Origin: Paraconexibacter algicola | Lineage (GTDB): Bacteria > Actinomycetota > Thermoleophilia > Solirubrobacterales > Solirubrobacteraceae | Direction of reading: 5' to 3' | Assembly: GCF_003044185.1 (NCBI RefSeq) | Contig: NZ_PYYB01000001.1 | Span: forward strand, 434,001-498,000 | Length of the DNA stretch: 64,000 bases | Part shown: piece by piece, positions 1-64,000 of the stretch | Position numbering within the stretch: the stretch's first letter is position 1 | Layout of the letters: every line of letters starts with the position of its first letter | Position numbers and translations under genes: made by a program | Notes under the pieces: generated by a model | Seen by the model: the letters and a program-made list of their open reading frames with translations, nothing else | The model's database searches: none | What the model was told of the DNA's origin: nothing

Positions 1-1191
1 AACGACCAGACCTACCGGGGGACCGGCCCGTTCTCCGAGCCGGAGACGCAGGCGGTCCGCGAGCTGACGAGCACGGTGAACCCGACGTCGTTCCTGACGA
101 TCCACAACGTCGCCGCGCTGATCCTGCGCCCGCCGGGCCTGAAGGCGGACGGGTTCGCGCCGGACGAGGAGGCGCTGAAGGCGCTCGGTCAGCGCATGGC
201 CGACGCGACCGGCTACACGAACCAGTACGGCTTCGAGCTCTACGACACGTCCGGCACGACCGACGACTGGACCTACGCGACCACCGGCGGGTTCGGGTAC
301 ACGATCGAGCTCGGTCCCGAGGACGGCTTGTTCCACGGCAACTACCAGCGCCACGTGATCGACCAGTACGTGGGCACCGGGGAGCGCGCCGGCAAGGGGA
401 TCCGCGAGGCGTACCTGCTCGCCGCGGAGGCCGCCCGCAATCCCGCCTACACCTCACGGGTGGCGGGCCGCGCGCCGGCCGGGCGGACGCTGCGCCTGAC
501 CAAGACGTTCGACACGCTCACCAGCGACGTGTGCGCGATCGCCGACCCGCTGCCGGTCAGCCTGCCGCTGCAGCTCGGGGAGGGCGCGGACCCGACCGCG
601 TGCATCGGCGCGACGGGGGTGCGGCGCAGCCCGGAGAAGCTCGAGTTCACCACCGTGGTGCCGGCCAGCGGCCGGTTCGAGTGGTGGGTCAACCCGTCGA
701 CGCGGCCGTTCGAGCTGAAGGCCGGCCGCCGCGAGGAGTACACGCTGACCTGCGAGAACGGCGGCAAGGTCGAGCAGTCTCAGCCGCTGTTCGTCGCGCG
801 CGGCGAGACGGCCCGGGTCGAGCTGCCGTGCGGCGGCACGCTGCCGGCCGAGGGCGGCGCCGCGTCGGCGGGCGCGACCCGGGTGCGGATCGGCCGGCTG
901 CAGTCGACGCTGCGGACGCTGAACGCGCGGCGCCGCGGGCTCGTGAGCATCGGGGTCCGCGGCGGCCCGGTGCGCAGCGTCCGGCTGGCGCTGCTGCGCG
1001 CCACCGGCTCGCGGGTGCTCGGGGAGGTCCGGGTCGCGCGGCTGTCGCGCACCACGCGGGTCGCGGTGCGGCTGCGCCGCGGCGTGCGGCTGCGTCCGGG
1101 CAGCTACCGGCTGCGGCTGACCGCCCGGCTGCCGAAGGGCTCCCCGGTGACGGTCACGCGCGGGGTCCGGCTCACGACGCCGCGCCGGTAG
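1..1191 (+). CDS. M14 zinc carboxypeptidase, C-terminal part (5' end outside window)
   Basis: The reading frame is open from base 1, so the start lies upstream. The first visible residues include YRGTGPFSEPETQAVREL, a segment typical of M14 metallocarboxypeptidases just before the third zinc ligand, and then SFLTIHN. The motif YTIELG with Glu at codon 307-309 matches the general-base Glu of the family. Zinc ligands HxxE and the NR substrate dyad must lie upstream. After about residue 150 comes an accessory beta-rich region and an Arg-rich C-terminal tail, suggesting export to the cell surface or medium, where it would trim peptides from their C-termini. It converges on the cupin gene with only 22 bases between stop codons. 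Family assignment is firm; substrate is unknown. Confidence 0.85.
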   Translation, partial: NDQTYRGTGPFSEPETQAVRELTSTVNPTSFLTIHNVAALILRPPGLKADGFAPDEEALKALGQRMADATGYTNQYGFELYDTSGTTDDWTYATTGGFGYTIELGPEDGLFHGNYQRHVIDQYVGTGERAGKGIREAYLLAAEAARNPAYTSRVAGRAPAGRTLRLTKTFDTLTSDVCAIADPLPVSLPLQLGEGADPTACIGATGVRRSPEKLEFTTVVPASGRFEWWVNPSTRPFELKAGRREEYTLTCENGGKVEQSQPLFVARGETARVELPCGGTLPAEGGAASAGATRVRIGRLQSTLRTLNARRRGLVSIGVRGGPVRSVRLALLRATGSRVLGEVRVARLSRTTRVAVRLRRGVRLRPGSYRLRLTARLPKGSPVTVTRGVRLTTPRR

Positions 1192-1207
1192 CGGCGCGGG
1201 GCGCGGG

Positions 1208-1222
1208 CGGCGCTCAGCGCCG
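1208..1222. terminator. Short GC hairpin between convergent genes
   Basis: A perfect 6-base inverted repeat CGGCGC/GCGCCG with loop TCA sits in the 22-base gap between the M14 gene and the cupin gene and overlaps the cupin stop codon. It could act as a bidirectional terminator, but it is short and lacks a T tract. Confidence 0.35.
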
Positions 1223-1654
1223 CTCGTCCGCGGGCAGGTCGTCGGGCAGCGGGATCTCCTGCGGCGGCGCGGGCGTCGACGCGTCCCAGTCGGGGAACGC
1301 CTCCCCGTCGCGGCCGCGGTGCTCGGCGCTGCCGCCGAGGGCGAGCAGGACGACCCGGTCGGGCCCGCGGTTGACGAGCTTGCGGCGCAGCTGCGGGGCG
1401 ACGCGCACGACGTCGCCACGGCGCAGCTCGTGGGTCTCCTGCTCGACGACGAGGTCGAGCACGCCGTCGAGGACGACGTAGACCTCCTCCTGCATCGCGT
1501 GCCGGTGGATGCGCCCCTGCTGCCCGGGGTCGAAGGTCATGAGGTTCATCCCGAACGTCGTGATCCCGAGGTCGCGCCGCAGCGGGACGAACCGCTCGTG
1601 CGGCGGGTCGTCGAGATCGACGTGGGTGCGGGAGAGGCCGGGCTCGGGGGACAT
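1214..1654 (-). CDS. Single-domain cupin protein
   Basis: 146 residues. The middle of the protein follows the cupin pattern: GRIHRHAMQEEVYVVLDG supplies the metal-binding His residues and the first motif (about residues 47-64), and a second conserved stretch with GDVVRVAP follows. Cupins bind a metal or small ligand in a beta-barrel; this one could be an enzyme or a ligand-binding protein, and the sequence does not tell which. It ends in an acidic, Pro-rich tail. It lies 46 bases downstream of the FprA-like gene on the same strand and may be cotranscribed with it. Confidence 0.8.
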   Translation of the reverse strand: MSPEPGLSRTHVDLDDPPHERFVPLRRDLGITTFGMNLMTFDPGQQGRIHRHAMQEEVYVVLDGVLDLVVEQETHELRRGDVVRVAPQLRRKLVNRGPDRVVLLALGGSAEHRGRDGEAFPDWDASTPAPPQEIPLPDDLPADERR

Positions 1655-1700
1655 CGGCGCAGCGTACGCGCCCCGGAGGGCGCGCCGTGCACCTGCACGT

Positions 1701-3068
1701 TCAGCTGCGGGAGACGCCGACCATCTCGTCGATGTCGACGAGCTTCACGCGCGGCCGGCCGGCAGGCTCCCCGGCGGCGACCTCGTGCGCGTCGATGCGC
1801 CCCCAGGCGGCGTAGTCGATGCGGTCGGGGGCGCGCTCGGCGAGCAGCGCGTCGAGCTCGGCGGCACCCTTGGGCGGGTCGGCGAGCAGGCCGGCCTCCG
1901 CGTCGGCGCGCAGCTCACGCACGGTCTCCTGGGCGCACTTCTTGTTCGTGCCGATGACCCCGCTGGGGCCGCGCTTGACCCAGCCGGCGGTGTAGACGCC
2001 GGGGACGACGGTGCCGTCCTCCTCGGTGACGCGGCCGTCGACGTTGCGGATCGTGCCGCGGCGCTCGTCGAACGGCACGCCGTCCAGCGGCGCGCCGAGG
2101 TAGCCGATGGAGCGCAGCACGAGACCCGCCTCGATCGTCTCGGTGACCTCGGTCGGCCGCGCGGAGAACGAGCCGTCCTCGTTCTGCACGAGCTCGTTGC
2201 GGACGATCCGCACACCCTCGACGCGGTCCTCGCCGAGGATCTCGACCGGCGAGGAGAAGAACTTCAGGACGATCCGGCGGCTCGCCCCGGTGGGCACGCG
2301 GCCGGCGTAGTCGGTGACGATCTCGACGTTGCGCCGGGTGGTCTTGTCGGCGGTCTCGAGCAGCGCGCGGTGCGCGTCGTCGAGCCGGACGTCGTCCGCG
2401 TCGACGATCACGTCGAGGCCCTCGATCTCCCCGAGCTCGAGCAGCTCCGGGTTCGTGTACGCGCCCTGCAGTGGGCCGCGTCGCGCGAGGATGACGACCT
2501 CGCGGATCGAGCTGGCGGCGAGCGCGGCGAGTGCGTGGTCGGCGGTGTCGGTGCTCTGCAGCTCGGCGACGGGGACGCCGAGCATGCGGGCGCAGTCGAG
2601 CGCGACGTTGCCGGCGCCGACGACGACGGCCCGCTCGCCGGAGAGGTCGGGGTCGAGGTCGCGGAAGTCCGGGTGGCCGTTGTACCAGCCGACGAAGTCG
2701 GCGGCGCCGAGGCTGCCCGGGAGGTCCTCGCCGGGGATGCCGAGCTTGCGGTCGTTCGGCGCCCCGACCGTGTAGAGGACGGCGTGGAAGTGCTCGCGCA
2801 GCTCCGCGGGGGTGATGTCGCGGCCGATCTCGACGTTGCCGTGGTAGCGGAACCCGGGCTTGGCGGCGGTCTTCTCGTAGACCTTCGTGACGACCTTGAT
2901 GTTCGGGTGGTCGGGCGCGACCCCGGCGCGGACGAGGCCGTACGGGGTGGGGAGCCGGTCGAACAGGTCGACCTCGACGCTGCCGTCCCCGGCCTTGAGG
3001 AGGTCGCCGGCGGCGTAGAACCCGGCCGGTCCGGCCCCGACGATGGCGACCCGCAGCGGCGCGCTCAT
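1701..3068 (-). CDS. fprA: FAD-dependent ferredoxin--NADP+ reductase (FprA/adrenodoxin reductase family)
   Basis: 455 residues, the usual length for this family. The N-terminus has the FAD dinucleotide fold VAIVGAGPAGFYAA, followed by the family-typical PTPYGLVRAGVAPDHPNIK block. A second NADPH-binding Rossmann motif is present at VVVGAGNVALDCARML, and the C-terminus has the conserved GWVKRGPSGVIGTNK segment. The enzyme moves electrons between NADPH and ferredoxin in the cytoplasm, for example to feed cytochromes P450. The ATG start at 3068 overlaps the stop of a 17-codon leader ORF (ATGA), so translation is probably coupled. The ferredoxin partner is not in the window. Confidence 0.92.
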   Translation of the reverse strand: MSAPLRVAIVGAGPAGFYAAGDLLKAGDGSVEVDLFDRLPTPYGLVRAGVAPDHPNIKVVTKVYEKTAAKPGFRYHGNVEIGRDITPAELREHFHAVLYTVGAPNDRKLGIPGEDLPGSLGAADFVGWYNGHPDFRDLDPDLSGERAVVVGAGNVALDCARMLGVPVAELQSTDTADHALAALAASSIREVVILARRGPLQGAYTNPELLELGEIEGLDVIVDADDVRLDDAHRALLETADKTTRRNVEIVTDYAGRVPTGASRRIVLKFFSSPVEILGEDRVEGVRIVRNELVQNEDGSFSARPTEVTETIEAGLVLRSIGYLGAPLDGVPFDERRGTIRNVDGRVTEEDGTVVPGVYTAGWVKRGPSGVIGTNKKCAQETVRELRADAEAGLLADPPKGAAELDALLAERAPDRIDYAAWGRIDAHEVAAGEPAGRPRVKLVDIDEMVGVSRS

Positions 3069-3118
3069 GCGCGGGCCTCGGCGGCGGTGGACGGACTGGC
3101 GGCGGGTCGTGCGGGCAT
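3065..3118 (-). CDS. 17-residue leader peptide coupled to the FprA-like gene
   Basis: A short ORF encoding MPARPAASPSTAAEARA begins at ATG 3118-3116, six bases after a strong AGGAG ribosome-binding site on the minus strand. Its TGA overlaps the reductase ATG as ATGA. The reductase start has only a weaker GAGG of its own, so ribosomes terminating on the leader probably reinitiate there. The peptide has no recognisable function; it may only set translation level. Seen in sequence: SD, start, stop overlap. Inferred: coupling. Confidence 0.55.
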   Translation of the reverse strand: MPARPAASPSTAAEARA

Positions 3119-3260
3119 CGGGACTCCTGGGGAACGACGGAACGTGCTCCGAGGCTAGCGAGGAGCGGCGCGAGCCCCGGTCCCGGAACGGCCGCCGGCG
3201 GCCGATGGCCGTCCGTTCGGGGGGTGCGGATCCTCCGGCCGGAAGGGACGGGGCGCCCGT

Positions 3261-4541
3261 TCAGCGCGGGCGGGCGAGCGACCGCTCGCGCACGGTGCGG
3301 GTGCCGGTCGGCGCGGTCGGGGTGACGGTGGCGCGCACGACGCGCGTGGCGGCGCGGCGGGCGGCCCGGCGGCGGGCGGCCGGGACGGTGATCCGCAGCG
3401 TGGCCGTGCGGCGCGAGGCGGTCGTCGCGTAGCGGCGGGTGGCGAGCACCCGGGTGACGGCGCGCGCGCCGGTGCGCGCGCGGGTGCGCAGCGCGATGCG
3501 GGCGCTCCCCCGGCACACGCCCGTGGTGGCGCGGCACGCGAGCCGCACGACGAGCTGGGCCGGCCGGGCCCGCGACCAGGTGACGGTCATGCGCGGTACC
3601 GCGGGCCCCGCGGCCGTGGGGGTGACGGTCGGGGTGGTCGTCGGGGTCGGGGTGAGGTTGCGCCGGGCGACCGCGTAGCTCGGCCGGGCGCTGCCGTCCG
3701 GACGGATGAGCCCGGAGTCGAACGGGTCCCCGGTGCGGCCGCGCCAGTGGTAGAGGTACATGCGGGTGATCCGCGGGCGGGCGCGGGCGATCGCGAACGC
3801 GCGCTCCACCGACGCGGCGGCGCGCGTCTCGTCGGTGCGGAGCGTCTCGCGGCCGTTCTGGCTGGAGCGCAGCGTGACGATGCCGCCGGTCTCCTCGATC
3901 CACAGCTCGCCCGGCACGGTCGCGAGCACGGCGTCGGTGCCGGTCGTCGTGTCGTAGGTGACGTCGCCGTAGTTGTGCAGGCCCCAGAGCTGCGGCGGGG
4001 TCGGGCTGGCGTCGAGGAACCGCTGCAGCCAGCGGACGTAGCCGCCGGAGTCCAGGACGTCCCCGGCGACGATCGTGCAGCTCGGGCAGACCGAGCGCAG
4101 CTCCTCGTGGTAGCCGGCGACGGTCTCGGGGCTGCTCGCGACCGGCTGGCTGCGGTGGTTGGCCTCGTTCCAGGTCGTGAACGTCGTGACCTGCGGGAAG
4201 CGGGAGCGGAACGCGGTGACGGCGGCGCGGTAGCGGCTGCGGGACGGCGCGCTGCAGGGCGCGGACGGGCAGCGCTCGCTGCGCAGGTGCTGGAACGCCA
4301 CGTGCGGGGTCATGCCCGCGGCGGCGGTCGCGTCGAGCCAGGCCTGCACGCGGGCGGGCTCGGAGGTCGCGGCGTCCCAGGGGACGATCAGCCGCGCCTG
4401 GCGCAGGCCGAGCGCGGTGAGGCGCGGGTCCTTCCAGCTGTCGACCTGCTGGTCGGACAGGCCGAAGGTCAGCGCGGCCGCCGGGGTGGCCGGCAGGAGC
4501 GTGAGCGCGAGGAGCAGCGCGAGCAGCGCGGGGCGCCTCAC
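3261..4541 (-). CDS. Secreted glycosidase-like protein, clan GH-A type (TIM-barrel)
   Basis: 426 residues with a signal peptide (residues 1-23, ending AAA). The body looks like a clan A glycoside hydrolase: TTWNEANH (N125-E126) is the expected acid/base pair and LWIEETGG (E216) the expected nucleophile at the end of a strand, with LWGLHNYGD between. After residue about 290 a Thr/Pro linker leads to an Arg-rich beta-strand tail. It would act outside the cell on a polysaccharide; the family number and substrate cannot be set by eye. The GTG start overlaps the stop of the sigma-factor gene by four bases (GTGA), so the two are translationally coupled. Confidence 0.72.
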   Translation of the reverse strand: MRRPALLALLLALTLLPATPAAALTFGLSDQQVDSWKDPRLTALGLRQARLIVPWDAATSEPARVQAWLDATAAAGMTPHVAFQHLRSERCPSAPCSAPSRSRYRAAVTAFRSRFPQVTTFTTWNEANHRSQPVASSPETVAGYHEELRSVCPSCTIVAGDVLDSGGYVRWLQRFLDASPTPPQLWGLHNYGDVTYDTTTGTDAVLATVPGELWIEETGGIVTLRSSQNGRETLRTDETRAAASVERAFAIARARPRITRMYLYHWRGRTGDPFDSGLIRPDGSARPSYAVARRNLTPTPTTTPTVTPTAAGPAVPRMTVTWSRARPAQLVVRLACRATTGVCRGSARIALRTRARTGARAVTRVLATRRYATTASRRTATLRITVPAARRRAARRAATRVVRATVTPTAPTGTRTVRERSLARPR

Positions 4542-6130
4542 GGCGTCTCCTCGGTGGCGGGGTCGGCGGTCGCCGACGCGTCGTCCCCGTCGGCGTCGGC
4601 GTCGGCGTCCGCGGCGGGCTGCGTGGGCGCGGTCGCGGGTGCCGCGTCGGTGGTCGTCGTGGCCGGGGCGGTGTCGGTCCCGGCGGTCGCCTCGGTGGTG
4701 GTCGCGGCGGGCCGGCGGCCGGCGCCGGGGCCACGGGCGGGCCGCTGACCGGCCGGCCGCGCCGCACCGGTCGGGGACGTGGGGCGCTCGTCGTCGGCGG
4801 TCGCGTCCGGGGTCGGGGTCGTCGTGTCGTCGCCGCGGCGGGCGCCGTCCCGGCGGGCGGACGGACCGCTCCAGCCCGGCCCGGCGACGTGCGCGCCGTC
4901 CGACTCCGCGTCGGCGCCCAGCGGTGCGTCGCCCGACCAGGCGTCGCGGTCGCGGCGGCTGCCGGCCGGGCGGTCCTGCGCCGTCCCCCGGCCGTCGGGG
5001 TCCGCCTCCGGCCGCGGCGTGGCGTCACGGTCGCGCGTCGGCGCCGCGGTCCCCGTGGCGGCCACCGGCGCGAGCGTGCGCGGCGCGGCCGTCGTGCGCA
5101 GTGCGGTCCGCACCGGCGTCGCGGTGGCCGGACGGGCGACGGCCGCGGTCGCGCCGTCGGCCGGCGACGCGGGCGCACCGGACGTCGCGGCGCGGGTCTC
5201 GGCGGGGCTCGGGGCGGCGCGGCGCTCGACCTCGTGGACGGCGACCGGCGTGGCGCCGGCGGCGACCGCGGCGAGCGCGGCGACCGCCTTGCCGTTGAGC
5301 GCCAGACCACCGCCGAAGGAGGTGCCGACCGCACCCGCGGTCCCGGAGGCGCCCACGCCCAGCGCCCCGGAGAGCCAGCCCCACAGCGAGCCGCCGGCGA
5401 GCCCGGCGGCACCGGGCAGCACCGACAGCCGCTGACGGCGCGTGTCCAGAGCGGTGGACCAGTCGCGGCAGCACGCGCAGCCGCGCAGGTGCCCGCGGAC
5501 GTGCCGGGCCGGGCGGCGCCGGTGATCGGCCTCCGACAGCTCCCGGCGGATGCTCTCGCACGGCGCCTCGCGGCCCGCGCGGTCGGCCTGCAGCGCGGTG
5601 CGCGCCTCGAAGACCGCCTGCCGCGCGCCGCCCGCGGAGATGCCGAGCACCGTGCCGACGGACGCGTAGTCGAGGTCGGCGAGCTCGCGCAGCAGCAGCG
5701 CCTGGCGGGCGCGCGGCGGCAGGCCACGGATCCCCTCCAGGAGCGCGGCGAGGTCCTCGCGCAGCTCGACGGTCTCCGCCGGCGCGGGCGCGCAGCCGGC
5801 GGCGCCGCTCTCGGTGAGCTCCTCGGCCAGCTCGGCGGTCGGCCGGCGGCGGCGCATGAGCGAGATCGACTCGTTGTGCGCGATCCGGAACAGCCAGGCG
5901 CGGACCGCGACGTCCTGCTCGCGACCGTCGAGCGCCAGGAACGCCTTCGTCATCGCGTTCTGGGTCGCGTCGCGCGCGTCCTCGTCGTGGCGCAGGATCG
6001 AGCGGCAGTACAGCTCCAGCCGCAGCTGGTAACGGGAGAACAGCACGCCGAACGCCTCGTGGTCGCCGCGGGAGGCCCGGCGGGCCAGCGCGTCGTCACC
6101 GGTGGCACGGAGGAGGCGGACGGGGGTCAT
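4538..6130 (-). CDS. ECF RNA polymerase sigma factor with fused zinc-finger anti-sigma module and disordered tail
   Basis: 530 residues, far longer than the roughly 200 of an ordinary ECF sigma factor. Sigma-2 spans about residues 25-95 (RYQLRLELYCRSILRHDEDARDATQNAMTKAF region), and sigma-4 about 125-180 with GLPPRARQALLLRELADLDY and a helix-turn-helix. Next comes H214-x3-C218-x2-C221, the zinc motif of ZAS anti-sigma domains, then an Ala/Gly-rich hydrophobic stretch (about 240-310) that may enter the membrane, and about 200 residues of Thr/Ala/Pro/Asp-rich low complexity. A sigma factor carrying its own regulator in cis is the natural reading. I chose ATG 6130 because upstream residues are low-complexity readthrough; no good SD is visible. 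The following gene is coupled by GTGA. Confidence 0.85.
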   Translation of the reverse strand: MTPVRLLRATGDDALARRASRGDHEAFGVLFSRYQLRLELYCRSILRHDEDARDATQNAMTKAFLALDGREQDVAVRAWLFRIAHNESISLMRRRRPTAELAEELTESGAAGCAPAPAETVELREDLAALLEGIRGLPPRARQALLLRELADLDYASVGTVLGISAGGARQAVFEARTALQADRAGREAPCESIRRELSEADHRRRPARHVRGHLRGCACCRDWSTALDTRRQRLSVLPGAAGLAGGSLWGWLSGALGVGASGTAGAVGTSFGGGLALNGKAVAALAAVAAGATPVAVHEVERRAAPSPAETRAATSGAPASPADGATAAVARPATATPVRTALRTTAAPRTLAPVAATGTAAPTRDRDATPRPEADPDGRGTAQDRPAGSRRDRDAWSGDAPLGADAESDGAHVAGPGWSGPSARRDGARRGDDTTTPTPDATADDERPTSPTGAARPAGQRPARGPGAGRRPAATTTEATAGTDTAPATTTTDAAPATAPTQPAADADADADGDDASATADPATEETP

Positions 6131-6181
6131 GGTGTCTCGATCGGCGGCTGGGGGCGGAGGGACTGAAGAGGTGGTGAAGCA

Positions 6182-6208
6182 GCGGCGCCGGGACGGGCCC
6201 GGCGCCGC
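6182..6208 (-). terminator. Strong GC hairpin after the secreted Ala/Asp-rich protein gene
   Basis: A perfect 11-base inverted repeat (GCGGCGCCGGG / CCCGGCGCCGC, 5-base loop) lies 8 bases beyond the stop codon of the gene at 6216-7034, in the gap before the sigma-factor start. No T run follows, as is common for terminators in this GC range. Confidence 0.6.
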
Positions 6209-6215
6209 GGGTCGA

Positions 6216-7034
6216 TCAGGTGCCGTAGCTCCCGGCGGGGAGATCGTCGGCGGGCTGCTGCTGGCCGGCGCCGGGGCGCGGGCCGTGCGGGCGGCCGCCC
6301 GGACGCGGGCAGTCGCCGCGGTCGCCGCTCGGGCGGTCGGCGACGTCGGTCGGGTAGCCGCTGTCGTCGGTCGGGTAGCCGCTGTCCTCGTCGGCGCCCT
6401 CGATGGCGTCGAGCTGGGCCTGGGCGGCGGTCCGGGTGGCGGCGATCTGCGTCGCGGCCTCACCGAGCGCGGTGGTGGCGGCGTCGGTCAGCTCGTCGTC
6501 GGCGGCGGTCTCGGCGAGCTCGTCGATCTCGTCGTCGGCGTGCTCGACGATCCGGTCGAGGACGTCGGCGTAGTCGGCCTTGTCGTCCTCGCCGAGCGCG
6601 GCGATCGCGGCGACGATGCGGTCGCGCCCGTCGAGGGCGGCGTCGATCGTGGTGGTCGCGGCGGTCGAGACGTCCTCCCCGGCCCCGTCGAGGATCGCGG
6701 CGGCCCCGCCGACGATGCGGTGGTCGGTGCGCGTGACGGCGGCGGCCGCGGCCTCGCCGGTGCTCGCGGCGGCGGTGACGCGCTTGACGGCCGAGCCGGT
6801 CGCCGAGGCGAGGTGGCGCCGCGAGGCGGTCAGGCTCGAGACGGCGCCGGCGGTCTCGCCGTCGTCGGCCCGGTCCTGCGCGCGCTCGAGCGCGCGCTCG
6901 GCGCTCTTGAGCTTCGACGCGATCCGCGTGGGGGCCTTGACGTGGTCCCCGCGGTCCGCCTGCGCCGCGGTCGGGACTCCGGCGGCGAGACCGGCGACCA
7001 GGGCGAGGGCCCCGGCCTTCCTGGTGATGGACAT
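6216..7034 (-). CDS. Secreted Ala/Asp-rich helical protein, unknown function
   Basis: 272 residues. ATG 7034 is preceded by an AAGGAGA ribosome-binding site at good distance. A signal peptide (about 1-26, ending AQA) is followed by a long Ala-, Asp- and Glu-rich region predicted by eye to be helical. Near the C-terminus the heptapeptide DSGYPTD occurs twice in tandem, encoded by a 21-base direct repeat, and the tail is Gly/Pro-rich. I do not recognise a family. Location suggests export; it sits just upstream of the ECF sigma gene on the same strand but is separated from it by a strong hairpin. Confidence 0.75.
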   Translation of the reverse strand: MSITRKAGALALVAGLAAGVPTAAQADRGDHVKAPTRIASKLKSAERALERAQDRADDGETAGAVSSLTASRRHLASATGSAVKRVTAAASTGEAAAAAVTRTDHRIVGGAAAILDGAGEDVSTAATTTIDAALDGRDRIVAAIAALGEDDKADYADVLDRIVEHADDEIDELAETAADDELTDAATTALGEAATQIAATRTAAQAQLDAIEGADEDSGYPTDDSGYPTDVADRPSGDRGDCPRPGGRPHGPRPGAGQQQPADDLPAGSYGT

Positions 7035-7211
7035 CGCTCTCCTTGGGTGTTGGGGTGGCGGTCCTGGACATCGGTGTCCGAGACCGTGCCTTGAGGACGC
7101 GACGACCGGGCCGCACGTCAGGAGCGGCGCCGCGCTCTTACGCGATCCTTCGGTTGCGCGTTCTTCGGTGGCTCTCACGAACGCCGGGGGCGTCGCGCGC
7201 GTCATGGGGTC

Positions 7212-7595
7212 ATGCACGTCCCCGACGCCCCCGCGCGCCGCCGGCGCCCCGGCGAGCCGATCCCCGGCAGCGCCCATCGCGCCGGCCGCCTGGCCGCGCG
7301 CTGCGACGCCGACCGCGGGCGCCTCGCGCAGCTCCTGACCGAGGAGCTCCTGACCGTGCGGGAGACGTTCGCGGTCGCCCGGGACGAGCCCGATCCCGCC
7401 GTGCTGGCCGCCCGGCTGCTGGCCACGGTGCTGCCCCGGGCGATCCCGCCGCTCGCGGTCGCGGCGCTGGCCGGCGAGCTCGCCGCGGTCGCCGCCGAGG
7501 GCGGCGGCAGCGTGAGCGACGTGGACGTGCGCGTGTGGTTCATCGCCTGGTCCCTGGGCGACGTCGCGCATCAGCCTGGCTCGCGCAGGACGTAG
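7212..7595 (+). CDS. Small hypothetical protein
   Basis: 127 residues with the high-GC third positions of a real gene. The visible composition is a basic N-terminus followed by Ala/Leu-rich probable helices (LAQLLTEELLTVRETF, LAARLLATVLP, LAVAALAGELAAVA). No domain recognised. It overlaps the 3' end of the convergent response-regulator gene by 25 bases. An opposite-strand ORF at 7202-7543 competes, but its protein is Ser/Arg-rich and looks like a shadow. Confidence 0.55.
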   Translation: MHVPDAPARRRRPGEPIPGSAHRAGRLAARCDADRGRLAQLLTEELLTVRETFAVARDEPDPAVLAARLLATVLPRAIPPLAVAALAGELAAVAAEGGGSVSDVDVRVWFIAWSLGDVAHQPGSRRT

Positions 7596-8284
7596 CCGAC
7601 GTTGCGGACCGTGTGGATCAGGCGCGGCTCGCCGGCCGCCTCGGTCTTGCGGCGCAGGTAGCCGATGTACACGCCGAGCGAGTTGGACTCGGCGCCGAAG
7701 TCGTACCCCCAGACGCGCAGCAGCAGCTGCGAGCGCTCGATGACGTGCCCGGCGTTGGCGGCGAGCTGGTCGAGCAGCAGGAACTCGGTGCGGGTGAGCT
7801 GCAGGAGCCGGTCGCCGCGGTAGGCCTGGTGGGCGGGGAGGTCGATCCGCAGGTCGGCGTAGCAGCGCTCGACGGGCGCGGGCGCGCTGCCGCGCGTGCT
7901 GCGGCGGTGGATCGCGCGGACGCGCGCGAGCACCTCGCGGAGCGCGAACGGCTTGCCGACGACGTCGTCGGCACCGGCGTCGAGGGCGGCGACGCGGTCG
8001 TCGATCCCGTCGCGGTCGCACAGCAGCACCACCGGGACGGGGTCGCCCGCGGCCCGCAGGCGGCGGCAGGTCTCCAGGCCGTCGACGAACGGCAGGCCGC
8101 GGTCCAGCAGCACGGCGTCGACGCGCTGCTCGCGCAGGACGGCGAGCGCCTCCATCCCGTCCCCGGCGACCAGCGCGGTCCAGCCGGCCGCGGCGACCCC
8201 GCGGGCCACGCCGACGCGCAGCTCCGGGTCGTCCTCGACGACGAGGACGGTGAGGGTCTGGGCCGGAGCGTCCGCCACGAACAT
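7571..8284 (-). CDS. OmpR/PhoB-family response regulator (orphan)
   Basis: 237 residues from ATG 8284. The receiver domain has the acidic pair (VVEDDPE), the phospho-acceptor Asp in VDAVLLDRGLPFVDG and the conserved Lys in VVGKPF. The C-terminal winged helix carries LTRTEFLLLDQLAANAGHVIERSQLLLRVWGYDFGAESNSLGVYIGYLRRK, standard for OmpR-type DNA binding; I infer closest likeness to MprA-type regulators of actinobacteria. No histidine kinase gene is adjacent, so its partner must be elsewhere. It faces the hydrolase gene, and the shared 87-base region holds an 11-base-spaced direct repeat expected for this class of protein. Confidence 0.93.
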   Translation of the reverse strand: MFVADAPAQTLTVLVVEDDPELRVGVARGVAAAGWTALVAGDGMEALAVLREQRVDAVLLDRGLPFVDGLETCRRLRAAGDPVPVVLLCDRDGIDDRVAALDAGADDVVGKPFALREVLARVRAIHRRSTRGSAPAPVERCYADLRIDLPAHQAYRGDRLLQLTRTEFLLLDQLAANAGHVIERSQLLLRVWGYDFGAESNSLGVYIGYLRRKTEAAGEPRLIHTVRNVGYVLREPG

Positions 8285-8328
8285 GCGGGGCAGCCTCGTG
8301 GTGGCGCGTAAGAGCCGGTCGAGAAGTT

Positions 8329-8348
8329 CCTGAGAGGACCCTGAGAGG
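8329..8348. promoter_or_regulatory. Tandem direct repeat CCTGAGAGG, candidate response-regulator site
   Basis: CCTGAGAGG occurs at 8329-8337 and again at 8340-8348, a spacing of 11 bases, one helical turn, in the divergent region between the response regulator and the hydrolase. OmpR/PhoB proteins bind such tandem half-sites head to tail. The second copy ends next to a possible hydrolase start at 8354, so binding might repress that gene while autoregulating the regulator. Confidence 0.5.
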
Positions 8349-8371
8349 CGGCGATGGGGGACCATCCGTCC

Positions 8372-9118
8372 ATGCGCTTCGTCCTGCTGCACGGGCTGCT
8401 GTGCTCCGCCCGGACCCTCGACCGCGTCGCCGGGCCGCTGCGCGCGGCCGGACACGAGGTGCTCGTCCCCGACCTCCCCGGTCACGGCACCGACGCCGCC
8501 AACCCCGGCGCCGAGTCGATCGAGGAGATGGCCGGGTACGTGCGGGACGTCGCCGCCGGCCCGGCGGTGCTCGTCGGCCACTCGATGGGCGGGCTCGTGG
8601 CGGTCGCGGTCGCCGAGCAGGACCCGGCGTTCGCCACGCACGTCGTCGCGATCAACGCTCCCGCGACGTTCGCGTCGCGGCTGACCGCGCGCGGCGGCCC
8701 GGAGCGGCTGCTGACCGTGGCGGGGCTCGGGCCGCTGCTGTGGCGCGTGCTGCCGCAGCGGGTCCGGCGCGACGGGCTGCGGACCGCGTTCGCGCCTGGC
8801 ACCGAGGTCCCCGACGTGTTCCTCGCCGCCGCGGGGGCGGCGCGCTGGCGCACGTTCCGCGACGCGACGCTGGCGATCGACCACTACGTCCACGACGAGC
8901 CGCTGCCGGAGCGGGTCGCGGCGCTCGACGTGCCGGTGACGATCGTCTTCGGCGAGCAGGACGGCCGCGTCGACCCGGCGACCGTCGCGCGCTACGAGGC
9001 GCTCGAGGACGGGCCGACGGTCGTGCGGATCCCGCAGTCCGGGCACTCCCCGGTGTGGGAGACCCCGGAGCGGGTGGTCGAGGTGCTCCTCGCGCTGGAG
9101 GCCGCGCCGGAGCGCTAG
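8372..9118 (+). CDS. Alpha/beta hydrolase
   Basis: 248 residues from ATG 8372, where the protein begins MRFVLLHGLLCS, the normal first strand and oxyanion loop of the fold. The nucleophile elbow is GHSMGG, the acid is in VFGEQDGRVDP and the catalytic His in SGHSPVWE. It resembles small esterase/salicylate-esterase-like hydrolases; substrate unknown. An alternative ATG at 8354 has a GAGAGG five bases upstream and would add six residues. Its stop overlaps that of the convergent DoxX-like gene by four bases. Confidence 0.87.
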   Translation: MRFVLLHGLLCSARTLDRVAGPLRAAGHEVLVPDLPGHGTDAANPGAESIEEMAGYVRDVAAGPAVLVGHSMGGLVAVAVAEQDPAFATHVVAINAPATFASRLTARGGPERLLTVAGLGPLLWRVLPQRVRRDGLRTAFAPGTEVPDVFLAAAGAARWRTFRDATLAIDHYVHDEPLPERVAALDVPVTIVFGEQDGRVDPATVARYEALEDGPTVVRIPQSGHSPVWETPERVVEVLLALEAAPER

Positions 9119-9495
9119 CGGCGGGCGCCGGGCCGGTCGGCCTGCAGGGCGGCCCAGATCAGCGGGAGCTGCAGCGGCACGCGGGCCCACATCAGCCGCT
9201 TGTCGTCGGCCGGGCCGGGGTGCTTGCCGGAGCCGGCGTCGAGCGCCATCTGGATGTTCGCGGGCCAGATCGCCAGCAGCGTCAGCGCGGCGAAGCGTCC
9301 GGCACCGGGAACGCGGCGGCGCAGCGCGATCGCGGTGCCGACCTCGACGACGCCGCTGACGAGCACGAGCTCCCGGCGGTAGGGCAGCTGCGACGGGATC
9401 GTCTCGGCCATCGTCCCGGGGATCACGAAGTGCAGCGAGCCCACGACGCCCATCACTCCGGCGAGGGCGTCGGGGGCGCGGTCACGGAGGCTCAT
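9115..9495 (-). CDS. DoxX-like small integral membrane protein
   Basis: 126 residues with about four hydrophobic helices (ALAGVMGVVGSLHFVI, LVLVSGVVEVGTAIAL, FAALTLLAIWPANIQMAL, VPLQLPLIWAAL). The spacing and the LHFVIPGTM and WPANIQMAL blocks match the DoxX/DoxD-like family, whose role is mostly undefined (some members sit in redox complexes). It lies 9 bases downstream of the amidase gene on the same strand, so cotranscription is likely. Confidence 0.75.
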   Translation of the reverse strand: MSLRDRAPDALAGVMGVVGSLHFVIPGTMAETIPSQLPYRRELVLVSGVVEVGTAIALRRRVPGAGRFAALTLLAIWPANIQMALDAGSGKHPGPADDKRLMWARVPLQLPLIWAALQADRPGARR

Positions 9496-9504
9496 GCGGC
9501 GACC

Positions 9505-10626
9505 CTACCGACCGGTCCGCAGCGCGGCCTCGACCGTCCGGCCGACCGCGAGGACGAGCGCGTCCGTCCCGGGCGCGCCGACCAGCTGCGCGGAGGCGGG
9601 CAGCCCGTGCTCGGCCGTCCCGCACGGCAGCGCGAGCGCGGGCGCCCCGGTGGCGTTGAACGGGTAGGTGAGCGACAGCGCGCGGGCGCGGATCGGCGCC
9701 TCCCCCGCGGCGGCGGGCGGGGCGACCATCGCCATCGTCGGCGTGAGCAGCACGTCGTAGGGGGCCAGCAGCGCCGCGGTCCGCTCCCGGTAGCGCTCGC
9801 GGCGGGCCGCGTCCGCCGCCATCGCCTCGGGGGTGACCGACAGGGCCCGGCGGACCTTCGCGGCGACGTTCTCGCTGTAGCGGTCGGCGTGCGCGGCGAA
9901 CAGCTCGCGGTGGACGGCGGCCGCCTCGCCGGCGAACAGGTCGTACGCGTCGTCGGGGAACGGCAGCTCCAGCGGCTGCGCCCCGAGCAGCCGCGCGACC
10001 TCCTCTACACGCGCGCGCACGAGCGGGTCGGCGTGCCCGGTCCACGCGACGGCCGCCCGGACGTCCGCGAGCGCGACGTCCGCGACCGGCCGGTAGCCGG
10101 GCACGAGCGCGGCGAGGAGCGCCTCGCACCCGGCGACGTCGCGGGCCATCGGGCCGGCGTGGTCCCAGCTGGGCGCGAGCGGCCAGCAGCCGTCGAGCGG
10201 CACGAGGCCGTGGGTCGGCTTGAAGCCGGTGGTGCCGCAGCACGCCGACGGGATGCGGATCGAGCCGCCGGAGTCGGTGCCCAGCGCGACGTCGGCCAGC
10301 CCGGCCGCGAGCGCCGCGGCGCAGCCGCCGCTGGAGCCGCCCGCGATCCGGTCGGGCGCGAGCGGGTTGGGCACGGCCCCGAAGTGCGGCGTGTCGGAGG
10401 TGATCCCCCAGGCGAACTCGTGGAGGTTCGCCTTGCCGACGCTGACGTAGCCGGCGTCCTGCGCCGCGACCACGGCGGCGGCGGTCACGGTCGGCACGTG
10501 CTCGGCGAAGATCGCGGACCCGTAGGTCGTGCGGACCCCGGCGGTGTCGAACAGGTCCTTCACCGCCAGCCGGCGCCCCGGGACCGCTCCGACGTCCGGT
10601 GTCTCGGTGATGAAGACGCGGCGCAC
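9505..10626 (-). CDS. Amidase signature (AS) family hydrolase
   Basis: 373 residues from a GTG at 10626; the frame runs further upstream but would overlap the divergent DUF445 gene. The Ser-Ser-Lys triad is complete: K23 in AVKDLF, S98 in GGSSGG and S122 in DSGGSIRIP. It should cleave an amide bond in the cytoplasm. The C-terminal half (PTMAMVAPPAAAGEAP, YPFNATGAPALALPCG) is also standard. It is somewhat short for the family (usually 450 or so), because the N-terminal helical segment before the first strand is reduced. Substrate unknown. Confidence 0.87.
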   Translation of the reverse strand: MRRVFITETPDVGAVPGRRLAVKDLFDTAGVRTTYGSAIFAEHVPTVTAAAVVAAQDAGYVSVGKANLHEFAWGITSDTPHFGAVPNPLAPDRIAGGSSGGCAAALAAGLADVALGTDSGGSIRIPSACCGTTGFKPTHGLVPLDGCWPLAPSWDHAGPMARDVAGCEALLAALVPGYRPVADVALADVRAAVAWTGHADPLVRARVEEVARLLGAQPLELPFPDDAYDLFAGEAAAVHRELFAAHADRYSENVAAKVRRALSVTPEAMAADAARRERYRERTAALLAPYDVLLTPTMAMVAPPAAAGEAPIRARALSLTYPFNATGAPALALPCGTAEHGLPASAQLVGAPGTDALVLAVGRTVEAALRTGR

Positions 10627-10672
10627 CGGCAGATGGTACGGCTCGTGTACAGCTGTGTAGGGTCGGCTCACC

Positions 10673-11956
10673 GTGTCGACGTCAGAGTGGATCACCTTCG
10701 CCTCCATCCCCGTGTTCACGGGCGCGATCGGCTGGATCATCAACTGGTCCGGCGTGCTGATGCTGTTCAACCCGGTGCAGTACCACGGCCGCCGGGTCCT
10801 GGGGATGCGGGCGCTGGCGGAGTTCCTGCCGCACAAGCTGCAGGAGATCCCGGGCATCGCGCAGGGCGGCCTGGGCTGGCAGGGGATCATCCCCATGCGC
10901 GCCGCGAAGATGGGGTCGATCGCGGTCGACAAGGCGATCGCGAAGCTCGGGACGCCGGGCGAGTTCTACCAGCAGCTCGAGCCGGACAAGATCGCCGAGC
11001 ACATCGTCCAGATGTTCAGCCCGCAGATCCCCGAGCTCGTCGACGAGACGATGCGCCGCGAGCATCCGCAGCTGTGGGCGGACGTGCCGCCGCGCGGCAA
11101 GCAGGCGGTCTACGCGCGGGTGCAGCAGCAGCTGCCGTCGATCGTGCGGCAGGTGACCGACGAGATCGGCGTGCACATCGACCAGCTGCTCGACCCGAAG
11201 CTCATGGTCATCGACCACTTCGAGAAGCACCCGGACGTCGTCAACCGGATCTTCCGCGACATCGGCGAGCGCGAGCTGAAGCTGATGATCAACTTCGGGT
11301 TCTACTTCGGCTTCCTGCTGGGCATCCCGGTGGCGATCCTCGACCACACGCTGCACCAGTGGTGGCTGCTGCCGATCCTTGGCGTGATCGTCGGCTGGAT
11401 CACGAACCTGCTCGGCATGTCGCTGATCTTCGAGCCGGTGCGGCCGCGGAAGATCGGTCCGTTCACGATCCACGGCCTGTTCCTGCGCCGCCAGGACGAG
11501 GCCGCCGAGGTGTACGCGCGGATCATCGCCGCCGACGTCATCACGCTCGAGAACATCGGCGACTTCCTCCTCAACGGCCCGCGCGGCGACCGGACGCGCA
11601 AGATGCTCGCGGACGCGATGGGCCCGGCGATCGACGGTGCCGCGGGCCCGATCAAGGGCGCGGTGCGCGTCGCGCTCGGCCCGTCGAAGTACGACGCGAT
11701 CCGCGCGGCCGTCGCCCAGGACGCGGTCGGCAAGACGATGCAGCCGTTCACCGACCCGGAGTTCTCGCGGCGCCAGTCCGAGAAGATCCGCGTGCTGATC
11801 GAGGCCCGCACGAAGGAGCTGCCCCCCGAGGACTTCGTCGAGATGATGCGCGCCGCGATCAAGGAGGACGAGTGGATGCTCTACGCCCACGGCGCCATCC
11901 TCGGCCTCGCCGGCGGCTTCCTGCACCTCGCGATCTTCGGCGTCAGCGGCGGCTGA
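10673..11956 (+). CDS. DUF445 family membrane protein
   Basis: 427 residues from GTG 10673. N-terminal and central glycine-rich hydrophobic segments (PVFTGAIGWIINWSGVLMLFNP near the start, FYFGFLLGIPVAILDHTL and ILGVIVGWITNLLGMSLIFEP around residues 210-260, and a C-terminal helix AHGAILGLAGGFLHLAIFG) match DUF445/YheB-type proteins: two related GWxTNxxxxxxxFxP units separated by long soluble helices. Function of the family is not established; membrane location is clear. It is transcribed alone, away from the amidase, and followed by a strong hairpin. Confidence 0.88.
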   Translation: MSTSEWITFASIPVFTGAIGWIINWSGVLMLFNPVQYHGRRVLGMRALAEFLPHKLQEIPGIAQGGLGWQGIIPMRAAKMGSIAVDKAIAKLGTPGEFYQQLEPDKIAEHIVQMFSPQIPELVDETMRREHPQLWADVPPRGKQAVYARVQQQLPSIVRQVTDEIGVHIDQLLDPKLMVIDHFEKHPDVVNRIFRDIGERELKLMINFGFYFGFLLGIPVAILDHTLHQWWLLPILGVIVGWITNLLGMSLIFEPVRPRKIGPFTIHGLFLRRQDEAAEVYARIIAADVITLENIGDFLLNGPRGDRTRKMLADAMGPAIDGAAGPIKGAVRVALGPSKYDAIRAAVAQDAVGKTMQPFTDPEFSRRQSEKIRVLIEARTKELPPEDFVEMMRAAIKEDEWMLYAHGAILGLAGGFLHLAIFGVSGG

Positions 11957-11972
11957 GCGCGCCGGGCCGGGC

Positions 11973-12000
11973 GCGGCGAGCGCGCGTCAGCGCTCGCCGC
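11973..12000 (+). terminator. GC hairpin after the DUF445 gene
   Basis: A perfect 11-base inverted repeat GCGGCGAGCGC/GCGCTCGCCGC with a 6-base loop lies 16 bases after the DUF445 stop codon. No T tract follows. It probably terminates the DUF445 transcript. Confidence 0.6.
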
Positions 12001-12049
12001 CGCTGCGCGCGCCGGGTGGATTCGCGCGAACCCACGAGGCATGCTGCAG

Positions 12050-12099
12050 CGAACTGGGCGGGTCGTGGCCCAGATATGGGCCTGGCTCCACCCAGTTCG
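12050..12099. repeat. Nested inverted repeat in convergent intergenic region
   Basis: An outer 12-base stem (12050-12061 with 12088-12099, one mismatch) encloses an inner perfect palindrome GGCCCA-GATA-TGGGCC at 12067-12082. It lies in the 290-base stretch between the DUF445 gene and the convergent cytochrome b gene, which otherwise holds only a terminator and a decayed DUF445 fragment. It could be a terminator for the minus-strand gene, an RNA structure or a remnant of a mobile sequence. Confidence 0.5.
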
Positions 12100-12179
12100 T
12101 CTCACTCGCGCGTCGGCGTGCCCTCGATGACGCGGGTTGCGAGCCTCGTCGGCGCACGCCCCCTGCGCCGGTGACGAGC

Positions 12180-12242
12180 CTCGAGAGCCCCGGCGACATC
12201 CTCCTCGACGGCCCGCGCGGGAACCAGACGTGCAGGATGCTC
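12180..12242 (+). pseudogene. Decayed partial duplicate of the DUF445 gene
   Basis: These 63 bases align without gaps to 11546-11608 inside the DUF445 gene, with 53 identities by my count. In the same frame they encode LESPGDILLDGPRGNQTCRML, against LENIGDFLLNGPRGDRTRKML in the intact gene. Similarity stops abruptly on both sides, the left side in non-coding sequence and the right side near the stop codon of the cytochrome b gene. It looks like the last trace of a second DUF445 copy or a partial duplication. Confidence 0.6.
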
Positions 12243-12246
12243 ACGC

Positions 12247-13446
12247 TCAGCGCGCGTCGCGCTCGAGCGCGGCGCGCGCGACGTCCGCGCCCGGCCCGGG
12301 GGCTGCGGACCGCAGATAGCGGCGCAGCTGGGCCCGGCCCTCCGCGGCGCGCCCGGCCTCGAGCAGCTCCAGGCCCAGAGCCAGCCGGGCGTCCTCGTAC
12401 CGCGGCGTGTGTCGCGTCGCGCGGCGCAGCTGGGCGAACCCCTCGTCCTCGTTGCCGGCGTCGACGAGCGCGATGCCGTAGGCGGCCCGGACGTCCGGGC
12501 GCCCGGGCAGTCCGCGCAGCGCGATCCGGTACCGCTCGATCGCCGCGTTGAGCCGACCGTCCTGCTGCAGCTGCTGCGCCTCCGCGGCCAGCTGCAGCGG
12601 ATCGGCCCCGGGGTCGGGCGGCGGCACGACCTGCTCGGCCTCGACCGGCGGCGCCGCCGCGGCCGCGGCCGACGCGGGCTGCGGCGCTGCGGGCGGGGCG
12701 ATCGACACCTCCTCCCCGGCCCGGTCGCCGAGCGAGTCGTCCACGACGTAGGCGGTCGCGGTCCCGCCGACGACGAGGATCAGGACGCTCGCCAGCCACG
12801 CCGACCGCGGCACGGTCCGGCGGGCGCGCGGGCTCTCGGCGGACGCCGCGCGCCAGCGGGGATGGTGCCGCGCGGCCCAGGACGCGCGGACCGTCCCGCG
12901 GACGATGCCGCGCATCGCGTGCCGTGTCGGCGGCCAGACGAGCGCGAGCCAGAGGTGCCCGAGGAGCAGCGCGACGGCACCGAACATCGCGGCGTCGTGC
13001 ACGACGATCGTTCCCTGCAGGCGCAGGCCGTTGACCCGCTCGGAGAGCCACAGCAGCGTCCCGCTGGCGACGAACAGGGCGGCGAACCCGGCCTGCACGA
13101 CCGTGTGCAGCTTCTGCCCGGCGTTGAAGCGCGCCGGCGGGGTGCCCCGGCGGCGCAGCCAGTCGCGGTCGTCCTGGTCGAAGCGGTCGATCTCCTGCAG
13201 CGTCACGCGCAGCCCGCGGCGGTCGCCGAGCAGCACGACCAGCGCCATCGCGACCAGCCACGCGATCGACGCGCCGAGGTGCGCCGCCTTCGCGGTCGGC
13301 CGCCCGCCGAGGACGTCGCTGAACGCGGGGACGTAGAGCAGGAGCCCGGTCCCGAGCATCGCGAGGAACCCCGCGGTGTGCGTCCAGTGCAGGAGCCGCT
13401 CGGTGCCGCTGAACCGCCGCACCAGCGGGACCGCGGCGTGGCTCAC
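12247..13446 (-). CDS. Cytochrome b561/formate-dehydrogenase-gamma-like membrane protein with C-terminal TPR region
   Basis: 399 residues. The first half has about four membrane helices with the His residues expected for haem b ligation (RLLHWTHTAGFLAML, KAAHLGASIAWLVAM, KLHTVVQAGFAALF, IVVHDAAMFGAVALLLGHLWLAL). A further helix at about 178-197 is followed by an Ala/Pro linker and TPR-like helices (LQQDGRLNAAIERYRIALRGLPGRPDVRAAYGIALVDAGNEDEGFAQLRRAT). It overlaps the molybdoenzyme gene by GTGA, so it is probably its electron-donating membrane partner, in the way YedZ serves YedY. The TPR extension is unusual and may dock another protein. Confidence 0.8.
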   Translation of the reverse strand: MSHAAVPLVRRFSGTERLLHWTHTAGFLAMLGTGLLLYVPAFSDVLGGRPTAKAAHLGASIAWLVAMALVVLLGDRRGLRVTLQEIDRFDQDDRDWLRRRGTPPARFNAGQKLHTVVQAGFAALFVASGTLLWLSERVNGLRLQGTIVVHDAAMFGAVALLLGHLWLALVWPPTRHAMRGIVRGTVRASWAARHHPRWRAASAESPRARRTVPRSAWLASVLILVVGGTATAYVVDDSLGDRAGEEVSIAPPAAPQPASAAAAAAPPVEAEQVVPPPDPGADPLQLAAEAQQLQQDGRLNAAIERYRIALRGLPGRPDVRAAYGIALVDAGNEDEGFAQLRRATRHTPRYEDARLALGLELLEAGRAAEGRAQLRRYLRSAAPGPGADVARAALERDAR

Positions 13447-14117
13447 ACCGCGTCCTCGCTGTTGAGCCAGGGGTCGCGGTCATAGCCGCGCTGCTCCCAG
13501 AACCCCGGCTCGACGCGGTCGACGAGCTCGATCCGCTCGACCCACTTGACGCCCTTGTAGCCGTACATCTTCGGCATCACCACCCGTGCAGGAGCACCGT
13601 GGGGTCTCGGCATCGGGCGGCCGTCCATCCCGTAGGCGAGCATCGCGTCGTCGACCATCGCCTGCTTCATCGTGAGCATGTCGACGTAGGGCCGTTCGGC
13701 GGACACGAAGCGCAGTGCCGTGGCGCGCGGCAGCGGGCGGGCGGCGGCCAGCAGGTCGGCGAAGCGCACGCCGGTCCAGCGCACGCCGAGGACCGACCAG
13801 CCGGTGACGCAGTAGAAGTCCGAGGTCTGCTCGACCCGGGGCAGCGCGAGCAGCTGCGCGTGCGTCAGGGTCACGGGCCGCTCCACGAGCCCGTCGATCG
13901 TCAGGCGCCACGTCGCCGGGTCGAACCGCGGCATCGGCGGGTTCACCGTGTAGATCCGCCATCCCCCGCCGGGTGCGGGCAGCGCGGCCCGGACGCCGTC
14001 CGGGAGCGCGTCGGTGAGCGGACGGGACGCCCGACCGACGACGCTGAGGACCCCGTCGCCGACGACCAGGCCGACCGCGCCCGCCCCCATCATCCCGAGG
14101 AAGACGCGCCGTCCCAT
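13443..14117 (-). CDS. Molybdopterin-dependent oxidoreductase, sulfite oxidase/YedY fold, Tat-exported
   Basis: 224 residues from ATG 14117, which has GAGG eight bases upstream. The N-terminus MGRRVFLGMMGAGAVGLVVG is a compact twin-arginine signal. The catalytic core includes DFYCVTGWSV with the molybdenum-binding Cys (C103), the preceding WRLTIDGLVERPVTLT and a C-terminal MPKMYGYKGVKWVERIEL segment, all typical of the sulfite-oxidase-like fold. Alternative GTG starts at 14168 and 14174 would give a longer signal n-region. It is expected to act outside the membrane, taking electrons from the coupled cytochrome b protein. Substrate (methionine sulfoxide or other) cannot be told. Confidence 0.86.
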   Translation of the reverse strand: MGRRVFLGMMGAGAVGLVVGDGVLSVVGRASRPLTDALPDGVRAALPAPGGGWRIYTVNPPMPRFDPATWRLTIDGLVERPVTLTHAQLLALPRVEQTSDFYCVTGWSVLGVRWTGVRFADLLAAARPLPRATALRFVSAERPYVDMLTMKQAMVDDAMLAYGMDGRPMPRPHGAPARVVMPKMYGYKGVKWVERIELVDRVEPGFWEQRGYDRDPWLNSEDAV

Positions 14118-14229
14118 GCGCTCGTCCTCGGGCCGGGTCGTCGGGCGGCGCTGGTCGTCGGCGTCCACGGACACGACGGTAGCGGCAGGATGTGAACACG
14201 CGAGAACAGGCGCCGGGCGCCGACCTCGT

Positions 14230-14268
14230 GTGGACCGCTGATCCTTCCGGGAAGGTCCTGCGGTCCAC
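14230..14268 (-). terminator. Nested hairpin between the DoxX and molybdoenzyme genes
   Basis: A perfect 9-base stem GTGGACCGC/GCGGTCCAC encloses a second stem CCTTC/GAAGG. It lies about 60 bases beyond the stop of the DoxX gene (14330-14677) and about 110 bases before the molybdoenzyme start on the same strand, so it probably separates the two transcripts. The rest of the 212-base gap shows no gene. Confidence 0.55.
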
Positions 14269-14329
14269 TCGCCGGCCCGGGCCGGTCCGCAGCCGGGACT
14301 GCCCGCCCCGTCACGCCCCGGCCGCGGAC

Positions 14330-14677
14330 TCAGCGGGGGCGGCCACGGCGCGCGAGGAGCACCACGCACCCGGCGAGCAGCAGCGGCGCGACGGTGAGCG
14401 ACGGGACGACGTCGCCCTCCTTGATGCCCGAGCTCGCGATCGCGACGGCCATCGTCGCCGCCAGCACGATGCACGCCGGGCGCACGAACCGGTCCGCGAG
14501 GAGCAGCGCGCCACCGGCCAGCTCGATGACGCCGGCGGCGATGACCCACGCCTCGTCGGGGCCGGGCAGGCCGAAGCGGCGGAACTGGTCGAGCTCCCAG
14601 CCGTAGGCGAGGAACTTCGGCAGCGACGCGATCAGGAAGACGACGCCGAGCGTGATCCGCAGGCGGCGCCGCGTCAC
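14330..14677 (-). CDS. DoxX family membrane protein
   Basis: 115 residues with four membrane helices, basic N-terminus MTRRRLRITLGVVFLIASLPKF. The segment GWELDQFRRFGLPGPDEAWVIAAGVIELAGGALLLADRFVRPA is a standard DoxX pattern. Function unassigned in most members; redox or thiosulfate-related roles are known for some. Starts at GTG 14677, four bases after the stop of the preceding hypothetical gene, so the two are an operon. Confidence 0.8.
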   Translation of the reverse strand: MTRRRLRITLGVVFLIASLPKFLAYGWELDQFRRFGLPGPDEAWVIAAGVIELAGGALLLADRFVRPACIVLAATMAVAIASSGIKEGDVVPSLTVAPLLLAGCVVLLARRGRPR

Positions 14678-14681
14678 GCGG

Positions 14682-15080
14682 CTACTCGCTCTGCCGGCCG
14701 AGGATGGCGACGAACCGCTCGATGCGGCGGCGCTCCTCCTCGGGGAGCGGCCCGTCGATCTCGACGAGCAGCGTCATCGGGCCGCGCTTGCGCGCCCACT
14801 CCTTCGTCCCGTCGGTGAAGGACGGCGCGCACCAGATCGTCGGCAGCCGCGTCGCGTACGCGATGACGGTGCGCTCCTGCGCACCCTGGTCGGCCTCCGT
14901 GCGGACCACCTGGACGGTGACGAGGTCGAGCGCGTGCGCGGTCGCGTCGATCGCGGCGAGGCCGCCGTCGTCCACGACGAGCGCGATCTCGCCGTCGCGG
15001 AGCATCTCGATCGCCCATCCGGGCGTGATCCCGTCGAGTGCGGCGGGCGGGGCGACGAAGCGGAAGTTCGGGGAGGCCAC
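14682..15080 (-). CDS. Conserved-looking hypothetical protein
   Basis: 132 residues from GTG 15080. Soluble and acidic, with a plausible alpha/beta layout (EIALVVDDGGLAAIDATAHALDLVTVQVVRTEADQG, TVIAYATRLPTIWCAPSF) and a charged C-terminal helix. No family recognised. It lies upstream of the DoxX gene in the same direction and 36 bases downstream of the amidase gene. Confidence 0.65.
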   Translation of the reverse strand: MASPNFRFVAPPAALDGITPGWAIEMLRDGEIALVVDDGGLAAIDATAHALDLVTVQVVRTEADQGAQERTVIAYATRLPTIWCAPSFTDGTKEWARKRGPMTLLVEIDGPLPEEERRRIERFVAILGRQSE

Positions 15081-15116
15081 GGCGCCACGGTATCCCGATC
15101 GCGCGCGGCGCGTCGC

Positions 15117-16538
15117 TCAGACCGCCGCGAACACGGGCGGCCGGCGCTCGTGCCAGCGCTCGACCTCCTGCAGCTGGGCGGCGAGACCGAGCAGCCGGCC
15201 CTCGCTGCACGCCGGCCCGAGCAACGTCGCGCCGACCGGCAGCCCGTCGACGAGCCCGGCCGGGACGTTCACCCCGGGCCAGCCGACGACGTTCCACGGC
15301 CACGAGTACGGGCACGCGGCGATCATGCGCTTGTCGGTCTGCCAGCTGCTGAGCCCGTCGATGGCCCCGATCGCGGGGGGCGGCTGCGCGGTCGTCGGGG
15401 CGAGGACCACGTCGTGCGCGCGGAACACGGCGCCGAGCTGGAGCCGCAGCAGCGCCTCGGCGCGGCGGGCGAGCCACAGCAGCGGACCGCCGAGCAGCGC
15501 GCCGGTGCGCGCGTTCTCGCGCGTGCGGTGGTCCAGCCGCGCCGGGTCGGGCACGCGCCCCGCCCACTCGCGCACGCCCGCGGTCGAGCGCGGGACGAAG
15601 CTCAGGCCGACGAGCCCGTAGCTCGGGTCGGCCGGCGTGACCTCGTGGCCGAGCCCCTCGAGCACCGCGCCGAGCCGCTCCACCTGCTCGCGCACGCGGG
15701 GGTCGAGGCGCGCGGGCGGCCCGCTGAACGGCACGGCGGTGGAGAGCGCGATCCGCAGCCGCCCGGGCTCGCGCGCGGCCGCGGCGGCGAACGACTCGGC
15801 CGGCGCGGGCGGGCGGTGGCGCTCGCGCGGGTGGTTGCCGGTCGCGGCGTCGAGCAGCAGGGCGGCGTCCTGCACCGTCCGCGCCAGCGGCCCGTTGCAC
15901 GTGAGGCCGTTGAACGCCTCCGCGTCGGGCCAGGTGGAGACGCGGCCGCGCTGGGGCTTCACGCCGACGAGACCCGTCCACGCGGCGGGGATGCGGACCG
16001 AGCCGGCGCCGTCGGACCCGAGTGCAGCGGGCACGAGCCCGGCGGCCACGGCGGCGGCCGACCCGCCGCTGGAGCCCCCGGGGGTGTGATCGGTGTTCCA
16101 GGGGTTGCGGGTGACGCCGAAGCCGGGACCCTCGGTGAACGGCCACTGACCGAACTCGGGGGTCGTGGTCTTGCCGACGATCACGGCGCCCGCGACGCGC
16201 AGGCGCCGGACGACCTCGGCGTCCTGCTCGACGACGGGGAAGTCGCCGACGCAGCCGAACGGGGTGGTCTCCCCCGCGACGTCGGTGTCGTCCTTCACCG
16301 CGATCGGGACGCCGAGCAGCGGCGCGCGTTCCCCGCGGGCGAGCGCGGCGTCGGCCGCGTCGGCCTCGGCGAGCGCGGCCTCGTGACGGACGCGGCGGAA
16401 CGCGCCGAGCTGCGCGCCGACCCCGTCGATCGCGTCGAGCGAGCGCTGCACGAGCTCGCGGGACGTCACGTCGCCCGCGGCGAGCGCGGCCGCCCGGTCC
16501 GCGAGCCCCGCCGTCCCACCCTCCAGAAGTTCGGACAT
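15117..16538 (-). CDS. Amidase signature (AS) family hydrolase under TetR control
   Basis: 473 residues, the standard size. The triad is K82 (PIAVKDDTD), S156 (TPGGSSGGS) and S180 (SDGAGSVRIP); note DGAGS in place of the commoner DxGGS. The N-terminal helix SRELVQRSLDAI is present, unlike in the amidase at 9505-10626. It should hydrolyse a small-molecule amide in the cytoplasm. ATG 16538 lies inside the first of two palindromic operators shared with the divergent TetR gene, so repression would block the start site directly. The inducing compound may be the amidase substrate. Confidence 0.9.
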   Translation of the reverse strand: MSELLEGGTAGLADRAAALAAGDVTSRELVQRSLDAIDGVGAQLGAFRRVRHEAALAEADAADAALARGERAPLLGVPIAVKDDTDVAGETTPFGCVGDFPVVEQDAEVVRRLRVAGAVIVGKTTTPEFGQWPFTEGPGFGVTRNPWNTDHTPGGSSGGSAAAVAAGLVPAALGSDGAGSVRIPAAWTGLVGVKPQRGRVSTWPDAEAFNGLTCNGPLARTVQDAALLLDAATGNHPRERHRPPAPAESFAAAAAREPGRLRIALSTAVPFSGPPARLDPRVREQVERLGAVLEGLGHEVTPADPSYGLVGLSFVPRSTAGVREWAGRVPDPARLDHRTRENARTGALLGGPLLWLARRAEALLRLQLGAVFRAHDVVLAPTTAQPPPAIGAIDGLSSWQTDKRMIAACPYSWPWNVVGWPGVNVPAGLVDGLPVGATLLGPACSEGRLLGLAAQLQEVERWHERRPPVFAAV

Positions 16539-16572
16539 ATGTCCAGCATAGGGGAAGTCCGGACAGATGTCC
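16533..16572. promoter_or_regulatory. Two palindromic TetR-type operators in the amidase/TetR divergent promoter
   Basis: GGACATATGTCC (16533-16544, perfect palindrome) and GGACAGATGTCC (16561-16572, one central mismatch) are 28 bases apart centre to centre and share flanking AAGTYC on the left. The second extends to an outer AAGT/ACTT. The amidase ATG lies within the first site. This is the expected layout for autoregulation by the adjacent TetR protein. Confidence 0.75.
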
Positions 16573-16597
16573 AAACTTCCGGGTACGCTGGAGGTGC

Positions 16598-17206
16598 ATG
16601 CCGAGCCCGCGCCCCGCCCACCGCGCCTCCACCCTCGAGCGCCGGGACGCGCTCCTGGCCGCGGCACTCGAGGTCGTCGCGGAGCGCGGCGTCGGCGCCA
16701 CCACGCACCGGCTCGTCGCCGCGCGCGCGGGCGTGCCGCTGTCGACGACGAGCTACTTCTTCGGCTCGATCGACGAGCTGCTGCTGGAGGCGCTGCGGAC
16801 GTTCGCGGCGCGCTCGATCACCCGGCTCGAGGCCGCGACCGCCGCGATGGTCGAGCACGACCTCGCCCCGGACGCCGCGATCGACGCGTTCGTCGCGCTG
16901 CTGCTCGCGGTCCCCGAGACGGAGCTCGTCGCGCAGTTCGAGGCGTATGTCGAGGCGTCGCGACGCCCGGAGCTGCGCGCCGACCTGATCGCGGTGCTCG
17001 ACGCGTTCCAGGCCCCCGTCCGCGCCGCGCTCGCCGCCGCCGGCGTCGCTCGCGCCGACGAGGCCGCCCGGGCGTTCGTCGCGCTCGTCGACGGGTTCGC
17101 GCTGCACCGCGTGGTCCGGGGCGCCGGCCCGCAGGGCGACGCGCAGGCGCTGCGCGAGGCGCTGCGGCTGCTGCTGGCGGCCTACGCGGCGGCGCCGACC
17201 GACTAG
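16598..17206 (+). CDS. TetR family transcriptional regulator
   Basis: 202 residues. The N-terminal helix-turn-helix runs LERRDALLAAALEVVAERGVGATTHRLVAARAGVPLSTTSYFFGSIDELLLEAL, a good match to TetR proteins (PLSTTSYFF in the recognition region). The rest is an all-helical ligand-binding domain. It is divergent from the amidase gene with two operators between them, so it very likely represses the amidase and itself. Its stop overlaps the convergent SDR stop by four bases. Confidence 0.92.
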   Translation: MPSPRPAHRASTLERRDALLAAALEVVAERGVGATTHRLVAARAGVPLSTTSYFFGSIDELLLEALRTFAARSITRLEAATAAMVEHDLAPDAAIDAFVALLLAVPETELVAQFEAYVEASRRPELRADLIAVLDAFQAPVRAALAAAGVARADEAARAFVALVDGFALHRVVRGAGPQGDAQALREALRLLLAAYAAAPTD

Positions 17207-18060
17207 CCCTGGCGGGCCTGCCGGGTGATGCGCACGAACTGGTCGTTGAGCAGCCGCATCGCGAGCGCGTAGCCGGGCGGGAAGACGCGCTGGGCGAGGT
17301 ACCCGAGGCGGATGTCGGGCGAGGTGTGGACGAGGTAGCGGTCCTTCTCGATCCCGACGAGGATGCTCTCGGCGACCTGCTCCGGCGTCCGCGCGTGGCG
17401 GCGGAAGCGGCCGACCATCTTCTGGATCGCGGGGTTCTCCCGGTCGATCCCGGCGATCTCGACCGTCTGGACCAGCGGCGTGTCGACGCCGCCCGGCACG
17501 ACGAGGCTCACGCCGATGCCGTGGCGTCGCAGGTCGAAGCGCAGGACCTCGGAGACGCCGCGCAGCCCGAACTTCGCGGCGCTGTAGGCGGCGTGCCAGG
17601 GCAGCCCCAGCAGACCGGCCGCCGAGGAGACGTTGACGAGATGGCCGCCCCGGTCGGCGGCGATCATCGGCGGCACGAACGTCTCGATCACGTGGATCGG
17701 ACCCATCAGGTCGATGTCGATCACACGCCGCCACTGCTCGTGGGTGAGCGTCTCGACGCTGCCCCAGATCGAGATGCCCGCGACGTTCATCACGACGTCC
17801 ATCGCGCCGTGCTCCGCATGGATCGCCGCAGCCATCGCGACGACCGCGTCGTGGTCGGCGATGTCCGCGGCCTGCGCGAAGGCGACGGTGCCGCCGGCCG
17901 CGCGGATCTCCGCGACGACCTCGTCGAGCCGGTCGCCCTGGACGTCGGTCAGGAACAGGATCCCGCCGCGCCGGGCGGTCGCGATCGCCGTGGCCCGGCC
18001 GATGCCGCTCGCGGCGCCGGTGATCAGGCACTGCTTGCCGGAGACGGACTTCTTCGCCAT
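17203..18060 (-). CDS. Short-chain dehydrogenase/reductase (SDR)
   Basis: 285 residues. Cofactor motif TGAASGIG (residues 14-21), NVAG (92-95), and the catalytic Ser (145/146), Y159 and K163 in VSSAAGLLGLPWHAAYSAAK are all in place; D39 after strand two suggests NAD preference. The C-terminal 70 residues, with PEQVAESILVGIEKDRYLVHTSPDIRLGYLAQRVFPP, resemble SDRs acting on lipid-like or steroid-like substrates. A perfect inverted repeat sits 21 bases upstream of the start. Confidence 0.9.
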   Translation of the reverse strand: MAKKSVSGKQCLITGAASGIGRATAIATARRGGILFLTDVQGDRLDEVVAEIRAAGGTVAFAQAADIADHDAVVAMAAAIHAEHGAMDVVMNVAGISIWGSVETLTHEQWRRVIDIDLMGPIHVIETFVPPMIAADRGGHLVNVSSAAGLLGLPWHAAYSAAKFGLRGVSEVLRFDLRRHGIGVSLVVPGGVDTPLVQTVEIAGIDRENPAIQKMVGRFRRHARTPEQVAESILVGIEKDRYLVHTSPDIRLGYLAQRVFPPGYALAMRLLNDQFVRITRQARQG

Positions 18061-18080
18061 GGCGCGGCAGCGTAGCGGAC

Positions 18081-18102
18081 CGGCGAACGCCGCTGTTCGC
18101 CG
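18081..18102. promoter_or_regulatory. Perfect inverted repeat CGGCGAAC-N6-GTTCGCCG
   Basis: An 8-base perfect inverted repeat lies 21 bases upstream of the SDR ATG and 38 bases downstream of the GlsB/YeaQ stop, both genes being on the minus strand. It may be an operator for the SDR or a terminator for the upstream gene; no T tract is present, which leaves both readings open. Confidence 0.45.
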
Positions 18103-18139
18103 ATGGTTCGGCGCGTCGGCGCCGGGCGCGCCGGACGGG

Positions 18140-18388
18140 TCAGTCGCGTCCGGCCGTGCGCAGCACGATCAGCACGAGCGCCGTCCCGATCACCGCACCC
18201 GGAAGACCGCCGAGGTCGAGCGTCTCCGTGTCCCCCACGCCGAGCACCTCGGTGAAGAGGAAGTAGCCGACCAGGGATCCGACGATGCCCAGCGCCGTCG
18301 TCGGCAGGCACCCGGACACCTGGCTTCCCGGGGTGAACGCGCGGCCGAGGTAGCCGGCGACGAAGCCGAGGATGATCGCTCCGAGCAT
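18140..18388 (-). CDS. GlsB/YeaQ/YmgE family stress-response membrane protein
   Basis: 82 residues. Three hydrophobic segments with the family hallmarks: LGAIILGFVAGYLGRAFTPG at the start, then GIVGSLVGYFLF, and a C-terminal GAVIGTALVLIVL. Members are small transglycosylase-associated-type membrane proteins linked to stress; the biochemical role is unclear. ATG 18388 is the natural start. It is divergent from the RTX-like secreted protein gene. Confidence 0.88.
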   Translation of the reverse strand: MLGAIILGFVAGYLGRAFTPGSQVSGCLPTTALGIVGSLVGYFLFTEVLGVGDTETLDLGGLPGAVIGTALVLIVLRTAGRD

Positions 18389-18464
18389 CGTCCGAGCGTA
18401 TCTTCTCCCGTGATCGGGTCCGCGCACGCGTCCTCGACCACCACCCACCAGCTCCCGAGGGACC

Positions 18465-19946
18465 ATGCCCGCTCGACGCCACCGCCTCGCCGTCCTCCTG
18501 CCGCTCGCGGTGCTGGGCTCCACCGCCCCGGCGGGCGCCGCGACCGTGTCGTACGACGCGGGGACCGGCATGCGGATCACCGCGGGCGCCGGCGAGACCA
18601 ACCGCATCAGCTTCGAGAGCGAGGCGCGCGCCGGCGGGCTCGAGATCCGGGTCACCGACGCGGGGACGACGCCCACTCCCGGCGGGGGCTGCCAGACCGG
18701 CGCTTCGGCGTCGGTCGTCGTCTGCGTCCTGCCGATCGGCACCGGAGCGAACTACGTCCTGACGGCCGACCTCGGCGACGGAGACGACGTGTTCGAGGGT
18801 GGCGGCTACGTCGTGGAGACGGGCGACACGTTCATCACCGCCGGGCCGGGAGACGACGACGTCCGGACCGGCAGCAGCTTCGACGCCGTCGACCTCGGGC
18901 CCGGCAACGACACCGTCGAGACGCGCGGCGGGAACGACTCGGTGATCGCCGGCCCGGGGAACGACTACGTGTTCGGCGGTGGCGGCAACGACCGCTACGA
19001 GGGCGGCGACGGCACCGACACGATCGACTACAGCCGTGGCGTGCACAGCGCGATCGTCTTTCTCGACGGCACCCGCCCGACGCTGAAGCGCAACGCCCCC
19101 AGGCAGGTCAACGCGCAGGACACGATCTCGAGCTTCGCGGTGGCGATCGGTTCGGCCAACGGCGACACGCTCGTCGGCACCAGCGGCATCGACCGCCTCG
19201 AGGGGCGTGACGGGCCGGACAAGATCTTCGGCGACCCCGAGGCCCACCGGCTGTTCGACCCCGATGCCGCCAACCCGCGGATGGCCTCGCGGGCCGCGTG
19301 CTGCTTCACCACGGTGCCGCCCTCCAAGGCGCCGACCTCCCCGGGGCCCGCTGCGCAGCCTCCGCGCGTCGTGACGTTCCCGGCCGTGCAGCTGAACGTG
19401 CGGATCCGACTGGCAGACGTCCTGCTGGGCGGCCCGGGCAACGACGAGCTGTACGGCTCCGTGCTCGGGGACGACATCAACGGGGAGGCGGGCGAGGACC
19501 TCGTCGACGGCCGCGGCGGCGACGACCTGATCTTCGGCCGGGACGGGACCCGGGACCGCATCGACTGCGGCACGGGGACCGACGCGGCGACCGCCGATCT
19601 GCGCGACGAGTACGACGAGGGACGCAACACCTGCGAGTCCTTCGACCGCGGGGCCCTGCGCGAGTACGGGCACGTGCGGTTCGGCCCGCGCTCCCCGAAG
19701 CTCTCACGCGGGACCCTGACCCTGCGGCTGTCGTGCCCGAAGGGCACGCCCAGGGGCTGCGCGGGCCGCCTCAGCGCGAGGGCGGGCGGCCGGACCGGAG
19801 CGACGACGCGCTACGCGATCCGGGCCGGCGCGACGCGGACCGTCCGCGCGAAGGTGCCGGGCAGCGGTCGGACGATCGTGCTGCGGTCGGTGGAGCGGGG
19901 CAGCTTCGGCGACCGGACCACGATCCGGACGCTGCGCCGTTCCTGA
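18465..19946 (+). CDS. Secreted RTX-like calcium-binding repeat protein
   Basis: 493 residues. A signal peptide (1-25, ending GAA) follows a GAGGG ribosome-binding site. Two blocks of GGxGxDxxx nonapeptide repeats are visible, about residues 125-190 (GPGNDTVETRGGNDSVIAGPGNDYVF) and about 320-370 (GGPGNDELYG, GRGGDDLIFG), separated by an insert with Pro-rich and Cys-containing sequence. The last 90 residues form the Arg/Thr-rich beta-strand tail seen in other exported proteins here. Such repeats bind calcium and fold outside the cell. No enzymatic domain is seen. It converges on the MMPL gene with 3 bases between stops. Confidence 0.82.
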   Translation: MPARRHRLAVLLPLAVLGSTAPAGAATVSYDAGTGMRITAGAGETNRISFESEARAGGLEIRVTDAGTTPTPGGGCQTGASASVVVCVLPIGTGANYVLTADLGDGDDVFEGGGYVVETGDTFITAGPGDDDVRTGSSFDAVDLGPGNDTVETRGGNDSVIAGPGNDYVFGGGGNDRYEGGDGTDTIDYSRGVHSAIVFLDGTRPTLKRNAPRQVNAQDTISSFAVAIGSANGDTLVGTSGIDRLEGRDGPDKIFGDPEAHRLFDPDAANPRMASRAACCFTTVPPSKAPTSPGPAAQPPRVVTFPAVQLNVRIRLADVLLGGPGNDELYGSVLGDDINGEAGEDLVDGRGGDDLIFGRDGTRDRIDCGTGTDAATADLRDEYDEGRNTCESFDRGALREYGHVRFGPRSPKLSRGTLTLRLSCPKGTPRGCAGRLSARAGGRTGATTRYAIRAGATRTVRAKVPGSGRTIVLRSVERGSFGDRTTIRTLRRS

Positions 19947-19949
19947 GCC

Positions 19950-22088
19950 CTAGGCCTCACTGATCCCCACACGACGGTGGAGCGCCGCCAGGGGTCGGGG
20001 CGCCCACCAGTTGCGTTCTCCGAACAGCCGCATGAGCGCGGGCACGAGGAGCGCGCGGACGATGGTCGTGTCGATGATCACCCCGACCGCCATGCCGACC
20101 GCGATCTGCTTCATGAAGAACACCGGGCTCACGGCGAAGGCGAGGAAGACCACGGCGATCATCACCGCAGCCGCGCTGATGATCCGTCCCGTCCGCCCGA
20201 TGCCGATCGCGACGGCCTCCTCGTTCGTCAGTCCGAGCTCGTGCTGCTCCTTGATCCGCGCGAGCACGAGGACGGCGTAGTCGGTCGCGAGCGCGAACGT
20301 GACGGCGAACAGGAAGACGAGGCTGGTGACCTCGACGGCGTCCGGCCCGGGGTAGTCGAGCGCCCACGACAGCCATCCGTGCTGGAACGCGAGGACCAGG
20401 ATCCCGAGCGTCGCCGACAGCGTGAGCGCGTTCATCAGCAGGGTCTTCAGCGGCAGGATCACCGAGCCCGTCAGGAGGAACAGCAACATCGTCGTCCCGA
20501 CCACGATGATCGCGACGACGTAGGGCGCGTTCTCGACGAGGCTCGCCTTCTGGTCGATGAACCGCGCCGTGTTGCCGGCGACGAGCACGTCCGCCGCCCC
20601 CGGTGGAGCGAGGTCGCGGATCGCGCGCACGGCGTCCTGGGCACCTCCATCGAGCGCGGCATCCCGCGCTGACAGCGTCGCGAACGCGACGTCCGGCGAG
20701 GCGCGGGTGAACGGCGTCGCGCGCGCGATGCCCTCGACCGACCGCAGTCGCCCGGCGAACCCGGCGAGGTCCGCGTCGGTCGCCTCCCCCCGGACCGTGA
20801 CCGTGATCGCCTCGGTGACCTCGCGCGGGTAGTTGGCGGTGAGGTACTCGCCCGGCTCGTAGGACGGCTGACCGGGCGGGACCGCCTTGGCGCTCGGCCC
20901 GGTGAAGTCCACCCCGGCCATGGGCGCCGCCGCGGCGAGCAGCAGGCCGCCGCTCACGAGCGCGACCAGGACCGGCCGGCGCATCACGCCGCGCGCCAGC
21001 CGATACCAGCCGCCCGACGTCGCCGACACCGGCGGCGCTCCGCGACGCAGCGTGAGCGCATCCAGCCGCGCACCCAGGAGCGCGAGCAGCGACGGCACCA
21101 CGAGGATCGCGATGACGGCGCTGAGCACGCCGACGGCGACGCCCGCGGCGCCCACCGAGTAGAGGAACCGCTGGGGCATCACGAGCAGCGCAGCCATCGC
21201 GGCGGCGACCGTGAAGCCCGAGAAGATCACGCCGCGCCCGGCGTGCACGACGGTCGCGCGGTGGGCCACCTCGCCGTGGCCGTGTCGCTCGACCTCCTCG
21301 CGGTAGCGGGAGACGAGCAGCAGCGCGTAGTCGACCGCGAGGCCGAGGCTGAGCGCGGTCCCGATGTTCAGCGCGAACAGCGACGTGTCGACGAGCGACG
21401 ACATGATCCGCAGGAACAGGAACGTGCCGAGAATCGAGAGGACGCCGATCAGCAGCGGGATCAGCGCCGCGACCACGCCGCGGAACACGAGCAGCAGCAG
21501 GACGGTGAGGGCCGGGAACGCGATCAGCTCCGCGTTCGTGAGGTCCTTGCGGGTCTGGTCGTTGACCTCGTCGAACCCGGGGGCGAAGCCTGCGAACGAG
21601 ACGTCCAGCGTGTCCGAGCGCACCGTCCGCCTGGCGTCCGTCGCCGCGATGCCGCCGACGTCCTCGACGTCCTGCGTGGAGAGGAAGGCGGTGACCACGA
21701 GGGAGCGGCCATCTCGCGCGATGCCCAGACCGCCGGCCGCCCGCGGCTCGGCCAGGGGGTTCACGACACGGCCGACGTGCTCGACCCGCCGCAGCCGCTG
21801 CGCGATCCGCGCCACCTCGGCGCGCACCGAGGGCGCGGTCGTGTCGAGCGCGCCGCCGCCCGGTGCGCGCACGAGCGCGACGATCCCGGGGGTGGCGTCG
21901 TAGCCGAGCGCGTCGCGCAGCGTCGACGTCGCCCGCTCGGACTCCGAGCTCGAGTCGGTGAAGCCGGCGGCCTTCAGGTGGTGCTCGACGTCATACCCGA
22001 AGGCCCCGGCGCCGACGGCGAACAGAGCCACGACGGCGAGGACGAGCCGGGGGCGTCGCCAGGTGATGTCCGCGATCTTCCGAAGCAT
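19950..22088 (-). CDS. MMPL family RND transporter
   Basis: 712 residues from ATG 22088. Twelve membrane helices in two halves, each with a large extracytoplasmic loop, as in MmpL/RND proteins: a first TM at 15-33, then a loop, helices at about 180-340 (GTALSLGLAVDYALLLVSRYREE, the conserved DY motif) and a second half with FALATDYAVLVLARIKEQHELG. Such proteins export lipids or hydrophobic compounds using proton flow. The divergent HxlR gene 57 bases away probably controls it. Confidence 0.92.
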   Translation of the reverse strand: MLRKIADITWRRPRLVLAVVALFAVGAGAFGYDVEHHLKAAGFTDSSSESERATSTLRDALGYDATPGIVALVRAPGGGALDTTAPSVRAEVARIAQRLRRVEHVGRVVNPLAEPRAAGGLGIARDGRSLVVTAFLSTQDVEDVGGIAATDARRTVRSDTLDVSFAGFAPGFDEVNDQTRKDLTNAELIAFPALTVLLLLVFRGVVAALIPLLIGVLSILGTFLFLRIMSSLVDTSLFALNIGTALSLGLAVDYALLLVSRYREEVERHGHGEVAHRATVVHAGRGVIFSGFTVAAAMAALLVMPQRFLYSVGAAGVAVGVLSAVIAILVVPSLLALLGARLDALTLRRGAPPVSATSGGWYRLARGVMRRPVLVALVSGGLLLAAAAPMAGVDFTGPSAKAVPPGQPSYEPGEYLTANYPREVTEAITVTVRGEATDADLAGFAGRLRSVEGIARATPFTRASPDVAFATLSARDAALDGGAQDAVRAIRDLAPPGAADVLVAGNTARFIDQKASLVENAPYVVAIIVVGTTMLLFLLTGSVILPLKTLLMNALTLSATLGILVLAFQHGWLSWALDYPGPDAVEVTSLVFLFAVTFALATDYAVLVLARIKEQHELGLTNEEAVAIGIGRTGRIISAAAVMIAVVFLAFAVSPVFFMKQIAVGMAVGVIIDTTIVRALLVPALMRLFGERNWWAPRPLAALHRRVGISEA

Positions 22089-22109
22089 GGTGCGGCACCG
22101 TAGCACGTA

Positions 22110-22126
22110 AGTTTCTTGAAGGAACT
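22110..22126. promoter_or_regulatory. Candidate HxlR operator between MMPL and HxlR genes
   Basis: AGTTTCTTGAAGGAACT is an imperfect palindrome (GTT-CTT/AAG-AAC) centred in the 57-base divergent region. It is AT-rich against its surroundings and lies where promoters of both genes should be, so binding would control both. The flanks TAAG/TAAG are also repeated. Confidence 0.55.
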
Positions 22127-22145
22127 AAGTCGCTACACTTGACCG

Positions 22146-22676
22146 ATGCAGCGAACGTCGTTCGAGGAGTTCACGTGCCCGATCGCCCAGACGCTCGAGG
22201 TGATCGGCGAGTGGTGGACGCCGCTGATCCTGCGCGACATCGCGTTCGGGCTCACCCGGTTCGATGAGATCCAGCGCAACCTCGGCATCTCACGCAAGGT
22301 CCTCACCGAGCGGCTCAACGGCCTCGTCGAGGCCGGGGTGCTGCAGCGGCAGGCGTACTCCGAGAAGCCGCCGCGCCACGACTACTTCCTCACCGAGAAG
22401 GGCGCCGACCTCGGCGCGATCCTCCTCGCGATGAAGGCCTGGGGCGACCGCTGGTCCCTCCCCGGCAAGCCGACCGTCGAGGTCCGGCACGAGACCTGCG
22501 GCGGCATCACCGGCGTGGAGCTGCGGTGCACCTGCTGCGGCGAGCCGCTCAACGCGCTCGACCTCACACCCCTCGAGGGCCCGGGGATGATGGTCGGCCC
22601 CGGGACCAGCGAGCTGCCCGCCGGGCTCGAGCGCCTGCGGGCCGCGCGGGCCGGCGAGCCGATCCCCGGCCGCTGA
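22146..22676 (+). CDS. HxlR family winged-helix regulator
   Basis: 176 residues. Begins MQRTSFEEFTCPIAQTLEVIGEWWTPLILRD, with the signature Cys (C11) and WW-LILRD of the HxlR family, then RFDEIQRNLGISRKVLTERLNGLVEAGVLQRQAYSEKPPRHDYFLTEKG. The C-terminal part has a CTCC motif that could bind metal or sense redox. Family members respond to redox, aldehydes or quinones. Divergent from the MMPL gene, its likely target. Confidence 0.92.
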   Translation: MQRTSFEEFTCPIAQTLEVIGEWWTPLILRDIAFGLTRFDEIQRNLGISRKVLTERLNGLVEAGVLQRQAYSEKPPRHDYFLTEKGADLGAILLAMKAWGDRWSLPGKPTVEVRHETCGGITGVELRCTCCGEPLNALDLTPLEGPGMMVGPGTSELPAGLERLRAARAGEPIPGR

Positions 22677-22741
22677 CGCGCCCGGCCGGCCGGGGACCCA
22701 GCCCCCGACCGGCCGTGACGAACGGGCGCGCGTGCCCGGGC

Positions 22742-25738
22742 CTACAGCTGCGCCTGCAGCGGCTTGACCTTCAGGGACTTGAGCTGTCCCATGACCCGAC
22801 TCGTCCAGTAGTTGCGGTCGTGGTCGTCGCTGAGGCGGGCGTTCTTGGCGATGAACGTCGCCTGCTTCTTCGTCGTCGCCCACCGGACCTTGCTGCGCAG
22901 GGCCTTGGAGAGCTTCGCCCGCTTGACGGCGGTGCGGAGCTTGCCGAGCTCCGACCGGCGGACCGTGATCCGCACGTCCTTCTGCGTGGTCGTGGACGCC
23001 ACCACCGGCCGCGACGCGACCTTCGGCAGCTCCGCCTTCGCGAGCGACTCGGCCGCCGGCGGTGCGGACTCCGCCGTCGCGCTCGTCTGGCCCTTGGCCG
23101 GGTCCGGCGTCCGGACGGCTGCCGGGGCGATCGGGTCACCCGAGGGTGCGAGCACCGCGTTGAGCACGAGCCGCTCGTCCTGGTCCTTCCAGGCCCGGAA
23201 GAACGGGTTGAACCCCAGCAGCGTCGCGCGACCGCTGCCGAGCCGCTGCTCGACGACCGCCGGGCGCCCGTCGAGCTTCCCGGCCCCCAGCGAGTTCACC
23301 TGGTACCCGAAGGCCCGGGTGCCGTAGGCGGCGACGACCGTGCCGGTCCCGACCGTGGCCGGGTCGAACACCGGGTTGCTGCTCGCGTCGCGGTAGATGA
23401 AGCCCCCGCGATCGAAGCCCCAGCCGACCGGGCTGGCGGTCGTGTACTCGGCGCTGTACTCGGTGCCCGGCGTCGTGATCGTCGGCGACAGGTTGACCGT
23501 GTTCAGCTGGGTGATGCCCGCGTTGCGCGCGGAGGTGACCCCGCCCGCGTTGGAGCCCACGTAGCGTCCGCCGCCGTTGACGAACGCCTGCAGGGCCGAC
23601 GCTCCCGTCCCGGCGGCGATCGTGCTCCCCGGGTTGATGAACGCGGTGTACTGGCCGGTCACCAGCTCACCGGCCGCGAGCTGCGTCGTCGTGATGGGGA
23701 CGATCGCCGACGCGGGCAGCTTGTCCTTCTGCGTGAGCGTGAAGAGCGCCTCGCAGAACGACGTCGAGGTGCACTGGCCCGTACCGGTGCCGGGCTGCAG
23801 CGGGTTGCTCGGCACCGTGGTGCCGCCCGTGAACAGGCCGATCTTCGGCTTGGCGATCAGGTACCGGGCCACCGGGTAGGAGGCCAGCCCGGCGATCGGG
23901 GTCTCGCGGGCCGCCGACAGCGCGGCCAGGTCGATCCCCGCCGTGCGGACGGTCGCGCCGTCCACGAGCGCCGCGCCGGTCGCGAACGAGCGACCCGCCG
24001 CGGTGAACGCGGAGCCCGACCGGTACACGGTGGCGCCGCGGTCGAGCAGGTCGACGACGAGGCCGAGGCCCGCCATCGAGTCCGTGTCGAACGCGTAGAC
24101 CGCCGCGTCGGGCGCCGGGGTGGTGCCGAGCGCCGGGGCGGTGATCTCCGTCGTCGTGACCCCCACCGGCAGGTTCTCGACGAGGAAGCCGCTGCCGGCG
24201 AGCCCGCGCTGCAGCGGGTACGACCAGGTCACCACGTCGTAGAAGTACGGGAACGCGATGAACGGGTCCTCGCCCAGGACGGCCTGGATCCAGTGCTTCT
24301 GCGACTGCGCCATCGGGATCCAGAAGGTCCCGGCGGGCAGCGTCTTCGTCGTGGCGGGCTTGCCGAACTCGCGCACGCCGGTCGCGTTGACCGCCGAGTC
24401 GAGCTTGTACACGTGCACGCCGACCTCCAGGAGCTCCTTGATGAGCTTCGCGACGTCACCGGAGTGCTCGTCGGCCCGGAAGAAGTAGCCGCAGACCGGG
24501 TGGCTGGGCTGCTGGGTGATGACGTCGTGCAGGGGGCTGACCAGCTTGTTGGGCTGCAGGTTGCAGGCCGCTCCCTGGTCGATCGCCTCCTGCCACTGCT
24601 CCACCCACTTGGTGAGCAGCCGGACCTTCTGGTCGGAGACGACGTTGATCGTCTCGTCGATGGCGAGGTAGTGGTCGTAGGCCTGCTTGCCGTAGGCCTC
24701 GCTCACGCCCTTCTCGTAGGTCATGCCGGCCGCGCCCATGATCAGGGAGGGCACGGAGTCGCCGTACTCCGGCGTGAACATGTCGTAGGAGTTGTAGTTC
24801 TGGTACTGCCCGGACTGGTCGTTGAACTTCTGCTGCAGCGCCGGTCCGATCGTGTTCTGGATCGTGTCGAGCGTGAAGTCCGACAGCTCGTGGTGGACCG
24901 GGTCCTCGTTGGGCGGGAAGAAGTAGCCCGAGGACTGCTGGTGCGCGTCGATGAAGAACAGGCCCGGGTACTTGTTCATCTGCGGGATGAACGACCGGTT
25001 CTCGCTCTGCTGCCGCGTCCCGAAGTCGCGGTTGTGGTCGAACGCCCAGGCGCTCGTGCGCTGGTCGTTGTCCCGGCCGTCCGGGTTGCGGACCGGCATG
25101 AGGAACAGGTCGAGGTTCTTCAGTCGGCGCTGGTTGGCGCAGTCCTTGCGCGTCACCAGCTCGTAGAGCTGCCGAACGATCGCCTCGGCGGCCGCCGGCT
25201 CGTTGCCGTGCGGGGTCGCCGTGACCCACGCGAGCGCGGGCCGGTTGCGGACCGCGGCGAGACCCTCGGCCTCGCTGATCGTGCCCGCGCGGACGCCGGC
25301 CCAGAACGGCCCGTCCTGGCGACCCTCGTCGAGGTTGGCGACGTTGTCGGGGGTCGAGAGGACGTAGAACGCCAGCTCGCGGTTGAGGACCGAGCGGCCG
25401 AGCGGGTACTTCTTCATCCGCACGGTGGGGCTCGGCTGGCCGCTGGCGGTGCCGGCGCCCGTGTTCACCGCGGCCATGACCGCGTCGAAGTACTCGAGCA
25501 CGACGGCCGACTGGTTCTTGCCCTCGACGCGGCCGGTGCCGCCCGTGCCGAACGGCAGCTTCGCCGCCGGGTTGTGCCCGTCACCGTAGTACTGGTCCCA
25601 GGACGGGATGTTCGAGTCGTACTGCAGGTCAGGGGTGCACTGGGCCGGGTCGGCCTGGGCGTTGGCGGCGGCGGGCATGCCCGCCCCGATGATCGCGGCC
25701 GCGGAGAGCGCGGCGGCGAGGAGCCTGCGGCGGAGCAT
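22742..25738 (-). CDS. Large secreted M14 zinc carboxypeptidase
   Basis: 998 residues with a signal peptide (1-28, ending ANAQA). Zinc ligands H177 and E180 in TPHGNEPAAAE, the substrate-binding dyad N236-R237 in FDHNRDF, and third ligand H266 in FIDAHQQ are clear. After about residue 400 the chain continues with some 600 residues lacking a recognisable catalytic motif, including a GATase-like or Ig-like region (VNGGGRYVGSNAGG, VVEQRLGSGRATLLGFNPFFRAW) seen in other long actinobacterial M14 proteins. It should degrade peptides outside the cell. Its ATG shares one base with the stop of the upstream beta-helix gene (TGATG), so the two are cotranslated. Confidence 0.9.
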   Translation of the reverse strand: MLRRRLLAAALSAAAIIGAGMPAAANAQADPAQCTPDLQYDSNIPSWDQYYGDGHNPAAKLPFGTGGTGRVEGKNQSAVVLEYFDAVMAAVNTGAGTASGQPSPTVRMKKYPLGRSVLNRELAFYVLSTPDNVANLDEGRQDGPFWAGVRAGTISEAEGLAAVRNRPALAWVTATPHGNEPAAAEAIVRQLYELVTRKDCANQRRLKNLDLFLMPVRNPDGRDNDQRTSAWAFDHNRDFGTRQQSENRSFIPQMNKYPGLFFIDAHQQSSGYFFPPNEDPVHHELSDFTLDTIQNTIGPALQQKFNDQSGQYQNYNSYDMFTPEYGDSVPSLIMGAAGMTYEKGVSEAYGKQAYDHYLAIDETINVVSDQKVRLLTKWVEQWQEAIDQGAACNLQPNKLVSPLHDVITQQPSHPVCGYFFRADEHSGDVAKLIKELLEVGVHVYKLDSAVNATGVREFGKPATTKTLPAGTFWIPMAQSQKHWIQAVLGEDPFIAFPYFYDVVTWSYPLQRGLAGSGFLVENLPVGVTTTEITAPALGTTPAPDAAVYAFDTDSMAGLGLVVDLLDRGATVYRSGSAFTAAGRSFATGAALVDGATVRTAGIDLAALSAARETPIAGLASYPVARYLIAKPKIGLFTGGTTVPSNPLQPGTGTGQCTSTSFCEALFTLTQKDKLPASAIVPITTTQLAAGELVTGQYTAFINPGSTIAAGTGASALQAFVNGGGRYVGSNAGGVTSARNAGITQLNTVNLSPTITTPGTEYSAEYTTASPVGWGFDRGGFIYRDASSNPVFDPATVGTGTVVAAYGTRAFGYQVNSLGAGKLDGRPAVVEQRLGSGRATLLGFNPFFRAWKDQDERLVLNAVLAPSGDPIAPAAVRTPDPAKGQTSATAESAPPAAESLAKAELPKVASRPVVASTTTQKDVRITVRRSELGKLRTAVKRAKLSKALRSKVRWATTKKQATFIAKNARLSDDHDRNYWTSRVMGQLKSLKVKPLQAQL

Positions 25739-28062
25739 CAGGAGAACCTCCGGGTCGCGGTGATCTCGGACAGGACGGTGGATCCGCCGAAGCGGGCGGA
25801 CACCGTGAACGCGCGGCTGGAGCGACGCGTGACGACGGACCGGCGGACCGTGCAGGTCGCGCGGTCGAGCTTCACCTTGCGGTTGGAGAGCGTCCTGCCT
25901 CCCCGGCGCACGACGAGCGTGACGGTCCCCGACGAGCAGGCCTGCGCGGCGGTGGTGCCGAGCGGACGCCGCAGCGTCAGGGTGACGGTCTTGCGGACCC
26001 GGCCACCGCTGAGGCGGCGGGTGCCGACGGCGACCGACAGCTTGCGCGGCTCGAACTTCCGCACGCGCAGCGGACGGGAGACCTCGGCGGTCGCGCCGGA
26101 GGCGTCGGTGACGACGGCACGCAGCGTCTGCATGCCGACCTCGCCGATCTTCGGCGTCACCTTGCAGGTCCAGGGCTCCGCGGAGACCACGCAGATCTGC
26201 CGGGTGCCCAGGAACACGGTGACGGTGCGGACACCGGCCGCCGCGACGGGCCGGAAGCGCAGCGTGCGTCCCTGGTCACCGAGCTGCGTCGGCAGGTCGA
26301 TCGGCAGTTCGATCGTCGGCGACGCGGCCTGGACCGGCGCCGGGGCCGGCGGGGCCGGGGCCGTCGGGGTCGGCGTCGGCTCGGGGGCCGGCGTCGTCGG
26401 GGTCGGGGTCGGCTCGGGGGTCGGCGTCGGGCAGGCGATCGCGACCGTGGTGCTCGCGGCGGTGGTCTGCCCGAGCGAGTCCTCGACGACGACGCCGTAG
26501 CTGCGCGTCGCGCCCGAACCGCACGCCGCTCCCGCGGGCACGGTGGCCGTCTGCGTGTACGGCGGCACCGAGGCGCTGCCCAGGACCGTGGCCCCGGCGT
26601 AGAAGGTGACCTTCTTGACGCCGATGTCGTCGTCGGCGACCGCGGTCAGCGGCACGGCCTGCCCGGGCTGCACCGACGCCGGGCCGGTCAGCGACGCGGT
26701 CGGTGCGGCGTCGGAGATCGGCAGCGGGGCGCTGGCGATCGGGTACTCGCCCGCGGTCGGCGAGATCTGCGCGCCGTTGCGGAACGGCGAGAAGGTCACG
26801 GTCGTGGACCCGTTCGCCGAGGCGACGCCGTTGACCGGGTTCTCCGGGATGTCCGGGTTGGTGGTCGGCGACACGGCCGGACCCGGGTTGGTGGTCGCGG
26901 TGTAGCGCAGACCCCACCAGAGGTTCGTCGCCACGAGCGGCACGGTCGCCGCCGACATGCCGTCGGCGAGCACGTTGTAGGCGCCGTAGGCGTTGTCGAC
27001 GATGTTCGACGTGGTGATCGTCGAGGCGACCGCGTTCTGCAGGCGGATGCCCGATCCGAGGCTGAGGTTGGCGTTGTTCGTCGCGCTGTTGCGAACGGGG
27101 GCGCCGGTGCCGTTGACGCGGTTCTGGGACAGCAGCGAGCTGCTGATCGTGGTGGTCGCCCCGGCGTTGACGCGGACGCCGTCCTGGCCGAACAGCGGCC
27201 CGTCGGTGAGCTCGCCGACCGGCTGGGTGCTCCCCGAGCCGCAGAAGCCGTCGGCCTCGTAGTTGACGCACTCGTTGCGCCCGACGATCTCCGACGCGAC
27301 GATCTCCGCGCGCGGACGGACGCCGGAGGAGACCAGCGGGACGGTGTCGCTCTCGGCGCCGTCGACGAGGACGCCGATGCGGTTGTAGCGGTCCACGCGC
27401 GTGCTCTCGATCCGCACGGTACGGGGGTTCGTGGAGCTGAACCCGTTGGCCGCGGTGTCGTTCGTGACGATCGCGATGCCGTAGCCGGGCGTGCCGGAGC
27501 GGTAGCCGCCGGGCTGCTCGAAGGCGAAGCGGCGCTCGCCCGTCGTCACGTTGGTGACCGCGGAGCGGGTGATCGAGCCGGTCGCGTCGATGTAGACGAT
27601 GCCCGCCTCGCTGGCGACACCGCCGCCGGACACGGTGATGCCGCTGATCGCGACGTTGATCGGGTTGCGGAACGAGCCGCCGACGACGGCGACGAGGTCG
27701 CCGATGCCGTTGCGGATGTTGAGCGTGCTGTCGGCGATCGACGAGCCCGGGGCGAGCTTCTTCGGCGTGATCGTCACGAGGTCGGCGCCGGCCCCCTTGA
27801 GGGTCATGCTCTTCGTGATCGTGAGGCCGTTGCTGCCGGGGGTGCCGGCGCCCTCGGCGTAGGCGCCGGGGCAGACGATGACGGTGTCACCGACGCCGGC
27901 GGCGTCGATGGCGTCCTGCACCGAGGTGTAACCGGCCGCGGGGCAGTCGGCCTTGTCGTCGTCGACGGTGAACGTGACCGCTGACGCGGGGCCGGCGACG
28001 GCGAGGGTCGCGGTCGTCGAGATGACGACCACTGCCGCTCGCGACGCGAGTGGGATGCGCAA
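25738..28062 (-). CDS. Secreted right-handed beta-helix protein with Ig-like C-terminus
   Basis: 774 residues starting at TTG 28062, supported by GGAGGG five bases upstream. Signal peptide 1-28 (ending ASA). The first 400 residues follow the parallel beta-helix/pectin-lyase pattern: ADCPAAGYTSVQDAIDAAGVGDTVIVCPGAY, then repeated turns (LTITKSMTLKGAG, VAISGITVSGGGV, GIRLQNAVASTITTSNIVDN). Residues about 460-545 look Ig/PKD-like, a Thr/Pro repeat linker follows (about 545-575), then another Ig-like domain and an Arg-rich beta tail. It could bind or cleave polysaccharide; no catalytic residues can be assigned. Translationally joined to the M14 peptidase. Confidence 0.82.
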   Translation of the reverse strand: MRIPLASRAAVVVISTTATLAVAGPASAVTFTVDDDKADCPAAGYTSVQDAIDAAGVGDTVIVCPGAYAEGAGTPGSNGLTITKSMTLKGAGADLVTITPKKLAPGSSIADSTLNIRNGIGDLVAVVGGSFRNPINVAISGITVSGGGVASEAGIVYIDATGSITRSAVTNVTTGERRFAFEQPGGYRSGTPGYGIAIVTNDTAANGFSSTNPRTVRIESTRVDRYNRIGVLVDGAESDTVPLVSSGVRPRAEIVASEIVGRNECVNYEADGFCGSGSTQPVGELTDGPLFGQDGVRVNAGATTTISSSLLSQNRVNGTGAPVRNSATNNANLSLGSGIRLQNAVASTITTSNIVDNAYGAYNVLADGMSAATVPLVATNLWWGLRYTATTNPGPAVSPTTNPDIPENPVNGVASANGSTTVTFSPFRNGAQISPTAGEYPIASAPLPISDAAPTASLTGPASVQPGQAVPLTAVADDDIGVKKVTFYAGATVLGSASVPPYTQTATVPAGAACGSGATRSYGVVVEDSLGQTTAASTTVAIACPTPTPEPTPTPTTPAPEPTPTPTAPAPPAPAPVQAASPTIELPIDLPTQLGDQGRTLRFRPVAAAGVRTVTVFLGTRQICVVSAEPWTCKVTPKIGEVGMQTLRAVVTDASGATAEVSRPLRVRKFEPRKLSVAVGTRRLSGGRVRKTVTLTLRRPLGTTAAQACSSGTVTLVVRRGGRTLSNRKVKLDRATCTVRRSVVTRRSSRAFTVSARFGGSTVLSEITATRRFS

Positions 28063-28311
28063 GGTCCCTCCAGGGGTGGGTTGTGTGGTGTGCGCCGGGA
28101 CGCCGCAGGGGCGGCCGACAGGAACGACGAGCGACGGCGCGGTGAGCGACGCCGCGGTGATCGCGGACCGGCTGCGGTCCGCCTCCTCGGACGAGGGGCG
28201 GCGTCAGGAGAACGCGAGGAGCTGGGCGGGCGACCACCAGGCTCGTGAGTGCACGCGGACGTCGATCACGGAGCGCACGACGGTAGTTCCCCCTCCCATG
28301 TCACGGAACCT

Positions 28312-28353
28312 ACATCCGGCACAACTGCGACTGCAAGTCGCTCGACCGGATGT
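28312..28353 (-). terminator. Nested hairpin downstream of the MFS gene
   Basis: ACATCCGG (28312-28319) pairs with CCGGATGT (28346-28353), and inside it GCGACT-GCA-AGTCGC forms a second perfect stem (28327-28341). It lies 13 bases beyond the MFS stop codon on the minus strand. The rest of the 304-base gap (28063-28366) holds no recognisable gene; it must contain the promoter of the TTG-started beta-helix gene. Confidence 0.55.
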
Positions 28354-28366
28354 CGGGTCGACCCGG

Positions 28367-29533
28367 TCAGCCGGTCCGATCCGGCCGGGCCAGCAGCCAC
28401 GCGACGGGCACGTACGTCGCGGCGAGCACCGCGAACAGCACGGCGTCGTCGGCGACGAGCGACCCGAGCGCGTAGGCCCCGAAGACCGCGAGCACGACGA
28501 CCTCGGTCGCGAGGCTCGCGACCGACGTGACCGTCGAGCGGGCCTCCCCCTCGATCGCCTCCTGCAGCCGCGCGTCGACCGCGACGGTGACCGCCTGGAA
28601 GACCGCGAACGCCAGCGCCACGAGCACGAACCCGGCGGGGACGCGCGCGAGCGCCCCCGCCGCGAGCGCCGCGGCGGCGACCAGCACGAGCAGCGCGCGG
28701 GCGCGCCCCGAGCACGCCGCCGCCCGCGCCGCGCCGACGCCTCCGAGCGCCATGGCCGCGTAGACGAGCAGCCCGAGCAGCGGGACCGTCCCCTCCCCGA
28801 CCCCGGTGCCGACCGCCAGCAGCGGCAGGTACTCGTCCAGCGACCCCCAGACGGCGGCGACCGCCGGGATCGCGGGCAGCGCCGCGCGGACCGCGGGGGA
28901 GCTGCGCAGCTCGGCGAGCCCGTCCCGCAGGACCGTCCCGTAGGCGGCGAGCCCGGCCTCCGGGTCGCGCTGCGCCGGGGCCGTGCGGTGCTCCGGGAAC
29001 GTCGCGCCGACGGCGGCCGCCAGCCCGCAGGCCAGCACGCTTCCGGCGCCGACGAGCCCGAATCCGCCGAGCGCGAACGCGGGCGCCGCGAGACCGATCG
29101 CGGTCGCGCTGGCGACGGTGCCGCACGCGGTCGCGCGACCGAGCAGCTCGGCGTAGCGGTCGGCGTGCCCCTGCCGCTCGAGCTCGTCGTGCACGAGCGC
29201 CTCGAGCGCCCCGGACTGCAGCGCCCCTTGCGCCCCCCAGAGCACGAAGCCCAGCGCGAACACCGGGTAGGAGGGCGCCGCGACCCAGAGCCCGAACGCC
29301 GCGCCGCTCAGCAGCGGCGCGAGCGTCAGCAGCCGCCGCCGGGACACGACGTCCGCCCAGACGCCCGACGGCACCTCGAGCACGAACCCGGTGACCGACC
29401 AGATCGCCAGCAGCGAGGAGATCTCCGCCGTCGACAGCCCGTGGTCCTCGAACAGCAGGGCGTACAGCGGGTACAGCAGCACGAAGTCGCCCAGGAACGC
29501 GTACGCGTACAGGCGACGGGCCAGCGGCGTCAC
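28367..29533 (-). CDS. Major facilitator superfamily transporter
   Basis: 388 residues, about twelve membrane helices. The N-terminal half has the A-like loop motif VPSGVWADVVSRRRLLTLAP after helix two, as in MFS drug exporters, and GALEALVHDELERQG between helices four and five. Substrate unknown. The GTG start at 29533 faces the ParB-like gene 86 bases away. Confidence 0.88.
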   Translation of the reverse strand: MTPLARRLYAYAFLGDFVLLYPLYALLFEDHGLSTAEISSLLAIWSVTGFVLEVPSGVWADVVSRRRLLTLAPLLSGAAFGLWVAAPSYPVFALGFVLWGAQGALQSGALEALVHDELERQGHADRYAELLGRATACGTVASATAIGLAAPAFALGGFGLVGAGSVLACGLAAAVGATFPEHRTAPAQRDPEAGLAAYGTVLRDGLAELRSSPAVRAALPAIPAVAAVWGSLDEYLPLLAVGTGVGEGTVPLLGLLVYAAMALGGVGAARAAACSGRARALLVLVAAAALAAGALARVPAGFVLVALAFAVFQAVTVAVDARLQEAIEGEARSTVTSVASLATEVVVLAVFGAYALGSLVADDAVLFAVLAATYVPVAWLLARPDRTG

Positions 29534-29619
29534 GCCGCGGTCAGGTCAGCGCTTGCGGTGGCGAAGGTGGTCGCGCATGGGCGCGAGTATCGCACGGACC
29601 TGCTTCCATCCACCACCTC

Positions 29620-30798
29620 ATGGGCCAGGTAGACCAGCTTCAGGAAGCCGAGCAGGACGTCGCGCAGCTGCAGGAGGAACGCGACCGCCGCGAGCGCGAG
29701 TCACGGACCGAGGACCTCCGCAAGGCGCCGCTCACCGATCTCGCGGACCGCCCGCACACGCTCGTGAGCGCGGCGCTGCGCCAGGTCCGCACGATGGTGA
29801 ACATGCGCGTCGGGACGCTGCCCGACATCCACGACCTCGCCGTGTCGATCAAGGAGAGCGGCCTGCTGCACCCGCCGCTCGTCCGCGCCACCGGGGACGA
29901 CGACAAGCCCTACGAGCTGCTCGCGGGCCGCCGCCGCTTCGCCGCGATGCAGCTGCTCGACCAGGCGGAGGGCGCGCGCGAGGACTGGCGCTTCACGGTC
30001 GTGACCGACATCTCCCGGCGCGAGGCGCTGACGATGCAGTTCGCCGAGAACTTCCACCAGCGCAAGCCCGAACCCGTGCAGTTCGCGCGGGCGGCGCGGG
30101 CGATCATGGCGGAGGACGAGTCGCTGACCGCGGCGGACGTGTCCCGGATGGTCGGCGCGCCGCTGGCGTGGACGCGTCAGGCGCTGCGGATGCTCGACCT
30201 GCCGGAGTCGATCGTCGAGCGGGTCGAGCAGGGGGACCTGTCGTTCACCGCCGCGGAGATCGTGCGGCGCGGGATCTCGCGCGGGGACGTCTCCCCCGAC
30301 GAGGCCGCGGACCTCGTCGAGCAGCACGCCGAGGGGAAGATCAGCGGCGGCTCGCTGAAGCTCGGCGTCGGGTACGTGCCGCCGAAGCCCAAGGACTACG
30401 ACGAGCAGTCGCGCCAGCTCGACGAGGCGCGCTGGGCCGCCAAGCGCGCGAAGGACGACGGCGAGGACCAGCGCGACTGGGACGCGGCGTCGCCGGACCG
30501 GGCGGCCCGCACGCCCGCGCGCGACGCGGCGCTGCGCGCCGGCGGCGCGCCCGGCGCGGCGCGCGCGGAGCTGCGCGAACCCGAGCCCGAGGACCTCGAC
30601 GGCTACCTCCTGGGACGGCTGCTCGACGAGCTCGCCTCGCCCGAGCGGCGCGCCTCGCTGGGCATCGCCAGCCCCGGGGACGCGTACGAGTACGCGTTCG
30701 CGCAGCAGCCGCACCAGCGCATCCGGATCCTGCGGATGCTCGCCTCGGAGCTGCTGGCCGACGACCAGGACCCGCCGCGCGCGCTGCGCCGCCGCTGA
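29620..30798 (+). CDS. Stand-alone ParB/Spo0J-like protein
   Basis: 392 residues. An N-terminal charged coiled-coil-like segment (about 1-40) precedes a ParB N-terminal domain: LPDIHDLAVSIKESGLLHPPLVRA, box I YELLAGRRRFAAMQLL and box II MQFAENFHQRKPEPVQFARAARAI (about residues 65-165). A helix-turn-helix follows (LTAADVSRMVGAPLAWTRQALRMLDLP). The C-terminal half is charged and low complexity and ends in a helical region. Box II has FHQRKPEP where chromosomal ParB has ENIQREDLNP-like sequence, and no ParA is adjacent, so this is probably a ParB-fold regulator or a nucleoid-associated CTP switch and not the chromosome segregation protein. No SD precedes the ATG; the transcript may be leaderless. 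Confidence 0.82.
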   Translation: MGQVDQLQEAEQDVAQLQEERDRRERESRTEDLRKAPLTDLADRPHTLVSAALRQVRTMVNMRVGTLPDIHDLAVSIKESGLLHPPLVRATGDDDKPYELLAGRRRFAAMQLLDQAEGAREDWRFTVVTDISRREALTMQFAENFHQRKPEPVQFARAARAIMAEDESLTAADVSRMVGAPLAWTRQALRMLDLPESIVERVEQGDLSFTAAEIVRRGISRGDVSPDEAADLVEQHAEGKISGGSLKLGVGYVPPKPKDYDEQSRQLDEARWAAKRAKDDGEDQRDWDAASPDRAARTPARDAALRAGGAPGAARAELREPEPEDLDGYLLGRLLDELASPERRASLGIASPGDAYEYAFAQQPHQRIRILRMLASELLADDQDPPRALRRR

Positions 30799-30816
30799 CC
30801 GCGGACGCCGGCCCGC

Positions 30817-33564
30817 TCAGGTCGGCGGCAGCGCGCCCGAGAGCTCGGCCCGACGGCGGATGCCGAGCTTGCGGAACGTCCGGGAGAGGTGGTGCTCGAC
30901 GGTCTTGGGGCTGAGGAAGAGCCCGGCGCCGATCTCCCGGTTGGTCTGGCCCTGCGCGGCGAGCAGCGCGACCTGCAGCTCCTGCGGGGTCAGCTCCTCC
31001 ACCCCGGGCGCCCCGGCGGCGGCCGGCCCGCCCGCGCTCGCCGCCGGACCGCCCGCGGCCCGGAGCTCGACCCGGGCCCGCTCCGCCCACGGCGTGGCCC
31101 CGAGCCGCTCGAACGCCGCGACGGCCGTGCGCAGCGGCCGGCGGGCGTCGGCCGGTCGGCGCGCGCGCCGCAGCCGCTCCCCGAGGAGCAGCCGGGTCCG
31201 CGCCGCCTCGAACGGCCGCTCGGCCGGGTCGTGCTGCTCGAGGGCGCGGGCGAACCAGTCGTCGACCTCCTCGTCGGGGCCGAGCACGCCGCGCAGACGG
31301 AGCGCGGCGCCGGCCGCCCAGGTGTGGCCGGGACGCTGCGCGTGGCGCTCGAGCACCGCGAGGCGCCGGGCGGCCCCGGGCTCGTCGCCGCTGCGCCAGA
31401 GCGCCTCGACGAGGTTCGGCAGGTAGCGGACGATCGCGGACTCGTCCACGTCGGTGCGCGCCTCGACGCGCTCCGCCGCCAGTCCGTGGTCGGCGGCCTC
31501 GCCGGGGTGGCCGCGGCCGAGCTCGAGCAGGCACAGCGCCGCGTGGCCGTAGACGGCGATCGACGCGGCACTCATGCTCTCGGCCAGGGCCGCGCAGCGC
31601 GTCGCGTGCGCCCGGCAGCGGTCGTCCTCGCCGAGCAGGGCCTCGACCTCCGCGAGCACGCCGAGCGGGTACCCGAGCGCGGTCTCGAAGCCGGTCGCGT
31701 CCCCCAGCTCCACGGCCTCGGTGGCGTCGGCCCGCGCCCGCTGGAGCCGCCCCAGGCGCAGCTGCACGAGCGCCCGGACCCCGAGAGGGTAGACGAGCTC
31801 GGCCACCAGTCCGGCCTCGCGCAGGACGGCGACGAGCCGCGTCGCGAGCGCTTCGGCGCGGTCGAACCGCTCGACCCAGGTCGCGGACTGGGCGGCCATC
31901 GCGACGATCTCCGGCGGCCCGGTGCCCGGCTGGTAGGCGAGCAGCTGCTCGTGCGCGGCCTCGAGGACCGCGTCGGCCTCCGCGCTCTCGCCGAGCGCCA
32001 TGCGCGCCTCCGCGATCAGGACCTCGGCGAGCGCCGCGACCGGTGGGGCCACCGGCGCCGCGAGGTCACGGGCGCGCGTGGCGCGCTGGACCATCCGGCG
32101 CATCCGCCCGTTGGCCATGTCGATCGCCGCGGCCTCGAGCAGGAACGCCCCGGCACGCAGCGGATCGTCGGGGAGGGCCTGCGCCTCGGCGACGAGCCCG
32201 TCCGCCCCCGCCTCGGGCTGCCCGGAGCGGGAGTCGACCCGGGCCCGCAGCGCGCGCAGGTCGACGCCGACGAGCGGGTCCCGGGCGACCTGCTCGCAGC
32301 GGACGAGGAGCTCGCGACCGAGCGCGGGCCGCCCGCCGACGAGCGCGGCCGCGGCGGCCTCCAGCAGCAGGCGGGCCCGGTCGTCGGGCGCGGCGGTGAG
32401 ATCGGCGGCGCGCGCGAACGCGGCGGCGGCGTCGACGAACGCACCGGCCGTCTGGGCGCGCACCCCGACGTCGCGCAGCGCGGCCGCGACGTCCGCGTCG
32501 GGGCCGATCGCCGCGGCCGCGCGGTGCCAGGCGCGCCCGTCGGGGGAGGCTTCCGGCTGGTCGGCGAGCTGCCCGTGCACGGCGCGCAGCGCCGCGGGCT
32601 CCGCGGCGGCGAGCACCGCGGAGCGCACGAGCGGATGGCGGAACGTCGCCCCGGACGCGTCGAGCACGAGCAGGCCGGCGCGCTCGGCCGCCGTGAGGGC
32701 ACCGTCGCCGACGAGATGCCGCGCGAGCCCGGCGGCGTCGTCGCCGGGCTGGGCGGCGGCGAGCAGCAGCAGCGCCTCCCGGGCCGGCGGGTCGAGCGCG
32801 GCGACGCGGCGACCGTAGGCGCGCTCGAGTCCGCGGCCGATCGGCAGCTGAGCGGGCAGCGGCTCCTCGCCACCGCGCTGGGCGGCGCTGAGCAGGGCCG
32901 GGATCTCCACGAGCGCGAGCGGGTTGCCGCCGGTGTCGGCCACCAGGCGGCGGGCGACGGCGTCGGCGAGTCCCGGGTGGGCGGCGGTGAGCAGCGCGAC
33001 CCCGGCGTCCGCGTCGAGGCCGCCGAGGGCGAGCGCGGGGACGTCGAGCGCCGCGACGTCGAGGCCCTCCTCGTCCCGGACCCCGAGCAGCACGGCGACC
33101 GGGTCCGCGTCCAGCCGGCGGGCGGCGAACAGGACGGCGGAGCGGCTCGCCTCGTCGACCCACTGGAGGTCGTCGACGACCACGACGACCGGTCCGCGGT
33201 CCTCCGCGGCGGCGGCGAGCAGCCCGAGCACCGCGGAGGCGACCGCGAACGGCGCCGCGGGCGCGGCCTCCTCGAGCGCGAGCGCCGACCCCAGCGCCCG
33301 GGCCTGCGCCGCGGGCAGCCCGTCGCGCAGGTCGAGCACCGGCCCCAGCAGCTCGGCGAGCGCGGCGAACGCGAGGTGCGCCTCGGACTCGACGCCGCGC
33401 GCGTGCAGCACCGTGCCGCCCGCCTGGGCCGCCGCCTGCTGCAGCAGCATCGTCTTGCCGACCCCCGCGGGCCCGTGCAGGCACAGCACGCCGGAGCGTC
33501 CCGCCGCCGCGTCCTGGACCAGACCGCCGAGCGTCGCCAGCTCGTCCTCGCGACCAACCAGCAC
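30817..33564 (-). CDS. Large LuxR-family regulator with N-terminal AAA/STAND ATPase (LAL type)
   Basis: 915 residues from GTG 33564. Walker A GPAGVGKT (about 31-38) and Walker B VVVVVDDLQWVDEAS (about 127-141) define the ATPase, followed by helical repeats, TPR-like, over 600 residues. The last 65 residues are a LuxR helix-turn-helix: LTPQELQVALLAAQGQTNREIGAGLFLSPKTVEHHLSRTFRKLGI. LAL regulators bind an inducer through the helical region, oligomerise with ATP and activate transcription. It lies 9 bases downstream of a cupin-like gene, suggesting the cupin may modify or bind the signal. Target genes are not evident. Confidence 0.92.
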   Translation of the reverse strand: MLVGREDELATLGGLVQDAAAGRSGVLCLHGPAGVGKTMLLQQAAAQAGGTVLHARGVESEAHLAFAALAELLGPVLDLRDGLPAAQARALGSALALEEAAPAAPFAVASAVLGLLAAAAEDRGPVVVVVDDLQWVDEASRSAVLFAARRLDADPVAVLLGVRDEEGLDVAALDVPALALGGLDADAGVALLTAAHPGLADAVARRLVADTGGNPLALVEIPALLSAAQRGGEEPLPAQLPIGRGLERAYGRRVAALDPPAREALLLLAAAQPGDDAAGLARHLVGDGALTAAERAGLLVLDASGATFRHPLVRSAVLAAAEPAALRAVHGQLADQPEASPDGRAWHRAAAAIGPDADVAAALRDVGVRAQTAGAFVDAAAAFARAADLTAAPDDRARLLLEAAAAALVGGRPALGRELLVRCEQVARDPLVGVDLRALRARVDSRSGQPEAGADGLVAEAQALPDDPLRAGAFLLEAAAIDMANGRMRRMVQRATRARDLAAPVAPPVAALAEVLIAEARMALGESAEADAVLEAAHEQLLAYQPGTGPPEIVAMAAQSATWVERFDRAEALATRLVAVLREAGLVAELVYPLGVRALVQLRLGRLQRARADATEAVELGDATGFETALGYPLGVLAEVEALLGEDDRCRAHATRCAALAESMSAASIAVYGHAALCLLELGRGHPGEAADHGLAAERVEARTDVDESAIVRYLPNLVEALWRSGDEPGAARRLAVLERHAQRPGHTWAAGAALRLRGVLGPDEEVDDWFARALEQHDPAERPFEAARTRLLLGERLRRARRPADARRPLRTAVAAFERLGATPWAERARVELRAAGGPAASAGGPAAAGAPGVEELTPQELQVALLAAQGQTNREIGAGLFLSPKTVEHHLSRTFRKLGIRRRAELSGALPPT

Positions 33565-33573
33565 GCGCGCAGT

Positions 33574-33924
33574 CTAGTCGCCGTCGAGGAGCATCTGCAC
33601 CGCGGCACGCAGATGACCGCCGGGGCGGATCTCGACGAGCAGCAGCACCCCGCGCCCGGCCTCCACCGTCCAGCGCGCGAGCGCGTCACCGGCGAGGGCG
33701 ACCTGGTCGCCCGCCCGCAGCGGGTCGCCGTCGACGAGCAGGTGCCCGTGCAGGATCTCGAGCTCGAGACGCAGCGGCGCCGGCCTCCCGCCCACCGAGC
33801 GGCACGTTCCGCCGGGGAGCGCCACCTCGAGCAGCCCGTAGGCGCCGCCGGTGTCGTGCGCGTCGGCGAGCACGACGACCTGCACGCCGGTCCGGCCGTC
33901 CACGAGCTGCTCCCCGGTCCGCAT
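33574..33924 (-). CDS. Cupin-like small protein
   Basis: 116 residues from ATG 33924. The order of strands, with GPLHLELEILHGHLLVDGDPLRAGDQVALAGD-like spacing (here LRLELEILHGHLLVDGDPLRAGDQVALAGDALARW), fits a cupin or pirin-type half barrel. An earlier in-frame start exists but adds low-complexity sequence overlapping the divergent gene region. Transcribed just ahead of the LAL regulator with a 9-base gap. Confidence 0.65.
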   Translation of the reverse strand: MRTGEQLVDGRTGVQVVVLADAHDTGGAYGLLEVALPGGTCRSVGGRPAPLRLELEILHGHLLVDGDPLRAGDQVALAGDALARWTVEAGRGVLLLVEIRPGGHLRAAVQMLLDGD

Positions 33925-33958
33925 GATCGCCCAGCGTGCCCGTCCGGGCGCGCCGCGG

Positions 33959-34015
33959 CATCGGGGAGATGCCCCTGTCGAGCCCCCGTTCGGCACCAGG
34001 GGGGATCCCCCGATG
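33959..34015. promoter_or_regulatory. Inverted repeats in divergent region upstream of cupin/LuxR operon
   Basis: CATCGGGG (33959-33966) and CCCCGATG (34008-34015) form an 8-base inverted repeat; the right arm overlaps the 12-base palindrome GGGGGATCCCCC (34000-34011). The region separates the cupin/LuxR operon from the secreted protein at 34049 and is a plausible regulator site. Confidence 0.4.
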
Positions 34016-34048
34016 TGCCCGGACGGCGGCCCGCCGAGAGTGCTGCCC

Positions 34049-35512
34049 ATGATCGTCACGACCCCCTCCCCCTCCCCGCTGCGCCGCCGGATCGCGGCCG
34101 CCGCGATCGCCGCCGGGCTGCTCGCCACGGCCGCCGCCCCGGCGCAGGCCGACTCGATCGCCTACCTCAAGGACGGCGACATCCACCTCTCCACCACCGA
34201 CGGGTCACGGCAATACCAGGTGACCTCGGGCGGTGGCTACTCGTCGGTGTCGCAGGCGGACGACGGGCGCATCGTCGCGCTGCGCGGCGACCGGATCCGC
34301 CAGCTCGACCGCCAGGGCACGGTGCTCTCGGAGATCGTCACGCCCGTCTCGACGACCGCCGACCCGAGCATGGCCTTCCGCGGCCCGTTCGACCCGGTGG
34401 TCTCGCCGGACGGCCGCAAGGTCGCCTACTCGTACTACTGGCAGTACACGGGCTACGACCCGTACTGCAACCCGTCGACGAACTGCACCGTCAAGCGGCT
34501 GTACCACGGCACCGGATTCACCGCGACGGACCGCGTGACCGCGTGGGACGAGCCGGGATTCCTGCGCCGGTCGGGCTGGAAGGACGCGCACTGGCTCGAC
34601 GACCACCAGGTCCTGCTGTCCGACCCCTACATCCTCCCCAACGAGGACGTGGTGCTGTGGTCCCCGGAAGATCCCGACAGCCTGAAGCGCTGGTTCGTCG
34701 ACCACGCGTACTACGGCGACGTGACCGACTCGGCCATGAGCCGTGACCGCTCCGCGCTGGCGACCGTGACGAAGGGCGGCCGGCGGATGAGCATCTCGCG
34801 CGCGGTCGGGCTGTTCCACCCGCAGTACCCCGTGCGGTGCTTCGAAGCCTCCGTCGAGGACGAGGGCGAGGCCGCGCGGATCTCCAGCCCGACGTTCAAC
34901 GCCACCGGCTCGCGCGTCTTCTGGGCGACCCCGAAGGGCATCAGCGCCGCGACGCTGCCGACGTTCACGACCGACAGCTGCGGGACGCTCACCGACGGCG
35001 GCGGGGTGCTCGTGCCCGGCGCCACGGCGCCCGCCTGGGGGCCCGCCGACGTCCCCGCCCCGCGGCAGACCCCGCCGCCCGGTGGCGGCGGAACGCCCGT
35101 CCCCGGCCCCGCGCCGGGCCCGGTGCCCGCACCGCCGACGCCGGCTCCCGCGCCGGCGCCCGGTCCGGGAGCGGGCCAGGGCGGCACGGGCGGAGCGGTC
35201 GCCCCGACCCCGTCGGCGCCGGTCGGCGCGCGCACGGCGCTGTCGGTCCCGCGGACCCCGCTGGCGACGGCGCTGCGCGCCGGGCTCCGCGTGCGGCTGA
35301 CCGGCATGGCGGCCGGCCCGGCGACCGTGCGCGCCACCGCCGGCGGGCGCACGATCGGCCGCGGGCGGGCCACCGTCGGCGCGAGCGGTCGCGCCACCGT
35401 GCTGGTGCGGTTCACCGCCGCCGCCCGCCGGACGCTCGGTCGCCGCGCGAGCGCGACCGTGACCCTGCGGGCCGGCGCCGTGCGCACGACCGTGACCCTG
35501 CGTCGCGGCTGA
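34049..35512 (+). CDS. Secreted beta-propeller-like (TolB/WD40-type) protein
   Basis: 487 residues from ATG 34049. Signal peptide about 1-33 (ending AQA). The next 310 residues have propeller-blade features (SIAYLKDGDIHLSTTDGSRQYQVT, VVSPDGRKVAYSYYWQ, SPTFNATGSRVFWAT), close to TolB-like blades. A Pro/Gly linker (about 335-400) leads to the Arg/Thr-rich beta tail (ATVRATAGGRTIGRGRATV). It is exported; binding partner unknown. An upstream in-frame ATG at 34013 is less likely because the signal begins best at 34049. Confidence 0.75.
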   Translation: MIVTTPSPSPLRRRIAAAAIAAGLLATAAAPAQADSIAYLKDGDIHLSTTDGSRQYQVTSGGGYSSVSQADDGRIVALRGDRIRQLDRQGTVLSEIVTPVSTTADPSMAFRGPFDPVVSPDGRKVAYSYYWQYTGYDPYCNPSTNCTVKRLYHGTGFTATDRVTAWDEPGFLRRSGWKDAHWLDDHQVLLSDPYILPNEDVVLWSPEDPDSLKRWFVDHAYYGDVTDSAMSRDRSALATVTKGGRRMSISRAVGLFHPQYPVRCFEASVEDEGEAARISSPTFNATGSRVFWATPKGISAATLPTFTTDSCGTLTDGGGVLVPGATAPAWGPADVPAPRQTPPPGGGGTPVPGPAPGPVPAPPTPAPAPAPGPGAGQGGTGGAVAPTPSAPVGARTALSVPRTPLATALRAGLRVRLTGMAAGPATVRATAGGRTIGRGRATVGASGRATVLVRFTAAARRTLGRRASATVTLRAGAVRTTVTLRRG

Positions 35513-35535
35513 GCCGCGACGCGGTCCGGGGAGGC

Positions 35536-37029
35536 TCAGCGCACGACGCGCTCGCAGTCGCCCCGGACCTCGTCGACGGGATCGGCGAACACGATGTCGG
35601 TGCCGCTGCCGCAGCGCACGCGGTCGCGGGCGGTGTCGAGGACGTTGATGCGGTCGTTGCCGGGACCGCCGACGACGCTGTCGTGGCCGAAGCCACCCCA
35701 GATCTGGTCGTTGCCCGGGCCGCCGCGCAGCACGTCGTCCCCGCGGTCGCCGGTCAGGCGGTCGCCGCCGGAGCCGCCGCGCAGCACGTCGTTCCCCATC
35801 CGGCCGGCGAGCCGGTCGCGGCCGGGGCCGCCGCTGAGCCGGTCGTTGCCGGGCTGTCCCTCGAGGACGTCGTCGCCCGCCTCGCCGAAGAGCCGGTCGT
35901 TGCCGTTGCCGCCGAGAACCTTGTCGTCGCCGCCGCGGCCGTAGATCCAGTCGTGACCGGCGAGGCCCATGAGCTTCTCGCGCCGGTCGCTGCCGACGAG
36001 CGTGTTGGGGAGCTTCGTGCCGGTGAGGAGCGCCATCCCGTCGAATCCCGGGTCGGCGCGCCGAGTGGTGGTGACGAGCACCTGCTCGCACCCGACGATG
36101 CGCGCGTCGCGCCGGTCGGCGGCGTCGACGTGGGCGACGTCCGCGTCCCCGGGGCCGCAGTCGATCACGCGGTCGGCGGGCTCGGTCTCCCCGTCGGCGC
36201 TGTCGAGCTCGTCGTCGCCGCTGCCGCCGCGCAGCTCGTCGACCCCGCCGCCGCCCTGCAGGTGGTCGCGGCCGGCGCCGCCGCGCAGGGCGTCCTCGCC
36301 ACGGCCGCCGTAGAGGACGTCGTCGCCGGTGTCGCCACGCAGCGAGTCGCTGCCGCTGGAGCCGACCAGCCGGTCGTTCCCGGCCCCGCCGCGCACGACG
36401 TCGGAGCCGCTCCCGGCGCGGATGTCGTCGTCGCCGTCGTCGCCGCGGATGCGGTCGGCCGCCTCGCCGCCGGTGATGCGGTCGTTCCCGGATCCGCCAC
36501 GGCCGCGGTCGTGACCGAAGCCGAGGCGCAGGACGTCGTCGCCGGGCCCGCCGCGCAGCCGGTCGTTGCCCGCACCGCCGTCGAGGTCGTCGTCCCCGGC
36601 GCGGCCGAGCAGCCAGTCGTTGCCGTTGCCGCCGAGCAGCCGGTCCGCCCCGGCGCCGCCGTCGAGCCGGTCGTTGGCGGACTGGCCGGTGAGCAGGTCG
36701 GCGCCGAGGCCGCCGAAGAGGCGGTCCTCGGCCGGGCCGCCGCTGAGCCGGTCGCGTCCGGCGCCCCCGACAAGGCGGTCGTGCCCGCGGCCGCCGCGCA
36801 GGACGTCGGGTCCGTGACCGCCGCGCAGGACGTCCGCCCCGTCGCTGCCGGTGAGCCGGCGGCCGTCCGCAGCGACGGGCAGCGTCAGGCCCGCGCCGAC
36901 GGCGAGCAGCGTGAGCAGGGCGGCGGGGGACGGCGGGCGCGCCCTCCCGTCATCGGCAGGACCCCGGCCGGTCTTCAGCCGGCGCCGTCGTCGGCGAGCA
37001 GCGCGCGGACGAGCCGCAGCGGCGCCCAC
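35536..37029 (-). CDS. Secreted RTX-like calcium-binding repeat protein, start uncertain
   Basis: About 497 residues if started at GTG 37029. A signal peptide core AALLTLLAVGAGLTLPVAA is clear, but no ATG, GTG or TTG lies in frame between it and the LysR stop, so the nearest start is this GTG, 53 bases inside the LysR gene; that gives a long basic n-region. The body is almost wholly GGxGxDxLx nonapeptide repeats in two blocks (from residue 60 to about 260 and about 335 to 465) around a Cys-containing spacer (RVIDCGPGDADVAHVD), ending DPVDEVRGDCERVVR. It should bind calcium outside the cell, perhaps as a surface protein. A non-canonical CTG start or a frameshift near the signal are alternatives. 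Confidence 0.78.
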   Translation of the reverse strand: MGAAAARPRAARRRRRRLKTGRGPADDGRARPPSPAALLTLLAVGAGLTLPVAADGRRLTGSDGADVLRGGHGPDVLRGGRGHDRLVGGAGRDRLSGGPAEDRLFGGLGADLLTGQSANDRLDGGAGADRLLGGNGNDWLLGRAGDDDLDGGAGNDRLRGGPGDDVLRLGFGHDRGRGGSGNDRITGGEAADRIRGDDGDDDIRAGSGSDVVRGGAGNDRLVGSSGSDSLRGDTGDDVLYGGRGEDALRGGAGRDHLQGGGGVDELRGGSGDDELDSADGETEPADRVIDCGPGDADVAHVDAADRRDARIVGCEQVLVTTTRRADPGFDGMALLTGTKLPNTLVGSDRREKLMGLAGHDWIYGRGGDDKVLGGNGNDRLFGEAGDDVLEGQPGNDRLSGGPGRDRLAGRMGNDVLRGGSGGDRLTGDRGDDVLRGGPGNDQIWGGFGHDSVVGGPGNDRINVLDTARDRVRCGSGTDIVFADPVDEVRGDCERVVR

Positions 37030-37880
37030 GAGTCGCGGCCGCGGCGGGTGACCGCGTGTGCGCGCAGCAGCACCCCGGGACGGCGCAGCGCGAGGACCGC
37101 GACCCCGGGTCGCGGCGGCTGGTCCAGCGGCAGCAGCCCGACGCCGAGCCCGGCGACGACGAGGTCCTGGACGAGCTCGAGGCTGTCGGCGCGGTGGCCG
37201 ACGACGGGCTCGACCCCGGCGACGGCGGCGATCGTGCGGACGACGTCCTCGTCGGCGACGTGCCGCGAGTTGACGATCCACTCGTGGTCGGCGAACCGGC
37301 GCAGCAGCTCGGGGGCGGTCGCGCCGCGCACGCCGCGGGCGGCGCGCGCCGGGACCCCGAGCCCCCACGGAGCCTGCCAGAGGGGCACGCGGTCGACGGT
37401 CGGGTCGAGCGCCGCGGGCGCGAGGTCGTAGTCGTAGACGAGCGCCAGGTCGACGGCGTCGGCGGCGAGCGCGGCGAGCGCCTCGGGCGGCTCGTGCTCG
37501 AGGACGCGCAGGCGCACGGCGGGGTGCTCGCGTGCGAGGCGGGCGAGCGTCGGGACGAGCGAGCGGCGGATCGCCGTCGCGAAGCCGCCGACGCGGACCG
37601 TGCCGGCGGGCTCGGCGTGCGGGTCGAGGTCGGCGCGCGCAGCGTCCAGGGCGGCGAGCACCGTGACGGCGTGCTCGGCGAGCCGCCGTCCCGCCGGGGT
37701 CAGGCGCACGCGGCGCCCGTCCGGCTCGTACAGGGCCGTGCCCGCCTCCCGGGTCAGCTGGGCCAGCTGCTGGGAGACGGTCGAGGTCGTGTGCCCGAGC
37801 TCGTCGGCGACCGCGCGCATCGATCCCTGGCGGGAGAGCTCGAGGAGGAACTGCAGGCGCCGGGGATCCACGCCGGGCAT
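36975..37880 (-). CDS. LysR-type transcriptional regulator
   Basis: 301 residues. N-terminal winged HTH RLQFLLELSRQGSMRAVADELGHTTSTVSQQLAQLTREAGTALYEPDGRRVRLTPAG (GHTTSTVSQQL is the recognition helix), then a periplasmic-binding-like effector domain with VRVGGFATAIRRSLVPTLARL. It is divergent from the RhtA-like exporter gene with a palindrome between them, as in ArgP/LysG-exporter pairs, so it probably senses an amino acid and switches on the exporter. Confidence 0.92.
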   Translation of the reverse strand: MPGVDPRRLQFLLELSRQGSMRAVADELGHTTSTVSQQLAQLTREAGTALYEPDGRRVRLTPAGRRLAEHAVTVLAALDAARADLDPHAEPAGTVRVGGFATAIRRSLVPTLARLAREHPAVRLRVLEHEPPEALAALAADAVDLALVYDYDLAPAALDPTVDRVPLWQAPWGLGVPARAARGVRGATAPELLRRFADHEWIVNSRHVADEDVVRTIAAVAGVEPVVGHRADSLELVQDLVVAGLGVGLLPLDQPPRPGVAVLALRRPGVLLRAHAVTRRGRDSWAPLRLVRALLADDGAG

Positions 37881-37894
37881 TGTCCACGATTCAC

Positions 37895-37907
37895 GAACGG
37901 TACGTTC
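37895..37907. promoter_or_regulatory. Candidate LysR site GAACG-N3-CGTTC
   Basis: GAACGGTACGTTC has a 5-base inverted repeat and lies in the 75-base divergent region, 15 bases upstream of the LysR ATG and 48 bases from the exporter start. With flanks it reads TCACGAACGGTACGTTCA, close to the T-N11-A pattern of LysR targets. Confidence 0.55.
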
Positions 37908-37955
37908 AGCTACTCGACGTGGACGCGAACGGTCCGAGCCGCTTCAGTTGAAGCG

Positions 37956-38864
37956 ATGCAGCGCGCCTCCGCCCGGACCGGCACCACGATGACGCTCGGC
38001 TCGATGCTGTTCGTGCAGCTCGGCCTCGCCGCGTCGGTCGGCCTGTTCGACCGCGTCGGGCCCGCGGGCGCCGCCTGCCTGCGCCTGACCTGGGGCGGCC
38101 TGCTGCTGCTGGCGATCGTCCGGCCGCGGCTGCGGACCCTGCCGGGCGACGCCGTGCGCGGGGCCGTCCTGCTGGGCGTCGTGACCGCCGGGGTGACGAT
38201 CAGCTTCATGCTCGCCCTCGAGCGCCTGCCGCTGGGGACCGCGGTCGCGATCGAGTTCCTCGGCCCGCTCGGCGTCGCGGCCTGGCAGGGCGCGCGCGGG
38301 GCCCGCGCCTGGCCGCTGCTGGCGGGCGTCGGCGTGCTGCTGCTGACCGAGCCGTGGCACGGGGGCGCCGACCCGCTCGGCGTGGCGTGGGCGCTCGCCG
38401 CCGGGGCGTGCTGGGCCGCCTACATCGTCCTGACCCAGCAGGTCGGGGACCGCCTGCCGGGCATCACCGGTCTCGCGATCTCGATGCCGGTCGCGGCGCT
38501 CGTCTCGCTCGCGGTCGCGGGCCCGCGCGTCGCCGCCGAGCTCGACCCCGGGCTGCTCGCGCTCGGCCTCGGGCTCGCGGTGCTGCTGCCGGTCGTGCCG
38601 TTCGCGCTCGAGATGCTCGCGCTGCGCCACCTGACCGCGACGGCGTTCGGCACGCTGATGAGCCTCGAGCCGGCACTCGCCGTGCTCATCGGCCTCGTCG
38701 CGCTCGGGCAGGCGCCCGCGCCGATCGCGCTCCTGGGCGTCCTGCTGGTCGTCCTCGCCGGGGCGGGCGCGCAGCGCACGGGCGGTCGCCCGCAGCCGGT
38801 CGCCGCGACCCCGGAGGTGGTTCAGCGGCCGAGCTCCTCCAGGTACGTCAGCGAGCCGTCCTGA
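37956..38864 (+). CDS. EamA/DMT family exporter, RhtA-like
   Basis: 302 residues, ten membrane helices. The segment ALERLPLGTAVAIEFLGPLGVA is closely similar to the RhtA threonine/homoserine exporter pattern, and the second half repeats it (ALRHLTATAFGTLMSLEPALAVLIGLVALGQ). The likely role is export of an amino acid or related metabolite. Its stop lies 43 bases inside the convergent small secreted protein gene. Regulated probably by the divergent LysR. Confidence 0.88.
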   Translation: MQRASARTGTTMTLGSMLFVQLGLAASVGLFDRVGPAGAACLRLTWGGLLLLAIVRPRLRTLPGDAVRGAVLLGVVTAGVTISFMLALERLPLGTAVAIEFLGPLGVAAWQGARGARAWPLLAGVGVLLLTEPWHGGADPLGVAWALAAGACWAAYIVLTQQVGDRLPGITGLAISMPVAALVSLAVAGPRVAAELDPGLLALGLGLAVLLPVVPFALEMLALRHLTATAFGTLMSLEPALAVLIGLVALGQAPAPIALLGVLLVVLAGAGAQRTGGRPQPVAATPEVVQRPSSSRYVSEPS

Positions 38865-39127
38865 CCGGCGGAGATGTCGAGGCAGAAGTAGCCGAGCCGC
38901 TTGTACTCGGCGCCCTTGGCCTTGCCGAGCGAGCAGACCTGGCCGCGGCGCAGCTTCGTGGTCTTGCGGCCCTTCTTGCACGCGGTCTGCTGCTTCTTCG
39001 TCTTGAGCGCGGCGCAGCCGGTCTTCTTCTTCGTCGCGGCCCCGGCGAGCGGGGCGGTCGCGACGGCGGGCACGAGCGCGACGGTCGCCGTGACGGCCGC
39101 GGTCAGGAACGTGGTGCGCAGGGGCAT
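38822..39127 (-). CDS. Small secreted Lys/Cys-rich protein
   Basis: 101 residues. Signal peptide about 1-31 (ending GAA), then KKKTGCAALKTKKQQTACKKGRKTTKLRRGQVCSLGKAKGAEYKRLGYFC, with four Cys that may form two disulfides, and LTYLEELGR at the end. Family not recognised. It overlaps the convergent exporter gene. Confidence 0.7.
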   Translation of the reverse strand: MPLRTTFLTAAVTATVALVPAVATAPLAGAATKKKTGCAALKTKKQQTACKKGRKTTKLRRGQVCSLGKAKGAEYKRLGYFCLDISAGQDGSLTYLEELGR

Positions 39128-39145
39128 GAGGCAAGCGTAGGGCGC

Positions 39146-39436
39146 TCAGCGGCCGCGCCGCAAGCGCGACAGGTCGAGCGTGCGCGGCCCGAGGTCCGCC
39201 GGCCGCAGGATCAGCCGCAGGGCGCCTCCCAGGACGACGAGCACGCCCCCGAAGGTCACCAGGAGGTCGGTGGCGTCCAGCGCGTCGCACTCCACGTCGG
39301 TGCGCCCACGGTCGTTCGTGCAGGCCCGCCCGAGCCAGTCGGCCACCTCGCGCGGCCCGGGCTCGACCAGCAGCGCGAAGCAGGCGAGCCCGGCGAGCAC
39401 CAGCAGCAGCGCGCCGGACCGCGCGGCCGCCCTCAC
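39146..39436 (-). CDS. Small membrane protein with two transmembrane segments
   Basis: 96 residues from GTG 39436, which overlaps the upstream gene's stop as GTGA. Hydrophobic helices at SGALLLVLAGLACFALLV and LLVTFGGVLVVLGGALRLIL flank an extracytoplasmic loop with two Cys (ACTNDRGRTDVECDALD). Unknown function; coupled to the secreted protein encoded upstream. Confidence 0.65.
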   Translation of the reverse strand: MRAAARSGALLLVLAGLACFALLVEPGPREVADWLGRACTNDRGRTDVECDALDATDLLVTFGGVLVVLGGALRLILRPADLGPRTLDLSRLRRGR

Positions 39437-41352
39437 CGCAGCACCCGACGGCGCACGACGGAGCGCAGCCCCGCCGGGTCGGTCGCGACGGCCTCGATCC
39501 GCAGCGCACCGCGCCCGCGGGCCGGGAGCGTCAGGGCGAAGCGTCCCTGCGCGTCGGCCCGGGTGCGCGGCCGCGCGACGACCCGCCCACCGCGCCGCAC
39601 CACGACCCGCACGAGCGGTCGCGTCGCGGCCCCGCAGGCCCGGTCGGTCGCGCGGCCGGAGAGCCGCCGGCCGCGGACGGACAGGACCGCGAGCCGGGGC
39701 CGGTCGAGGTCGAAGCAGCGCGTCGCGGGCGCCGGGCGGACCGGGCCGCGGTAGATGTCGATGCCCCCGGCGACGCCCTGCCAGACCGCACCGTCCGGTC
39801 CGACGGCGGTCGCCGCGTAGAGCGAGTTGGAGTCCGGCCCGGGCGAGGCGGGCACGCGCAGGACCTGGCGGCCGGTCTCGATGTCCAGGCCCTCGAGGCC
39901 CCAGGTCCCGAGCCGCTGGCCCTGGCCGTAGACGAGCCCCGAGGCGGTGCTGAGCGTCGGGATCCCGTTGGGGATCGACACGTCGGGATTCGCCCACACC
40001 GACCGGCACGTCCGGGTCGCCGGGTCCCAGTCGATGCGCTCCATGCCGTACGGGGCGTTCAGCGGGTCCTGCCCGGCGAGCGCGGCCGCGACGCGGCGCT
40101 GTGCGGGCGGGAGCGCGGCGAACAGCGCCTCGTTGGCGAGCGTGTTGTTCACGACGAAGCTCGAGTAGCCGCTGGTGAGCACGGACTGCTCGGAGCTCGA
40201 CGTCGTGCGGGTCGGGTCACCGAAGCGCACGGGGATCTCGCAGGCGATCCGCGGGTCCTTGCCCGGGGCGATCGGCTGCCAGCCGGCGGGGATCTCGTCG
40301 CGCCACAGGAGCACGAGGTGCATCAGCGGCTGACCGTCGGTGATCACGACGAAGCGGTCGCGGTCGCGGCCGGTCCCGACGACGTCGGGCGTCGAGCCGG
40401 AGCCCTCGCCCAGGCGCACGCCGCCCGCGTTCGTGCCGGTCTCGTAGCGGGCGCGCCAGCCACTGCGCAGCCGCCGGCCGTCCCACTGGATGCGGTGCAT
40501 CGCCTTGGAGGTGACGACGTAGATGCCGCCGTCCTCGTCGGCGCTGATCGAGTTCGACACGATCTCGAGGTCCGCCGCCGGGGTGCCGTCGGTGCACCGC
40601 TCCCCGTTGAGCTGGACGCTGCGGACGTTCTCCGCGGTGAGCTCGGGCAGCGTGCGGGGCACGACGCCGACCGCGCCGCGCTCGGTCGCGAACGCGATGT
40701 GCCCGTCGTAGGTCATGGTGATGCCGACGAGCTGGTCGTCCGCGCCGCACAGCGCGCTCTGCGGGACCGCGAACGACGCGAGCTGCGCGATCGGGGACCC
40801 CCGCTCGCCGGGCCGCGCGTCCCCGTAGACCTCCAGCGAGCGGGCGCGACCGACGAAGAGGTGGTCGTCGCGGTCCAGCAGGTTGTACGCCCCGGAGATC
40901 GACGCGCCGGTCCCGGCCGCGGGCTTGGTGGCGGAGTCGATCACCCGGCCGGTGGCGACGTCGACCTTGTGCACCGCCGAGAGATCGGGCGTGGAGACGG
41001 TGGACATCCAGGCGACCCGGCCGCCGTCCGGGTAGGCGGAGGAGAAGTCGATGACGACCGGCACCTGGGTGATCGACCGGGGCAGCTGGACGTGCTGCCA
41101 GCGGACCTGGTCGGCGGGCCGCGGGCCGGGGTACGGCGAGGCGCCGGAGGCGTAGGAGCCGCGGTGCGACGCGCCCCAGCCCGAGTCGGCCAGGTGCGGG
41201 TTGCACGGTGGCTCGTGCGCCGCCACGGGCGTGCCGCAGGGCGGCGCGGTGGGCGCCGCCGTCGCGGTCGTGGCGGGCAGCGCGCAGGCCGCGATCAGGA
41301 CGGGGAGGGCCCCGCGCCACCGGACGGCGCGGACCCACGGGAACCGGTGCAT
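39433..41352 (-). CDS. Secreted propeller-like protein of unknown function
   Basis: 639 residues. Signal peptide about 1-33. Residues 60-540 carry repeated short strands with a DG/VG pattern (VAWMSTVSTPDLSAVHKVDVATGRVID, ISADEDGGIYVVTSKAMHRIQWDG, AATAVGPDGAVWQGVAGGIDIY), suggesting a beta-propeller of a PQQ- or SMP30-like kind; no catalytic site can be assigned. An Arg-rich Ig-like tail (RVVVRRGGRVVARPRTRADAQGRFALTLP) ends the protein. Its stop overlaps the next gene by GTGA. Confidence 0.75.
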   Translation of the reverse strand: MHRFPWVRAVRWRGALPVLIAACALPATTATAAPTAPPCGTPVAAHEPPCNPHLADSGWGASHRGSYASGASPYPGPRPADQVRWQHVQLPRSITQVPVVIDFSSAYPDGGRVAWMSTVSTPDLSAVHKVDVATGRVIDSATKPAAGTGASISGAYNLLDRDDHLFVGRARSLEVYGDARPGERGSPIAQLASFAVPQSALCGADDQLVGITMTYDGHIAFATERGAVGVVPRTLPELTAENVRSVQLNGERCTDGTPAADLEIVSNSISADEDGGIYVVTSKAMHRIQWDGRRLRSGWRARYETGTNAGGVRLGEGSGSTPDVVGTGRDRDRFVVITDGQPLMHLVLLWRDEIPAGWQPIAPGKDPRIACEIPVRFGDPTRTTSSSEQSVLTSGYSSFVVNNTLANEALFAALPPAQRRVAAALAGQDPLNAPYGMERIDWDPATRTCRSVWANPDVSIPNGIPTLSTASGLVYGQGQRLGTWGLEGLDIETGRQVLRVPASPGPDSNSLYAATAVGPDGAVWQGVAGGIDIYRGPVRPAPATRCFDLDRPRLAVLSVRGRRLSGRATDRACGAATRPLVRVVVRRGGRVVARPRTRADAQGRFALTLPARGRGALRIEAVATDPAGLRSVVRRRVLR

Positions 41353-41386
41353 CGGGCGAGCCTAGCCGGGCCGCCCGGGCCCCGGC

Positions 41387-42262
41387 CTACTTCTTCACCG
41401 GGCGCGGCCGGATCGTGTACGAGAGCTTGCCGGCGACCTGGCAGTCCCCGTCGGCGTTGAGCCGCGCGGGCGACGGCGAGCCGCCCGCGCCGGTGACGAC
41501 GTCGACCTCGGCGCGCGTGCACGGCCCCGTGACGATCGCGGTGCGCCGGATCGTCTGGCCGCGGCGGATGCCGAAGAGCTTCAGCGTCGTGATGCCGGCG
41601 GGGAGCGCGGTCGTGTTGCCGGGGGCGATCGCCGTGGTCGCGATGCTCGTGGGGAGCGCGTCGCCGGTGAGGCTCTCGGGGCCGCCGCCGACGCAGTCAG
41701 GGTCGTCGAGGCCGCTGCCGGTCATGAAGACCGCGACCTGCAGGCGGTTGCCCGAGCTGAGCGGCGTGAGCTCGTCGTCGTCCGTGGAGGACGACGGGGT
41801 CGTCTCCAGCAGCGAGATCCGCGTCCTGCCGCGGCGGACCGGGGCGCAGGTCGGCTCGGGCTTGACCTCGGCCTTCGTGCCGGTGCAGTAGTTCGTGGTG
41901 CGGTAGCCGAGGATCTTCCCCTCGACCTTCGCGGTGCCGGCGGGGGCGGACGGCGTGGAGGTGACGACCGGGTCGAAGCCCTCGCCGGTGACGCGCTTGA
42001 GGTTGATGTTGCGGAAGCCGCCGGTGGCGTAGTCGTAGCGGTTGACCTGCGTCCAGGACTCGCCGGGGAAGCAGTCGCTGGTGGTGTCGTGCAGGCGGCG
42101 GATCTCGAGGTAGCCGCGGACGTCGATCTGGACCTTCGCGTTGCGGGTCTTGATCTTCGGGGCGGTCGGGGTCCTCGTGGCGGCGGTGCCGGTGGTCGCG
42201 GGGACGACCAGGAGGGCGGCGGCGAGCGCGGCCAGGAGCAGGGCGGGGCGGTGACGGGGCAT
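41387..42262 (-). CDS. Secreted protein of unknown function
   Basis: 291 residues from ATG 42262. Signal peptide 1-28 (ending TAA). The mature part is mostly beta-strand with five or so Cys and paired-Cys segments (TSDCFPGESW, TNYCTGTKAEVKPEPTCAPV, DPDCVGGGP, GPCTRAEV). No family recognised. The gene stands alone between the propeller-like protein and the divergent small membrane protein. Confidence 0.7.
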   Translation of the reverse strand: MPRHRPALLLAALAAALLVVPATTGTAATRTPTAPKIKTRNAKVQIDVRGYLEIRRLHDTTSDCFPGESWTQVNRYDYATGGFRNINLKRVTGEGFDPVVTSTPSAPAGTAKVEGKILGYRTTNYCTGTKAEVKPEPTCAPVRRGRTRISLLETTPSSSTDDDELTPLSSGNRLQVAVFMTGSGLDDPDCVGGGPESLTGDALPTSIATTAIAPGNTTALPAGITTLKLFGIRRGQTIRRTAIVTGPCTRAEVDVVTGAGGSPSPARLNADGDCQVAGKLSYTIRPRPVKK

Positions 42263-42371
42263 CGCCGCGGATCTTCGCGCGGGACCGGGGCCGGTCCGTC
42301 TCACCCCGGTCTCACGTGGCCGGACCGCCGAGGCTCGCGCGCGGGCGCGGGGACGGCTAGCGTCCCGGGAG

Positions 42372-42593
42372 GTGGGCGAGCGATCCGACACCGAACGCCG
42401 GACCGGCGACCCGGGCGACGCGGGTCGCGCGTCGGTCGGCGCGTACCTCTACTGCGTCGTCACCGGGCTCGGCGTGGGCGCGTTCGTCGCGGAGCCGCTG
42501 GCGGGGACGCTCGTGGGCGCGGCGGTGGGCCTGCCGGTGGCGCTGTGGCTCGTGCCGGCGGCGGTCCGCGAGCGACGCGGGCAGCGCCCGTAG
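42372..42593 (+). CDS. Small membrane protein, hypothetical
   Basis: 73 residues from GTG 42372. A charged N-terminus precedes two adjacent hydrophobic stretches, VGAYLYCVVTGLGVGAFVAEPL and LVGAAVGLPVALWLVPAAV, and a basic C-terminus. GGGAGG-like bases lie immediately before the GTG, too close to be an ideal SD. No family recognised. Confidence 0.5.
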   Translation: MGERSDTERRTGDPGDAGRASVGAYLYCVVTGLGVGAFVAEPLAGTLVGAAVGLPVALWLVPAAVRERRGQRP

Positions 42594-42612
42594 GAGGCAG
42601 GTCCCCGCGGCG

Positions 42613-42987
42613 TCAGCCCAGGGCCGACGGCGCGGTCGCGACGAGCTCCGCTCGCGTCAGCGCGGTCGTGCGCAGGTGCGTGATCGCCTGGTACCCGGGG
42701 TCCCCGACCATCTGCAGGAAGGCGGCGATCGACGGGTACTCGACCGTGAGGATCGCGTCCCACCACGGCCGCTCGTCGTCGCCGATGACCAGCAGCTCGA
42801 CCTCGCTCATCGCGACGACGCGCGCGCCGACCCGCTCCAGGTGGGGCTGCACCGCCTCGGCGTAGCGCCCGTACCCGGCGCGCCCGCCGTCGGGCGCGAA
42901 CTGCAGCAGGTTGATCATCTGCACGGGTCCGGCGTGCGTGGACTTCGCGAGGGCGGAGATCTGGGCTCCGGTGGGATCGACGGCCAT
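42613..42987 (-). CDS. DUF1330-like / dimeric alpha-beta barrel protein
   Basis: 124 residues from ATG 42987. The pattern VQMINLLQFAPDGGRAGYGRYAEAVQPHLERVGARVVAMSEVELLVIGDDERPWWDAILTVEYPSIAAFLQMVGDPGYQAITHLRTTAL follows the ferredoxin-like fold of DUF1330 proteins, small dimers of unknown chemistry. It lies 37 bases downstream of the LtrA gene and may be the last gene of the LysR-controlled operon. Confidence 0.8.
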   Translation of the reverse strand: MAVDPTGAQISALAKSTHAGPVQMINLLQFAPDGGRAGYGRYAEAVQPHLERVGARVVAMSEVELLVIGDDERPWWDAILTVEYPSIAAFLQMVGDPGYQAITHLRTTALTRAELVATAPSALG

Positions 42988-43024
42988 GGTGCGACCGTAT
43001 CCGCCCGGGCGCCGGCGGCGCCAG

Positions 43025-44209
43025 TCAGCCGCCGGCACCCGCCGGCCGGGCGAGCCGCTCCGTGACGACGACCGCGGCGAGCACCGCGACCACCGCGGCG
43101 GTCGCGACCACCGGCGCGAACGCGGACGCGGCGAGGCCGCCGGCGCCGAGCACGACCGCGCCGGCCGCGCGGACGCGCACCGACCGCTCCGCGCCCGCGA
43201 TCCGGGAGGAGGCGGCGATCGCCGCCAGCGCCGCGAGGGCCAGGGCCGGGCCGAGGAACAGTGGCTGCAGCGGCAGCTCCCCCGCCCCGGGGCCGGCCGG
43301 TCCGGGGGCGGCGGCGACGAGCGCGCCGGTCGCCCCGGCCTGCTCGATCGCCAGGTGCACGCCGACCCCGAACGCGGCGACGCCCGACCAGATCGCCAGG
43401 TGCCCGTAGCCCCAGAGGAAGCCGGCCTGCCGGCTGCGTCCCAGGCCCCCGGCCCCGGCGTGATCGAAGTAGAGCCACCACAGCGCGGCGGCCCCGGCGA
43501 ACCCGAGCACGGCGGCCGCGGCCGCCTCGACCCCGAGGTCGACCGCGTCGAGGCCGACGACGACGGCGAGGATCGACTCGCCGAGCACGATGATCGTGAA
43601 GAGGCCGTACCGCTCGACGATGTGCCCCGGGTGGTAGAAGGCCCGGTCGGCGACGGCGGCCGCGAGGTACGGGGCCGCGATCTCCCCCGCGAGCGCCAGC
43701 GCCCAGAGCAGGTGCTGGAGCGTGCCGTCCGCGAGCGCCGAGCCCGCCCAGAGGACCGCGCCCCAGGCGCTGCCCGCCGCGTAGCGCCCGGTGAAGGCGT
43801 GCAGTCCCGGGGACGTCGCGCGGCGGCGCAGGGCCAGCCACAGCGCCACGAGCGGCACGCGCAGGGCGCCGGCCGCGAGCGCGTAGAGCGTCGCGTCCCC
43901 CGCCGCCGCGTCGGGCACGCCGACCGCGACGGCGAGCACGGCGAGCATCGCCGTGAGGATCCCGACGCGGTAGGCGGCGTCGTCGCGGTCCCCCGCCGCG
44001 GCGTGCCAGGTGACCGCCATCCACGCCCACCAGATGCCGACGAACAGCCCGGCCGCGGTCGCCGCCCCCTCGACGGTCGGGTCGCCGTGCAGCACGGCGG
44101 CGACCTGCGCGACCGCGACGACGAAGCACAGGTCGAAGAACAGCTCCAGCGCCGTCGCGGGCCGGTGACCGTCGACGCGGCCGCCCAGGAGCGTGCCGGT
44201 GGCGCTCAC
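43025..44209 (-). CDS. LtrA (low temperature requirement A) family membrane protein
   Basis: 394 residues from GTG 44209, overlapping the preceding stop as GTGA. About ten membrane helices. The start ATALELFFDLCFVVAVAQVA and the central HIVERYGLFTIIVLGESILAVVVGL are diagnostic of LtrA proteins, whose biochemical role is unresolved. Second-last gene of the probable DJ-1/F420-like/LtrA/DUF1330 operon. Confidence 0.92.
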   Translation of the reverse strand: MSATGTLLGGRVDGHRPATALELFFDLCFVVAVAQVAAVLHGDPTVEGAATAAGLFVGIWWAWMAVTWHAAAGDRDDAAYRVGILTAMLAVLAVAVGVPDAAAGDATLYALAAGALRVPLVALWLALRRRATSPGLHAFTGRYAAGSAWGAVLWAGSALADGTLQHLLWALALAGEIAAPYLAAAVADRAFYHPGHIVERYGLFTIIVLGESILAVVVGLDAVDLGVEAAAAAVLGFAGAAALWWLYFDHAGAGGLGRSRQAGFLWGYGHLAIWSGVAAFGVGVHLAIEQAGATGALVAAAPGPAGPGAGELPLQPLFLGPALALAALAAIAASSRIAGAERSVRVRAAGAVVLGAGGLAASAFAPVVATAAVVAVLAAVVVTERLARPAGAGG

Positions 44210-44790
44210 GCCGCCCCCGACTCCGGCAGGACCGCCGGGGCGTCGAAGCGGTACGCGAACGGGCCCCGCCCGACCGCGTACGCGGTGCGGATGACGAGCC
44301 GCGCGAACCCCTCGAGGTCGGGGGCGGCGGCGAGCGGGCCGCAGTCGACGGGCCGGAAGCCCGCGTCGCGCACGAGCCGCTCGGTGGTCGCGCGGGCCTG
44401 CGGGTCGTCCCCGCACCAGGCCATGTCGGCCCGCCCGGGGTGCGCGGCGATCGCGTCGTAGAGCCGCGCGAAGACGGTGTTGAACGCCTTCGTGACGTGC
44501 GCGTCCGGTGCCGCAGCGGCGATCGCGCCGGCCAGGTCGGGGATCGCGCCCGACACGTCGTTGGTCGCGTCGACCACCGTCCGGCCGGCGAGCTGCGCGG
44601 CCCGGTCGGCGACCGCGGCGACCGCCGCCGCGGCGGGCACCGCGACGAGGACCGCGTCGGCGTCCCCACGGACCGCGTCGGCGCGGCCCAGGAGGCGCAC
44701 GTCGTGCCCGGCGGCCTCCCAGCGCGCGGCGAGCCCGGCGCCGACCGTGCCGCGCCCGAGGACGTCGATCCGCAGCGTCGCCTCAGACAC
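44206..44790 (-). CDS. NADP/F420-dependent oxidoreductase-like protein (FNO/NAD-binding domain 2 type)
   Basis: 194 residues from GTG 44790. N-terminal Rossmann motif RIDVLGRGTVGAGLAARWEAAGHDV (about 6-30) fits the NADP(H) site of F420-dependent NADP oxidoreductase-like proteins; VTKAFNTVFARLYD and the C-terminal segment also fit. The protein is short for a full F420 enzyme but normal for stand-alone members. Overlaps the upstream DJ-1 gene by 8 bases. Confidence 0.82.
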   Translation of the reverse strand: MSEATLRIDVLGRGTVGAGLAARWEAAGHDVRLLGRADAVRGDADAVLVAVPAAAAVAAVADRAAQLAGRTVVDATNDVSGAIPDLAGAIAAAAPDAHVTKAFNTVFARLYDAIAAHPGRADMAWCGDDPQARATTERLVRDAGFRPVDCGPLAAAPDLEGFARLVIRTAYAVGRGPFAYRFDAPAVLPESGAA

Positions 44791-45529
44791 CGAGCGCCTC
44801 GATCACGAGCTGGGCGGCGGCCGCACCCGAGTACTGCTGCTGGCCGGTGATGAGGTTGCCGTCACGGATCGCGTGGCTCTTGAAGCGCGAGGCGACGATC
44901 ATGTTCGTGCCGGGCAGCGCGCGGCCCTCGTCCTCGATGCGGAACGGCTGGATCCGCTGCCCGACGTACTCGTCGGCGAAGTCCTCCTCGCTGTTGGCGA
45001 AGCCGGTCCAGGTGCGACCGGCGACGAGCAGCTCCCCGGTGGCCGAACGGGCCTTCAGCAGCACGCAGGTGGCGTGGCAGATCGCGGCGGCGGCCCGGCC
45101 GCTGTCGTGGAACGCGGCGAGCGCCGTGTGGACACGCTCGTCGTCGACGAACGTGACCATCGGCGCCTGGCCGCCGACGAGCATGATCGCGTCGTGGGCG
45201 TCGAGGTCGACGTCCGCGAGCGCGGGCGTGTCCTGCACGAGCGCGGCGTGCTCGGGGCTGCTGATGAACCCGAGCGACAGGAGGTCGTGGGCGGAGTAGC
45301 CGGACTCGTCGCGCGGGTCGCTCCAGCTGTCGGCGGTCAGCGGCCCGCCGTCGGGCGAGGCGATCGTGACCTCGTAGCCGCGCTCGGTGAACGCCCACCA
45401 GGGGTGGACGAGCTCCGCCCACCAGAAGCCGACCGGCCACCCGGTGACCGGGGACACGGCGGGGTTGGAGGCGACGAGCAGGACGCGCTTGGGACGGGCG
45501 GGGTTCAGGACGTCGATGGAGGCGGACAC
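44783..45529 (-). CDS. DJ-1/PfpI-family protein (type 1 glutamine amidotransferase-like)
   Basis: 248 residues from GTG 45529 with GGGAG five bases upstream. Nucleophile elbow AAAAICHATC (C151-H152), conserved Glu in FWWAELVHPWWAF (E39) and DAIMLVGGQAPM match the Hsp31/ThiJ branch; such proteins act as glyoxalase III, protease or chaperone. First gene of the minus-strand operon, divergent from its probable LysR regulator. Confidence 0.9.
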   Translation of the reverse strand: MSASIDVLNPARPKRVLLVASNPAVSPVTGWPVGFWWAELVHPWWAFTERGYEVTIASPDGGPLTADSWSDPRDESGYSAHDLLSLGFISSPEHAALVQDTPALADVDLDAHDAIMLVGGQAPMVTFVDDERVHTALAAFHDSGRAAAAICHATCVLLKARSATGELLVAGRTWTGFANSEEDFADEYVGQRIQPFRIEDEGRALPGTNMIVASRFKSHAIRDGNLITGQQQYSGAAAAQLVIEALGV

Positions 45530-45611
45530 GGAGGCTCCCGGGTGGTGGCTGGTGGACGCGTTCGACGGTAGGCGCGCGGTGCGCGATCCGGAAACACCGA
45601 TCGCTTGCCCG

Positions 45612-45632
45612 GCCACAAGGCCCGGTTGTGGC
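45612..45632. promoter_or_regulatory. LysR-type operator GCCACAA-N7-TTGTGGC
   Basis: A perfect 7-base inverted repeat separated by 7 bases lies 11 bases upstream of the LysR start, within the 114-base divergent region to the DJ-1 gene. The T-N11-A style spacing and location fit autoregulation plus control of the operon. Confidence 0.65.
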
Positions 45633-45643
45633 AGGCTTGCGCC

Positions 45644-46531
45644 GTGACCCCGGTTCCCGAGCTGCGCCTGCTGCGCTCCTTCGTCGCCGTGGCGACCGCC
45701 GGGAGCATGTCCCGGGCGGCCGCCGAGCAGCACATCAGCCAGCAGGCGCTCAGCCAGCAGCTGCGCCAGCTCGAGGACCTGCTCGGGGTCGCGCTGCTGG
45801 AGCGCAGCAACCGCGGCGCGGTGCCGACCGCGGCCGGGCGCACGCTGCTCGTCGAGGCGCGCCGGGTCCTCGTGGCGGCCGAGCGCGCGGTGGAGCGCAC
45901 GGTGCAGGCCGCCGCCGGCGAGGGCGCGGTGCTGCGGCTCGGGCACACGCTGACGACCGCGGCGGACCTCGTGCCCGCGATCACCGCGCACCTCGCCACC
46001 GTCGCCCCGGGCACGCGCCTGCTGGCGCTCGAGCTGCTCGCGCGGGACCTGCCGGGCGCGCTGCTGCGCGGCGAGGTCGACCTCGCACTGCTCCCCTACC
46101 AGGAGCTGGGACCGGAGCTCACCGGCACGCCGGTCGCCGCGGTGGCGCTGTGCGTCGCCGTCGCGGCGGACGACCCGCTGGCCGAGCACGCGCGCGTGGC
46201 GGTCACGGCGCTCGCGCCGCGACCGGTGCACGTGTGGCCGCGCGAGACCGCACCCGGGTACCACGACGCGGTCCGCGCCGCGTTCGCCGCGGCGGGCGTC
46301 GAGCCGCGGCTGGACACCTCGGCGGCGGGCAGCGCGGTGTGGGCACGGATCGCGCAGGGACCGGGGATCGGGGTGATCGCGGCGAGCCAGGCGGCGAGCC
46401 TGCCCGCGTCGATCGCGACCCGGCCGCTGGACCCGGAGCCGCCGCCGATGCGCATCGACCTCGCGTGGCGGACCGACGATCCCCCGGCCGCGCTGGACAC
46501 GGTGCGCGCCGCCCTCCCGGGCGTGGCCTGA
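45644..46531 (+). CDS. LysR-type transcriptional regulator
   Basis: 295 residues from GTG 45644. HTH: LRLLRSFVAVATAGSMSRAAAEQHISQQALSQQLRQLEDLLGVALLERSNRGAVPTAAGRTLL. The effector domain follows (LRLGHTLTTAADLVPAITAHLA, VWPRETAPGYHDAVRAAFAAAGVEP). Divergent from the DJ-1 operon, its likely target, with a clear inverted repeat between. Converges with the TetR gene (6-base gap). Confidence 0.92.
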   Translation: MTPVPELRLLRSFVAVATAGSMSRAAAEQHISQQALSQQLRQLEDLLGVALLERSNRGAVPTAAGRTLLVEARRVLVAAERAVERTVQAAAGEGAVLRLGHTLTTAADLVPAITAHLATVAPGTRLLALELLARDLPGALLRGEVDLALLPYQELGPELTGTPVAAVALCVAVAADDPLAEHARVAVTALAPRPVHVWPRETAPGYHDAVRAAFAAAGVEPRLDTSAAGSAVWARIAQGPGIGVIAASQAASLPASIATRPLDPEPPPMRIDLAWRTDDPPAALDTVRAALPGVA

Positions 46532-46537
46532 CCGCGG

Positions 46538-47170
46538 TCAGCGGGGGCGGGGCCGCACGACGCCCTCGACGAGCGGGACCAGGACGGTCCTCGCGTAGGC
46601 GCGCAGCTGGTCCTCGTCGGCGGGGTCGGGGTCGGTCGGCGGCACGGCGACGTAGGTGACGTACAGCCGGGCGAGGAGGTCGGCGACCCAGCCGACCTCC
46701 CGCGGTGACGCGTCGGGGCTGCCGGCCAGCATGCGCTGGGCGATGAACCCCGCGCCCATGCGGAGCATCGCCCCGTCGTCGGCGGCCAGGGCGTCCATGG
46801 CCGCCCCGGGACCGGTCTCGGCGAGACGTCGCAGCATCGGGTGGGTGCGACTGAAGCGCACCCCGGCGAGGAACGCCTCCACCCCCTCCTCCTCGGGCCG
46901 TGGAGCCGCCTCGATCGCGGCGGCGGTGGCGGCGAGGAACCGCTGTGTCTCGCGCGCGACCAGGGCGCGGACGAGGTCGTCGCGACGCGCGAAGCGGCGG
47001 TAGACGGTCATGCGGCCGAGGCCGCTGCGGCGCACGACGTCCTCGACGCGCATCCGCTGGAGCCCGACGGCGGCGGCCTCCAGCACGGCCGCGTCGAGGA
47101 TGCGGTCGGCGGTCGCATCGAGCGGTTCGGCGGCGGTCGCGAGCAGCGCGGCGATCGGATCCGGGAGCAT
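46538..47170 (-). CDS. TetR family transcriptional regulator
   Basis: 210 residues from ATG 47170. HTH: ATADRILDAAVLEAAAVGLQRMRVEDVVRRSGLGRMTVYRRFARRDDLVRALV, with RMTVYRRF as recognition helix. Helical C-terminal ligand-binding region. It faces the secreted GH116 gene 38 bases away; a tandem GATGGTAC element sits between them, so it is likely the repressor of that gene. Confidence 0.9.
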   Translation of the reverse strand: MLPDPIAALLATAAEPLDATADRILDAAVLEAAAVGLQRMRVEDVVRRSGLGRMTVYRRFARRDDLVRALVARETQRFLAATAAAIEAAPRPEEEGVEAFLAGVRFSRTHPMLRRLAETGPGAAMDALAADDGAMLRMGAGFIAQRMLAGSPDASPREVGWVADLLARLYVTYVAVPPTDPDPADEDQLRAYARTVLVPLVEGVVRPRPR

Positions 47171-47180
47171 TGACAGCCCG

Positions 47181-47197
47181 GATGGTACCGATGGTAC
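47181..47197. promoter_or_regulatory. Tandem GATGGTAC element, candidate TetR operator
   Basis: GATGGTAC occurs at 47181-47188 and 47190-47197 in the 38-base divergent region, with the palindrome GGTACC across the junction (47184-47189). The location between the TetR gene and the GH116 gene, covering where both promoters must lie, suggests a regulatory site. Confidence 0.55.
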
Positions 47198-47208
47198 GTT
47201 CTCGCTCC

Positions 47209-50200
47209 ATGTGTACCACCCCGGTTCCCGGTCCGCTGCGCGTCGGACGGACGATCGCCCTCGCCGCCCTCGCGACCCTGGGCCTCGCCGCCGGCACCGC
47301 GAGCGCCGCACCGGTGCACTGGAGCTTCGAGGACGGGACCACCGAGGGCTGGCGGCTCATCGCGGGCGTCCCGACCGGCCCGCTCGTCGACGACCGACCG
47401 AGACAGCGCCTGCACCGGGGGATCCCGGCGAACCGCGAGGGACGGTTCAACCTCACCACCGAGGGCCGCACGCCGCTGGACGCCGTCTACGACCGCATTC
47501 CCGACAACCTGCGCGGCATGGACCTCGTCGGCCTGCTCGGGCCCGGTCCGAGCGCGAGCACCGCGACGCTCGAGTCCCCGCGTTTCACGCTCGAGCGCCC
47601 GGTGGTCTCCCTCCTGGCCGCCGGCGGCACCGACCGGGACGCCTACGTCAGCGCGCACCTCGACGATGGCACCGAGATCGCGCGCACCACCGGCGGGCCG
47701 ACCGAGGTGCTCGGCTACCGCCAGCTCGACCTGTCGCGCTGGATCGGCCGCACGGTCTTCCTGCGCGTCGTCGACCGCGAGACCGGCCCGTGGGACCTCG
47801 TGGCGATCGACGACGTGCGCGCGAACGTCCCCGCGATGCCGCGCGACCTGCGCGCCCGTCGCGTGCGCGGCCGCGCCGTCGTCACGTGGACGCCCCTGAC
47901 CGAGCCGGGGATCGCGGGCTACCGCGTCGAGCACGCGTCGCGACGGACCGGCCCGTTCACGGCGCTGCGGGGCGGCCTCGTGCGCGCCGGCCGGGTGGAG
48001 GACCCCGGCGCGCCACGGGACGCCGAGCGGTTCTACCGCGTCACCGCGGTGGCGACCGACGGCACCGAGTCGGAGGGCAACGTCGGGCTGCTGCGCCGCG
48101 TGCTGGAGCTGCGCGCCCGCGGCCGGACCGTCACCTACGCGGGCGACCGTTTGTCGGCGATCGCGTTCCCGGTCGGGGCGATCGGCTCGGGCGGCGTCGT
48201 GCTGTTCGGCGACGGGACCCGCAACCAGTCGTGGATCTTCAACATCGACGGCGAGCTCACGTCGATCTTCCCCGGCCGCCGGGAGGCGATGGTCCCCAAC
48301 AGCTTCCTCGCGGTCCGCGCGCGCCCCCGTGGCGGCACCGCGACCGTGCGGGCGCTGCAGACCACGCCGGAGGGGGCGTTCGCGCCAATGCGCTCGCTCA
48401 GCTTCCAGGGCGAGTATCCGCTGGCGCGCTACCGGTTCATCGACGAGCAGCTGCCCGTGGAGGTCCGGGAGGAGGTCACGAGCCCGACCATCCCGGGCGA
48501 CATCGCCGCCTCGTCCTACCCGACCGCGCTGACGACGGTCACCGTCCGCAACCCCGGCAGCGAGCCGGTGGAGGTGTCGCTGCTCGCGACGCAGCAGAAC
48601 GCGGTCGGGCTCGACGGCCGCGGGGAGGTCACCGGGCCGCAGCGGCGCTCCTCCCCGGCCTACGGGGCGAACGTGACCGAGCTCGCGGAGGACGCCGACG
48701 GCGCGACGCTGCGCATGCGCGGCTGCCGGGCCGGGCGGATCGTCGACCTGGGCGTGCGCTGCAACGGCAGCCTCGCGCTCTCGCTCCTGCACCCGCGGGC
48801 GAGCGGCACCGCGTCGTGGGCCACGAGCGCCGCGCTGCTGCACGACTTCCGCGATGACGGGACCGTCCGCGGACCGCGGACGGCGCGCAGCCCCGCCCCC
48901 GGCCGGACCGTCGACGGGGCGCTCAGCGCGACCGTCGAGCTGGCGCCCGGCGAGACGGTGCGGTTCCCGGTCGTGTTCAGCTGGTACGTCCCGACCGGGC
49001 CGCTGCGCGAGTTCGGCGGGCAGGGCCAGGCGTACACGACCCGCTGGCGCGACGCGTTCGACGTGCATGCGGAGGTGCTCCGCGAGCGCGAGGACCTCGA
49101 GCGGCGCACCCGCGCGTTCCACGCCGCGATGCACGACACGAACATCCCGCAGTACGTGCTCGACCGGGTGACCGCCCCGATCTCGGTCCTGCGCTCCCCG
49201 ACCGTGTTCTGGGCGCGCAACGGGTTCTTCGGCGGCTGGGAGGGGTTCGGCTGCTGCACCGGGATGCCCACGCACGTCTGGCACTACGCGCAGTCCGGGC
49301 CGCGACTGTGGCCGCAGATCGGTCGGATGTGGGTGTCGCAGTGGCTCGACGCAACCTCCCCCGAGGGGCTCATCCCCTACCGGTACACGGTGCCGACGTT
49401 CTCGATGGACGGGCAGACCGGCGTCCTGCTCAGCGCCTACCGCTACGTGCAGGACAGCGGCGACCTCGCCTGGCTGCGCGCGCGCTGGGGCACGATCGCG
49501 TCGGCGATGGAGTACGTCGTGCGCAACCACGACCCGGACATGGACGGCCTGCTCACCGGCCCGCAGCCGACGACGCTCGACACGACCGAGACGGGCACCG
49601 GCTCCTGGCTGGGGACCCTGTACCTCGCCGCACTCCGCGCGACCGCGCGGATGGCGACGCTCACGGGCGACGAGGCGCGCGCCACCCGCTACGCGCGGAT
49701 CGCCCGGGCCGGCGGGCCGGCCCAGGACGCGCTGCTGTTCAACGGCGAGTACCACAGCGAGAAGCCCGAGGCGGGGGTGCCGAACTCGGTCGCCTACGGG
49801 GACGGAGCGATCGACGACATGCTGCTCGGCCAGTGGTGGTCGTCGATGCTCGGCCTCGGCGAGCTGTACGACCGCTCGCGGATGCGCGCGTCGCTGCGCG
49901 CGCTCTACCGCCACAACTTCCGGGAGGACTTCCTCGGCGACAGCCCGTTCGGCGCGCAGCGCGAGTGGCGGGTCTACACCGCCCCCGAGGAGGCGGGCCT
50001 GCTGCTCATGACCTGGCCGCGCGGCAACCGCCCACCGAACCCGCCGCGCTACACCGACGAGACCTGGAACAGCTTCGAGTTCTCGACCGCCGCGACGATG
50101 ATCCAGCAGGGCCTGCTCGGTGAGGGCTTGCGGATCGTGCGCGCGTCCGCCGATCGCGCGGACGGTCGCCTGCGCACCGACGTGTTCCTCGGCAACTGCG

Positions 50201-50658
50201 GCACCGGGGACGGCACCGGCAACCCGTTCGCCGACGGCGAGTGCGGCCAGTGGTACGGGCGCACGATGTCGAGCTGGTCGCTGCTCACCGCGCTGCAGGG
50301 GTCCACGGTGGACATCGCCGAGGGCCGCCTGGGCTTCGACCCGGCGTGGCGCCCGGGCGACCACCGCTCCTTCTTCACCGCGGGCGAGGCGTGGGGCACC
50401 TTCGCGCAGGTGCGGCGGTCGGGCACGCAGATCGACGAGCTGCACGTGCGCTCGGGCGCGCTGACCGTCCGGCGGCTGGACCTCGTGACCGCCCGGACGG
50501 GCCGCGTGGTAGCCCGGGTGCGCGTCCGTCGCGCCGGCGCGCGCGCCCCGGGTCCGGCCGTCACCGCCCGGACCGTGCGCGACGGCCGGCAGGTCGCGGT
50601 GCTGCTCCCGCAGACCGTCCTGCGCGCCGGCGACCGGCTGGCCGTGACGGTGGGGTAG
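47209..50658 (+). CDS. Secreted GH116-family glycosidase with N-terminal carbohydrate-binding/FnIII region
   Basis: 1149 residues from ATG 47209. Signal peptide about 1-34 (ending ASA). Residues 35-210 look like a jelly-roll binding domain (WSFEDGTTEGWRLI, RWIGRTVFLRVVDRETGPWDLVAIDDVRA), then a fibronectin-III-like domain (about 205-300). From about 325 the GH116 pattern begins (IGSGGVVLFGDGTRNQSWIF) and the catalytic barrel includes GCCTGMPTHVWHYAQ (about 681-695), GTLYLAALRATARMA and ETWNSFEFSTAATMIQQGLLGEGL (about 951-973). GH116 enzymes are retaining beta-glucosidases/xylosidases/GBA2-like. Ends in an Arg-rich beta tail. Likely repressed by the divergent TetR. Confidence 0.85.
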   Translation: MCTTPVPGPLRVGRTIALAALATLGLAAGTASAAPVHWSFEDGTTEGWRLIAGVPTGPLVDDRPRQRLHRGIPANREGRFNLTTEGRTPLDAVYDRIPDNLRGMDLVGLLGPGPSASTATLESPRFTLERPVVSLLAAGGTDRDAYVSAHLDDGTEIARTTGGPTEVLGYRQLDLSRWIGRTVFLRVVDRETGPWDLVAIDDVRANVPAMPRDLRARRVRGRAVVTWTPLTEPGIAGYRVEHASRRTGPFTALRGGLVRAGRVEDPGAPRDAERFYRVTAVATDGTESEGNVGLLRRVLELRARGRTVTYAGDRLSAIAFPVGAIGSGGVVLFGDGTRNQSWIFNIDGELTSIFPGRREAMVPNSFLAVRARPRGGTATVRALQTTPEGAFAPMRSLSFQGEYPLARYRFIDEQLPVEVREEVTSPTIPGDIAASSYPTALTTVTVRNPGSEPVEVSLLATQQNAVGLDGRGEVTGPQRRSSPAYGANVTELAEDADGATLRMRGCRAGRIVDLGVRCNGSLALSLLHPRASGTASWATSAALLHDFRDDGTVRGPRTARSPAPGRTVDGALSATVELAPGETVRFPVVFSWYVPTGPLREFGGQGQAYTTRWRDAFDVHAEVLREREDLERRTRAFHAAMHDTNIPQYVLDRVTAPISVLRSPTVFWARNGFFGGWEGFGCCTGMPTHVWHYAQSGPRLWPQIGRMWVSQWLDATSPEGLIPYRYTVPTFSMDGQTGVLLSAYRYVQDSGDLAWLRARWGTIASAMEYVVRNHDPDMDGLLTGPQPTTLDTTETGTGSWLGTLYLAALRATARMATLTGDEARATRYARIARAGGPAQDALLFNGEYHSEKPEAGVPNSVAYGDGAIDDMLLGQWWSSMLGLGELYDRSRMRASLRALYRHNFREDFLGDSPFGAQREWRVYTAPEEAGLLLMTWPRGNRPPNPPRYTDETWNSFEFSTAATMIQQGLLGEGLRIVRASADRADGRLRTDVFLGNCGTGDGTGNPFADGECGQWYGRTMSSWSLLTALQGSTVDIAEGRLGFDPAWRPGDHRSFFTAGEAWGTFAQVRRSGTQIDELHVRSGALTVRRLDLVTARTGRVVARVRVRRAGARAPGPAVTARTVRDGRQVAVLLPQTVLRAGDRLAVTVG

Positions 50659-50686
50659 GGCGCGGCGGGCGCCGCACGCCACGCCG

Positions 50687-50977
50687 CTACGAGGAGACGA
50701 TCGAGCGGACCGTGCTCTCGGCCGAGGCGTAGCGCTGCTGGGCCTGCTTCAGGTCCACCGAGATCTGCTCGAAGAACTGCCGTGCCTCCTCCACCTCCTT
50801 GACGTGCTGGTTGAAGCGGCTCTTGAACCCGTCCGAGGCGGTGCCGTCCCACATGCCGTCGAGGTTGCCGACGGCGCGCACGGCGTCCTGCTTGGCCTCG
50901 TCGACGAACTGGGCGGCGTTGCGGAAGAAGGTCGAGCCGTTGCCGAGGATCTCGGGGGTCACCTTGATGTGTGCCAT
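50687..50977 (-). CDS. WXG100 family protein (ESAT-6/EsxA-like), type VII secretion substrate
   Basis: 96 residues from ATG 50977 with an AGGAG site. Helix-turn-helix hairpin with the turn motif W43-D44-G45 (WDG instead of WXG's third Gly position filled normally: W-D-G). A C-terminal YxxxE (Y83-E87) matches the T7SS export signal YxxxD/E. 46 of 96 residues are identical by my hand alignment to the second WXG100 protein at 53086-53376. WXG100 proteins are small helical hairpin dimers exported by FtsK/SpoIIIE-type ATPases. Last gene of the minus-strand locus. Confidence 0.92.
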   Translation of the reverse strand: MAHIKVTPEILGNGSTFFRNAAQFVDEAKQDAVRAVGNLDGMWDGTASDGFKSRFNQHVKEVEEARQFFEQISVDLKQAQQRYASAESTVRSIVSS

Positions 50978-51025
50978 GTGCGTGCTCCTGTGTGGTTCTC
51001 GTGGTGGTCTGACGGACGTGTGCGC

Positions 51026-51244
51026 CTAGCGGCGCACCCCGCGGATCGCGGGAAGCTCGATGTAGGGCTCGACGCTCGGTGGGGGGACCGCGCGCACCAC
51101 GCCGGCCGCCGGGATCTCCGGGTCCCCGGGCGCGGTGAGGATGCCGACGGCGCCGCCGAGCAGCAGCAGCCCCAGGACCGTCGCGGCGATGGTCGCGATG
51201 CGGCGATACTTGGAGACGGGCAGTCGCAGGGAGGGACGCCTCAT
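51026..51244 (-). CDS. Small single-pass membrane protein of the type VII-like locus
   Basis: 72 residues from ATG 51244, which overlaps the pseudokinase stop by four bases (ATGA). A basic N-terminus (MRRPSLRLPVSKYRR) is followed by one transmembrane helix IATIAATVLGLLLLGGAVGIL and a Pro-rich extracytoplasmic tail. It could take the place of the small membrane subunit EssA, but size and sequence do not prove it. Tightly coupled between pseudokinase and WXG100 genes. Confidence 0.7.
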   Translation of the reverse strand: MRRPSLRLPVSKYRRIATIAATVLGLLLLGGAVGILTAPGDPEIPAAGVVRAVPPPSVEPYIELPAIRGVRR

Positions 51245-53016
51245 CGACCCACCCGGAACCCGAGGCGCCGCAGGCGGCGGACGCTCTCTCGCAGATCGGC
51301 GTCGGCCCGGAGCGCCTCGCGACGGAGGCGACGCGTCGGCGCTCGCTGCCGCAGGGCGACCGAGTACCGGTCCCAGCGGGTCGCGGCGCTGCTCAGCCGT
51401 CGCTGTACCCCGTCGGTGGCCACCGCGGCGATCGGGCCGAGCTCCGCCAGCGCGTTGCGGGCGGCGCGGTAGGTCTCCGCCAGGTCGCGGCCGCCCTGGA
51501 TGCGCTCCTCGAGCCGCCGCGCCTGGAGGCCGCCGACGGGCTCCGAGCGCTGCTCGCCGAGATCCTCGAATACCGTCTGGATCCCGCGCACCAGCGCGGT
51601 CGGCAGCCGTGGTGGCACGGCGCCGTCGAGCGCGGCGGTCGTGATCGTGCGGGCGCAGATCGCCTGGCTGGCCGAGGCGCACCGCGCGACGAGGGTCCGG
51701 TCGCGCGCGGGTCGCGCAAGGACGACGCCGTCGGCCGCCGTGTATCGGAGGATCTCGGTGCCGCCCGCGGCGACCACGGTGGCGGTGTCGGTCGGGTCGA
51801 TGCCGAGACCCTCGAGGGTCTCGCGGTTCAGCGGGTCGGGCGGCGGACCAAACGGGAAGACGGCGAGACCGGTCGACGTCCCGGGCACCGCGCCCTCGGG
51901 CCGCCCGGTGATCGCTGCCCGTGCCCCGGCGAAGGTCGCTGGTGCCGCGTCGAGCAGCGCGGGCACCGCGATGCCGTCGATCTCGGCGACGGGGCGCGGC
52001 TCGGGCGCGAGCAGCCGTCCGCCGGCGAGCCCGAGCGCGACGACCGCCATCCCGGACGCGGTGATGAGGCCGGCTCGTGCGATGCGGCGCCACGTGTTCG
52101 TCGGGGTGGCGTCCTGGGCTTCCGGCGAGGCGACGAGGACCCGGTCGATTCGCGTGACGCTGCCGATCTCGGGCAGGTGCGCCACGGTCCGGCCGAGCGG
52201 CACGCGCGTGCTGCTGCCGTCGGTGGTCGCGGCGAGGAACGCCTCGACGAACGCGGTCGGGCTGGGCCAGCGCTCCTGGGGGTCGAGGGCGAGCGCGCGG
52301 GCCAGGACGCGTTCGGCGCCGGGCCACCAGGGGGCGTCGAGCTCCGGGATGACGACGGGGGCCGACCGACGGACCACGACGGCGCCGTGGTCGGCGCCCT
52401 CGTACGGCGCCTGGTCGGCGAGGGCCAGGAGGGCGAGACCGCCGAGGCCGAAGACGTCGCTGCGCGGCTCGGCGCGCCCGGCGATTGCCTCGGGTGCGAG
52501 ATGGCGCATGCGCTCGAGCAGGGTGTCGTCCGCGACCCGGGTGGCGCCGCTGAGGCGCGAGTCGCCGAGGTCGGCGAGGAGGCCGTCTCCGCGCCGGTGG
52601 ACGAGGATGCTCGCCGGGCGGACCTCGCCGTGCACGATGCCGACGGCGTGTGCGGCCTCGAGTCCCCGGGCGACGTCGAGCAGGACCCGTCCGAGACCGC
52701 CGACCGTCAGCGTGCCCGCGCTGTCGGCGAGCGGCACGGCGTCGACGGCTGCGGTGACCACGTAGAACCGGCCCCCGGGCAGGTAGCCGGCGTCGAGCAC
52801 CGGCGTGAGCCCCGGGTGCTCGATCCCGGCGATCCCGCGGACGACCCGGAGCAGGTCGTCGTCCTGCGCGCCTTCGGCGAGGAGGTGGAGCCGGATCGTG
52901 ACCCGGCGGCCGAGCGCGGTGTGACGCGCCCGCAGGACGGTCGAGCCGGCGCCGCGCGAGACGACGCGCTCGACGACGTAGCCGTCGATCTCGGGAAGGG
53001 TGTCCTGCAGGGTCAT
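51241..53016 (-). CDS. Membrane pseudokinase, EssB/YukC-like in architecture
   Basis: 591 residues. Residues 10-265 have a Ser/Thr kinase fold pattern but key residues are changed: VAIK lysine is R42 (RVTIRLHLL), HRDxKxxN is H129-G130-E131-x-R133-x-x-S136 (HGEVRPAS), and DFG is D149-L150-G151; the APE motif (174-176) and later D187 are kept. It should therefore not phosphorylate efficiently. One membrane helix (about 314-334) follows, then about 255 residues outside, mostly helical near the end. Firmicute EssB/YukC has just this order: cytoplasmic pseudokinase-like domain, single helix, extracytoplasmic helical domain. It lies between two WXG100 genes, with ATGA overlap to the next gene. Confidence 0.82.
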   Translation of the reverse strand: MTLQDTLPEIDGYVVERVVSRGAGSTVLRARHTALGRRVTIRLHLLAEGAQDDDLLRVVRGIAGIEHPGLTPVLDAGYLPGGRFYVVTAAVDAVPLADSAGTLTVGGLGRVLLDVARGLEAAHAVGIVHGEVRPASILVHRRGDGLLADLGDSRLSGATRVADDTLLERMRHLAPEAIAGRAEPRSDVFGLGGLALLALADQAPYEGADHGAVVVRRSAPVVIPELDAPWWPGAERVLARALALDPQERWPSPTAFVEAFLAATTDGSSTRVPLGRTVAHLPEIGSVTRIDRVLVASPEAQDATPTNTWRRIARAGLITASGMAVVALGLAGGRLLAPEPRPVAEIDGIAVPALLDAAPATFAGARAAITGRPEGAVPGTSTGLAVFPFGPPPDPLNRETLEGLGIDPTDTATVVAAGGTEILRYTAADGVVLARPARDRTLVARCASASQAICARTITTAALDGAVPPRLPTALVRGIQTVFEDLGEQRSEPVGGLQARRLEERIQGGRDLAETYRAARNALAELGPIAAVATDGVQRRLSSAATRWDRYSVALRQRAPTRRLRREALRADADLRESVRRLRRLGFRVGR

Positions 53017-53034
53017 GGCGCGTGCAGAGGCCTG

Positions 53035-53078
53035 CCGGTGCGGGGCCCGACCGGGGGGACGGCCGGGCCCCGCACCGG
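53035..53078 (-). terminator. Strong 15-base-pair hairpin between WXG100 and pseudokinase genes
   Basis: CCGGTGCGGGGCCCG (53035-53049) pairs perfectly with CGGGCCCCGCACCGG (53064-53078) around a 14-base loop. It lies 7 bases beyond the WXG100 stop and 18 bases before the pseudokinase ATG on the minus strand. No T tract follows, so it may be a partial terminator or a stabilising 3' hairpin that keeps WXG100 mRNA high compared with the downstream genes. Confidence 0.7.
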
Positions 53079-53085
53079 GAGGAGG

Positions 53086-53376
53086 TCAGGTGGCGACGGT
53101 CCCGCGGACCTCGTCCTCGGCCTGGTCGTACTCGTTGCGGGCGCTCCGAAGGTCCAGGGCGAGCCGCTCGAAGAACTCCTTGGCCTCCCGCGCCTCGCGC
53201 AGGTGAGTGTGGAAGCGGGACTTGAACGCCTCGGATGCCGTTCCGTCCCATCCACCGTCGAGGCTGGCCACGGCGTTCTTGGCCTTGGCGATGGCGGTCT
53301 CCATCTTGTTGGCCGCGTTGTCGAACGACACGGCACCCGCCTCCAGCGCTTCCGTCGTGATCTTGATGTTTGCCAT
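53086..53376 (-). CDS. WXG100 family protein, second copy
   Basis: 96 residues from ATG 53376 with an AAGGAGA site. W43-D44-G45 in SLDGGWDGTAS, then FKSRFHTHLREAREAKEFFERLALDL, and Y83xxxE87 at the C-terminus. Same length as the copy at 50687-50977, with identical turn region, so the two may form a heterodimer. A promoter-like element (TTGCGC-N12-TAGATT) lies 44 bases upstream, inside and beyond the end of the EssC-like gene, so this gene has its own start signal and a strong hairpin after it, consistent with high expression. Confidence 0.93.
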   Translation of the reverse strand: MANIKITTEALEAGAVSFDNAANKMETAIAKAKNAVASLDGGWDGTASEAFKSRFHTHLREAREAKEFFERLALDLRSARNEYDQAEDEVRGTVAT

Positions 53377-53420
53377 GCGTGTCTCCTTGGGTTGCTGACC
53401 GCGTCCCGCGCGGACGACTT

Positions 53421-53444
53421 AATCTATGCAGAATCTTGGCGCAA
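53421..53444 (-). promoter_or_regulatory. Promoter-like element B of the type VII-like locus
   Basis: Read on the minus strand: TTGCGC, 12 bases, TAGATT, with TTGCGT 17 bases upstream of TAGATT as a possible -35. It overlaps the stop codon of the EssC-like gene and stands 44 bases before the WXG100 start, which carries a good SD. The same spaced pattern occurs at 59692-59715 and 62853-62876. Confidence 0.6.
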
Positions 53445-56400
53445 CGCAATGTCGGGTCGCGCCACCTGCACGGGAACGACCTGCCCGCCGTCGACGAGCA
53501 CACCCCGACCGGGAAGCCGTGGCGCCCGCTGCAGCGACCGCGGATAGGTCACCCCGAAGACGTCCCCGTCGTCGACCGATGGCTCGAGGTGCACCGCGCA
53601 GCCCTGCCGACGCAGGGTCTTCAGCCATGGCGAGTAGTGCCGCAGCTGCGCGGACTCGATGGCGGCGATCACGCGGACGGCCCCGTCCCGCCCGGCGGCG
53701 AGGAGCGCCTCGAGATCGTCGTCGGCTCGCAGGACGTCCTCCAGCTCCACCGCATCGTCGACCACGACGAGCAGGACGGGACCGTCGGGGTCGCGGAACT
53801 CCGGCACCCGCGTCAGCAGCGCCTTGAGCGCCGCGGCGCAGTCGGCCACACCACGCACCTGCGACGTCCACCCGGGCATCCCGGCGAGCGACGACCGGCG
53901 CGGGAGCAGCAGATGGGCCTCCGCGACGTCGTCGATCAGGCCCTGGGCGATCGTCGCGACCGTCGTCGAGCGCCCGGTCCGCATCGGACCCGCGACCAGC
54001 AGGTGGCCGCTCTCGAGGCTGACGCCGATCGCCGAGAGACGCTCGCCCTCCACGCCCAGGGTCGCCGTCAGGCGACCCTGGGCCGGCCCGAGCGGTGCGA
54101 GGTCCACCACGGTCGGCATCCGCCCGATCGCCGGCGCACGCTCGATCTCGCGGTCGGCCACGGTCGCGGCCCAGGCGCGGAACGCGGCGTCCTCCTCCGT
54201 CGCCAGGGTCGTCGCCGCGGTCCGCGCGATCTGGACCTCGAGGTCCCGATCGAGGAATCCGCGCCCCGCGGGCAGGTCCGGGCCACCGACGCCTGCGGCG
54301 AGCCCCAGCAGCGCATAGTCGTCCTCCGCGGCCATCCGCAGGACGAGCCGCCGCGGGACGGCGGCCGCGATCGGCGTCGGGATCGATGCCCGGCGGTCGC
54401 CGGAGATGACGAGGTGGATCCCTGCGCCCCGGCCGTCGGCGACGAGCCGGACGACGAGATCCAGGAGCCGCCCGCGCTCGACGTCCTGGAACGCCTCGGC
54501 GAACGCGGTCCAGCCGTCGACCAGCAGGACGTGACGGGGCAGGGTCGCGTCGGGTCGCCGCTCGCGGAGCGTGTCGAGGTCGTTGGCGTGCTCCTGGACG
54601 AACGCTCGCTGGCGCTCCTCCAGCGTCTCGACGAGCAGCTGCAGCACGCGCTCGACGCGCTCGACGTCCTCCGGCACGACGACGGCGGAGGTGTGCGGCA
54701 GGTCCGCGAGCTGCCGCAGCCCTCCTCCTCCCGCGTCGATGGCGTGCAGGTGCAGTCGTCGGACCGGGGTGTCCGCGGCGAGGCTCGCGGCGATCTGGCG
54801 CAGCGTGGACGACCGCCCCGAGCCCGACGCCCCATAGACCAGGAACGAGCCGACGGCACGGAGGTCCACGCGCGCGACGGTCTGTCGTTGGCGGCGAGGC
54901 TCGTCGGCCAGTCCGAGGGTCGCCACGCCGTCCGGTTCGGGACCCAGGTCCCCGAGGTCGGCCCGTGCGATCGCGGGCGGGAGGGGCGCCAGCCACGGCC
55001 GCGGGGGCGCGACCTCCCCGGCCAGTGCTGTCGCCTCCTCGATCGTCGCGACGAGCCGCTGCAGGTCGGTCGGCCCCTGGTCCACGTCCGGCCGGGCGCT
55101 TGCGCCGACGTCGTCGGAGCGCAACCGGATGCGCACCGAGCCGTCGTCCTCGCCGGGGCGCGGGGTCCAGCCTCCGCCGTAGGCGGTCTGGACCTCGGTC
55201 AGCTCGCCGGGGCCGATCCGCACCAGGACGCGTCCCGGGATGGAACGCGGAAGCCGGGCCGCGTCGGGGACGTCGACGACGTCGTCGCTGTCCTCGGTGG
55301 ACGCGACGCGCAGCGCCATCCGCAGGGTCGTGTTCGCGCGGATGTTCGCCGTGATCGCACCGCTCGGGCGCTGGGTGGCGAGGACGAGGTGCACCCCGAG
55401 GGAGCGACCTCGCTGGGCGACGTCCACGACGCCCGCCACGAACGCCGGGACCTCCTTGGCGAGCGTGGCGAACTCGTCGATGACGATGACGAGTGGCGCC
55501 GGCGCGTCGGCGGAGCGGCGCTCGAGCTCGAGCAGGTCCTTGGCACCGGCCGCGGCCAGCAGGTGCTCACGGCGCTTGAGCTCCGCCTCGAGCGAGACGA
55601 GCGCCCGTCGGACCTCGTGCTCGTCGAGATCGGTGACGAGGCCGACGCAGTGCGGGAGCTGTCCGACGTCCTTGAACGCCGCGCCGCCCTTGTAGTCGAT
55701 CAGGAGGAACGACAAGCGCGACGGCGGGTGCGCTGCCGCGAGCGACGCGATCATCGTCTGCAGCAGCTCGCTCTTGCCGGCGCCGGTGGTGCCGGCGACG
55801 AGTCCGTGCGGACCCTGGTCGCGCAGATCGATCTCCCAGGGACCGTCCGGCCCGGCACCGAGCGGCGCGGCGAGCCCTGCCCCGGTGAGGTCGTCCCAGC
55901 GGTCCATGATGGGCTCCGGCTGCAGGTCCGTGAGATCGAGCAGCTCGAGCAGCGAGACGCGCCGGGGCAGCTCTCCGCCGCCGGCGGCGGTCACGTCACG
56001 CAGCGGGGCGAGGCTGCGCCCGATGCGGTCCGCGGTCTCGAGCTCCAGCTGGTCGACGGTCATGTCCGCGATGTGGACGCCGCTGGCCGCCCAGGTCGCG
56101 CTGCCGCGCCCCGGCTGGTCCGGGTGGAGCTCGACGATGGCGCCGCACCCACCGGGGAGGTCGGCGCGCTGCCCGGCGAGCCAGAGCACGTGCACCTCGT
56201 GCTCGGCGCAGCCCTCGAGCAGGGACGCCACGACGCTGCGGTCGGGTGCGACGACATCGTCCAGCACCAGCAGCACGCCGGTACGCCCCGTCTGGCGGGG
56301 ACGGTCGTCCGCGCGTCGTTCCGCGAGCACCGCGATGACCGTGCGGACGAGCTCGTCGGTCGCCTGCCGTCCGATCGCGATGCGGTCACCGTCGATCAGG

Positions 56401-57821
56401 GTCGAGGGCGCGGTGACGTGCGGCAGCCACGAGAGCCAGGTCTCCTGCTCGGCGAGCGCCTCGGAGATCCCGGCCACGATGACGAGGTCGAGCGGGCTGC
56501 GCAGCGTCGCGGCCTGCACGAGCATCGCGCGGGCGGCGGCGTGGCGCGCGGCCTCCGGGCCGACGACGCCGACAGCGCCCACCGTGCGCAGGTCGACCAT
56601 CACCGGAACGGCAGGGACCGTCATCAGCGGCTCGAGGCTGTCGCGGGCCTCCTGCCGCAGCTCGATGTCGCCGGTCCGCGGGAGCTCGATGGTCGCCTCG
56701 GTCGGCTGGTCCGCGGTGCCGAGACGCAGTGCCATCGCATCGGGGTCGGTCGCCCTGCGCTCCCAGAGCTCGGCTTGGAGGCCCGTCGCACGCGCCTCCA
56801 GCTCGGCGAGGTCCGGTGCGAGCCGCCGCCGGGCGGCCCGCTCGTGGGCGTGGTCGATCACCAGCCGCTCCCGTTGCTCGACGAGGTCGTGCTCCCACGC
56901 GCGGACGTCCTGCGCGTGCTCGGAGTCGTCGTAGCGCCGGTCGGCGATCGCGTTGGCGAGCAGCAGCACGGGCGTGAGGCAGGCCATCACGATCGCGATC
57001 GGAGAACGCGTGATGAGGTAGATCGCGATCCCGATGACCATCGGCATGGCGATCAGGAACCAGGGGATCTGCTGACGCCGCTGGCGCATGGGCGGGCTGT
57101 CCAGACGCACCGATCCGGGGGCGTAGGTCGTGCGGATCCGGGGCGGCCGGTTGAAGGGCACGGCGCCGGCCGCCCCGGCGGCGGGGACGCGGGAGGCGGC
57201 GACACGGACGGTCAGCGGCGCGTCGACCACGGCGAAGACCGTGCGGCCCGCCTCGACGACCGCGCCACGCTCCAGGACCTCCGGGGTCTCGGGGCGCAAT
57301 GGCCGACCGTCGACCGCCGTGCCGTTGCTCGTGCCGAGGTCGCTGACGACCACCGTTCCGCCGGGGTCCACCACGAGCGCGACGTGCTCGCGAGACAGCG
57401 CCGGATCCTGCACGGTCACGTCGGCGGCTTCCGCCCGGCCGATGGTCGTCCGCCCGGGGGGCAGGGCGATCCGCGCGCCGGCCCGACATCCGCCGACGAT
57501 GCGCAGCTCGACCGCGGTCGCCGCGACGTCGACCTCCCGACCGAGGCGGCCCAGGGCGACGATGTCTCCGTCCCGCAGGCCACTGGCCGCGACGGTGGTC
57601 ACGCCGGAGATCGCCCCGAGCCGCCGGACGTCGAGGCCCCCCGGCGCGTCGACGCCGAGCCGGTCGGCCAGCGCCGCCGCGACCGCACCGACGGTCGCGG
57701 TCGCGGGCGCGTCGATCTCGACGTCGACCGGATCACGTCGCGGCCCCGGAATGACCGAGAGCCGCAGCGTGGAACGGGCCACGCGGACCGGGTCCTCGCG
57801 GCGCTCGCGCATCTCGGTCAC
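53424..57821 (-). CDS. FtsK/SpoIIIE ATPase of type VII secretion, EssC-like, with N-terminal Ubl-like and FHA domains
   Basis: 1465 residues from GTG 57821. Residues 15-95 resemble the ubiquitin-like YukD/EsaB or EccD N-terminus (ending GLRDGDIVALGRL). Residues about 105-195 are an FHA domain with G128-R129, S143, H146 and N166, able to bind phosphothreonine. Two membrane helices (about 252-292) follow, then three ATPase modules: Walker A GTTGAGKS near 677-684, degenerate GASGSGRS near 997-1004, and GPMRTGRS near 1276-1284 (Lys replaced by Arg in the last two). Order and size match EssC of Firmicutes more than EccC of mycobacteria, which lacks FHA domains. It powers export of WXG100 proteins across the membrane. 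Confidence 0.93.
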   Translation of the reverse strand: MTEMRERREDPVRVARSTLRLSVIPGPRRDPVDVEIDAPATATVGAVAAALADRLGVDAPGGLDVRRLGAISGVTTVAASGLRDGDIVALGRLGREVDVAATAVELRIVGGCRAGARIALPPGRTTIGRAEAADVTVQDPALSREHVALVVDPGGTVVVSDLGTSNGTAVDGRPLRPETPEVLERGAVVEAGRTVFAVVDAPLTVRVAASRVPAAGAAGAVPFNRPPRIRTTYAPGSVRLDSPPMRQRRQQIPWFLIAMPMVIGIAIYLITRSPIAIVMACLTPVLLLANAIADRRYDDSEHAQDVRAWEHDLVEQRERLVIDHAHERAARRRLAPDLAELEARATGLQAELWERRATDPDAMALRLGTADQPTEATIELPRTGDIELRQEARDSLEPLMTVPAVPVMVDLRTVGAVGVVGPEAARHAAARAMLVQAATLRSPLDLVIVAGISEALAEQETWLSWLPHVTAPSTLIDGDRIAIGRQATDELVRTVIAVLAERRADDRPRQTGRTGVLLVLDDVVAPDRSVVASLLEGCAEHEVHVLWLAGQRADLPGGCGAIVELHPDQPGRGSATWAASGVHIADMTVDQLELETADRIGRSLAPLRDVTAAGGGELPRRVSLLELLDLTDLQPEPIMDRWDDLTGAGLAAPLGAGPDGPWEIDLRDQGPHGLVAGTTGAGKSELLQTMIASLAAAHPPSRLSFLLIDYKGGAAFKDVGQLPHCVGLVTDLDEHEVRRALVSLEAELKRREHLLAAAGAKDLLELERRSADAPAPLVIVIDEFATLAKEVPAFVAGVVDVAQRGRSLGVHLVLATQRPSGAITANIRANTTLRMALRVASTEDSDDVVDVPDAARLPRSIPGRVLVRIGPGELTEVQTAYGGGWTPRPGEDDGSVRIRLRSDDVGASARPDVDQGPTDLQRLVATIEEATALAGEVAPPRPWLAPLPPAIARADLGDLGPEPDGVATLGLADEPRRQRQTVARVDLRAVGSFLVYGASGSGRSSTLRQIAASLAADTPVRRLHLHAIDAGGGGLRQLADLPHTSAVVVPEDVERVERVLQLLVETLEERQRAFVQEHANDLDTLRERRPDATLPRHVLLVDGWTAFAEAFQDVERGRLLDLVVRLVADGRGAGIHLVISGDRRASIPTPIAAAVPRRLVLRMAAEDDYALLGLAAGVGGPDLPAGRGFLDRDLEVQIARTAATTLATEEDAAFRAWAATVADREIERAPAIGRMPTVVDLAPLGPAQGRLTATLGVEGERLSAIGVSLESGHLLVAGPMRTGRSTTVATIAQGLIDDVAEAHLLLPRRSSLAGMPGWTSQVRGVADCAAALKALLTRVPEFRDPDGPVLLVVVDDAVELEDVLRADDDLEALLAAGRDGAVRVIAAIESAQLRHYSPWLKTLRRQGCAVHLEPSVDDGDVFGVTYPRSLQRAPRLPGRGVLVDGGQVVPVQVARPDIALRQDSA

Positions 57822-57840
57822 CCCCGACCCCCGGACGACG

Positions 57841-59685
57841 TCAGATCACGCTCGTGCGACGGAACCCGGGCGGCGGACCGCAGTCGCAGTCCGGCAGCTG
57901 GCTGCCCCCACCGCCGGTAGGCGGCGGCACCGACGTGCCCGGGTCCGCCGGCGTCGCCGGCGCGGGCTTCTTGTCGCAGTCCTGGGGGAAGGGGCGCTCG
58001 AAGTACTCGAACGAGCCGTCGAGCAGCGTCAGGTCCGCACTTGCGGAGAAGGGTCCGAGCGTCGCCTCCGCGCTGAGCCCGAGGGCGCCGCTGCCCTTCG
58101 CCTCCACCTTGACGCAGTTGGCGGCCCGTGGATCCCCGACGGGGTAGACCGGGGACACCGTGGCGTCCAGCGGGAAGAGCGAGCCCTTGACGCCCGCGAC
58201 GAGCGAGGCTCCTGGGGCGGCGCCCCCCGGACCGATCAGCAGCTCACCGCCGAGACGGGCTCGGAGCGAACCGGAGAGCTCGGCGCCTTCGGGAGCCAGG
58301 TACTCGCGCTCGAGGACCGGGCGGGCCCGGGCGTCCCCTGGGAACCGCCCCGAGACCTCGAAGCCCGTGGCCGTCTTGACCCCACCGCCGCTGTACCTCA
58401 GCGATCCGGAGGCGTCGAGCTGCACCTTGGGCGTGAACGTCATCGCGAGCGGCACCGGGGGCGGGGAGATCTGGGTCTTGATCGACGCGAGCTCCGCCGA
58501 GCAGGCGAGGGAGGCCTTGACCTCTGCGTAGGCCCGGGTCTCGCTGGTGACGACTCCCCGCACGTCCAGCGTCACGCCGACCGGCACCTCGACGTTCGTG
58601 AACCGGATCTTCCGCTTGGCGAACTCGTAGCGGAACCGGCCGTCGAGGCCCAGCTTGCTCTCGATCCCCAGATCCGAACCGGCGGCGAGCTTGCACGACG
58701 ACATCTTCTTCGCCCGCGCGGAGGCCCTGGAGGCGGGCTTCGCCGGCACCGCTGCCTGAGCGAACCCCGGGATGTCGATGTTCACGTAGTCATAGGCCTC
58801 GGGAAGGCTCGCGGGGACGAGCTTGACGGTGCCGTCCTGCGCGACGCCGGCGACCCGCCCGACGAACGGCAGGTCGATGGCGCCCTTCGCAGGGACGACG
58901 AGATGGCTGCCGATGGTCGGCGCTGCCTCACCGGCCGCGAGCTGGACGCCGACCCCGTCGGACAGCTCGCGCGCGGCGGTGAGGTCGCGGCTCTCGAGGA
59001 TCTCGGTCCCGGTCGCGGCGACGAAGGCCGGCACGGCGTTGCCCGGCGCCGGGGCGGTTCCTACGGTCAGCGTCGCCGGCCCGAGCGTGCGTCCCCCGGT
59101 CACGGTGAAGACGCTGTACGAGTACTGCGATCCGGGCGTCAGGCCGGTGTCGCTGGCCGCGCTGCCGACCACGGCGACCGCCGTGCCCGCTGACGGCGTC
59201 GCGGGTGCGTCGAAGCCCGGGGCACGGCGCACGACGTAGGACGCGCCGGCCGGACCGCTCCACGAGAACGACAGCGTGGTCGGCGAGATCTCCGAGGGCG
59301 TGAGCGCGCTGGCGGTCGGGAGCAGCACGTAGCGCAGCGTCAGCTTCGCCGAACGGCGGGCCCGGATCCGGACGCGCGCGGGCGATGCCGCCGGACCGTA
59401 GAGGCGACCGTCGTGCTGGAGGACCGCGGCGTCGACCGTGTAGGTCGCGGCGCGGAGCTTCAGGGTCCGGCGGAGGACGGTGCCCCGGTCGGCCTTCGCG
59501 GCGACGACGCGGCGAGCGCCGGCGCGGAGCGTGGCGGTGGCCGGCACGCCGGAGGGGGTGCGGATCTCCAGCTTCAGCGAGCCCGTCCGCGGCGCGGCGT
59601 CGGCGGCTGGAGTGGCGAGGAGCGGGAGCATGCCGGCCGCGATGACGACGGCGACGCGGGGTGCGCGGAGCTGGTTGGAGAACAC
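57841..59685 (-). CDS. Secreted fibronectin-III protein in the type VII-like locus
   Basis: 614 residues from GTG 59685. Signal peptide about 1-30. A beta domain (about 33-120) and a fibronectin III domain (about 120-210: TLSFSWSGPAGASYVVRRAPGF) are followed by beta-rich sequence without known motif and a Cys/Pro/Gly-rich C-terminus (DCDCGPPPGF). No family for the rest. It lies 19 bases before the EssC-like gene on the same strand, hence likely cotranscribed. A candidate promoter ends six bases upstream of GTG, suggesting a leaderless transcript. Confidence 0.72.
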   Translation of the reverse strand: MFSNQLRAPRVAVVIAAGMLPLLATPAADAAPRTGSLKLEIRTPSGVPATATLRAGARRVVAAKADRGTVLRRTLKLRAATYTVDAAVLQHDGRLYGPAASPARVRIRARRSAKLTLRYVLLPTASALTPSEISPTTLSFSWSGPAGASYVVRRAPGFDAPATPSAGTAVAVVGSAASDTGLTPGSQYSYSVFTVTGGRTLGPATLTVGTAPAPGNAVPAFVAATGTEILESRDLTAARELSDGVGVQLAAGEAAPTIGSHLVVPAKGAIDLPFVGRVAGVAQDGTVKLVPASLPEAYDYVNIDIPGFAQAAVPAKPASRASARAKKMSSCKLAAGSDLGIESKLGLDGRFRYEFAKRKIRFTNVEVPVGVTLDVRGVVTSETRAYAEVKASLACSAELASIKTQISPPPVPLAMTFTPKVQLDASGSLRYSGGGVKTATGFEVSGRFPGDARARPVLEREYLAPEGAELSGSLRARLGGELLIGPGGAAPGASLVAGVKGSLFPLDATVSPVYPVGDPRAANCVKVEAKGSGALGLSAEATLGPFSASADLTLLDGSFEYFERPFPQDCDKKPAPATPADPGTSVPPPTGGGGSQLPDCDCGPPPGFRRTSVI

Positions 59686-59686
59686 G

Positions 59687-59715
59687 GCATCAATCTACAC
59701 TTTGGATTGATGCAA
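59687..59715 (-). promoter_or_regulatory. Promoter-like element C and overlapping inverted repeat
   Basis: Read on the minus strand: TTGCAT, 12 bases, TAGATT, the TAGATT ending six bases before the GTG of the secreted FnIII gene. A perfect 9-base inverted repeat, GCATCAATC/GATTGATGC (59687-59695 and 59705-59713), overlaps it, which could be an operator. It also lies downstream of the 59739-60527 gene and may attenuate its transcript. It is AT-rich compared with its surroundings. Confidence 0.6.
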
Positions 59716-59738
59716 CGCCAGCCGGTCTGTTGCGACGG

Positions 59739-60527
59739 CTACCGTCGCCTCGGACAGCGGACCCGGCGGTTGCCGTTGTCGGGGTCCGAGCAGCGGATCA
59801 CCCGTCGGGGCACGTCGAGCACGAGGCTCCTGCGCCCCCGCTTGAGCCGATAGCTCTGGCTCTTGGTGATGCTGCCGGGGCGGCTGACGACGAAGTAGAT
59901 GCGCTGACCGGCTCGCACCGGCATCGGCGGTCGAGCGAGCTCCCGCCGAGAGTTGCGGTTCCCGCGCCGCTCCACGTAGCGGAAGCCGTTCCCGCAGACC
60001 GGTCGGCAGAACACGTCGAGCTGGGTACCCGCGTCGACGGCGTCCAGCTCGCGCAGGACGAGCGCCCGGATCACGTCGCGATCCTTCGCAGGCCGCGGCT
60101 TGCGGTACTCCAGCTCGATGGCCGGGAAGTCGAGGACCACGGGCGCGTCACTTCCTGCCGTCGTGAACGTGACCGTCTGGAGGACGGGATAGGTCGCCTG
60201 GTCGGGAGGACGGACGAAGATCCGGGCCGCGTACTTCGCGCGCGGGACCAGCCCGCGCAGCGTCGTGGTCGTCCGGTGCCCCGACGACGGGACGACCCGC
60301 TCGGCGGTCCGCGTCCCGCGAACCGCAGGGGCGCTGTACTCCACGAGCCACTTCCACCCTGCGGGGACGTCGAAGGTGATGTCCAGCGCGGCGGTGGTTC
60401 GCGTCACGGTCCCCACGGTGACCGTGACTCCGGGCGCCGGCGTCTGCGCTTGGACGACGCCGAAGCCGACGAGCAGGATCGTCCCGACCAGCGCGACCAG
60501 TGCCCCACACGTGCGGGCCGGACGCAT
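59739..60527 (-). CDS. Exported FnIII-like protein of unknown function
   Basis: 262 residues from ATG 60527. An N-terminal hydrophobic segment (ALVALVGTILLVGFGVVQA) serves as signal or anchor. The sequence then resembles a fibronectin-III domain (VEYSAPAVRGTRTAERVVP, YAARIFVRPPDQATYPVLQTVTFTTAG), then a beta-rich domain with CRPVCGNGF and a basic C-terminus. Its ATG overlaps the upstream gene's stop by one base (TGATG). Confidence 0.72.
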   Translation of the reverse strand: MRPARTCGALVALVGTILLVGFGVVQAQTPAPGVTVTVGTVTRTTAALDITFDVPAGWKWLVEYSAPAVRGTRTAERVVPSSGHRTTTTLRGLVPRAKYAARIFVRPPDQATYPVLQTVTFTTAGSDAPVVLDFPAIELEYRKPRPAKDRDVIRALVLRELDAVDAGTQLDVFCRPVCGNGFRYVERRGNRNSRRELARPPMPVRAGQRIYFVVSRPGSITKSQSYRLKRGRRSLVLDVPRRVIRCSDPDNGNRRVRCPRRR

Positions 60528-60910
60528 CAGTCGACCCCGGTGGGACCGTCGCTCGGGGGTGCGGGCCGCGGCGCCGGACGCGGCACCACCACGGGCGGGC
60601 GCGGCACGACGGGCGGACTCGGCTGCACGGGCGTCACCGGCGCGCTGCGGGACGGGGTGCCCCTCGCCGGCTGGACGGGTGACGCGACGCTCCGCTTCGG
60701 CCGCCGGGGTCGTGCGAGCGCGCGGACGTCGATCCGCCCGGCGGGCAGTCCGGCCGGGGGCACCGTCACCGGACCCGGGGCCGCAACCACCTCGGTGGCC
60801 CCGAGGTCGCGCCACGGATCGTCGTCGGGTGCGGTCGCCTGCGCCACCCCGAGCCCGCCCACGGCGCCCAGCAGCGCGAGCGCTCCGCCGAGGACCGCCG
60901 AACGGCTCAC
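60527..60910 (-). CDS. Proline-rich protein with N-terminal membrane segment
   Basis: 127 residues from GTG 60910 (GTGA overlap with the kinase stop). Hydrophobic AVLGGALALLGAVGGLGVAQA near the start, then Pro/Arg-rich low complexity (PVVPRPPVVVPRPAPRPAPP). It is probably anchored or exported; Pro-rich chains of this kind can span the cell wall. Translationally coupled on both sides in the kinase operon. Confidence 0.65.
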   Translation of the reverse strand: MSRSAVLGGALALLGAVGGLGVAQATAPDDDPWRDLGATEVVAAPGPVTVPPAGLPAGRIDVRALARPRRPKRSVASPVQPARGTPSRSAPVTPVQPSPPVVPRPPVVVPRPAPRPAPPSDGPTGVD

Positions 60911-62844
60911 CGCCCCGCCTCCTTCACCGGATATCCCAGGCGCCCGGCTCGCGCCACGCGGTCGCGCAGCGCTCGGAGCGCCGAGGACAGCGCGCGCCCG
61001 GCCTTCCTGTGCCTGCCGCGGTCCGCGGTCGCGGCGGCGCGGGCGAGCGCGCGGGCTCGCGCTGCCGCCCGGTCAGTGCTCGCCACGACGCTCCGCAGCG
61101 CCGTGGACCGGCCCTCGCGGCGCTCCTGCGCCGCCAGGGGACGCAGTCGCGCGGAGACCGACCGCAGCGTGCCGACGAGCTCGCGCGCGGCGCGGGCCTG
61201 TGTCGCGCCGCGCCGCGACGCCTCCAGCACCCCCTTGGCGGTCCCGACCGCAGCGCGCAGGCGGTCGACCTGGACGCGAACCGCCTCGAGCCGCGCGCGC
61301 GGGATCCCCAGCGGCACGGACGTCGCGCCGCGGACCCGCAGCGTCGCGACGAGACGGAGACAGGCGACGGTCCCGTCGCAGCGCAGCTCGACGTCACCGG
61401 TCGTGGTCGGGACGACGAAGCGGTCGCCATCCTGCATCGCGACGAAGGCACCGAGGCGGACTGGGCGCGGGGCACGCAGCGGCACGCCGTCGACCGGGGC
61501 GGCACCGGCCAGCGGCCCGCGGCTGGGCAGCACGGTCGCCCTCAGCGTGGTCCCGGCGACCCGCACGGTGCCCCCGGAGTCGGTCCGCCGGACCTGCGCG
61601 GCCGCGTCGACGGGTCCGAAGCTCAGCCCGCCCCCGAGGCGGACCGGCACCGTGTCGGCAGGGCCGGCCGGCCGGGCGAGCGCGAACCCGGCGACGAAGA
61701 GCAGGACGGCGGCGAGACCTCCCACGATCCGCGCGTCGACGGCCGGGAGCGTGGGCCGTTGACGGGCGGCACGCGGCTCGGGATCCCGCCTGGGCTTCGG
61801 TGGCGTCTCGCGCTCCGCCGCGGCGGCACGGGGCGGTGCGGGCACGGCGACGACCGGCGGCGGGGGCTCGACGTCGCGCTCGGGCGCCGCGACGGGCTCG
61901 GGCACGATCGCGGGTGCAGGATCAGGATCCGGGGCGACCGGCGTCGCGCTCTCCAGGAGCGGGGCCGACGGGAACATCGGCGCCAGCCCGAGCCGCTCGG
62001 AGCCCAGGCCGACGAGTGCGTCGCGGATGTCCGCGACGAACCGCTCGACGTCCGTCTCGCGGTCGACCGGATCCTTCGCCAGAGCCCGATCGAGGACCTC
62101 CTGGATCCGTCGCCCCTCGGGGCCGTCGAGCCCCGGAAGGCGCGGCGGGGGATCGGCGAGATGCGCCATGAGCACGGCCGCCTCGGTCGGACGCGGGAAC
62201 GGCACCTGGCCGGTCAGCAGCTGACACGCGAGGCAGGCGAGGGAGTAGACGTCCGAGGCCACCGTGAGGTCCTCGGCCTTGATCTGCTCCGGGCTCGCGT
62301 AGGCGGCCGTCCCGACGAACGCTCCCGTGGCGGTGAGCCCCGCGTCCGCGACGCCCTTGACGACCCCGAAGTCCGCGAGGTACGCCCACCCGGCGCGCGT
62401 GAGGAGCACGTTCTGGGGCTTGATGTCGCGATGGACGAGTCCGGCGTCGTGTGCCGCGGCGAGCGCGCTGCCGACGGCGCGGAGCAGCTCGAGCGCTTCC
62501 CGGCCGCTGAGCGGCCCCTGGCGCAGGCGGTCCCCGACGGTCCCACCGTCGACCAGCTGCATCGCGATGTAGAGGTGCCCGTCCGCCGATCCGAAGTCGT
62601 AGACGGGGACGACGTGCGGATGCTCGAGTCCTGCGGCGGTCCGCGCCTCACGCTCGAACCGCTGGACGAACTGGGTGTCCGAGGCCAGGCTGCGGTCCAT
62701 GACCTTGAGCGCGACCGGGCGATCGAGGGAGACCTGACGGGCGGCGTAGACGGTCGACATGCCGCCGAGTCCGACCAGGCGCTCGATCCGGTACGCGCCG
62801 ACGACCTCCCCCGCCTGCAGATGTCTCCCGATCCCGACGCTCAC
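60907..62844 (-). CDS. Transmembrane Ser/Thr protein kinase (PknB-like)
   Basis: 645 residues from GTG 62844. Complete kinase core: glycine loop LGGMSTVY (about 26-33), K47 in VALKVMD, HRDIKPQN (138-145), DFG (158-160), PEQ (185-187) and D198. A Pro-rich linker leads to one membrane helix (about 372-390) and an extracytoplasmic region of about 250 residues, Arg/Ala-rich and probably helical at the end. It probably phosphorylates partners of the type VII-like machine; the FHA domain of the EssC-like ATPase is an obvious reader. The promoter-like element A lies 8 bases upstream of GTG. Confidence 0.92.
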   Translation of the reverse strand: MSVGIGRHLQAGEVVGAYRIERLVGLGGMSTVYAARQVSLDRPVALKVMDRSLASDTQFVQRFEREARTAAGLEHPHVVPVYDFGSADGHLYIAMQLVDGGTVGDRLRQGPLSGREALELLRAVGSALAAAHDAGLVHRDIKPQNVLLTRAGWAYLADFGVVKGVADAGLTATGAFVGTAAYASPEQIKAEDLTVASDVYSLACLACQLLTGQVPFPRPTEAAVLMAHLADPPPRLPGLDGPEGRRIQEVLDRALAKDPVDRETDVERFVADIRDALVGLGSERLGLAPMFPSAPLLESATPVAPDPDPAPAIVPEPVAAPERDVEPPPPVVAVPAPPRAAAAERETPPKPRRDPEPRAARQRPTLPAVDARIVGGLAAVLLFVAGFALARPAGPADTVPVRLGGGLSFGPVDAAAQVRRTDSGGTVRVAGTTLRATVLPSRGPLAGAAPVDGVPLRAPRPVRLGAFVAMQDGDRFVVPTTTGDVELRCDGTVACLRLVATLRVRGATSVPLGIPRARLEAVRVQVDRLRAAVGTAKGVLEASRRGATQARAARELVGTLRSVSARLRPLAAQERREGRSTALRSVVASTDRAAARARALARAAATADRGRHRKAGRALSSALRALRDRVARAGRLGYPVKEAGR

Positions 62845-62852
62845 GCGACGGA

Positions 62853-62876
62853 AACCTACACGAGATTCTGGTGAAA
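62853..62876 (-). promoter_or_regulatory. Promoter-like element A, upstream of the kinase operon
   Basis: Read on the minus strand: TTTCAC, 12 bases, TAGGTT, ending 8 bases before the kinase GTG, so a transcript would be nearly leaderless. It lies in the 40-base gap after the HEAR-protein gene. It shares its spacing and core with elements at 53421-53444 and 59692-59715. Confidence 0.55.
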
Positions 62877-62884
62877 CTACAGGC

Positions 62885-63637
62885 TCATCTGGGGCGACGG
62901 TAGGTCGCGGGCCTCCCGGGCCCGCGCGGCCGGAACCCGGCCAGCTCCACCGCGGCGTTCCACGAGCCGAACAGACGCTGAACCGAGCTCGCGGGCGGCC
63001 AGCCCTCTCGCTGGACGGCGTCGGCGTCCGCCTCCCGGCCGGCCCGGCGCAGGGCGGCCGGGGACCAGTCGGTCGACGTCGGCGGCTCACCGTGCCGTGC
63101 GGCCCACGCCTGCATCGCCTGGATCGTCCGCGCGCGTGCGTTTCCGCGGCGCAGCGCATGGGCGCAGTCCCAGCAGACCGCCGAGACGGCGGCACCCTCT
63201 GCGACCTTCGGTCCGCCGCAGCCCGGGCACGGCTCCTTGCGCCGCTCGCGCGCAGCACGCGCCTCGACGCGCTCCGGATCCTGCACGTCGCGGTACGCGG
63301 TGGCCCGGCTGACCCCGAGCGTGCGGCCGATCTCCGCGTACGAGACACCTTGCTCGTGCAGCGTCGCCGCACGCGCCCGGCGCGCGGCGACCTCCGGGTC
63401 GACGGCCGGGCCCGTCGGGCGGGCGACCGGGGCGGACTTCACGCGGCGGGGCGGCTGCAGCCCGGCGGCGAGGAGGACGAGCGACCACGCCCCATAGCAC
63501 GCGATGAGCGTCGCCGAGCTCAGCGCGGCTGCGTCGCGCGCCTCGTCCCACGCAGCCCGTGTCGGAGTCCGGCCGAGCTCAGCCGCCAGCGACGCCAGCT
63601 GGTCGAGGAAGAAGAGCTGCAACTCGGGAGCGACCAC
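62885..63637 (-). CDS. DNA-binding protein with homing-endonuclease-associated repeats, HTH and zinc ribbon
   Basis: 250 residues. Two HEAR-like repeats bracket the protein: LASLAAELGRTPTRAAWDEARDAAALSSATLIACYGAWSLVLLAAGLQPP (about 13-63) and AMQAWAARHGEPPTSTDWSPAALRRAGREADADAVQREGWPPASSVQRLFGSWNAAVELAGFRPR (about 173-238). Between them are an HTH (about 95-118, GVSYAEIGRTLGVSRATAYRDV) and a zinc ribbon C137-x2-C140...C155-x2-C158. No nuclease motif is visible, so it is more likely a regulator than an endonuclease. It sits immediately upstream of the kinase operon and might control it. Confidence 0.75.
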   Translation of the reverse strand: MVAPELQLFFLDQLASLAAELGRTPTRAAWDEARDAAALSSATLIACYGAWSLVLLAAGLQPPRRVKSAPVARPTGPAVDPEVAARRARAATLHEQGVSYAEIGRTLGVSRATAYRDVQDPERVEARAARERRKEPCPGCGGPKVAEGAAVSAVCWDCAHALRRGNARARTIQAMQAWAARHGEPPTSTDWSPAALRRAGREADADAVQREGWPPASSVQRLFGSWNAAVELAGFRPRGPGRPATYRRPR

Positions 63638-63689
63638 GCATGCACAGTCTGACGCATGCGGCCCGCCGCCGGTTCACCGTCCGGAATTC

Positions 63690-64000
63690 TTACTGCTTGT
63701 CGCGGTTCCGGCGCTGCGTCGCGAGGTGGAGCTGGACCAGGACGTCCGGGTCGGACAGATCGACGTGCAGCTCTCGCTCGATGGTGCTCAGACGGCGGGC
63801 GAACGTGTTGCGGTGGATCGCCAGATCCTCGGCTGCCGCACCGCGGCGCGGCCACCGGCGCGCGAACGCCTCGAGCGTGGCGCGCAACGACGGATCGAGC
63901 GGCGCGAGCAGTCGCTCGGCCGCCGCCTCGAGGAGGCTCGGATGCTCGGCGAGGCCGTCGTCGAAACCGACACCGCCCCACGACTGCGTCACGCCGGTGC
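63690..64000 (-). CDS. PucR/CdaR-type regulator, C-terminal HTH part (continues beyond window)
   Basis: About 103 visible residues, the frame staying open to the window edge. The end matches the PucR C-terminal HTH domain: LLAPLDPSLRATLEAFARRWPRRGAAAEDLAIHRNTFARRLSTIERELHVDLSDPDVLVQLHLAT, with IHRNTFARRL as recognition helix. The family activates catabolic genes. A possible internal GTG at 63992 exists, but the true start is probably outside the window. Confidence 0.82.
   Translation of the reverse strand, partial: TGVTQSWGGVGFDDGLAEHPSLLEAAAERLLAPLDPSLRATLEAFARRWPRRGAAAEDLAIHRNTFARRLSTIERELHVDLSDPDVLVQLHLATQRRNRDKQ

What the first reader, a model, noticed from the sequence alone, without database searches (positions are those of the whole stretch)
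50687..62844. Compact type VII secretion-like locus of EssC type in a Thermoleophilia-like actinobacterium
Seen: two 96-residue WXG100 genes, a 1465-residue FtsK/SpoIIIE ATPase with FHA domain and two membrane helices, a membrane pseudokinase with a one-helix layout, a 72-residue single-pass protein, a Ser/Thr kinase and three exported proteins, all on one strand with tight spacing. Known: T7SSb of Firmicutes uses EssC with FHA domains, EssB with pseudokinase-like fold, EssA, EsaA and EsaB; mycobacterial ESX uses EccB-E and MycP, none of which are recognisable here. Inference: this is a third, minimal lineage, actinobacterial by host but EssC/EssB-like by design, with a YukD-like domain fused to the ATPase.
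Basis: partly seen in the sequence, partly recalled or inferred. Interest (0 to 1): 0.9.

Follow-up and report, generated by a model that had tools for sequence, protein, structure and literature searches.

The report
Third lineage of type VII secretion
An actinobacterium carries a compact set of genes for a protein-export machine of the tuberculosis-bacterium kind, but built around a motor from a separate, apparently undescribed family that has a ubiquitin-like piece fused to it and may be switched by protein kinases.

Summary
In detail: nine tight minus-strand genes (50687-62844) encode two WXG100 proteins, a 1465-aa FtsK-type ATPase, an active Ser/Thr kinase, a membrane pseudokinase, a 72-aa single-pass protein and three Sec-type exported proteins. 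The ATPase is neither EccC nor EssC: in two trees its homologues form a separate clan (99% SH-aLRT), spread through Actinomycetota. Its hallmark is an N-terminal ubiquitin-like domain fused to an FHA domain and homologous to the N-terminus of EccD (hhalign 90.8%, E 1.2e-6; controls at most 1.6%). EccB, EccE and EssB give no match in the window genome or nine relatives; EccD gives none in the window genome. The pseudokinase is not an EssB: it is a full-length paralogue of the neighbouring PknB-type kinase, ectodomain included. Most likely mechanism: a T7SS exporting the WXG100 pair, with EccD's ubiquitin-like module built into the motor, and docking to the membrane pseudokinase switched by phosphothreonine-FHA binding (candidate T288; weakest step). 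Closest description: T7SSd of Garrett et al. 2024, from which it differs; no named T7SSd motor could be placed. New variant of a known kind.

The parts
60907..62844 (-). Active PknB-type Ser/Thr kinase, 645 aa: VALK 44, HRD 138, DFG 156, linker, one TM helix near residue 371, ectodomain with Cys pair and helical end
   Evidence: NF033483 E 2.6e-85, 287 bits, below its cut-off of 450; motifs
60527..60910 (-). 127-aa exported Pro-rich protein, hydrophobic N-terminus; no family
59739..60527 (-). 262-aa exported protein, hydrophobic N-terminus; weak fn3 only (E 0.14 on the longer ORF)
57841..59685 (-). 614-aa exported protein with a weak fn3 domain (E 3e-4, below cut-off); no match in 12 relatives searched
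53424..57821 (-). T7SS-type ATPase, 1465 aa: ubiquitin-like domain, FHA, two TM helices, three FtsK-type domains
57549..57776 (-). ubiquitin-like (EccD N-terminal/YukD-type) domain of the ATPase, residues 16-91
   Evidence: beta-beta-alpha-beta-beta model; hhalign vs EccD; 68 of 80 named homologues
57222..57512 (-). FHA domain of the ATPase, residues 104-200, with R129, S143, H146, N166 of the phosphothreonine pocket kept
53086..53376 (-). WXG100 protein 1, 96 aa, WDG at 43, YDQAE at 83
51241..53016 (-). membrane pseudokinase, 591 aa: VAIK Lys to Arg (VTIRL from 39), HRD to HGE (129), DFG to DLG (149); one TM near 312; same ectodomain family as the active kinase
52153..52155 (-). T288 of the pseudokinase: candidate FHA-docking phosphothreonine in SVTRIDR, 24 residues before the TM helix (inferred)
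51026..51244 (-). 72-aa single-pass membrane protein (TM near residue 18), start overlapping the pseudokinase stop by 4 bases; no family found
50687..50977 (-). WXG100 protein 2, 96 aa, WDG at 43, YASAE at 83

Best explanation
The locus is a compact, phosphorylation-controlled type VII secretion system whose motor belongs to a third ATPase clade, distinct from EccC (T7SSa) and EssC (T7SSb). Shown by sequence or model: the motor carries in one chain a ubiquitin-like domain homologous to the one EccD supplies, an FHA domain with the phosphothreonine pocket residues kept, two TM helices and three FtsK-type domains, of which the first keeps its Walker motifs throughout the rows examined. The genome gives no match to EccB, EccD, EccE or EssB. 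Beside the motor lie two WXG100 proteins with WxG and YxxxE motifs, an active transmembrane PknB-type kinase, and a degenerate paralogue of that kinase with the same ectodomain. Inferred: (1) the WXG100 pair is the cargo or co-cargo and is recognised through its YxxxE tails; (2) the fused ubiquitin-like domain works in cis on the first ATPase domain, as EccD's domain does in trans; (3) the kinase ectodomain senses an envelope signal and the kinase phosphorylates T288 in the juxtamembrane SVTRIDR of the pseudokinase; (4) the FHA domain binds that phosphothreonine, docking or releasing the motor at the membrane, a phospho-switched counterpart of the EssC FHA-EssB pseudokinase contact; (5) the exported fn3-like proteins act at the cell surface and go out by Sec, not by this system.
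For: Clade: 82-row tree, family of 63 rows apart from 16 EccC-side and 3 EssC rows (99*, 100*, 100*); 73-row tree, 53 rows at 99*. Ubiquitin-like domain: AlphaFold2 model, pLDDT mostly above 80, E16-24 E32-39 H44-55 E64-66 E87-91; hhalign against EccD N-termini 90.8%, E 1.2e-6 over 74 columns; FHA against EccD 0.1%, N-domain against FHA 1.6%, 8 column shuffles 0.1-0.2%; the EccD model's positions 8-83 hit the N-terminus of a family ATPase at E 6.8e-5 (G073). A domain model from 15 rows hits 68 of 80 named family ORFs, 0 of 16 EccC-side, 0 of 4 EssC-side. FHA: best solved matches include the OdhI and GarA FHA domains. Missing partners: EccB, EccE and EssB in 0 of 10 family-bearing genomes, while EccB and EccE ring in both EccC-bearing controls and EssB in the B. 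subtilis control; EccD none in the window genome, 0 over cut-off in 13 genomes. WXG100 in 100 of 118 loci, kinase-like gene in 43, EccB 2, MycP 1, EccD 1 (an EccC-side motor), EssB/EsaA/EssA/EsaB 0; control, 10 EccC loci: EccD in 10, EccB in 4. YxxxD/E in 18 of 98 short WXG100 tails at these loci against 3.6 expected. D1 Walker A K/S and Walker B DE in 115 of 115 rows; the D3 lysine is Arg in 90. Linker motif T-x-[ILV]-[DE]: 16 of 32 linkers in loci with an intact FHA against 5.7 expected (0 of 1000 shuffles reach it), 1 of 12 where the FHA is degenerate; five members of the window's 7-row clade have it 22-25 residues before the TM helix.
Against: Nothing is shown to be secreted; all is sequence and model. 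The phospho-docking step rests on a motif noticed in the alignment and then tested, so its shuffle test is partly post hoc; the FHA-motif association (16 of 30 against 1 of 11 loci, Fisher p 0.014) rests on only 2 independent contrasts and is not significant once kinship is counted. 14 of 30 intact-FHA loci lack the motif; 4 kinase ORFs without a detected TM helix were dropped from that count. Kinase presence does not clearly follow FHA integrity (30 of 66 against 12 of 41), and only 43 of 118 loci show a kinase within the stretch read. YxxxD/E is lacking in 80 of 98 WXG100 tails, those of the near relatives L075 and L077 shown in the output among them. hhalign against free EsaB is weak (8.9%), and Pfam YukD hits only 1 of 58 N-termini (E 0.0027). 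The ubiquitin-like fold was not confirmed by a structure search, because the FHA domain filled the lists. The EccD search had no positive control in the same call; G391 has a partial, sub-cut-off EccD match beside a second, EccC-side motor. Of the 10 clan loci fetched, eight show no WXG100 gene in the stretch read (L215, L216, L219, L221-L225). The 614-aa protein has no match in 12 relatives, so its membership is unproven.
Confidence: 0.68

Rival explanations
1. It is an already described subtype, T7SSd (Actinomycetota: Olsenella, Bifidobacterium), or a close cousin, seen in a new host.
For: T7SSd has a WXG100, an FHA-bearing ATPase with an intact phosphothreonine motif, a TM Ser/Thr kinase and a short single-TM protein (PMC11217815). 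The window has one or more of each.
Against: That paper places the T7SSd ATPase with EssC rather than EccC and finds no ubiquitin-like protein at any T7SSd locus. In my tree two Actinomycetota ATPases do fall with EssC (L214, L217; 100*) and give no significant hit to the fused-domain model, while the window clan stands apart. No TsdI-like protein (Sec signal, Ig domains, C-terminal TM) is in the window locus. No named Olsenella or Bifidobacterium TsdC could be placed.
Confidence: 0.16
2. A derived ESX-4-like T7SSa that lost EccB/D/E, with the EccD ubiquitin-like domain moved onto EccC.
For: The fused domain is closest to EccD's N-terminus, and EccCa/EccCb models match at 375 and 327 bits.
Against: The ATPase does not fall inside EccC, the EccC rows do not align to the FHA and N-terminal columns, and the fusion is found in 68 of 80 named members across many families.
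Confidence: 0.07
3. Not secretion: a kinase-FHA-FtsK envelope regulatory assembly in which WXG100 proteins are structural partners that stay in the cell.
For: Two kinases, an FHA domain and exported fn3-like proteins dominate the locus; no larger protein with a recognisable WXG100 domain exists in the genome.
Against: WXG100 genes sit beside most family motors; in relatives also cell-wall-hydrolase-type proteins (CHAP in L075 and L079; NlpC/P60 with a weak WXG100 match in L081), RHS proteins (L084, L194) and a 'putative T7SS-secreted protein'; YxxxD/E tails are enriched.
Confidence: 0.09

Closest known systems
T7SSd / T7SSe (Garrett, Higginson and Palmer 2024, PMC11217815)
   Same: FHA-bearing motor with intact phosphothreonine residues, WXG100, TM Ser/Thr kinase, short single-TM protein
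   Different: Motor in a separate clan with a fused ubiquitin-like domain; a kinase-pseudokinase pair; no TsdI; T7SSd described as lacking any ubiquitin-like protein, T7SSe as having a free one
T7SSb (EssC, EssB, EssA, EsaA, EsaB)
   Same: FHA domain on the motor; membrane pseudokinase with one helix (by layout)
   Different: Motor outside EssC; pseudokinase derived from a PknB-type kinase, not from EssB; ubiquitin-like domain fused, not free; EsaA/EssA/EsaB not found at 118 loci
T7SSa / ESX (EccB-E, MycP)
   Same: Paired WXG100s with WxG and YxxxE; ubiquitin-like domain of EccD type
   Different: No match to EccB, EccD, EccE in the genome; FHA domain present; the ubiquitin-like domain is carried by the motor itself
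PFNA operon of bifidobacteria (PMC8430577)
   Same: Kinase, fn3 protein and FHA gene; 24 of 118 loci of the family search carry at least two of its MoxR, DUF58 and transglutaminase genes
   Different: The window locus lacks MoxR, DUF58 and transglutaminase; in the PFNA paper the words WXG100, FtsK and type VII do not occur

Membership tests
Type VII secretion system (broad sense) | FtsK/SpoIIIE-type membrane ATPase of the EccC/EssC superfamily with several NTPase domains | tested here: met
   EssC model 535 bits over residues 223-1304, EccC models 375 and 327 bits, all below their own cut-offs; best solved chains: 4nh0 (FtsK/SpoIIIE protein; I recall it as T. curvata EccC), YukB and EccC5
Type VII secretion system (broad sense) | WXG100 (EsxA-type) protein encoded at the locus | tested here: met
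   two, above Pfam cut-off; the only two in the genome
Type VII secretion system (broad sense) | Export of the WXG100 protein dependent on the ATPase | not testable with these tools
   needs an experiment
T7SSa (ESX) | EccB, EccD, EccE | tested here: not met
   none in G000: EccD, EccB, EccE
T7SSa (ESX) | MycP | tested here: inconclusive
   no subtilase family among the window proteins scanned; 1 of 118 family loci; not searched genome-wide
T7SSa (ESX) | Motor inside the EccC clade | tested here: not met
T7SSb | Motor inside the EssC clade | tested here: not met
   (three EssC references, plus two Actinomycetota rows that join them)
T7SSb | EssB (YukC) gene | tested here: not met
   TIGR03926 0 of 12 genomes, rings in B. 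subtilis control; hhalign pseudokinase vs EssB 0.1% (EssB profile of only two rows)
T7SSb | EssB-like fold of the pseudokinase | tested here: inconclusive
   PknA/PknB/PknI lead the list; a family that is not listed is not excluded; ectodomain mostly below pLDDT 50
T7SSb | EsaA, EssA, free EsaB | tested here: not met
   no match among window proteins (E up to 1); no phmmer hit at E 1e-4 in 118 family loci; the same queries find their like in L197/L199; not searched genome-wide
T7SSd | FHA-bearing motor with intact phosphothreonine residues | tested here: met
T7SSd | TsdI: large Sec protein with Ig-like domains and C-terminal TM | tested here: not met
   614- and 262-aa proteins have an N-terminal hydrophobic stretch only and weak or no fn3
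T7SSd | Motor clusters with EssC (per PMC11217815) | tested here: not met
   no named TsdC was available
T7SSd | TsdH: short single-TM protein | tested here: inconclusive
   the 72-aa protein fits by size and one TM helix; no TsdH sequence to compare
T7SSd | No ubiquitin-like protein | tested here: not met
   ubiquitin-like domain fused to the motor

The most novel reading that the evidence does not exclude
A third major lineage of type VII secretion, widespread in Actinomycetota and not among T7SSa-j, in which the motor itself carries the ubiquitin-like module that ESX takes from EccD and T7SSb from EsaB, so that no EccB/D/E or EssB core is needed, and in which motor docking is switched by phosphothreonine on a membrane pseudokinase that arose by duplication of the system's own kinase.
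Probability: 0.55. Interest if true: 0.8.

Novelty: new variant of a known kind. Interest (0 to 1): 0.7.

Why it matters
What the ubiquitin-like protein of T7SS does is unclear: Garrett et al. say so for EsaB. A motor with that domain in cis would turn the question into one about a single polypeptide that can be truncated and mutated. The family also suggests how few parts a T7SS needs, ties FHA-phosphothreonine signalling to secretion, and gives a possible secretion context to the MoxR-DUF58-transglutaminase-fn3 genes known from bifidobacteria as the PFNA operon. The four plasmid-borne motors whose annotation I read are labelled only 'FtsK/SpoIIIE domain-containing protein', so surveys by name miss them.

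Tried and rejected
EssB kinship of the pseudokinase: rejected at sequence level; the structure search neither supports nor excludes it.

Degenerate first FHA domain, as in EssC, at the ATPase N-terminus: rejected (hhalign 1.6% against FHA, 90.8% against EccD).

Idea that the 'missing' ubiquitin-like protein of T7SSd is fused to TsdC: not supported by the only EssC-side actinobacterial motor with an FHA that I could read (L214, no significant hit of the domain model). L214 is unnamed and has no kinase in the stretch read, so it may not be a T7SSd.

Kinase presence explained by FHA integrity: weak (30 of 66 against 12 of 41; one of the 41 is the second, FHA-less motor of L075). FHA integrity and linker motif: Fisher p 0.014 but only 2 independent contrasts.

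Common ectodomain by plain BLAST between the two window kinases: E 0.89, not significant; it needed profiles of three rows each.

Profile score as a separator of the clan: clear, but not when later loci are added: outlying clan members score 466-881 and the EssC-side L217 874; the clan rests on the trees.

WXG100-headed cell-wall hydrolases in L075 and L079: not borne out; their CHAP proteins show no WXG100 match, only the NlpC/P60 protein of L081 has a weak one.

tRNA-Leu called inside the ATPase gene (53778-53859): taken as a false positive, since it lies in a conserved coding frame.

Novelty in print: searched PMC full text with the term sets (one search was for PFNA). In the listings shown, PMC11217815 is the one paper on T7SS subtypes across phyla; I saw no description of an ATPase with a fused ubiquitin-like domain. 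Subscription papers and preprint servers are mostly not held. Papers: PMC11217815, abstract, Methods, parts 1 and 2 of 3 of Results, Discussion and passages read, supplements not read; PMC8430577, passages only; all others, search listing only. The YxxxD/E signal and the pT+3 rule of FHA domains are recalled, not read.

Among the 118 loci, L085, L087 and L088 fall with EccC and L076 holds half of a second ATPase; they were not dropped from the counts. L136 looks like the same record as L094, so the 80 named rows are not wholly independent of the 15-row model. Only 57 of the 80 named loci gave N-termini for the 58-row alignment. Trees are quick single-model searches with SH-aLRT alone; the root is not inferred. 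EssC is represented by 3 Bacillota references. The kinase count depends on fetched stretches of different length.

Full report
What is there. The finding's coordinates hold a same-strand run of nine genes with gaps of -4 to 69 bases, read from 62844 down to 50687: a 645-aa kinase, a 127-aa exported protein, a 262-aa exported protein, a 614-aa exported protein with a weak fn3 domain, a 1465-aa ATPase, a WXG100 protein, a 591-aa membrane pseudokinase, a 72-aa single-pass protein and a second WXG100 protein. Third-position GC is 0.88 to 0.98 in each. Upstream lies a gene with homing-endonuclease-type repeats and a helix-turn-helix (62885-63637), downstream a convergent glycoside hydrolase family 116 gene. 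The two WXG100s are the only PF06013 matches in the genome, and both carry WDG and a C-terminal YxxxE.

The motor. NCBIfam's EssC model scores 535 bits over residues 223-1304 (cut-off 778), EccCa 375 (509) and EccCb 327 (347): a superfamily member that reaches none of the named families' cut-offs. At E 1e-40 or better, 15 of 399 genomes of the same class match, the window's own included, some in part only; two of them (G397, G024) hold only motors that fall with EccC. At E 1e-60, 62 of 396 genomes of the phylum match, a number that includes EccC. Of that phylum sample, the 20 loci fetched and 10 of 12 fetched belong to the window's clan by score or tree. A scan of named genomes returned the 80 best of at least 597 stretches: Streptomyces, Microbacterium, Arthrobacter, Cellulomonas, Nocardioides, Actinomadura, Nonomuraea and others. 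Plasmids of Streptomyces, Curtobacterium and Rothia carry it too (rows L192-L194 and L200).

Trees. On 965 aligned columns (TM region to second ATPase domain) 82 motors split into three: 16 on the EccC side (100*), 3 EssC (100*) and 63 of the window's kind (99*); the window sits in a set of 7 (98*) with L075 and L077 nearest. Adding 12 lower-scoring motors and thinning the rest gave 73 rows: 53 of the window's kind at 99*, EccC at 100*, and EssC joined by two actinobacterial motors, L214 and L217, at 100*. Profile scores first looked cleanly split (clan ORFs 918 bits or more apart from fragments, EccC and EssC 506-691 apart from the fragment L088), but the later loci fill the gap (clan members 466-881, EssC-side L217 874), so the clan rests on the trees, which are quick searches without an inferred root.

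The fused domain. The 15 aligned family members share about 90 residues before the FHA domain. The model of residues 1-223 on a 58-row alignment gives strand-strand-helix-strand-strand, then an FHA domain (mean pLDDT 85.6). Profile comparison of the first 90 columns (107 rows) with eight EccD/YukD-type N-termini gives 90.8%, E 1.2e-6 over 74 columns; the FHA domain gives 0.1%, the N-domain against FHA 1.6%, eight column-shuffled versions 0.1-0.2%; against free EsaB only 8.9%. Independently, NCBI's EccD model, searched against whole genomes, hit the N-terminus of a family ATPase through positions 8-83 at E 6.8e-5. A model built from 15 rows finds the domain in 68 of 80 named family ORFs at E 1e-3 (four of the 12 misses begin after it), in 0 of 16 EccC-side and 0 of 4 EssC-side ORFs. 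Pfam's YukD finds it in 1 of 58, which may be why it has gone unnoticed.

Missing core parts. In the window genome and nine relatives that carry the family motor, EccB, EccE and EssB give no match, while EccB and EccE are found in both EccC-bearing control genomes and EssB in the B. subtilis control. EccD gives none in the window genome; of 13 genomes searched four have a match, none over the cut-off: three cover only its ubiquitin-like N-terminus in separate frames of 394-505 residues (G391, G254 and G397, which carry EccC-side motors), the fourth is the family motor of G073 itself (without a positive control in that call). In 118 loci, EccB was seen at two (L165, L183, both Streptosporangiaceae, about 4 and 7 kb off), MycP at one (L183), EccD at one (L085, an EccC-side motor), and EssB, EsaA, EssA, EsaB at none (positions). 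The same queries found EccD at 10 of 10 EccC loci and EccB at 4.

Kinases. The 645-aa kinase keeps VALK, HRD and DFG; the 591-aa protein has Arg for the VAIK lysine, HGE for HRD and DLG for DFG. L075 has the same two genes, and L077 one degenerate kinase; the degenerate members grade from mild (L075) to strong (window). Profiles of the two kinds match over their full length (E 1.2e-67) and in the part outside the membrane alone (98.8%, E 5.5e-17), so the pseudokinase looks like a duplicate of the system's own kinase. Its kinase domain resembles PknA/PknB/PknI best. In the 7-row clade every region read holds a kinase-like gene (a fragment at the edge in L081).

A possible switch. The FHA residues R, S and N are kept in the window and in 66 of 111 family rows in all, and lost together in 41. 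In the linker between kinase domain and membrane I noticed T-x-[ILV]-[DE]. It occurs in 16 of 32 linkers from loci with an intact FHA (5.7 expected by shuffling, 0 of 1000 as high) and 1 of 12 from loci with a degenerate FHA (1.3 expected). In the window, L075, L077, L079 and L080 it lies 22-25 residues before the membrane, in L078 62, and in the two loci with both kinases it is on the pseudokinase. This fits FHA binding with an acidic residue three places after the phosphothreonine (recalled). It was noticed before it was tested, and the association with FHA integrity rests on 2 independent contrasts, so it is a lead.

How it most likely works. See Best explanation. [quoted passage not shown] Here both contacts would exist in another form: the first in cis, the second phospho-switched. 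D1 keeps its Walker residues in 115 of 115 rows, while D3's lysine is Arg in 90.

Cargo in relatives. Beside family motors lie cell-wall-hydrolase-type proteins (CHAP in L075 and L079; NlpC/P60 with a weak WXG100 match in L081), RHS proteins (L084, L194) and a 'putative T7SS-secreted protein' (Streptomyces atratus plasmid). The window genome has no such gene recognisable by WXG100. YxxxD/E tails are found in 18 of 98 short WXG100 ORFs at these loci (3.6 expected), so most lack it.

Placement. Against T7SSa-j the window lacks the EccC or EssC kinship of the motor, the EccB/D/E or EssB core, and TsdI; it shares with T7SSd the FHA motor, kinase, WXG100 and perhaps the short single-pass protein. 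Named TsdC sequences were out of reach, and T7SSc and T7SSe-j were compared only by the paper's description, which is the main gap.

Noticed in passing
L083, L092, L113, L119, L143 and others (24 of 118 loci): At least two of MoxR ATPase, DUF58 and transglutaminase genes, some with PP2C, kinase or giant Ig/fn3 proteins, lie near the FHA motor: the gene set known from bifidobacteria as the PFNA operon, there linked to host cytokines, may be part of a secretion system.
   Followed up: partly
L194:1509-21869 (Rothia terrae plasmid p2): A 54-kb plasmid carries the motor, a kinase and RHS proteins, a possible mobile competition system.
   Followed up: no
L165 and L183 (Nonomuraea, Microtetraspora): EccB about 4 and 7 kb from the family motor with no EccD found in the stretch; possibly a hybrid or a neighbouring ESX remnant.
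   Followed up: partly
L075:17469-20000 with L076:1-2070 (G382): A second motor about 6 kb from the first, with the ubiquitin-like domain but apparently without an FHA domain.
   Followed up: no
L214 (G508) and L217 (G577): Actinomycetota motors that group with EssC, one with an FHA domain and one without; candidates for T7SSd-like systems.
   Followed up: partly
G391:C399, G254:C129, G397:C107: Proteins of 394-505 residues beside EccC-side motors match only the ubiquitin-like N-terminus of EccD: perhaps a further way of carrying that domain.
   Followed up: no
window 62885-63637 (-): HNH_repeat plus helix-turn-helix protein directly upstream of the kinase; possible regulator or mobile-element remnant.
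   Followed up: no
window 46900-50658 (+): Large glycoside hydrolase family 116 protein, convergent with the last WXG100 gene.
   Followed up: no
window 53778-53859 (-): ARAGORN calls a tRNA-Leu inside the ATPase gene, most likely a false positive.
   Followed up: no
L089:8788-12144 (G000 beyond the window end): 1119-aa protein with RTX repeats and collagen-like repeats a few kb upstream; L075 also has an RTX protein next to its kinase.
   Followed up: no

What the first reader, a model, noticed from the sequence alone, without database searches (positions are those of the whole stretch)
51241..53016. Pseudokinase may be the EssB/YukC counterpart
Catalytic Lys is Arg42, HRD is HGE, the kinase Asn is Ser136, while DxG and APE survive; then one membrane helix and an external helical tail. 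EssB has a kinase-like fold without activity, one helix and an external domain. Matching architecture and location between WXG100 genes make orthology or convergent replacement plausible.
Basis: partly seen in the sequence, partly recalled or inferred. Interest (0 to 1): 0.8.

Follow-up and report, generated by a model that had tools for sequence, protein, structure and literature searches.

The report
Type VII secretion pseudokinase, EssB-like role
A protein-secretion gene cluster carries a working membrane kinase and a decayed copy of it, and the decayed copy looks like an independently evolved stand-in for the EssB scaffold of other type VII secretion systems, not a descendant of EssB.

Summary
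The minus-strand gene 53016-51241 (591 aa) is a one-helix membrane pseudokinase: R42 for the beta3 Lys, HGE for HRD, S136 for Asn, alphaC Glu lost; DxG and APE remain. It lies between two WXG100 genes, downstream of a ubiquitin-like+FHA+EssC ATPase. It is not an EssB/YukC orthologue. No YukC match exists in it, its genome or 299 class genomes. Its profile matches EssB at 0.04% probability, but matches the intact kinase Kin2 of the same cluster full length, ectodomain included (E 1e-43). Two related genera carry the same degenerate kinase beside EssC. The three form one clade on kinase domains without motif columns (100/98) and, separately, on ectodomains (100/98). Decay is graded. The origin is therefore duplication and decay of a T7SS kinase resembling TscD/TsdD/TseD. 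An EssB-like docking role on EssC's FHA domain is plausible by convergence but unproven. That FHA keeps its phosphothreonine-binding residues, unlike T7SSb EssC, so a phospho-regulated dock fits. Structure prediction failed (pLDDT 37 and 43), so the ectodomain fold is untested beyond a helical tail.

The parts
51241..53016 (-). PsK: degenerate Ser/Thr kinase (R42, HGE131, S136, D149 kept), one TM helix ~312-334, ectodomain with Cys pair and helical bundle
51026..51244 (-). 72-aa single-TM protein, ATGA overlap with the PsK stop; similar small TM genes follow both orthologous degenerate kinases
50687..50977 (-). WXG100 protein b (TsxA/EsxA type)
53086..53376 (-). WXG100 protein a (TsxA/EsxA type), 48% identical to b
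53424..57821 (-). EssC-type ATPase, 1465 aa: N-terminal ubiquitin-like (YukD-type) domain, one FHA domain with intact pThr-binding residues, TM region, ATPase domains
60907..62844 (-). Kin2: intact Ser/Thr kinase (VALK, HRDIKPQN, DFG), TM, ectodomain related to PsK; paralogue of PsK
60527..60910 (-). 127-aa Pro-rich protein with N-terminal hydrophobic segment, directly after Kin2
57841..59685 (-). 614-aa secreted protein with an fn3-like stretch; no BLAST match in the related T7SS loci examined

Best explanation
PsK is a dedicated component of this type VII secretion cluster. It arose by duplication of a membrane Ser/Thr kinase of the cluster (the Kin2 / TsxD kind) followed by stepwise loss of catalysis. 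It most likely works as a non-catalytic membrane scaffold: its kinase-fold domain and juxtamembrane segment dock on the FHA/ubiquitin-like head of the EssC ATPase, while its ectodomain faces the envelope and may pair with the related ectodomain of Kin2. Because the EssC FHA domain keeps its phosphothreonine site and an intact kinase is in the cluster, docking is probably switched by Kin2 phosphorylating a PsK threonine. That makes it EssB-like in role by convergence, with a phospho-switch that EssB lacks. Shown: pseudokinase sequence, cluster membership, paralogy, clade with two orthologues, intact FHA site, absence of EssB. Inferred: docking, phosphorylation, pairing with Kin2.
For: Paralogy: profile match to Kin2 over 572 columns, E 1e-43. 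Clade of three degenerate kinases at EssC loci of three genera: 98/96, 100/98 without motif columns and without other pseudokinases, 100/98 on ectodomain alone, where it groups with four active T7SS kinases at 96/97. Graded decay K-HRD-C, R-HRE-A, R-HGE-S with alphaC Glu lost in all three. Co-directional genes in the window; small TM gene after each degenerate kinase. FHA pThr residues (GR, SxxH, NG) kept in ten class loci examined (window included), lost in three Streptomyces/Curtobacterium relatives with no recognised kinase among the neighbours tested and in two T7SSb EssC. Precedents: YukC pseudokinase domain co-purifies with the YukB FHA region (PMC9600267); phosphorylated MviN pseudokinase binds FhaA (PMC11898655).
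Against: No interaction, phosphorylation or secretion data. Only three members are known, so conservation is thinly sampled. The candidate FHA ligand around T288 (TRID/TRVE/TRVD) is barely above shuffles (15 of 300 as good). Other T7SS loci of the class manage with an intact kinase alone, so PsK is not obligatory for the system. PsK sits on a long branch (1.8-2.0 changes per site).
Confidence: 0.6

Rival explanations
1. PsK is chiefly a regulator of Kin2: it pairs with Kin2 through the related ectodomains and allosterically activates or restrains it, or senses an envelope ligand, with no structural role in the secretion channel.
For: Shared ectodomain type with conserved Cys pair and helical tail; all three genomes with the degenerate kinase also have a clade-A intact kinase.
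Against: In G082 the intact kinase lies about 5 kb from the degenerate one, whereas the degenerate gene is nearer EssC. A kinase-fold domain of EssB type is already known to bind EssC FHA.
Confidence: 0.22
2. PsK is a highly diverged true orthologue of EssB/YukC.
For: Same order of parts (kinase-fold domain, one helix, external domain) and same type of neighbours.
Against: No YukC match at E 10; hhalign 0.04%; full-length homology to intact Kin2; clade with partly intact kinase G068; Cys-pair ectodomain; EssB absent from 299 class genomes.
Confidence: 0.03
3. PsK keeps ATP binding or an atypical transferase activity, so it is a pseudokinase by motif only.
For: The DxG Asp is kept in all three orthologues and G068 keeps Lys, HRD and DFG.
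Against: In the window copy Lys, alphaC Glu, catalytic Asp and Asn are all replaced and the glycine loop is altered.
Confidence: 0.08
4. PsK is a relic on its way to loss, without function.
For: Found in only 3 of about 8 T7SS-bearing genomes of the family; long branch in the window copy.
Against: Intact 591-codon frame with typical codon use (GC3 0.93), kept with its small TM partner and ectodomain Cys pair in three genera.
Confidence: 0.07

Closest known systems
TscD / TsdD / TseD kinases of T7SSc, T7SSd and T7SSe (Garrett et al. 2024, PMC11217815)
   Same: T7SS-cluster membrane Ser/Thr kinase with cytoplasmic kinase domain, one TM and an external C-terminal region; FHA-bearing EssC with conserved pThr site as in T7SSd/e
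   Different: TscD is reported with its kinase active site conserved; PsK is a second, degenerate copy next to an intact one. Their sequences were not compared here. T7SSd is reported without a ubiquitin-like protein, whereas here one is fused to EssC.
EssB/YukC of T7SSb (PF10140; PDB 6Z0F, 2YNQ)
   Same: Catalytically dead kinase-fold domain, one TM helix, external domain, T7SS cluster with FHA-bearing EssC
   Different: No sequence or profile similarity; PsK descends from a local active kinase; ectodomain has a conserved Cys pair; EssC FHA here keeps pThr-binding residues
PknA/PknB-type bacterial Ser/Thr kinases
   Same: Kinase domain recognisable by plain phmmer (E about 1e-17) and Pfam PF00069
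   Different: Catalytic residues replaced; ectodomain is not PASTA
MviN pseudokinase - FhaA pair of mycobacteria
   Same: Model for a pseudokinase that, once phosphorylated by an active kinase, is bound by an FHA domain
   Different: Cell-wall flippase, not secretion; analogy only
ActPs1-3 actinobacterial pseudokinase families (PMC12599244)
   Same: Actinobacterial pseudokinases, many membrane-anchored; ActPs2 also has Arg for the beta3 Lys
   Different: ActPs2 has HRD to HRN, usually a DFG deletion and a long activation-loop insertion; PsK has HGE, keeps DxG, no insertion

Membership tests
EssB/YukC (PF10140) | Match to the YukC family model | tested here: not met
   No match at E 10 for PsK and two orthologues; control EssB proteins match at 1e-61 and 1e-76
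EssB/YukC (PF10140) | Degenerate kinase-fold cytoplasmic domain | tested here: met
EssB/YukC (PF10140) | All-helical external domain homologous to EssB | tested here: inconclusive
   No profile similarity; PDB profile search finds mainly designed coiled coils, no EssB; 3D fold not predicted with confidence
EssB/YukC (PF10140) | Binds the FHA region of EssC | not testable with these tools
   Needs experiment or multimer modelling
T7SS-linked membrane Ser/Thr kinase (TsxD kind) | Cytoplasmic Ser/Thr kinase domain, one TM, external C-terminal region, encoded with EssC and WXG100 genes | tested here: met
T7SS-linked membrane Ser/Thr kinase (TsxD kind) | Conserved kinase active site | tested here: not met
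   R42, HGE131, S136; met instead by Kin2
T7SSd system | FHA-bearing ATPase, WXG100, kinase, small TM protein, large Ig-like protein | tested here: inconclusive
   First four kinds present; the fn3 protein of 614 aa is smaller than TsdI and not conserved in related loci; TsdC sequences were not compared

The most novel reading that the evidence does not exclude
A distinct type VII secretion variant runs on an enzyme-pseudoenzyme kinase pair: the active kinase phosphorylates its own dead paralogue, which then docks on the FHA head of a ubiquitin-fused EssC. The graded decay among orthologues would show in living lineages how an EssB-type scaffold arises from a T7SS kinase, a route that EssB itself may have taken long ago.
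Probability: 0.3. Interest if true: 0.8.

Novelty: new variant of a known kind. Interest (0 to 1): 0.6.

Why it matters
The origin of EssB's dead kinase fold is unexplained as far as I know. A second T7SS pseudokinase, still recognisably related to the intact kinase of the same cluster and caught at different stages of decay in three genera, gives a concrete model for how a secretion system turns a kinase into a scaffold. Because the FHA phosphothreonine site is intact here, it also makes phospho-control of a type VII system directly testable.

Tried and rejected
EssB orthology: rejected. AlphaFold2 without a deep alignment gave pLDDT 37 for full PsK and 43 for the ectodomain with two window rows; no fold search was run on such models. 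Relatives from the genome search are not among the sequences the structure tool says it accepts, so they were not submitted. The juxtamembrane TRxD motif was tested against shuffles and is only marginal. Ectodomain Pfam scan: nothing above threshold. Literature search for T7SS with Thermoleophilia or Solirubrobacter: none.

Full report
Observation. The gene on the minus strand, 53016-51241, encodes 591 aa. Its N-terminal ~260 residues are a Ser/Thr kinase fold by sequence: Pfam Pkinase 2.5e-10, phmmer to PknA 8e-18 and PknB 7e-15 in the PDB. The alphaC glutamate is also gone (Val). One hydrophobic helix lies at about 312-334 and is followed by a ~260-aa external part. Among 29 kinases of related genomes that match it best, all keep the four catalytic residues, so the loss is not the local background.

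Setting. On the minus strand, in order of transcription: Kin2, an intact kinase (62844-60907); a 127-aa protein with a hydrophobic N-terminus; two fn3-like secreted proteins; an EssC-type ATPase (57821-53424; best NCBIfam models EssC and EccC); WXG100a; PsK; a 72-aa single-TM protein whose ATG overlaps the PsK stop codon; WXG100b. The EssC N-terminus is a ubiquitin-like domain: YukD is the leading Pfam family for 7 of 10 relatives (best 1.4e-5) and the profile matches ubiquitin folds in the PDB (best 4.5e-6). No separate YukD was found in the genome. An FHA domain follows, with the phosphothreonine-binding residues GR, SREH and SNG intact.

Relatives. EssC of this type occurs in 8 of 101 close relatives and 10 of 299 genomes of the class. 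In G068 (L042) and G082 (L044) a kinase with a PsK-type ectodomain lies close to EssC and is itself degenerate: VLKF, HRDLRPDC, DFG in G068; ALRV, HREVRPEA, DFG in G082. Both genomes also carry an intact kinase of the Kin2 clade, in G068 overlapping EssC and in G082 about 5 kb beyond the degenerate one. A search of 146 genomes of the family found these close ectodomain relatives only in G000, G068 and G082, so the degenerate copy is rare. Other T7SS loci of the class (G062, G204, G259, G180, G072) show only an intact kinase at or near the locus; in G079 and G296 one is on another contig.

Trees. Kinase domains: PsK, G068 and G082 form one clade (98/96) and Kin2 groups with four intact T7SS kinases (97/98). 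Because shared loss of motifs could create such a group, the tree was repeated without the motif columns and without four unrelated pseudokinases: 100/98. The ectodomain alone gives the same clade (100/98), and it groups with four active T7SS kinases (96/97), although the Kin2 ectodomain is too divergent to place. The duplication thus predates the three genera and decay advanced to different degrees.

EssB. YukC (PF10140) matches neither PsK nor its orthologues at E 10, is absent from the genome and from 299 class genomes, and works as a control on two plasmid-borne EssB proteins. hhalign of the PsK family against those EssB proteins gives 0.04% for the whole protein and for the ectodomain, against 100% and E 1e-43 over 572 columns for Kin2. 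EssB is therefore an analogue at most. Sequence comparison alone cannot exclude a very remote common kinase ancestor, but it places PsK with intact kinases of its own kind of cluster.

How it may work. In B. subtilis the pseudokinase domain of YukC co-purifies with the FHA region of YukB/EssC (PMC9600267). Garrett et al. (PMC11217815) describe T7SSc/d/e kinases TscD, TsdD and TseD; TscD has EssB-like topology but an intact active site, and FHA phosphothreonine sites are conserved in T7SSd/e and lost in T7SSb. Here the FHA site is kept in ten class loci (window included) and lost in Streptomyces and Curtobacterium relatives whose EssC neighbours tested include no recognised kinase, as well as in second-copy EssC proteins of G068 and G062. 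The simplest reading is that Kin2 phosphorylates PsK (or itself), and the phosphothreonine docks on EssC. A juxtamembrane TR[VI][DE] motif at T288 is a candidate, but is only marginally above shuffles (15 of 300). Mycobacterial MviN-FhaA is a precedent for a phosphorylated pseudokinase bound by an FHA domain (PMC11898655). Shown: pseudokinase sequence, paralogy, clade, cluster, FHA residues. Inferred: docking, phosphorylation, partner pairing.

Limits. Structure prediction was uninformative: pLDDT 37 for the full protein and 43 for the ectodomain, where only the last ~100 residues reach about 57-73 as a helical bundle. Only three orthologues are known.

Noticed in passing
window 51244-51026; L042 ~4542-4303; L044 15579-15794: A small single-TM protein directly follows each degenerate kinase (window copy's pairwise scores beat about 99% of shuffles); possibly the TsdH kind. 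A Pro-rich small protein follows Kin2 (60910-60527), and a similar one lies between the degenerate and intact kinases in G082 (L044 18021-18404).
   Followed up: partly
window 57821-57540 (EssC residues ~1-95): Ubiquitin-like (YukD-type) domain fused to the N-terminus of the FHA-bearing EssC; no separate YukD found in the genome. T7SSd was reported to lack a ubiquitin-like protein, so a fusion could have been overlooked there.
   Followed up: partly
L060 (G036), L062 (G016), L069 (G060), L072 (G022): Other degenerate kinases carry the same ectodomain type in genomes where no EssC of this type was found: separate pseudokinases, not grouped with PsK.
   Followed up: partly
L096-L098 (Streptomyces and Curtobacterium plasmids): EssC relatives of 35-36% identity with the same N-terminal layout but FHA phosphothreonine residues lost and no recognised kinase gene beside them.
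   Followed up: partly
L043 (G068 contig 253, 16000-35000): A second EssC next to the first in G068, with degenerate FHA residues and its own WXG100 gene.
   Followed up: no

Follow-up and report, generated by a model that had tools for sequence, protein, structure and literature searches.

The window analysed here, a stretch of 64,000 nucleotides of the Paraconexibacter algicola genome, carries a long gene for an ATPase of the type VII secretion system (T7SS) type, and the locus raises the question to which system this ATPase belongs, how many of its three ATPase modules hydrolyse ATP, and which domain stands in front of its FHA domain. A sequence-only reading of the window had described an ATPase with an extra N-terminal domain and an FHA domain at 53424-57821, and this description was confirmed by the open reading frame, the Pfam matches and the P-loops. 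The frame starts with GTG and is the best-scoring frame at that place by codon composition. The features of the locus are compiled in Table 1.

Table 1. Features of the ATPase gene and its neighbourhood in the 64,000-nucleotide window (Ubl, ubiquitin-like domain; TM, transmembrane segment).
Feature	Residues or length	Position	Strand	Family matches and motifs
T7SS-type FtsK/SpoIIIE ATPase	1465 aa	53424..57821	(-)	Ubl - FHA - 2 TM - D0 - D1 - D2 - D3
YukD/EsaB-like ubiquitin-fold domain (predicted)	17-95	57537..57773	(-)	profile comparison, sub-cut-off Pfam YukD
FHA domain with G128 R129 S143 R144 H146 N166 G167 T168	103-200 (also given as 107-200)	57222..57515	(-)	PF00498, PF16697
Two hydrophobic segments, membrane anchor	252-293	56943..57068	(-)	hydropathy
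Walker A of D1	677-684	55770..55793	(-)	GTTGAGKS, canonical
Walker A of D2	997-1004	54810..54833	(-)	GASGSGRS
Walker A of D3	1278-1285	53967..53990	(-)	GPMRTGRS
Membrane Ser/Thr kinase, one TM	645 aa	60907..62844	(-)	Pkinase 145.5 bits; VALKV, HRDIKPQN, LADFG canonical
Secreted-looking protein, N-terminal hydrophobic segment	262 aa	59739..60527	(-)	
Secreted-looking protein, N-terminal hydrophobic segment	614 aa	57841..59685	(-)	weak fn3, 21.3 bits, cut-off 25
WXG100 protein	96 aa	53086..53376	(-)	PF06013 46.0, cut-off 27.3; TIGR03930 48.6, cut-off 44.85
Membrane kinase-like protein, one TM	591 aa	51241..53016	(-)	Pkinase 40.6 bits; degenerate VTIRL, HGEVRP, LADLG
Protein with one hydrophobic segment, frame overlaps end of kinase-like gene	72 aa	51026..51244	(-)	no family match
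Second WXG100 protein	96 aa	50687..50977	(-)	PF06013 45.5 bits; TIGR03930 48.8

The ATPase was assigned to the Pfam family FtsK_SpoIIIE (PF01580) with 202.9 bits at a cut-off of 24. The top NCBIfam model was EssC (TIGR03928) with 535.2 bits, under its equivalog cut-off of 778.4, followed by EccCa (375.3 bits, under 509.15) and EccCb (326.8 bits, under 346.55). Since all three scores are below cut-off, the protein is a T7SS-type ATPase outside every named equivalog. Its best relatives of solved structure were YukB, EccC5 and an EccC-type FtsK/SpoIIIE protein, which we take to be EccC of T. curvata. The search of the genome contigs for close homologues returned one unrelated FHA match, and PADLOC reported generic kinase and HerA/Ssp-type similarity only.

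Motif counts were made on 47 family rows, no pair of which is more than 90% identical and none of which was dropped; three rows are without D2 and D3, which leaves 44 readable for these modules. D1 has the P-loop Lys and a Walker B ending in DE in every one of the 47. The corresponding P-loop residue of D2 is K in 23, R in 15 and T in 6 of the 44 rows, and that of D3 is R in 32, K in 10 and V in 2. The Arg of the window protein is thus a recurring minority state in module 2 and the majority state in module 3. It had been claimed from the sequence that only one Walker A is canonical, and this is true, with K in D1 and R in modules 2 and 3; as to the conservation of the Arg among homologues, it is a majority feature in module 3 only, and in module 2 Lys, named beforehand as evidence to the contrary, is found in 23 rows. 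At the catalytic place of Walker B, Glu occurs in D2 of none of the 44 family rows, and in D3 the place is taken by D in 37 and by E in 2 of 43 rows. Within the window protein, the motif readings show that D1 alone combines a Lys P-loop with a DE Walker B.

It is possible, if doubtful, that D2 and D3 are not dead and that their Arg P-loops bind nucleotide, so that the protein would form stacked nucleotide rings instead of one motor. The last glycines of both P-loops are kept, Lys is frequent in D2 of the relatives, and D2 of Staphylococcus aureus EssC has an Arg in the P-loop (Arg1020) and loses complex assembly upon combined Walker A/B substitution (PMC9436818). An Arg P-loop therefore need not mean a dead module. 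Against such rings stand the Walker B counts: as the Glu is missing in D2 and rare in D3, hydrolysis by these modules is unlikely, and binding is not affected by this argument. A single active motor, in the sense of hydrolysis, is accordingly likely from the motifs. This is no novelty, for D1 as the one catalytic motor beside degenerate D2 and D3 has been described for T7SS ATPases (PMC11154593).

The relation of the ATPase to known lineages was analysed with a tree built on residues 221-1180. In this tree 35 family rows split from four EccC and eight EssC/TsdC-type rows, each group with 100/100 support; the N-terminus had been left out of the alignment and so did not shape the clade. A first tree of 51 rows agrees with this split; 12 rows, namely three short ones and nine other family members, were dropped ahead of the second tree. 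The N-terminal fusion thus marks, as judged from these alignments, a third clade of T7SS ATPases apart from EccC and EssC/TsdC. We give a probability of roughly 0.7 to the reading that the gene codes for the ATPase which drives a compact, type VII-like secretion apparatus in Actinomycetota and which belongs to this separate clade.

Out of 296 Actinomycetota genomes sampled, 29 or more contain the family. The ATPase was matched at 1e-40 in 55 of the 296, and the loci of 29 of these were read as family (that of the window, that of G244 and all but one of the 28 loci L107-L134), the others being EccC-like, EssC-like or unread. At 1e-45, matches were obtained in 13 out of 232 genomes of the order to which the window belongs, and at 1e-60 in 8 of 249 genomes of its class, some of them being EccC-like. 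Named members were found in plasmid records of Streptomyces, Curtobacterium, Nonomuraea, Rothia and Arthrobacter, where the annotation goes no further than FtsK/SpoIIIE domain-containing protein; two Streptomyces plasmid members adjoin WXG100 and putative T7SS-secreted genes.

An actinobacterial system to be compared with the window is T7SSd, described by Garrett et al. in 2024 as the one new actinobacterial subtype, found in Olsenella and Bifidobacterium, with the parts TsdA, C, D, H and I and reportedly without any ubiquitin-like protein (PMC11217815). The two systems share their occurrence in Actinomycetota, WXG100 proteins, a membrane kinase, a one-TM protein, a secreted Ig/fn3-like protein nearby and an ATPase whose FHA domain has phosphothreonine-type residues. 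The window system might hence be T7SSd itself, with a ubiquitin-like protein that escaped notice only through its fusion to TsdC, and the similar parts list of the survey would agree with that (PMC11217815). We regard this as unlikely. ATPases from the order of G504, G750 among them, were tested for the same fused domain and the idea was rejected: the cluster of genome G750, in which WXG100, ATPase and kinase genes are joined by a frame of 1653 codons, fits T7SSd (the printed TsdI has 1654 aa), and its TsdC-type ATPase gave 0.1 bits with the domain profile, which means no Ubl, and was placed in the EssC group of the tree and not with the window. The window clade and the TsdC-type rows are split at 100/100. 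The system in the window therefore resembles T7SSd in its parts list, but has another ATPase lineage and a fused Ubl-like domain, in contrast to a subtype reported without ubiquitin-like component. TsdI is large and has a signal peptide and a C-terminal TM; the secreted-looking neighbours in the window have 614 and 262 aa, and a C-terminal hydrophobic segment was found in neither of them.

The nature of this N-terminal domain was assessed mainly by profile comparison. The domain closes with GLRDGDIVAL and is followed by the FHA domain. When residues 16-97 were searched against Pfam (E up to 10), YukD (PF08817) was the sole family matched, over positions 6-75 of 76, with 15.6 bits at a cut-off of 27; in the homologue L035 the same stretch reached 23.0 bits (E 1.4e-4), still below 27. 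As the score is below cut-off, the domain is named YukD-like and not a member of Pfam YukD. A profile of 20 homologous N-termini, that of the window included, was aligned by hhalign with a profile of nine YukD/EccD-type domains at 96.8% over 73 columns, and with a profile made from the FHA domains that these proteins carry, minus five proteins with degenerate FHA, at 1.9% over 27 columns. With the columns of the window only, the profile score was 46.5, a value reached by none of 200 column shuffles (best 13.4) nor by the reversed profile (14.4). Individual family members are scored weakly by the profile of the nine Ubl references, the window with 7.2 bits. The proposal that residues 15-95 form a YukD/EccD-like Ubl domain thus gained support, and its alternative of a second FHA domain was not seen; on these profile comparisons the relatives of residues 17-95 are the Ubl domains of the YukD/EccD type and not FHA domains.

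The latter point bears on the idea that residues 1-100 are a degenerate FHA1 of the EssC type and the protein an ordinary EssC with two FHA domains. Strings like GDIVALG occur in FHA domains too. EssC does carry two FHA domains at the corresponding place (PMC9600267, PMC9436818). The hhalign contrast and the Pfam search, which gives YukD alone for the N-terminus, speak against this idea, as do the N-termini of EssC and TsdC, which are not matched by the domain profile: among 17 reference frames (EccC, EssC, TsdC-type and L133), some of them without their own start and one pair being the same locus, there was no match (0/17), the best score being 4.6 bits and not N-terminal. A two-FHA protein is thus very improbable, and the YukD-like domain is retained.

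The domain was followed through the family and the genomes. Of 28 further ATPase frames (L107-L134), L133 is not family and L110 is cut by a contig end; among the 26 counted, all outside the profile set, the domain was clear in 24 (20 at first and four after missing starts had been retrieved) and weak in two (L134 with 5.7-7.1 bits and L125 with 4.7 bits). In the whole-genome YukD scan the N-terminus of the ATPase was one of two weak matches, with 14.6 bits; the other sub-threshold match overlaps genes that, judged by their translations, are cytochrome oxidase-like, and was taken as chance. The top YukD match throughout genome G058 was the N-terminus of its own ATPase copy (22.7 bits), and that of the copy in G038 matched YukD as well (20.1 bits). 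Searches with the N-terminus among sequences of solved structures gave ribosomal protein S3 chains only, taken as chance, and the domain had no match in PHROGs. AlphaFold was run without alignment on the window sequence alone and gave pLDDT 43.7 for residues 14-205 and 54.3 for residues 16-97; these low-confidence models show beta-beta-alpha-beta, and Foldseek with the latter model returned no significant match (top FliD; ubiquitin at rank 28, E 6.2). As the models are too poor, the fold was deduced from the sequence profiles.

The FHA domain had been predicted directly behind the first domain, which was borne out by 52.7 bits for PF00498 (cut-off 20.7) and 54.6 bits for Yop-YscD_cpl (PF16697, cut-off 33.2), with the phosphothreonine-type residues G128, R129, S143, H146 and N166 all intact. 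In the 47 family rows, R129, S143 and H146 are retained in 33 each and N166 in 32. The FHA is degenerate in about one third of the family, for instance in L066, L067, L068 and L071, and gating by phosphorylation can therefore not hold across the clade. Phospho-reading by the FHA domain is, to judge from these residues, plausible for the window protein and not for the clade as a whole.

The genes of Table 1 lie on the same strand and are read in the order canonical kinase, 262-aa protein, 614-aa protein, ATPase, WXG100 protein, kinase-like protein, 72-aa protein and second WXG100 protein. By its motifs the 591-aa kinase-like protein is probably a pseudokinase. Without composition correction or low-complexity filter the two kinases of the window matched each other in BLAST at E 1e-33, and with composition correction just 23 residues align (E 3.1); since homology over the whole length is insecure with correction on, a shared kinase fold only is claimed. 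Of 23 family loci, 17 have a kinase-like frame nearby, a count from sampled neighbourhoods with flanks of unequal length and no background rate, and the other 6 (G055, G244 and four plasmid loci) yielded no kinase. The pair of a canonical and a degenerate kinase was seen in three sampled loci, namely the window, G044 and G058. It could be argued, from PF01580 being common to FtsK DNA translocases and from no effector-like gene being recognised among the eight neighbours scanned, that this is no secretion system but an FtsK-like locus that has decayed or that moves DNA. Such a reading is hardly credible in view of the profile scores (EssC and EccC 535 and 375 bits, FtsK 73), the presence of two WXG100 genes, both intact, in this run of genes and the intact D1 motifs of all 47 rows.

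For the secretion system, the genome, estimated to be 96% complete, was searched for further T7SS components. The whole-genome profile scan detected no separate YukD over cut-off; EccB and EssB/YukC (PF10140) had no match at E up to 1, the best match of EccD had 9.9 bits at a cut-off of 94.95, and EsaA and EssA were not matched among the scanned neighbouring genes. As there is no other credible YukD match and none of EccB, EccD and EssB exceeds its cut-off, the core looks smaller, which agrees with the forecast of the sequence-only reading that fewer separate core proteins would be needed. In the cluster of L138 an ATPase without Ubl is accompanied by a separate YukD-like gene of 79 aa, which scores 9.6 bits with each of the two profiles. 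Fused and free YukD forms look complementary in this one case, a pattern that is expected if the two forms replace each other.

With EssC/YukB of T7SSb the window protein shares the FHA domain beside the membrane anchor and the order of the core domains; EssC is also its best-matching profile, a pseudokinase-type partner adjoins and an EsaB-type domain is present. It differs in its score under the EssC cut-off and its separate clade. The Ubl is fused at the place where EssC has FHA1, whereas EsaB/YukD is free in T7SSb, and the EssB family match is absent from the window genome, whose pseudokinase-type protein differs in sequence. The phosphothreonine residues retained by the window FHA are lacking in the FHA domains of EssC and retained in those of TsdC and TseC, according to the survey (PMC11217815). 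With T7SSa (ESX) the window has in common the ATPase core, two WXG100 genes and a Ubl within a larger core protein, which is the motor in the window but the polytopic membrane protein EccD in T7SSa. Further differences from T7SSa are the ATPase scores under both EccC cut-offs, EccB and EccD not being over cut-off, the presence of the FHA domain and the separate clade.

From these findings the following mechanism may be proposed. D1 would hydrolyse ATP and push the two neighbouring WXG100 proteins through the membrane, and D2 and D3 might act as nucleotide-sensing or substrate-docking rings. The Ubl would perform in cis the task that elsewhere falls to EsaB as a free protein or to the Ubl domain of EccD. 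A simple motor-binding role of the Ubl fits poorly with a two-hybrid test in which Bacillus subtilis YukD showed no binding to YukB (PMC9600267). The FHA domain would dock to the neighbouring kinases; the FHA region of YukB binds the pseudokinase YukC (PMC9600267), and by analogy the window FHA would bind one kinase, possibly through phosphothreonine. Of the two kinases, the degenerate one could be a scaffold similar to EssB, and the canonical one could write the phosphothreonine mark that gates assembly.

In the open-licence PMC literature, no description of a YukD-like domain fused to a T7SS motor was found; domain databases may already list the Ubl-FHA-ATPase architecture. The chances are about even that the locus represents an unnamed further T7SS subtype across Actinomycetota, with a third ATPase lineage, a Ubl and a phosphothreonine-reading FHA domain on the motor, a pair of active kinase and pseudokinase, and no need of EccB/D, EssA/B and EsaA. 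Another actinobacterial lineage, this one with the Ubl fused, would change the picture of the 2024 survey, which lists one new actinobacterial subtype, T7SSd, reports no ubiquitin-like protein for it and calls the role of EsaB/YukD in type VII secretion unclear (PMC11217815). If the reading as an unnamed subtype is true, it would follow from the fusion that the motor is the place at which EsaB acts, with one copy per subunit. As a Rosetta-stone argument, the clade-wide fusion of a YukD relative to the motor hints at a direct action on the ATPase.

The YukD-like domain also occurs outside the ATPase. A stand-alone YukD-like protein of ~90 aa, strongly conserved, was found at L079 (G209), L080 (G025) and L081 (G111), three genomes of the same order. 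A free YukD-like gene was located in the T7SS cluster of an Actinomycetota genome (L138, G504:C20, 4893-16641), where it lies beside an EssC/TsdC-type ATPase gene and where a WXG100-like protein and, as judged by eye, LXG-like proteins are also encoded. T7SSe is reported only from Bacillota, and for T7SSd the ubiquitin-like protein is reported as absent (PMC11217815).

Coordinates of the features
Feature	Sequence	Position	Strand
Free YukD-like gene, 79 aa	L138	14914-15153	
Secreted-looking protein, at most weakly fn3-like	window	57841-59685	(-)
Secreted-looking protein, at most weakly fn3-like	window	59739-60527	(-)

Both genes for secreted-looking proteins are placed between the kinase gene and the ATPase gene of the window. 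Among the relatives of this ATPase, the D2 P-loop Lys is replaced by Thr (GxxGSGTT type) in one sub-clade (L039, L053, L069, L114, L122, L126).

Fused YukD-like domains were observed on P-loop proteins (KGGVGKTT or KGGPGKTT), recognized by eye as MinD/ParA-like, at L078 (G038:C129), L077 (G067:C13) and L082 (G018:C1); in G038 the fusion gene directly follows an EccC-type ATPase gene. These P-loop proteins are another home of the ubiquitin-like domain.
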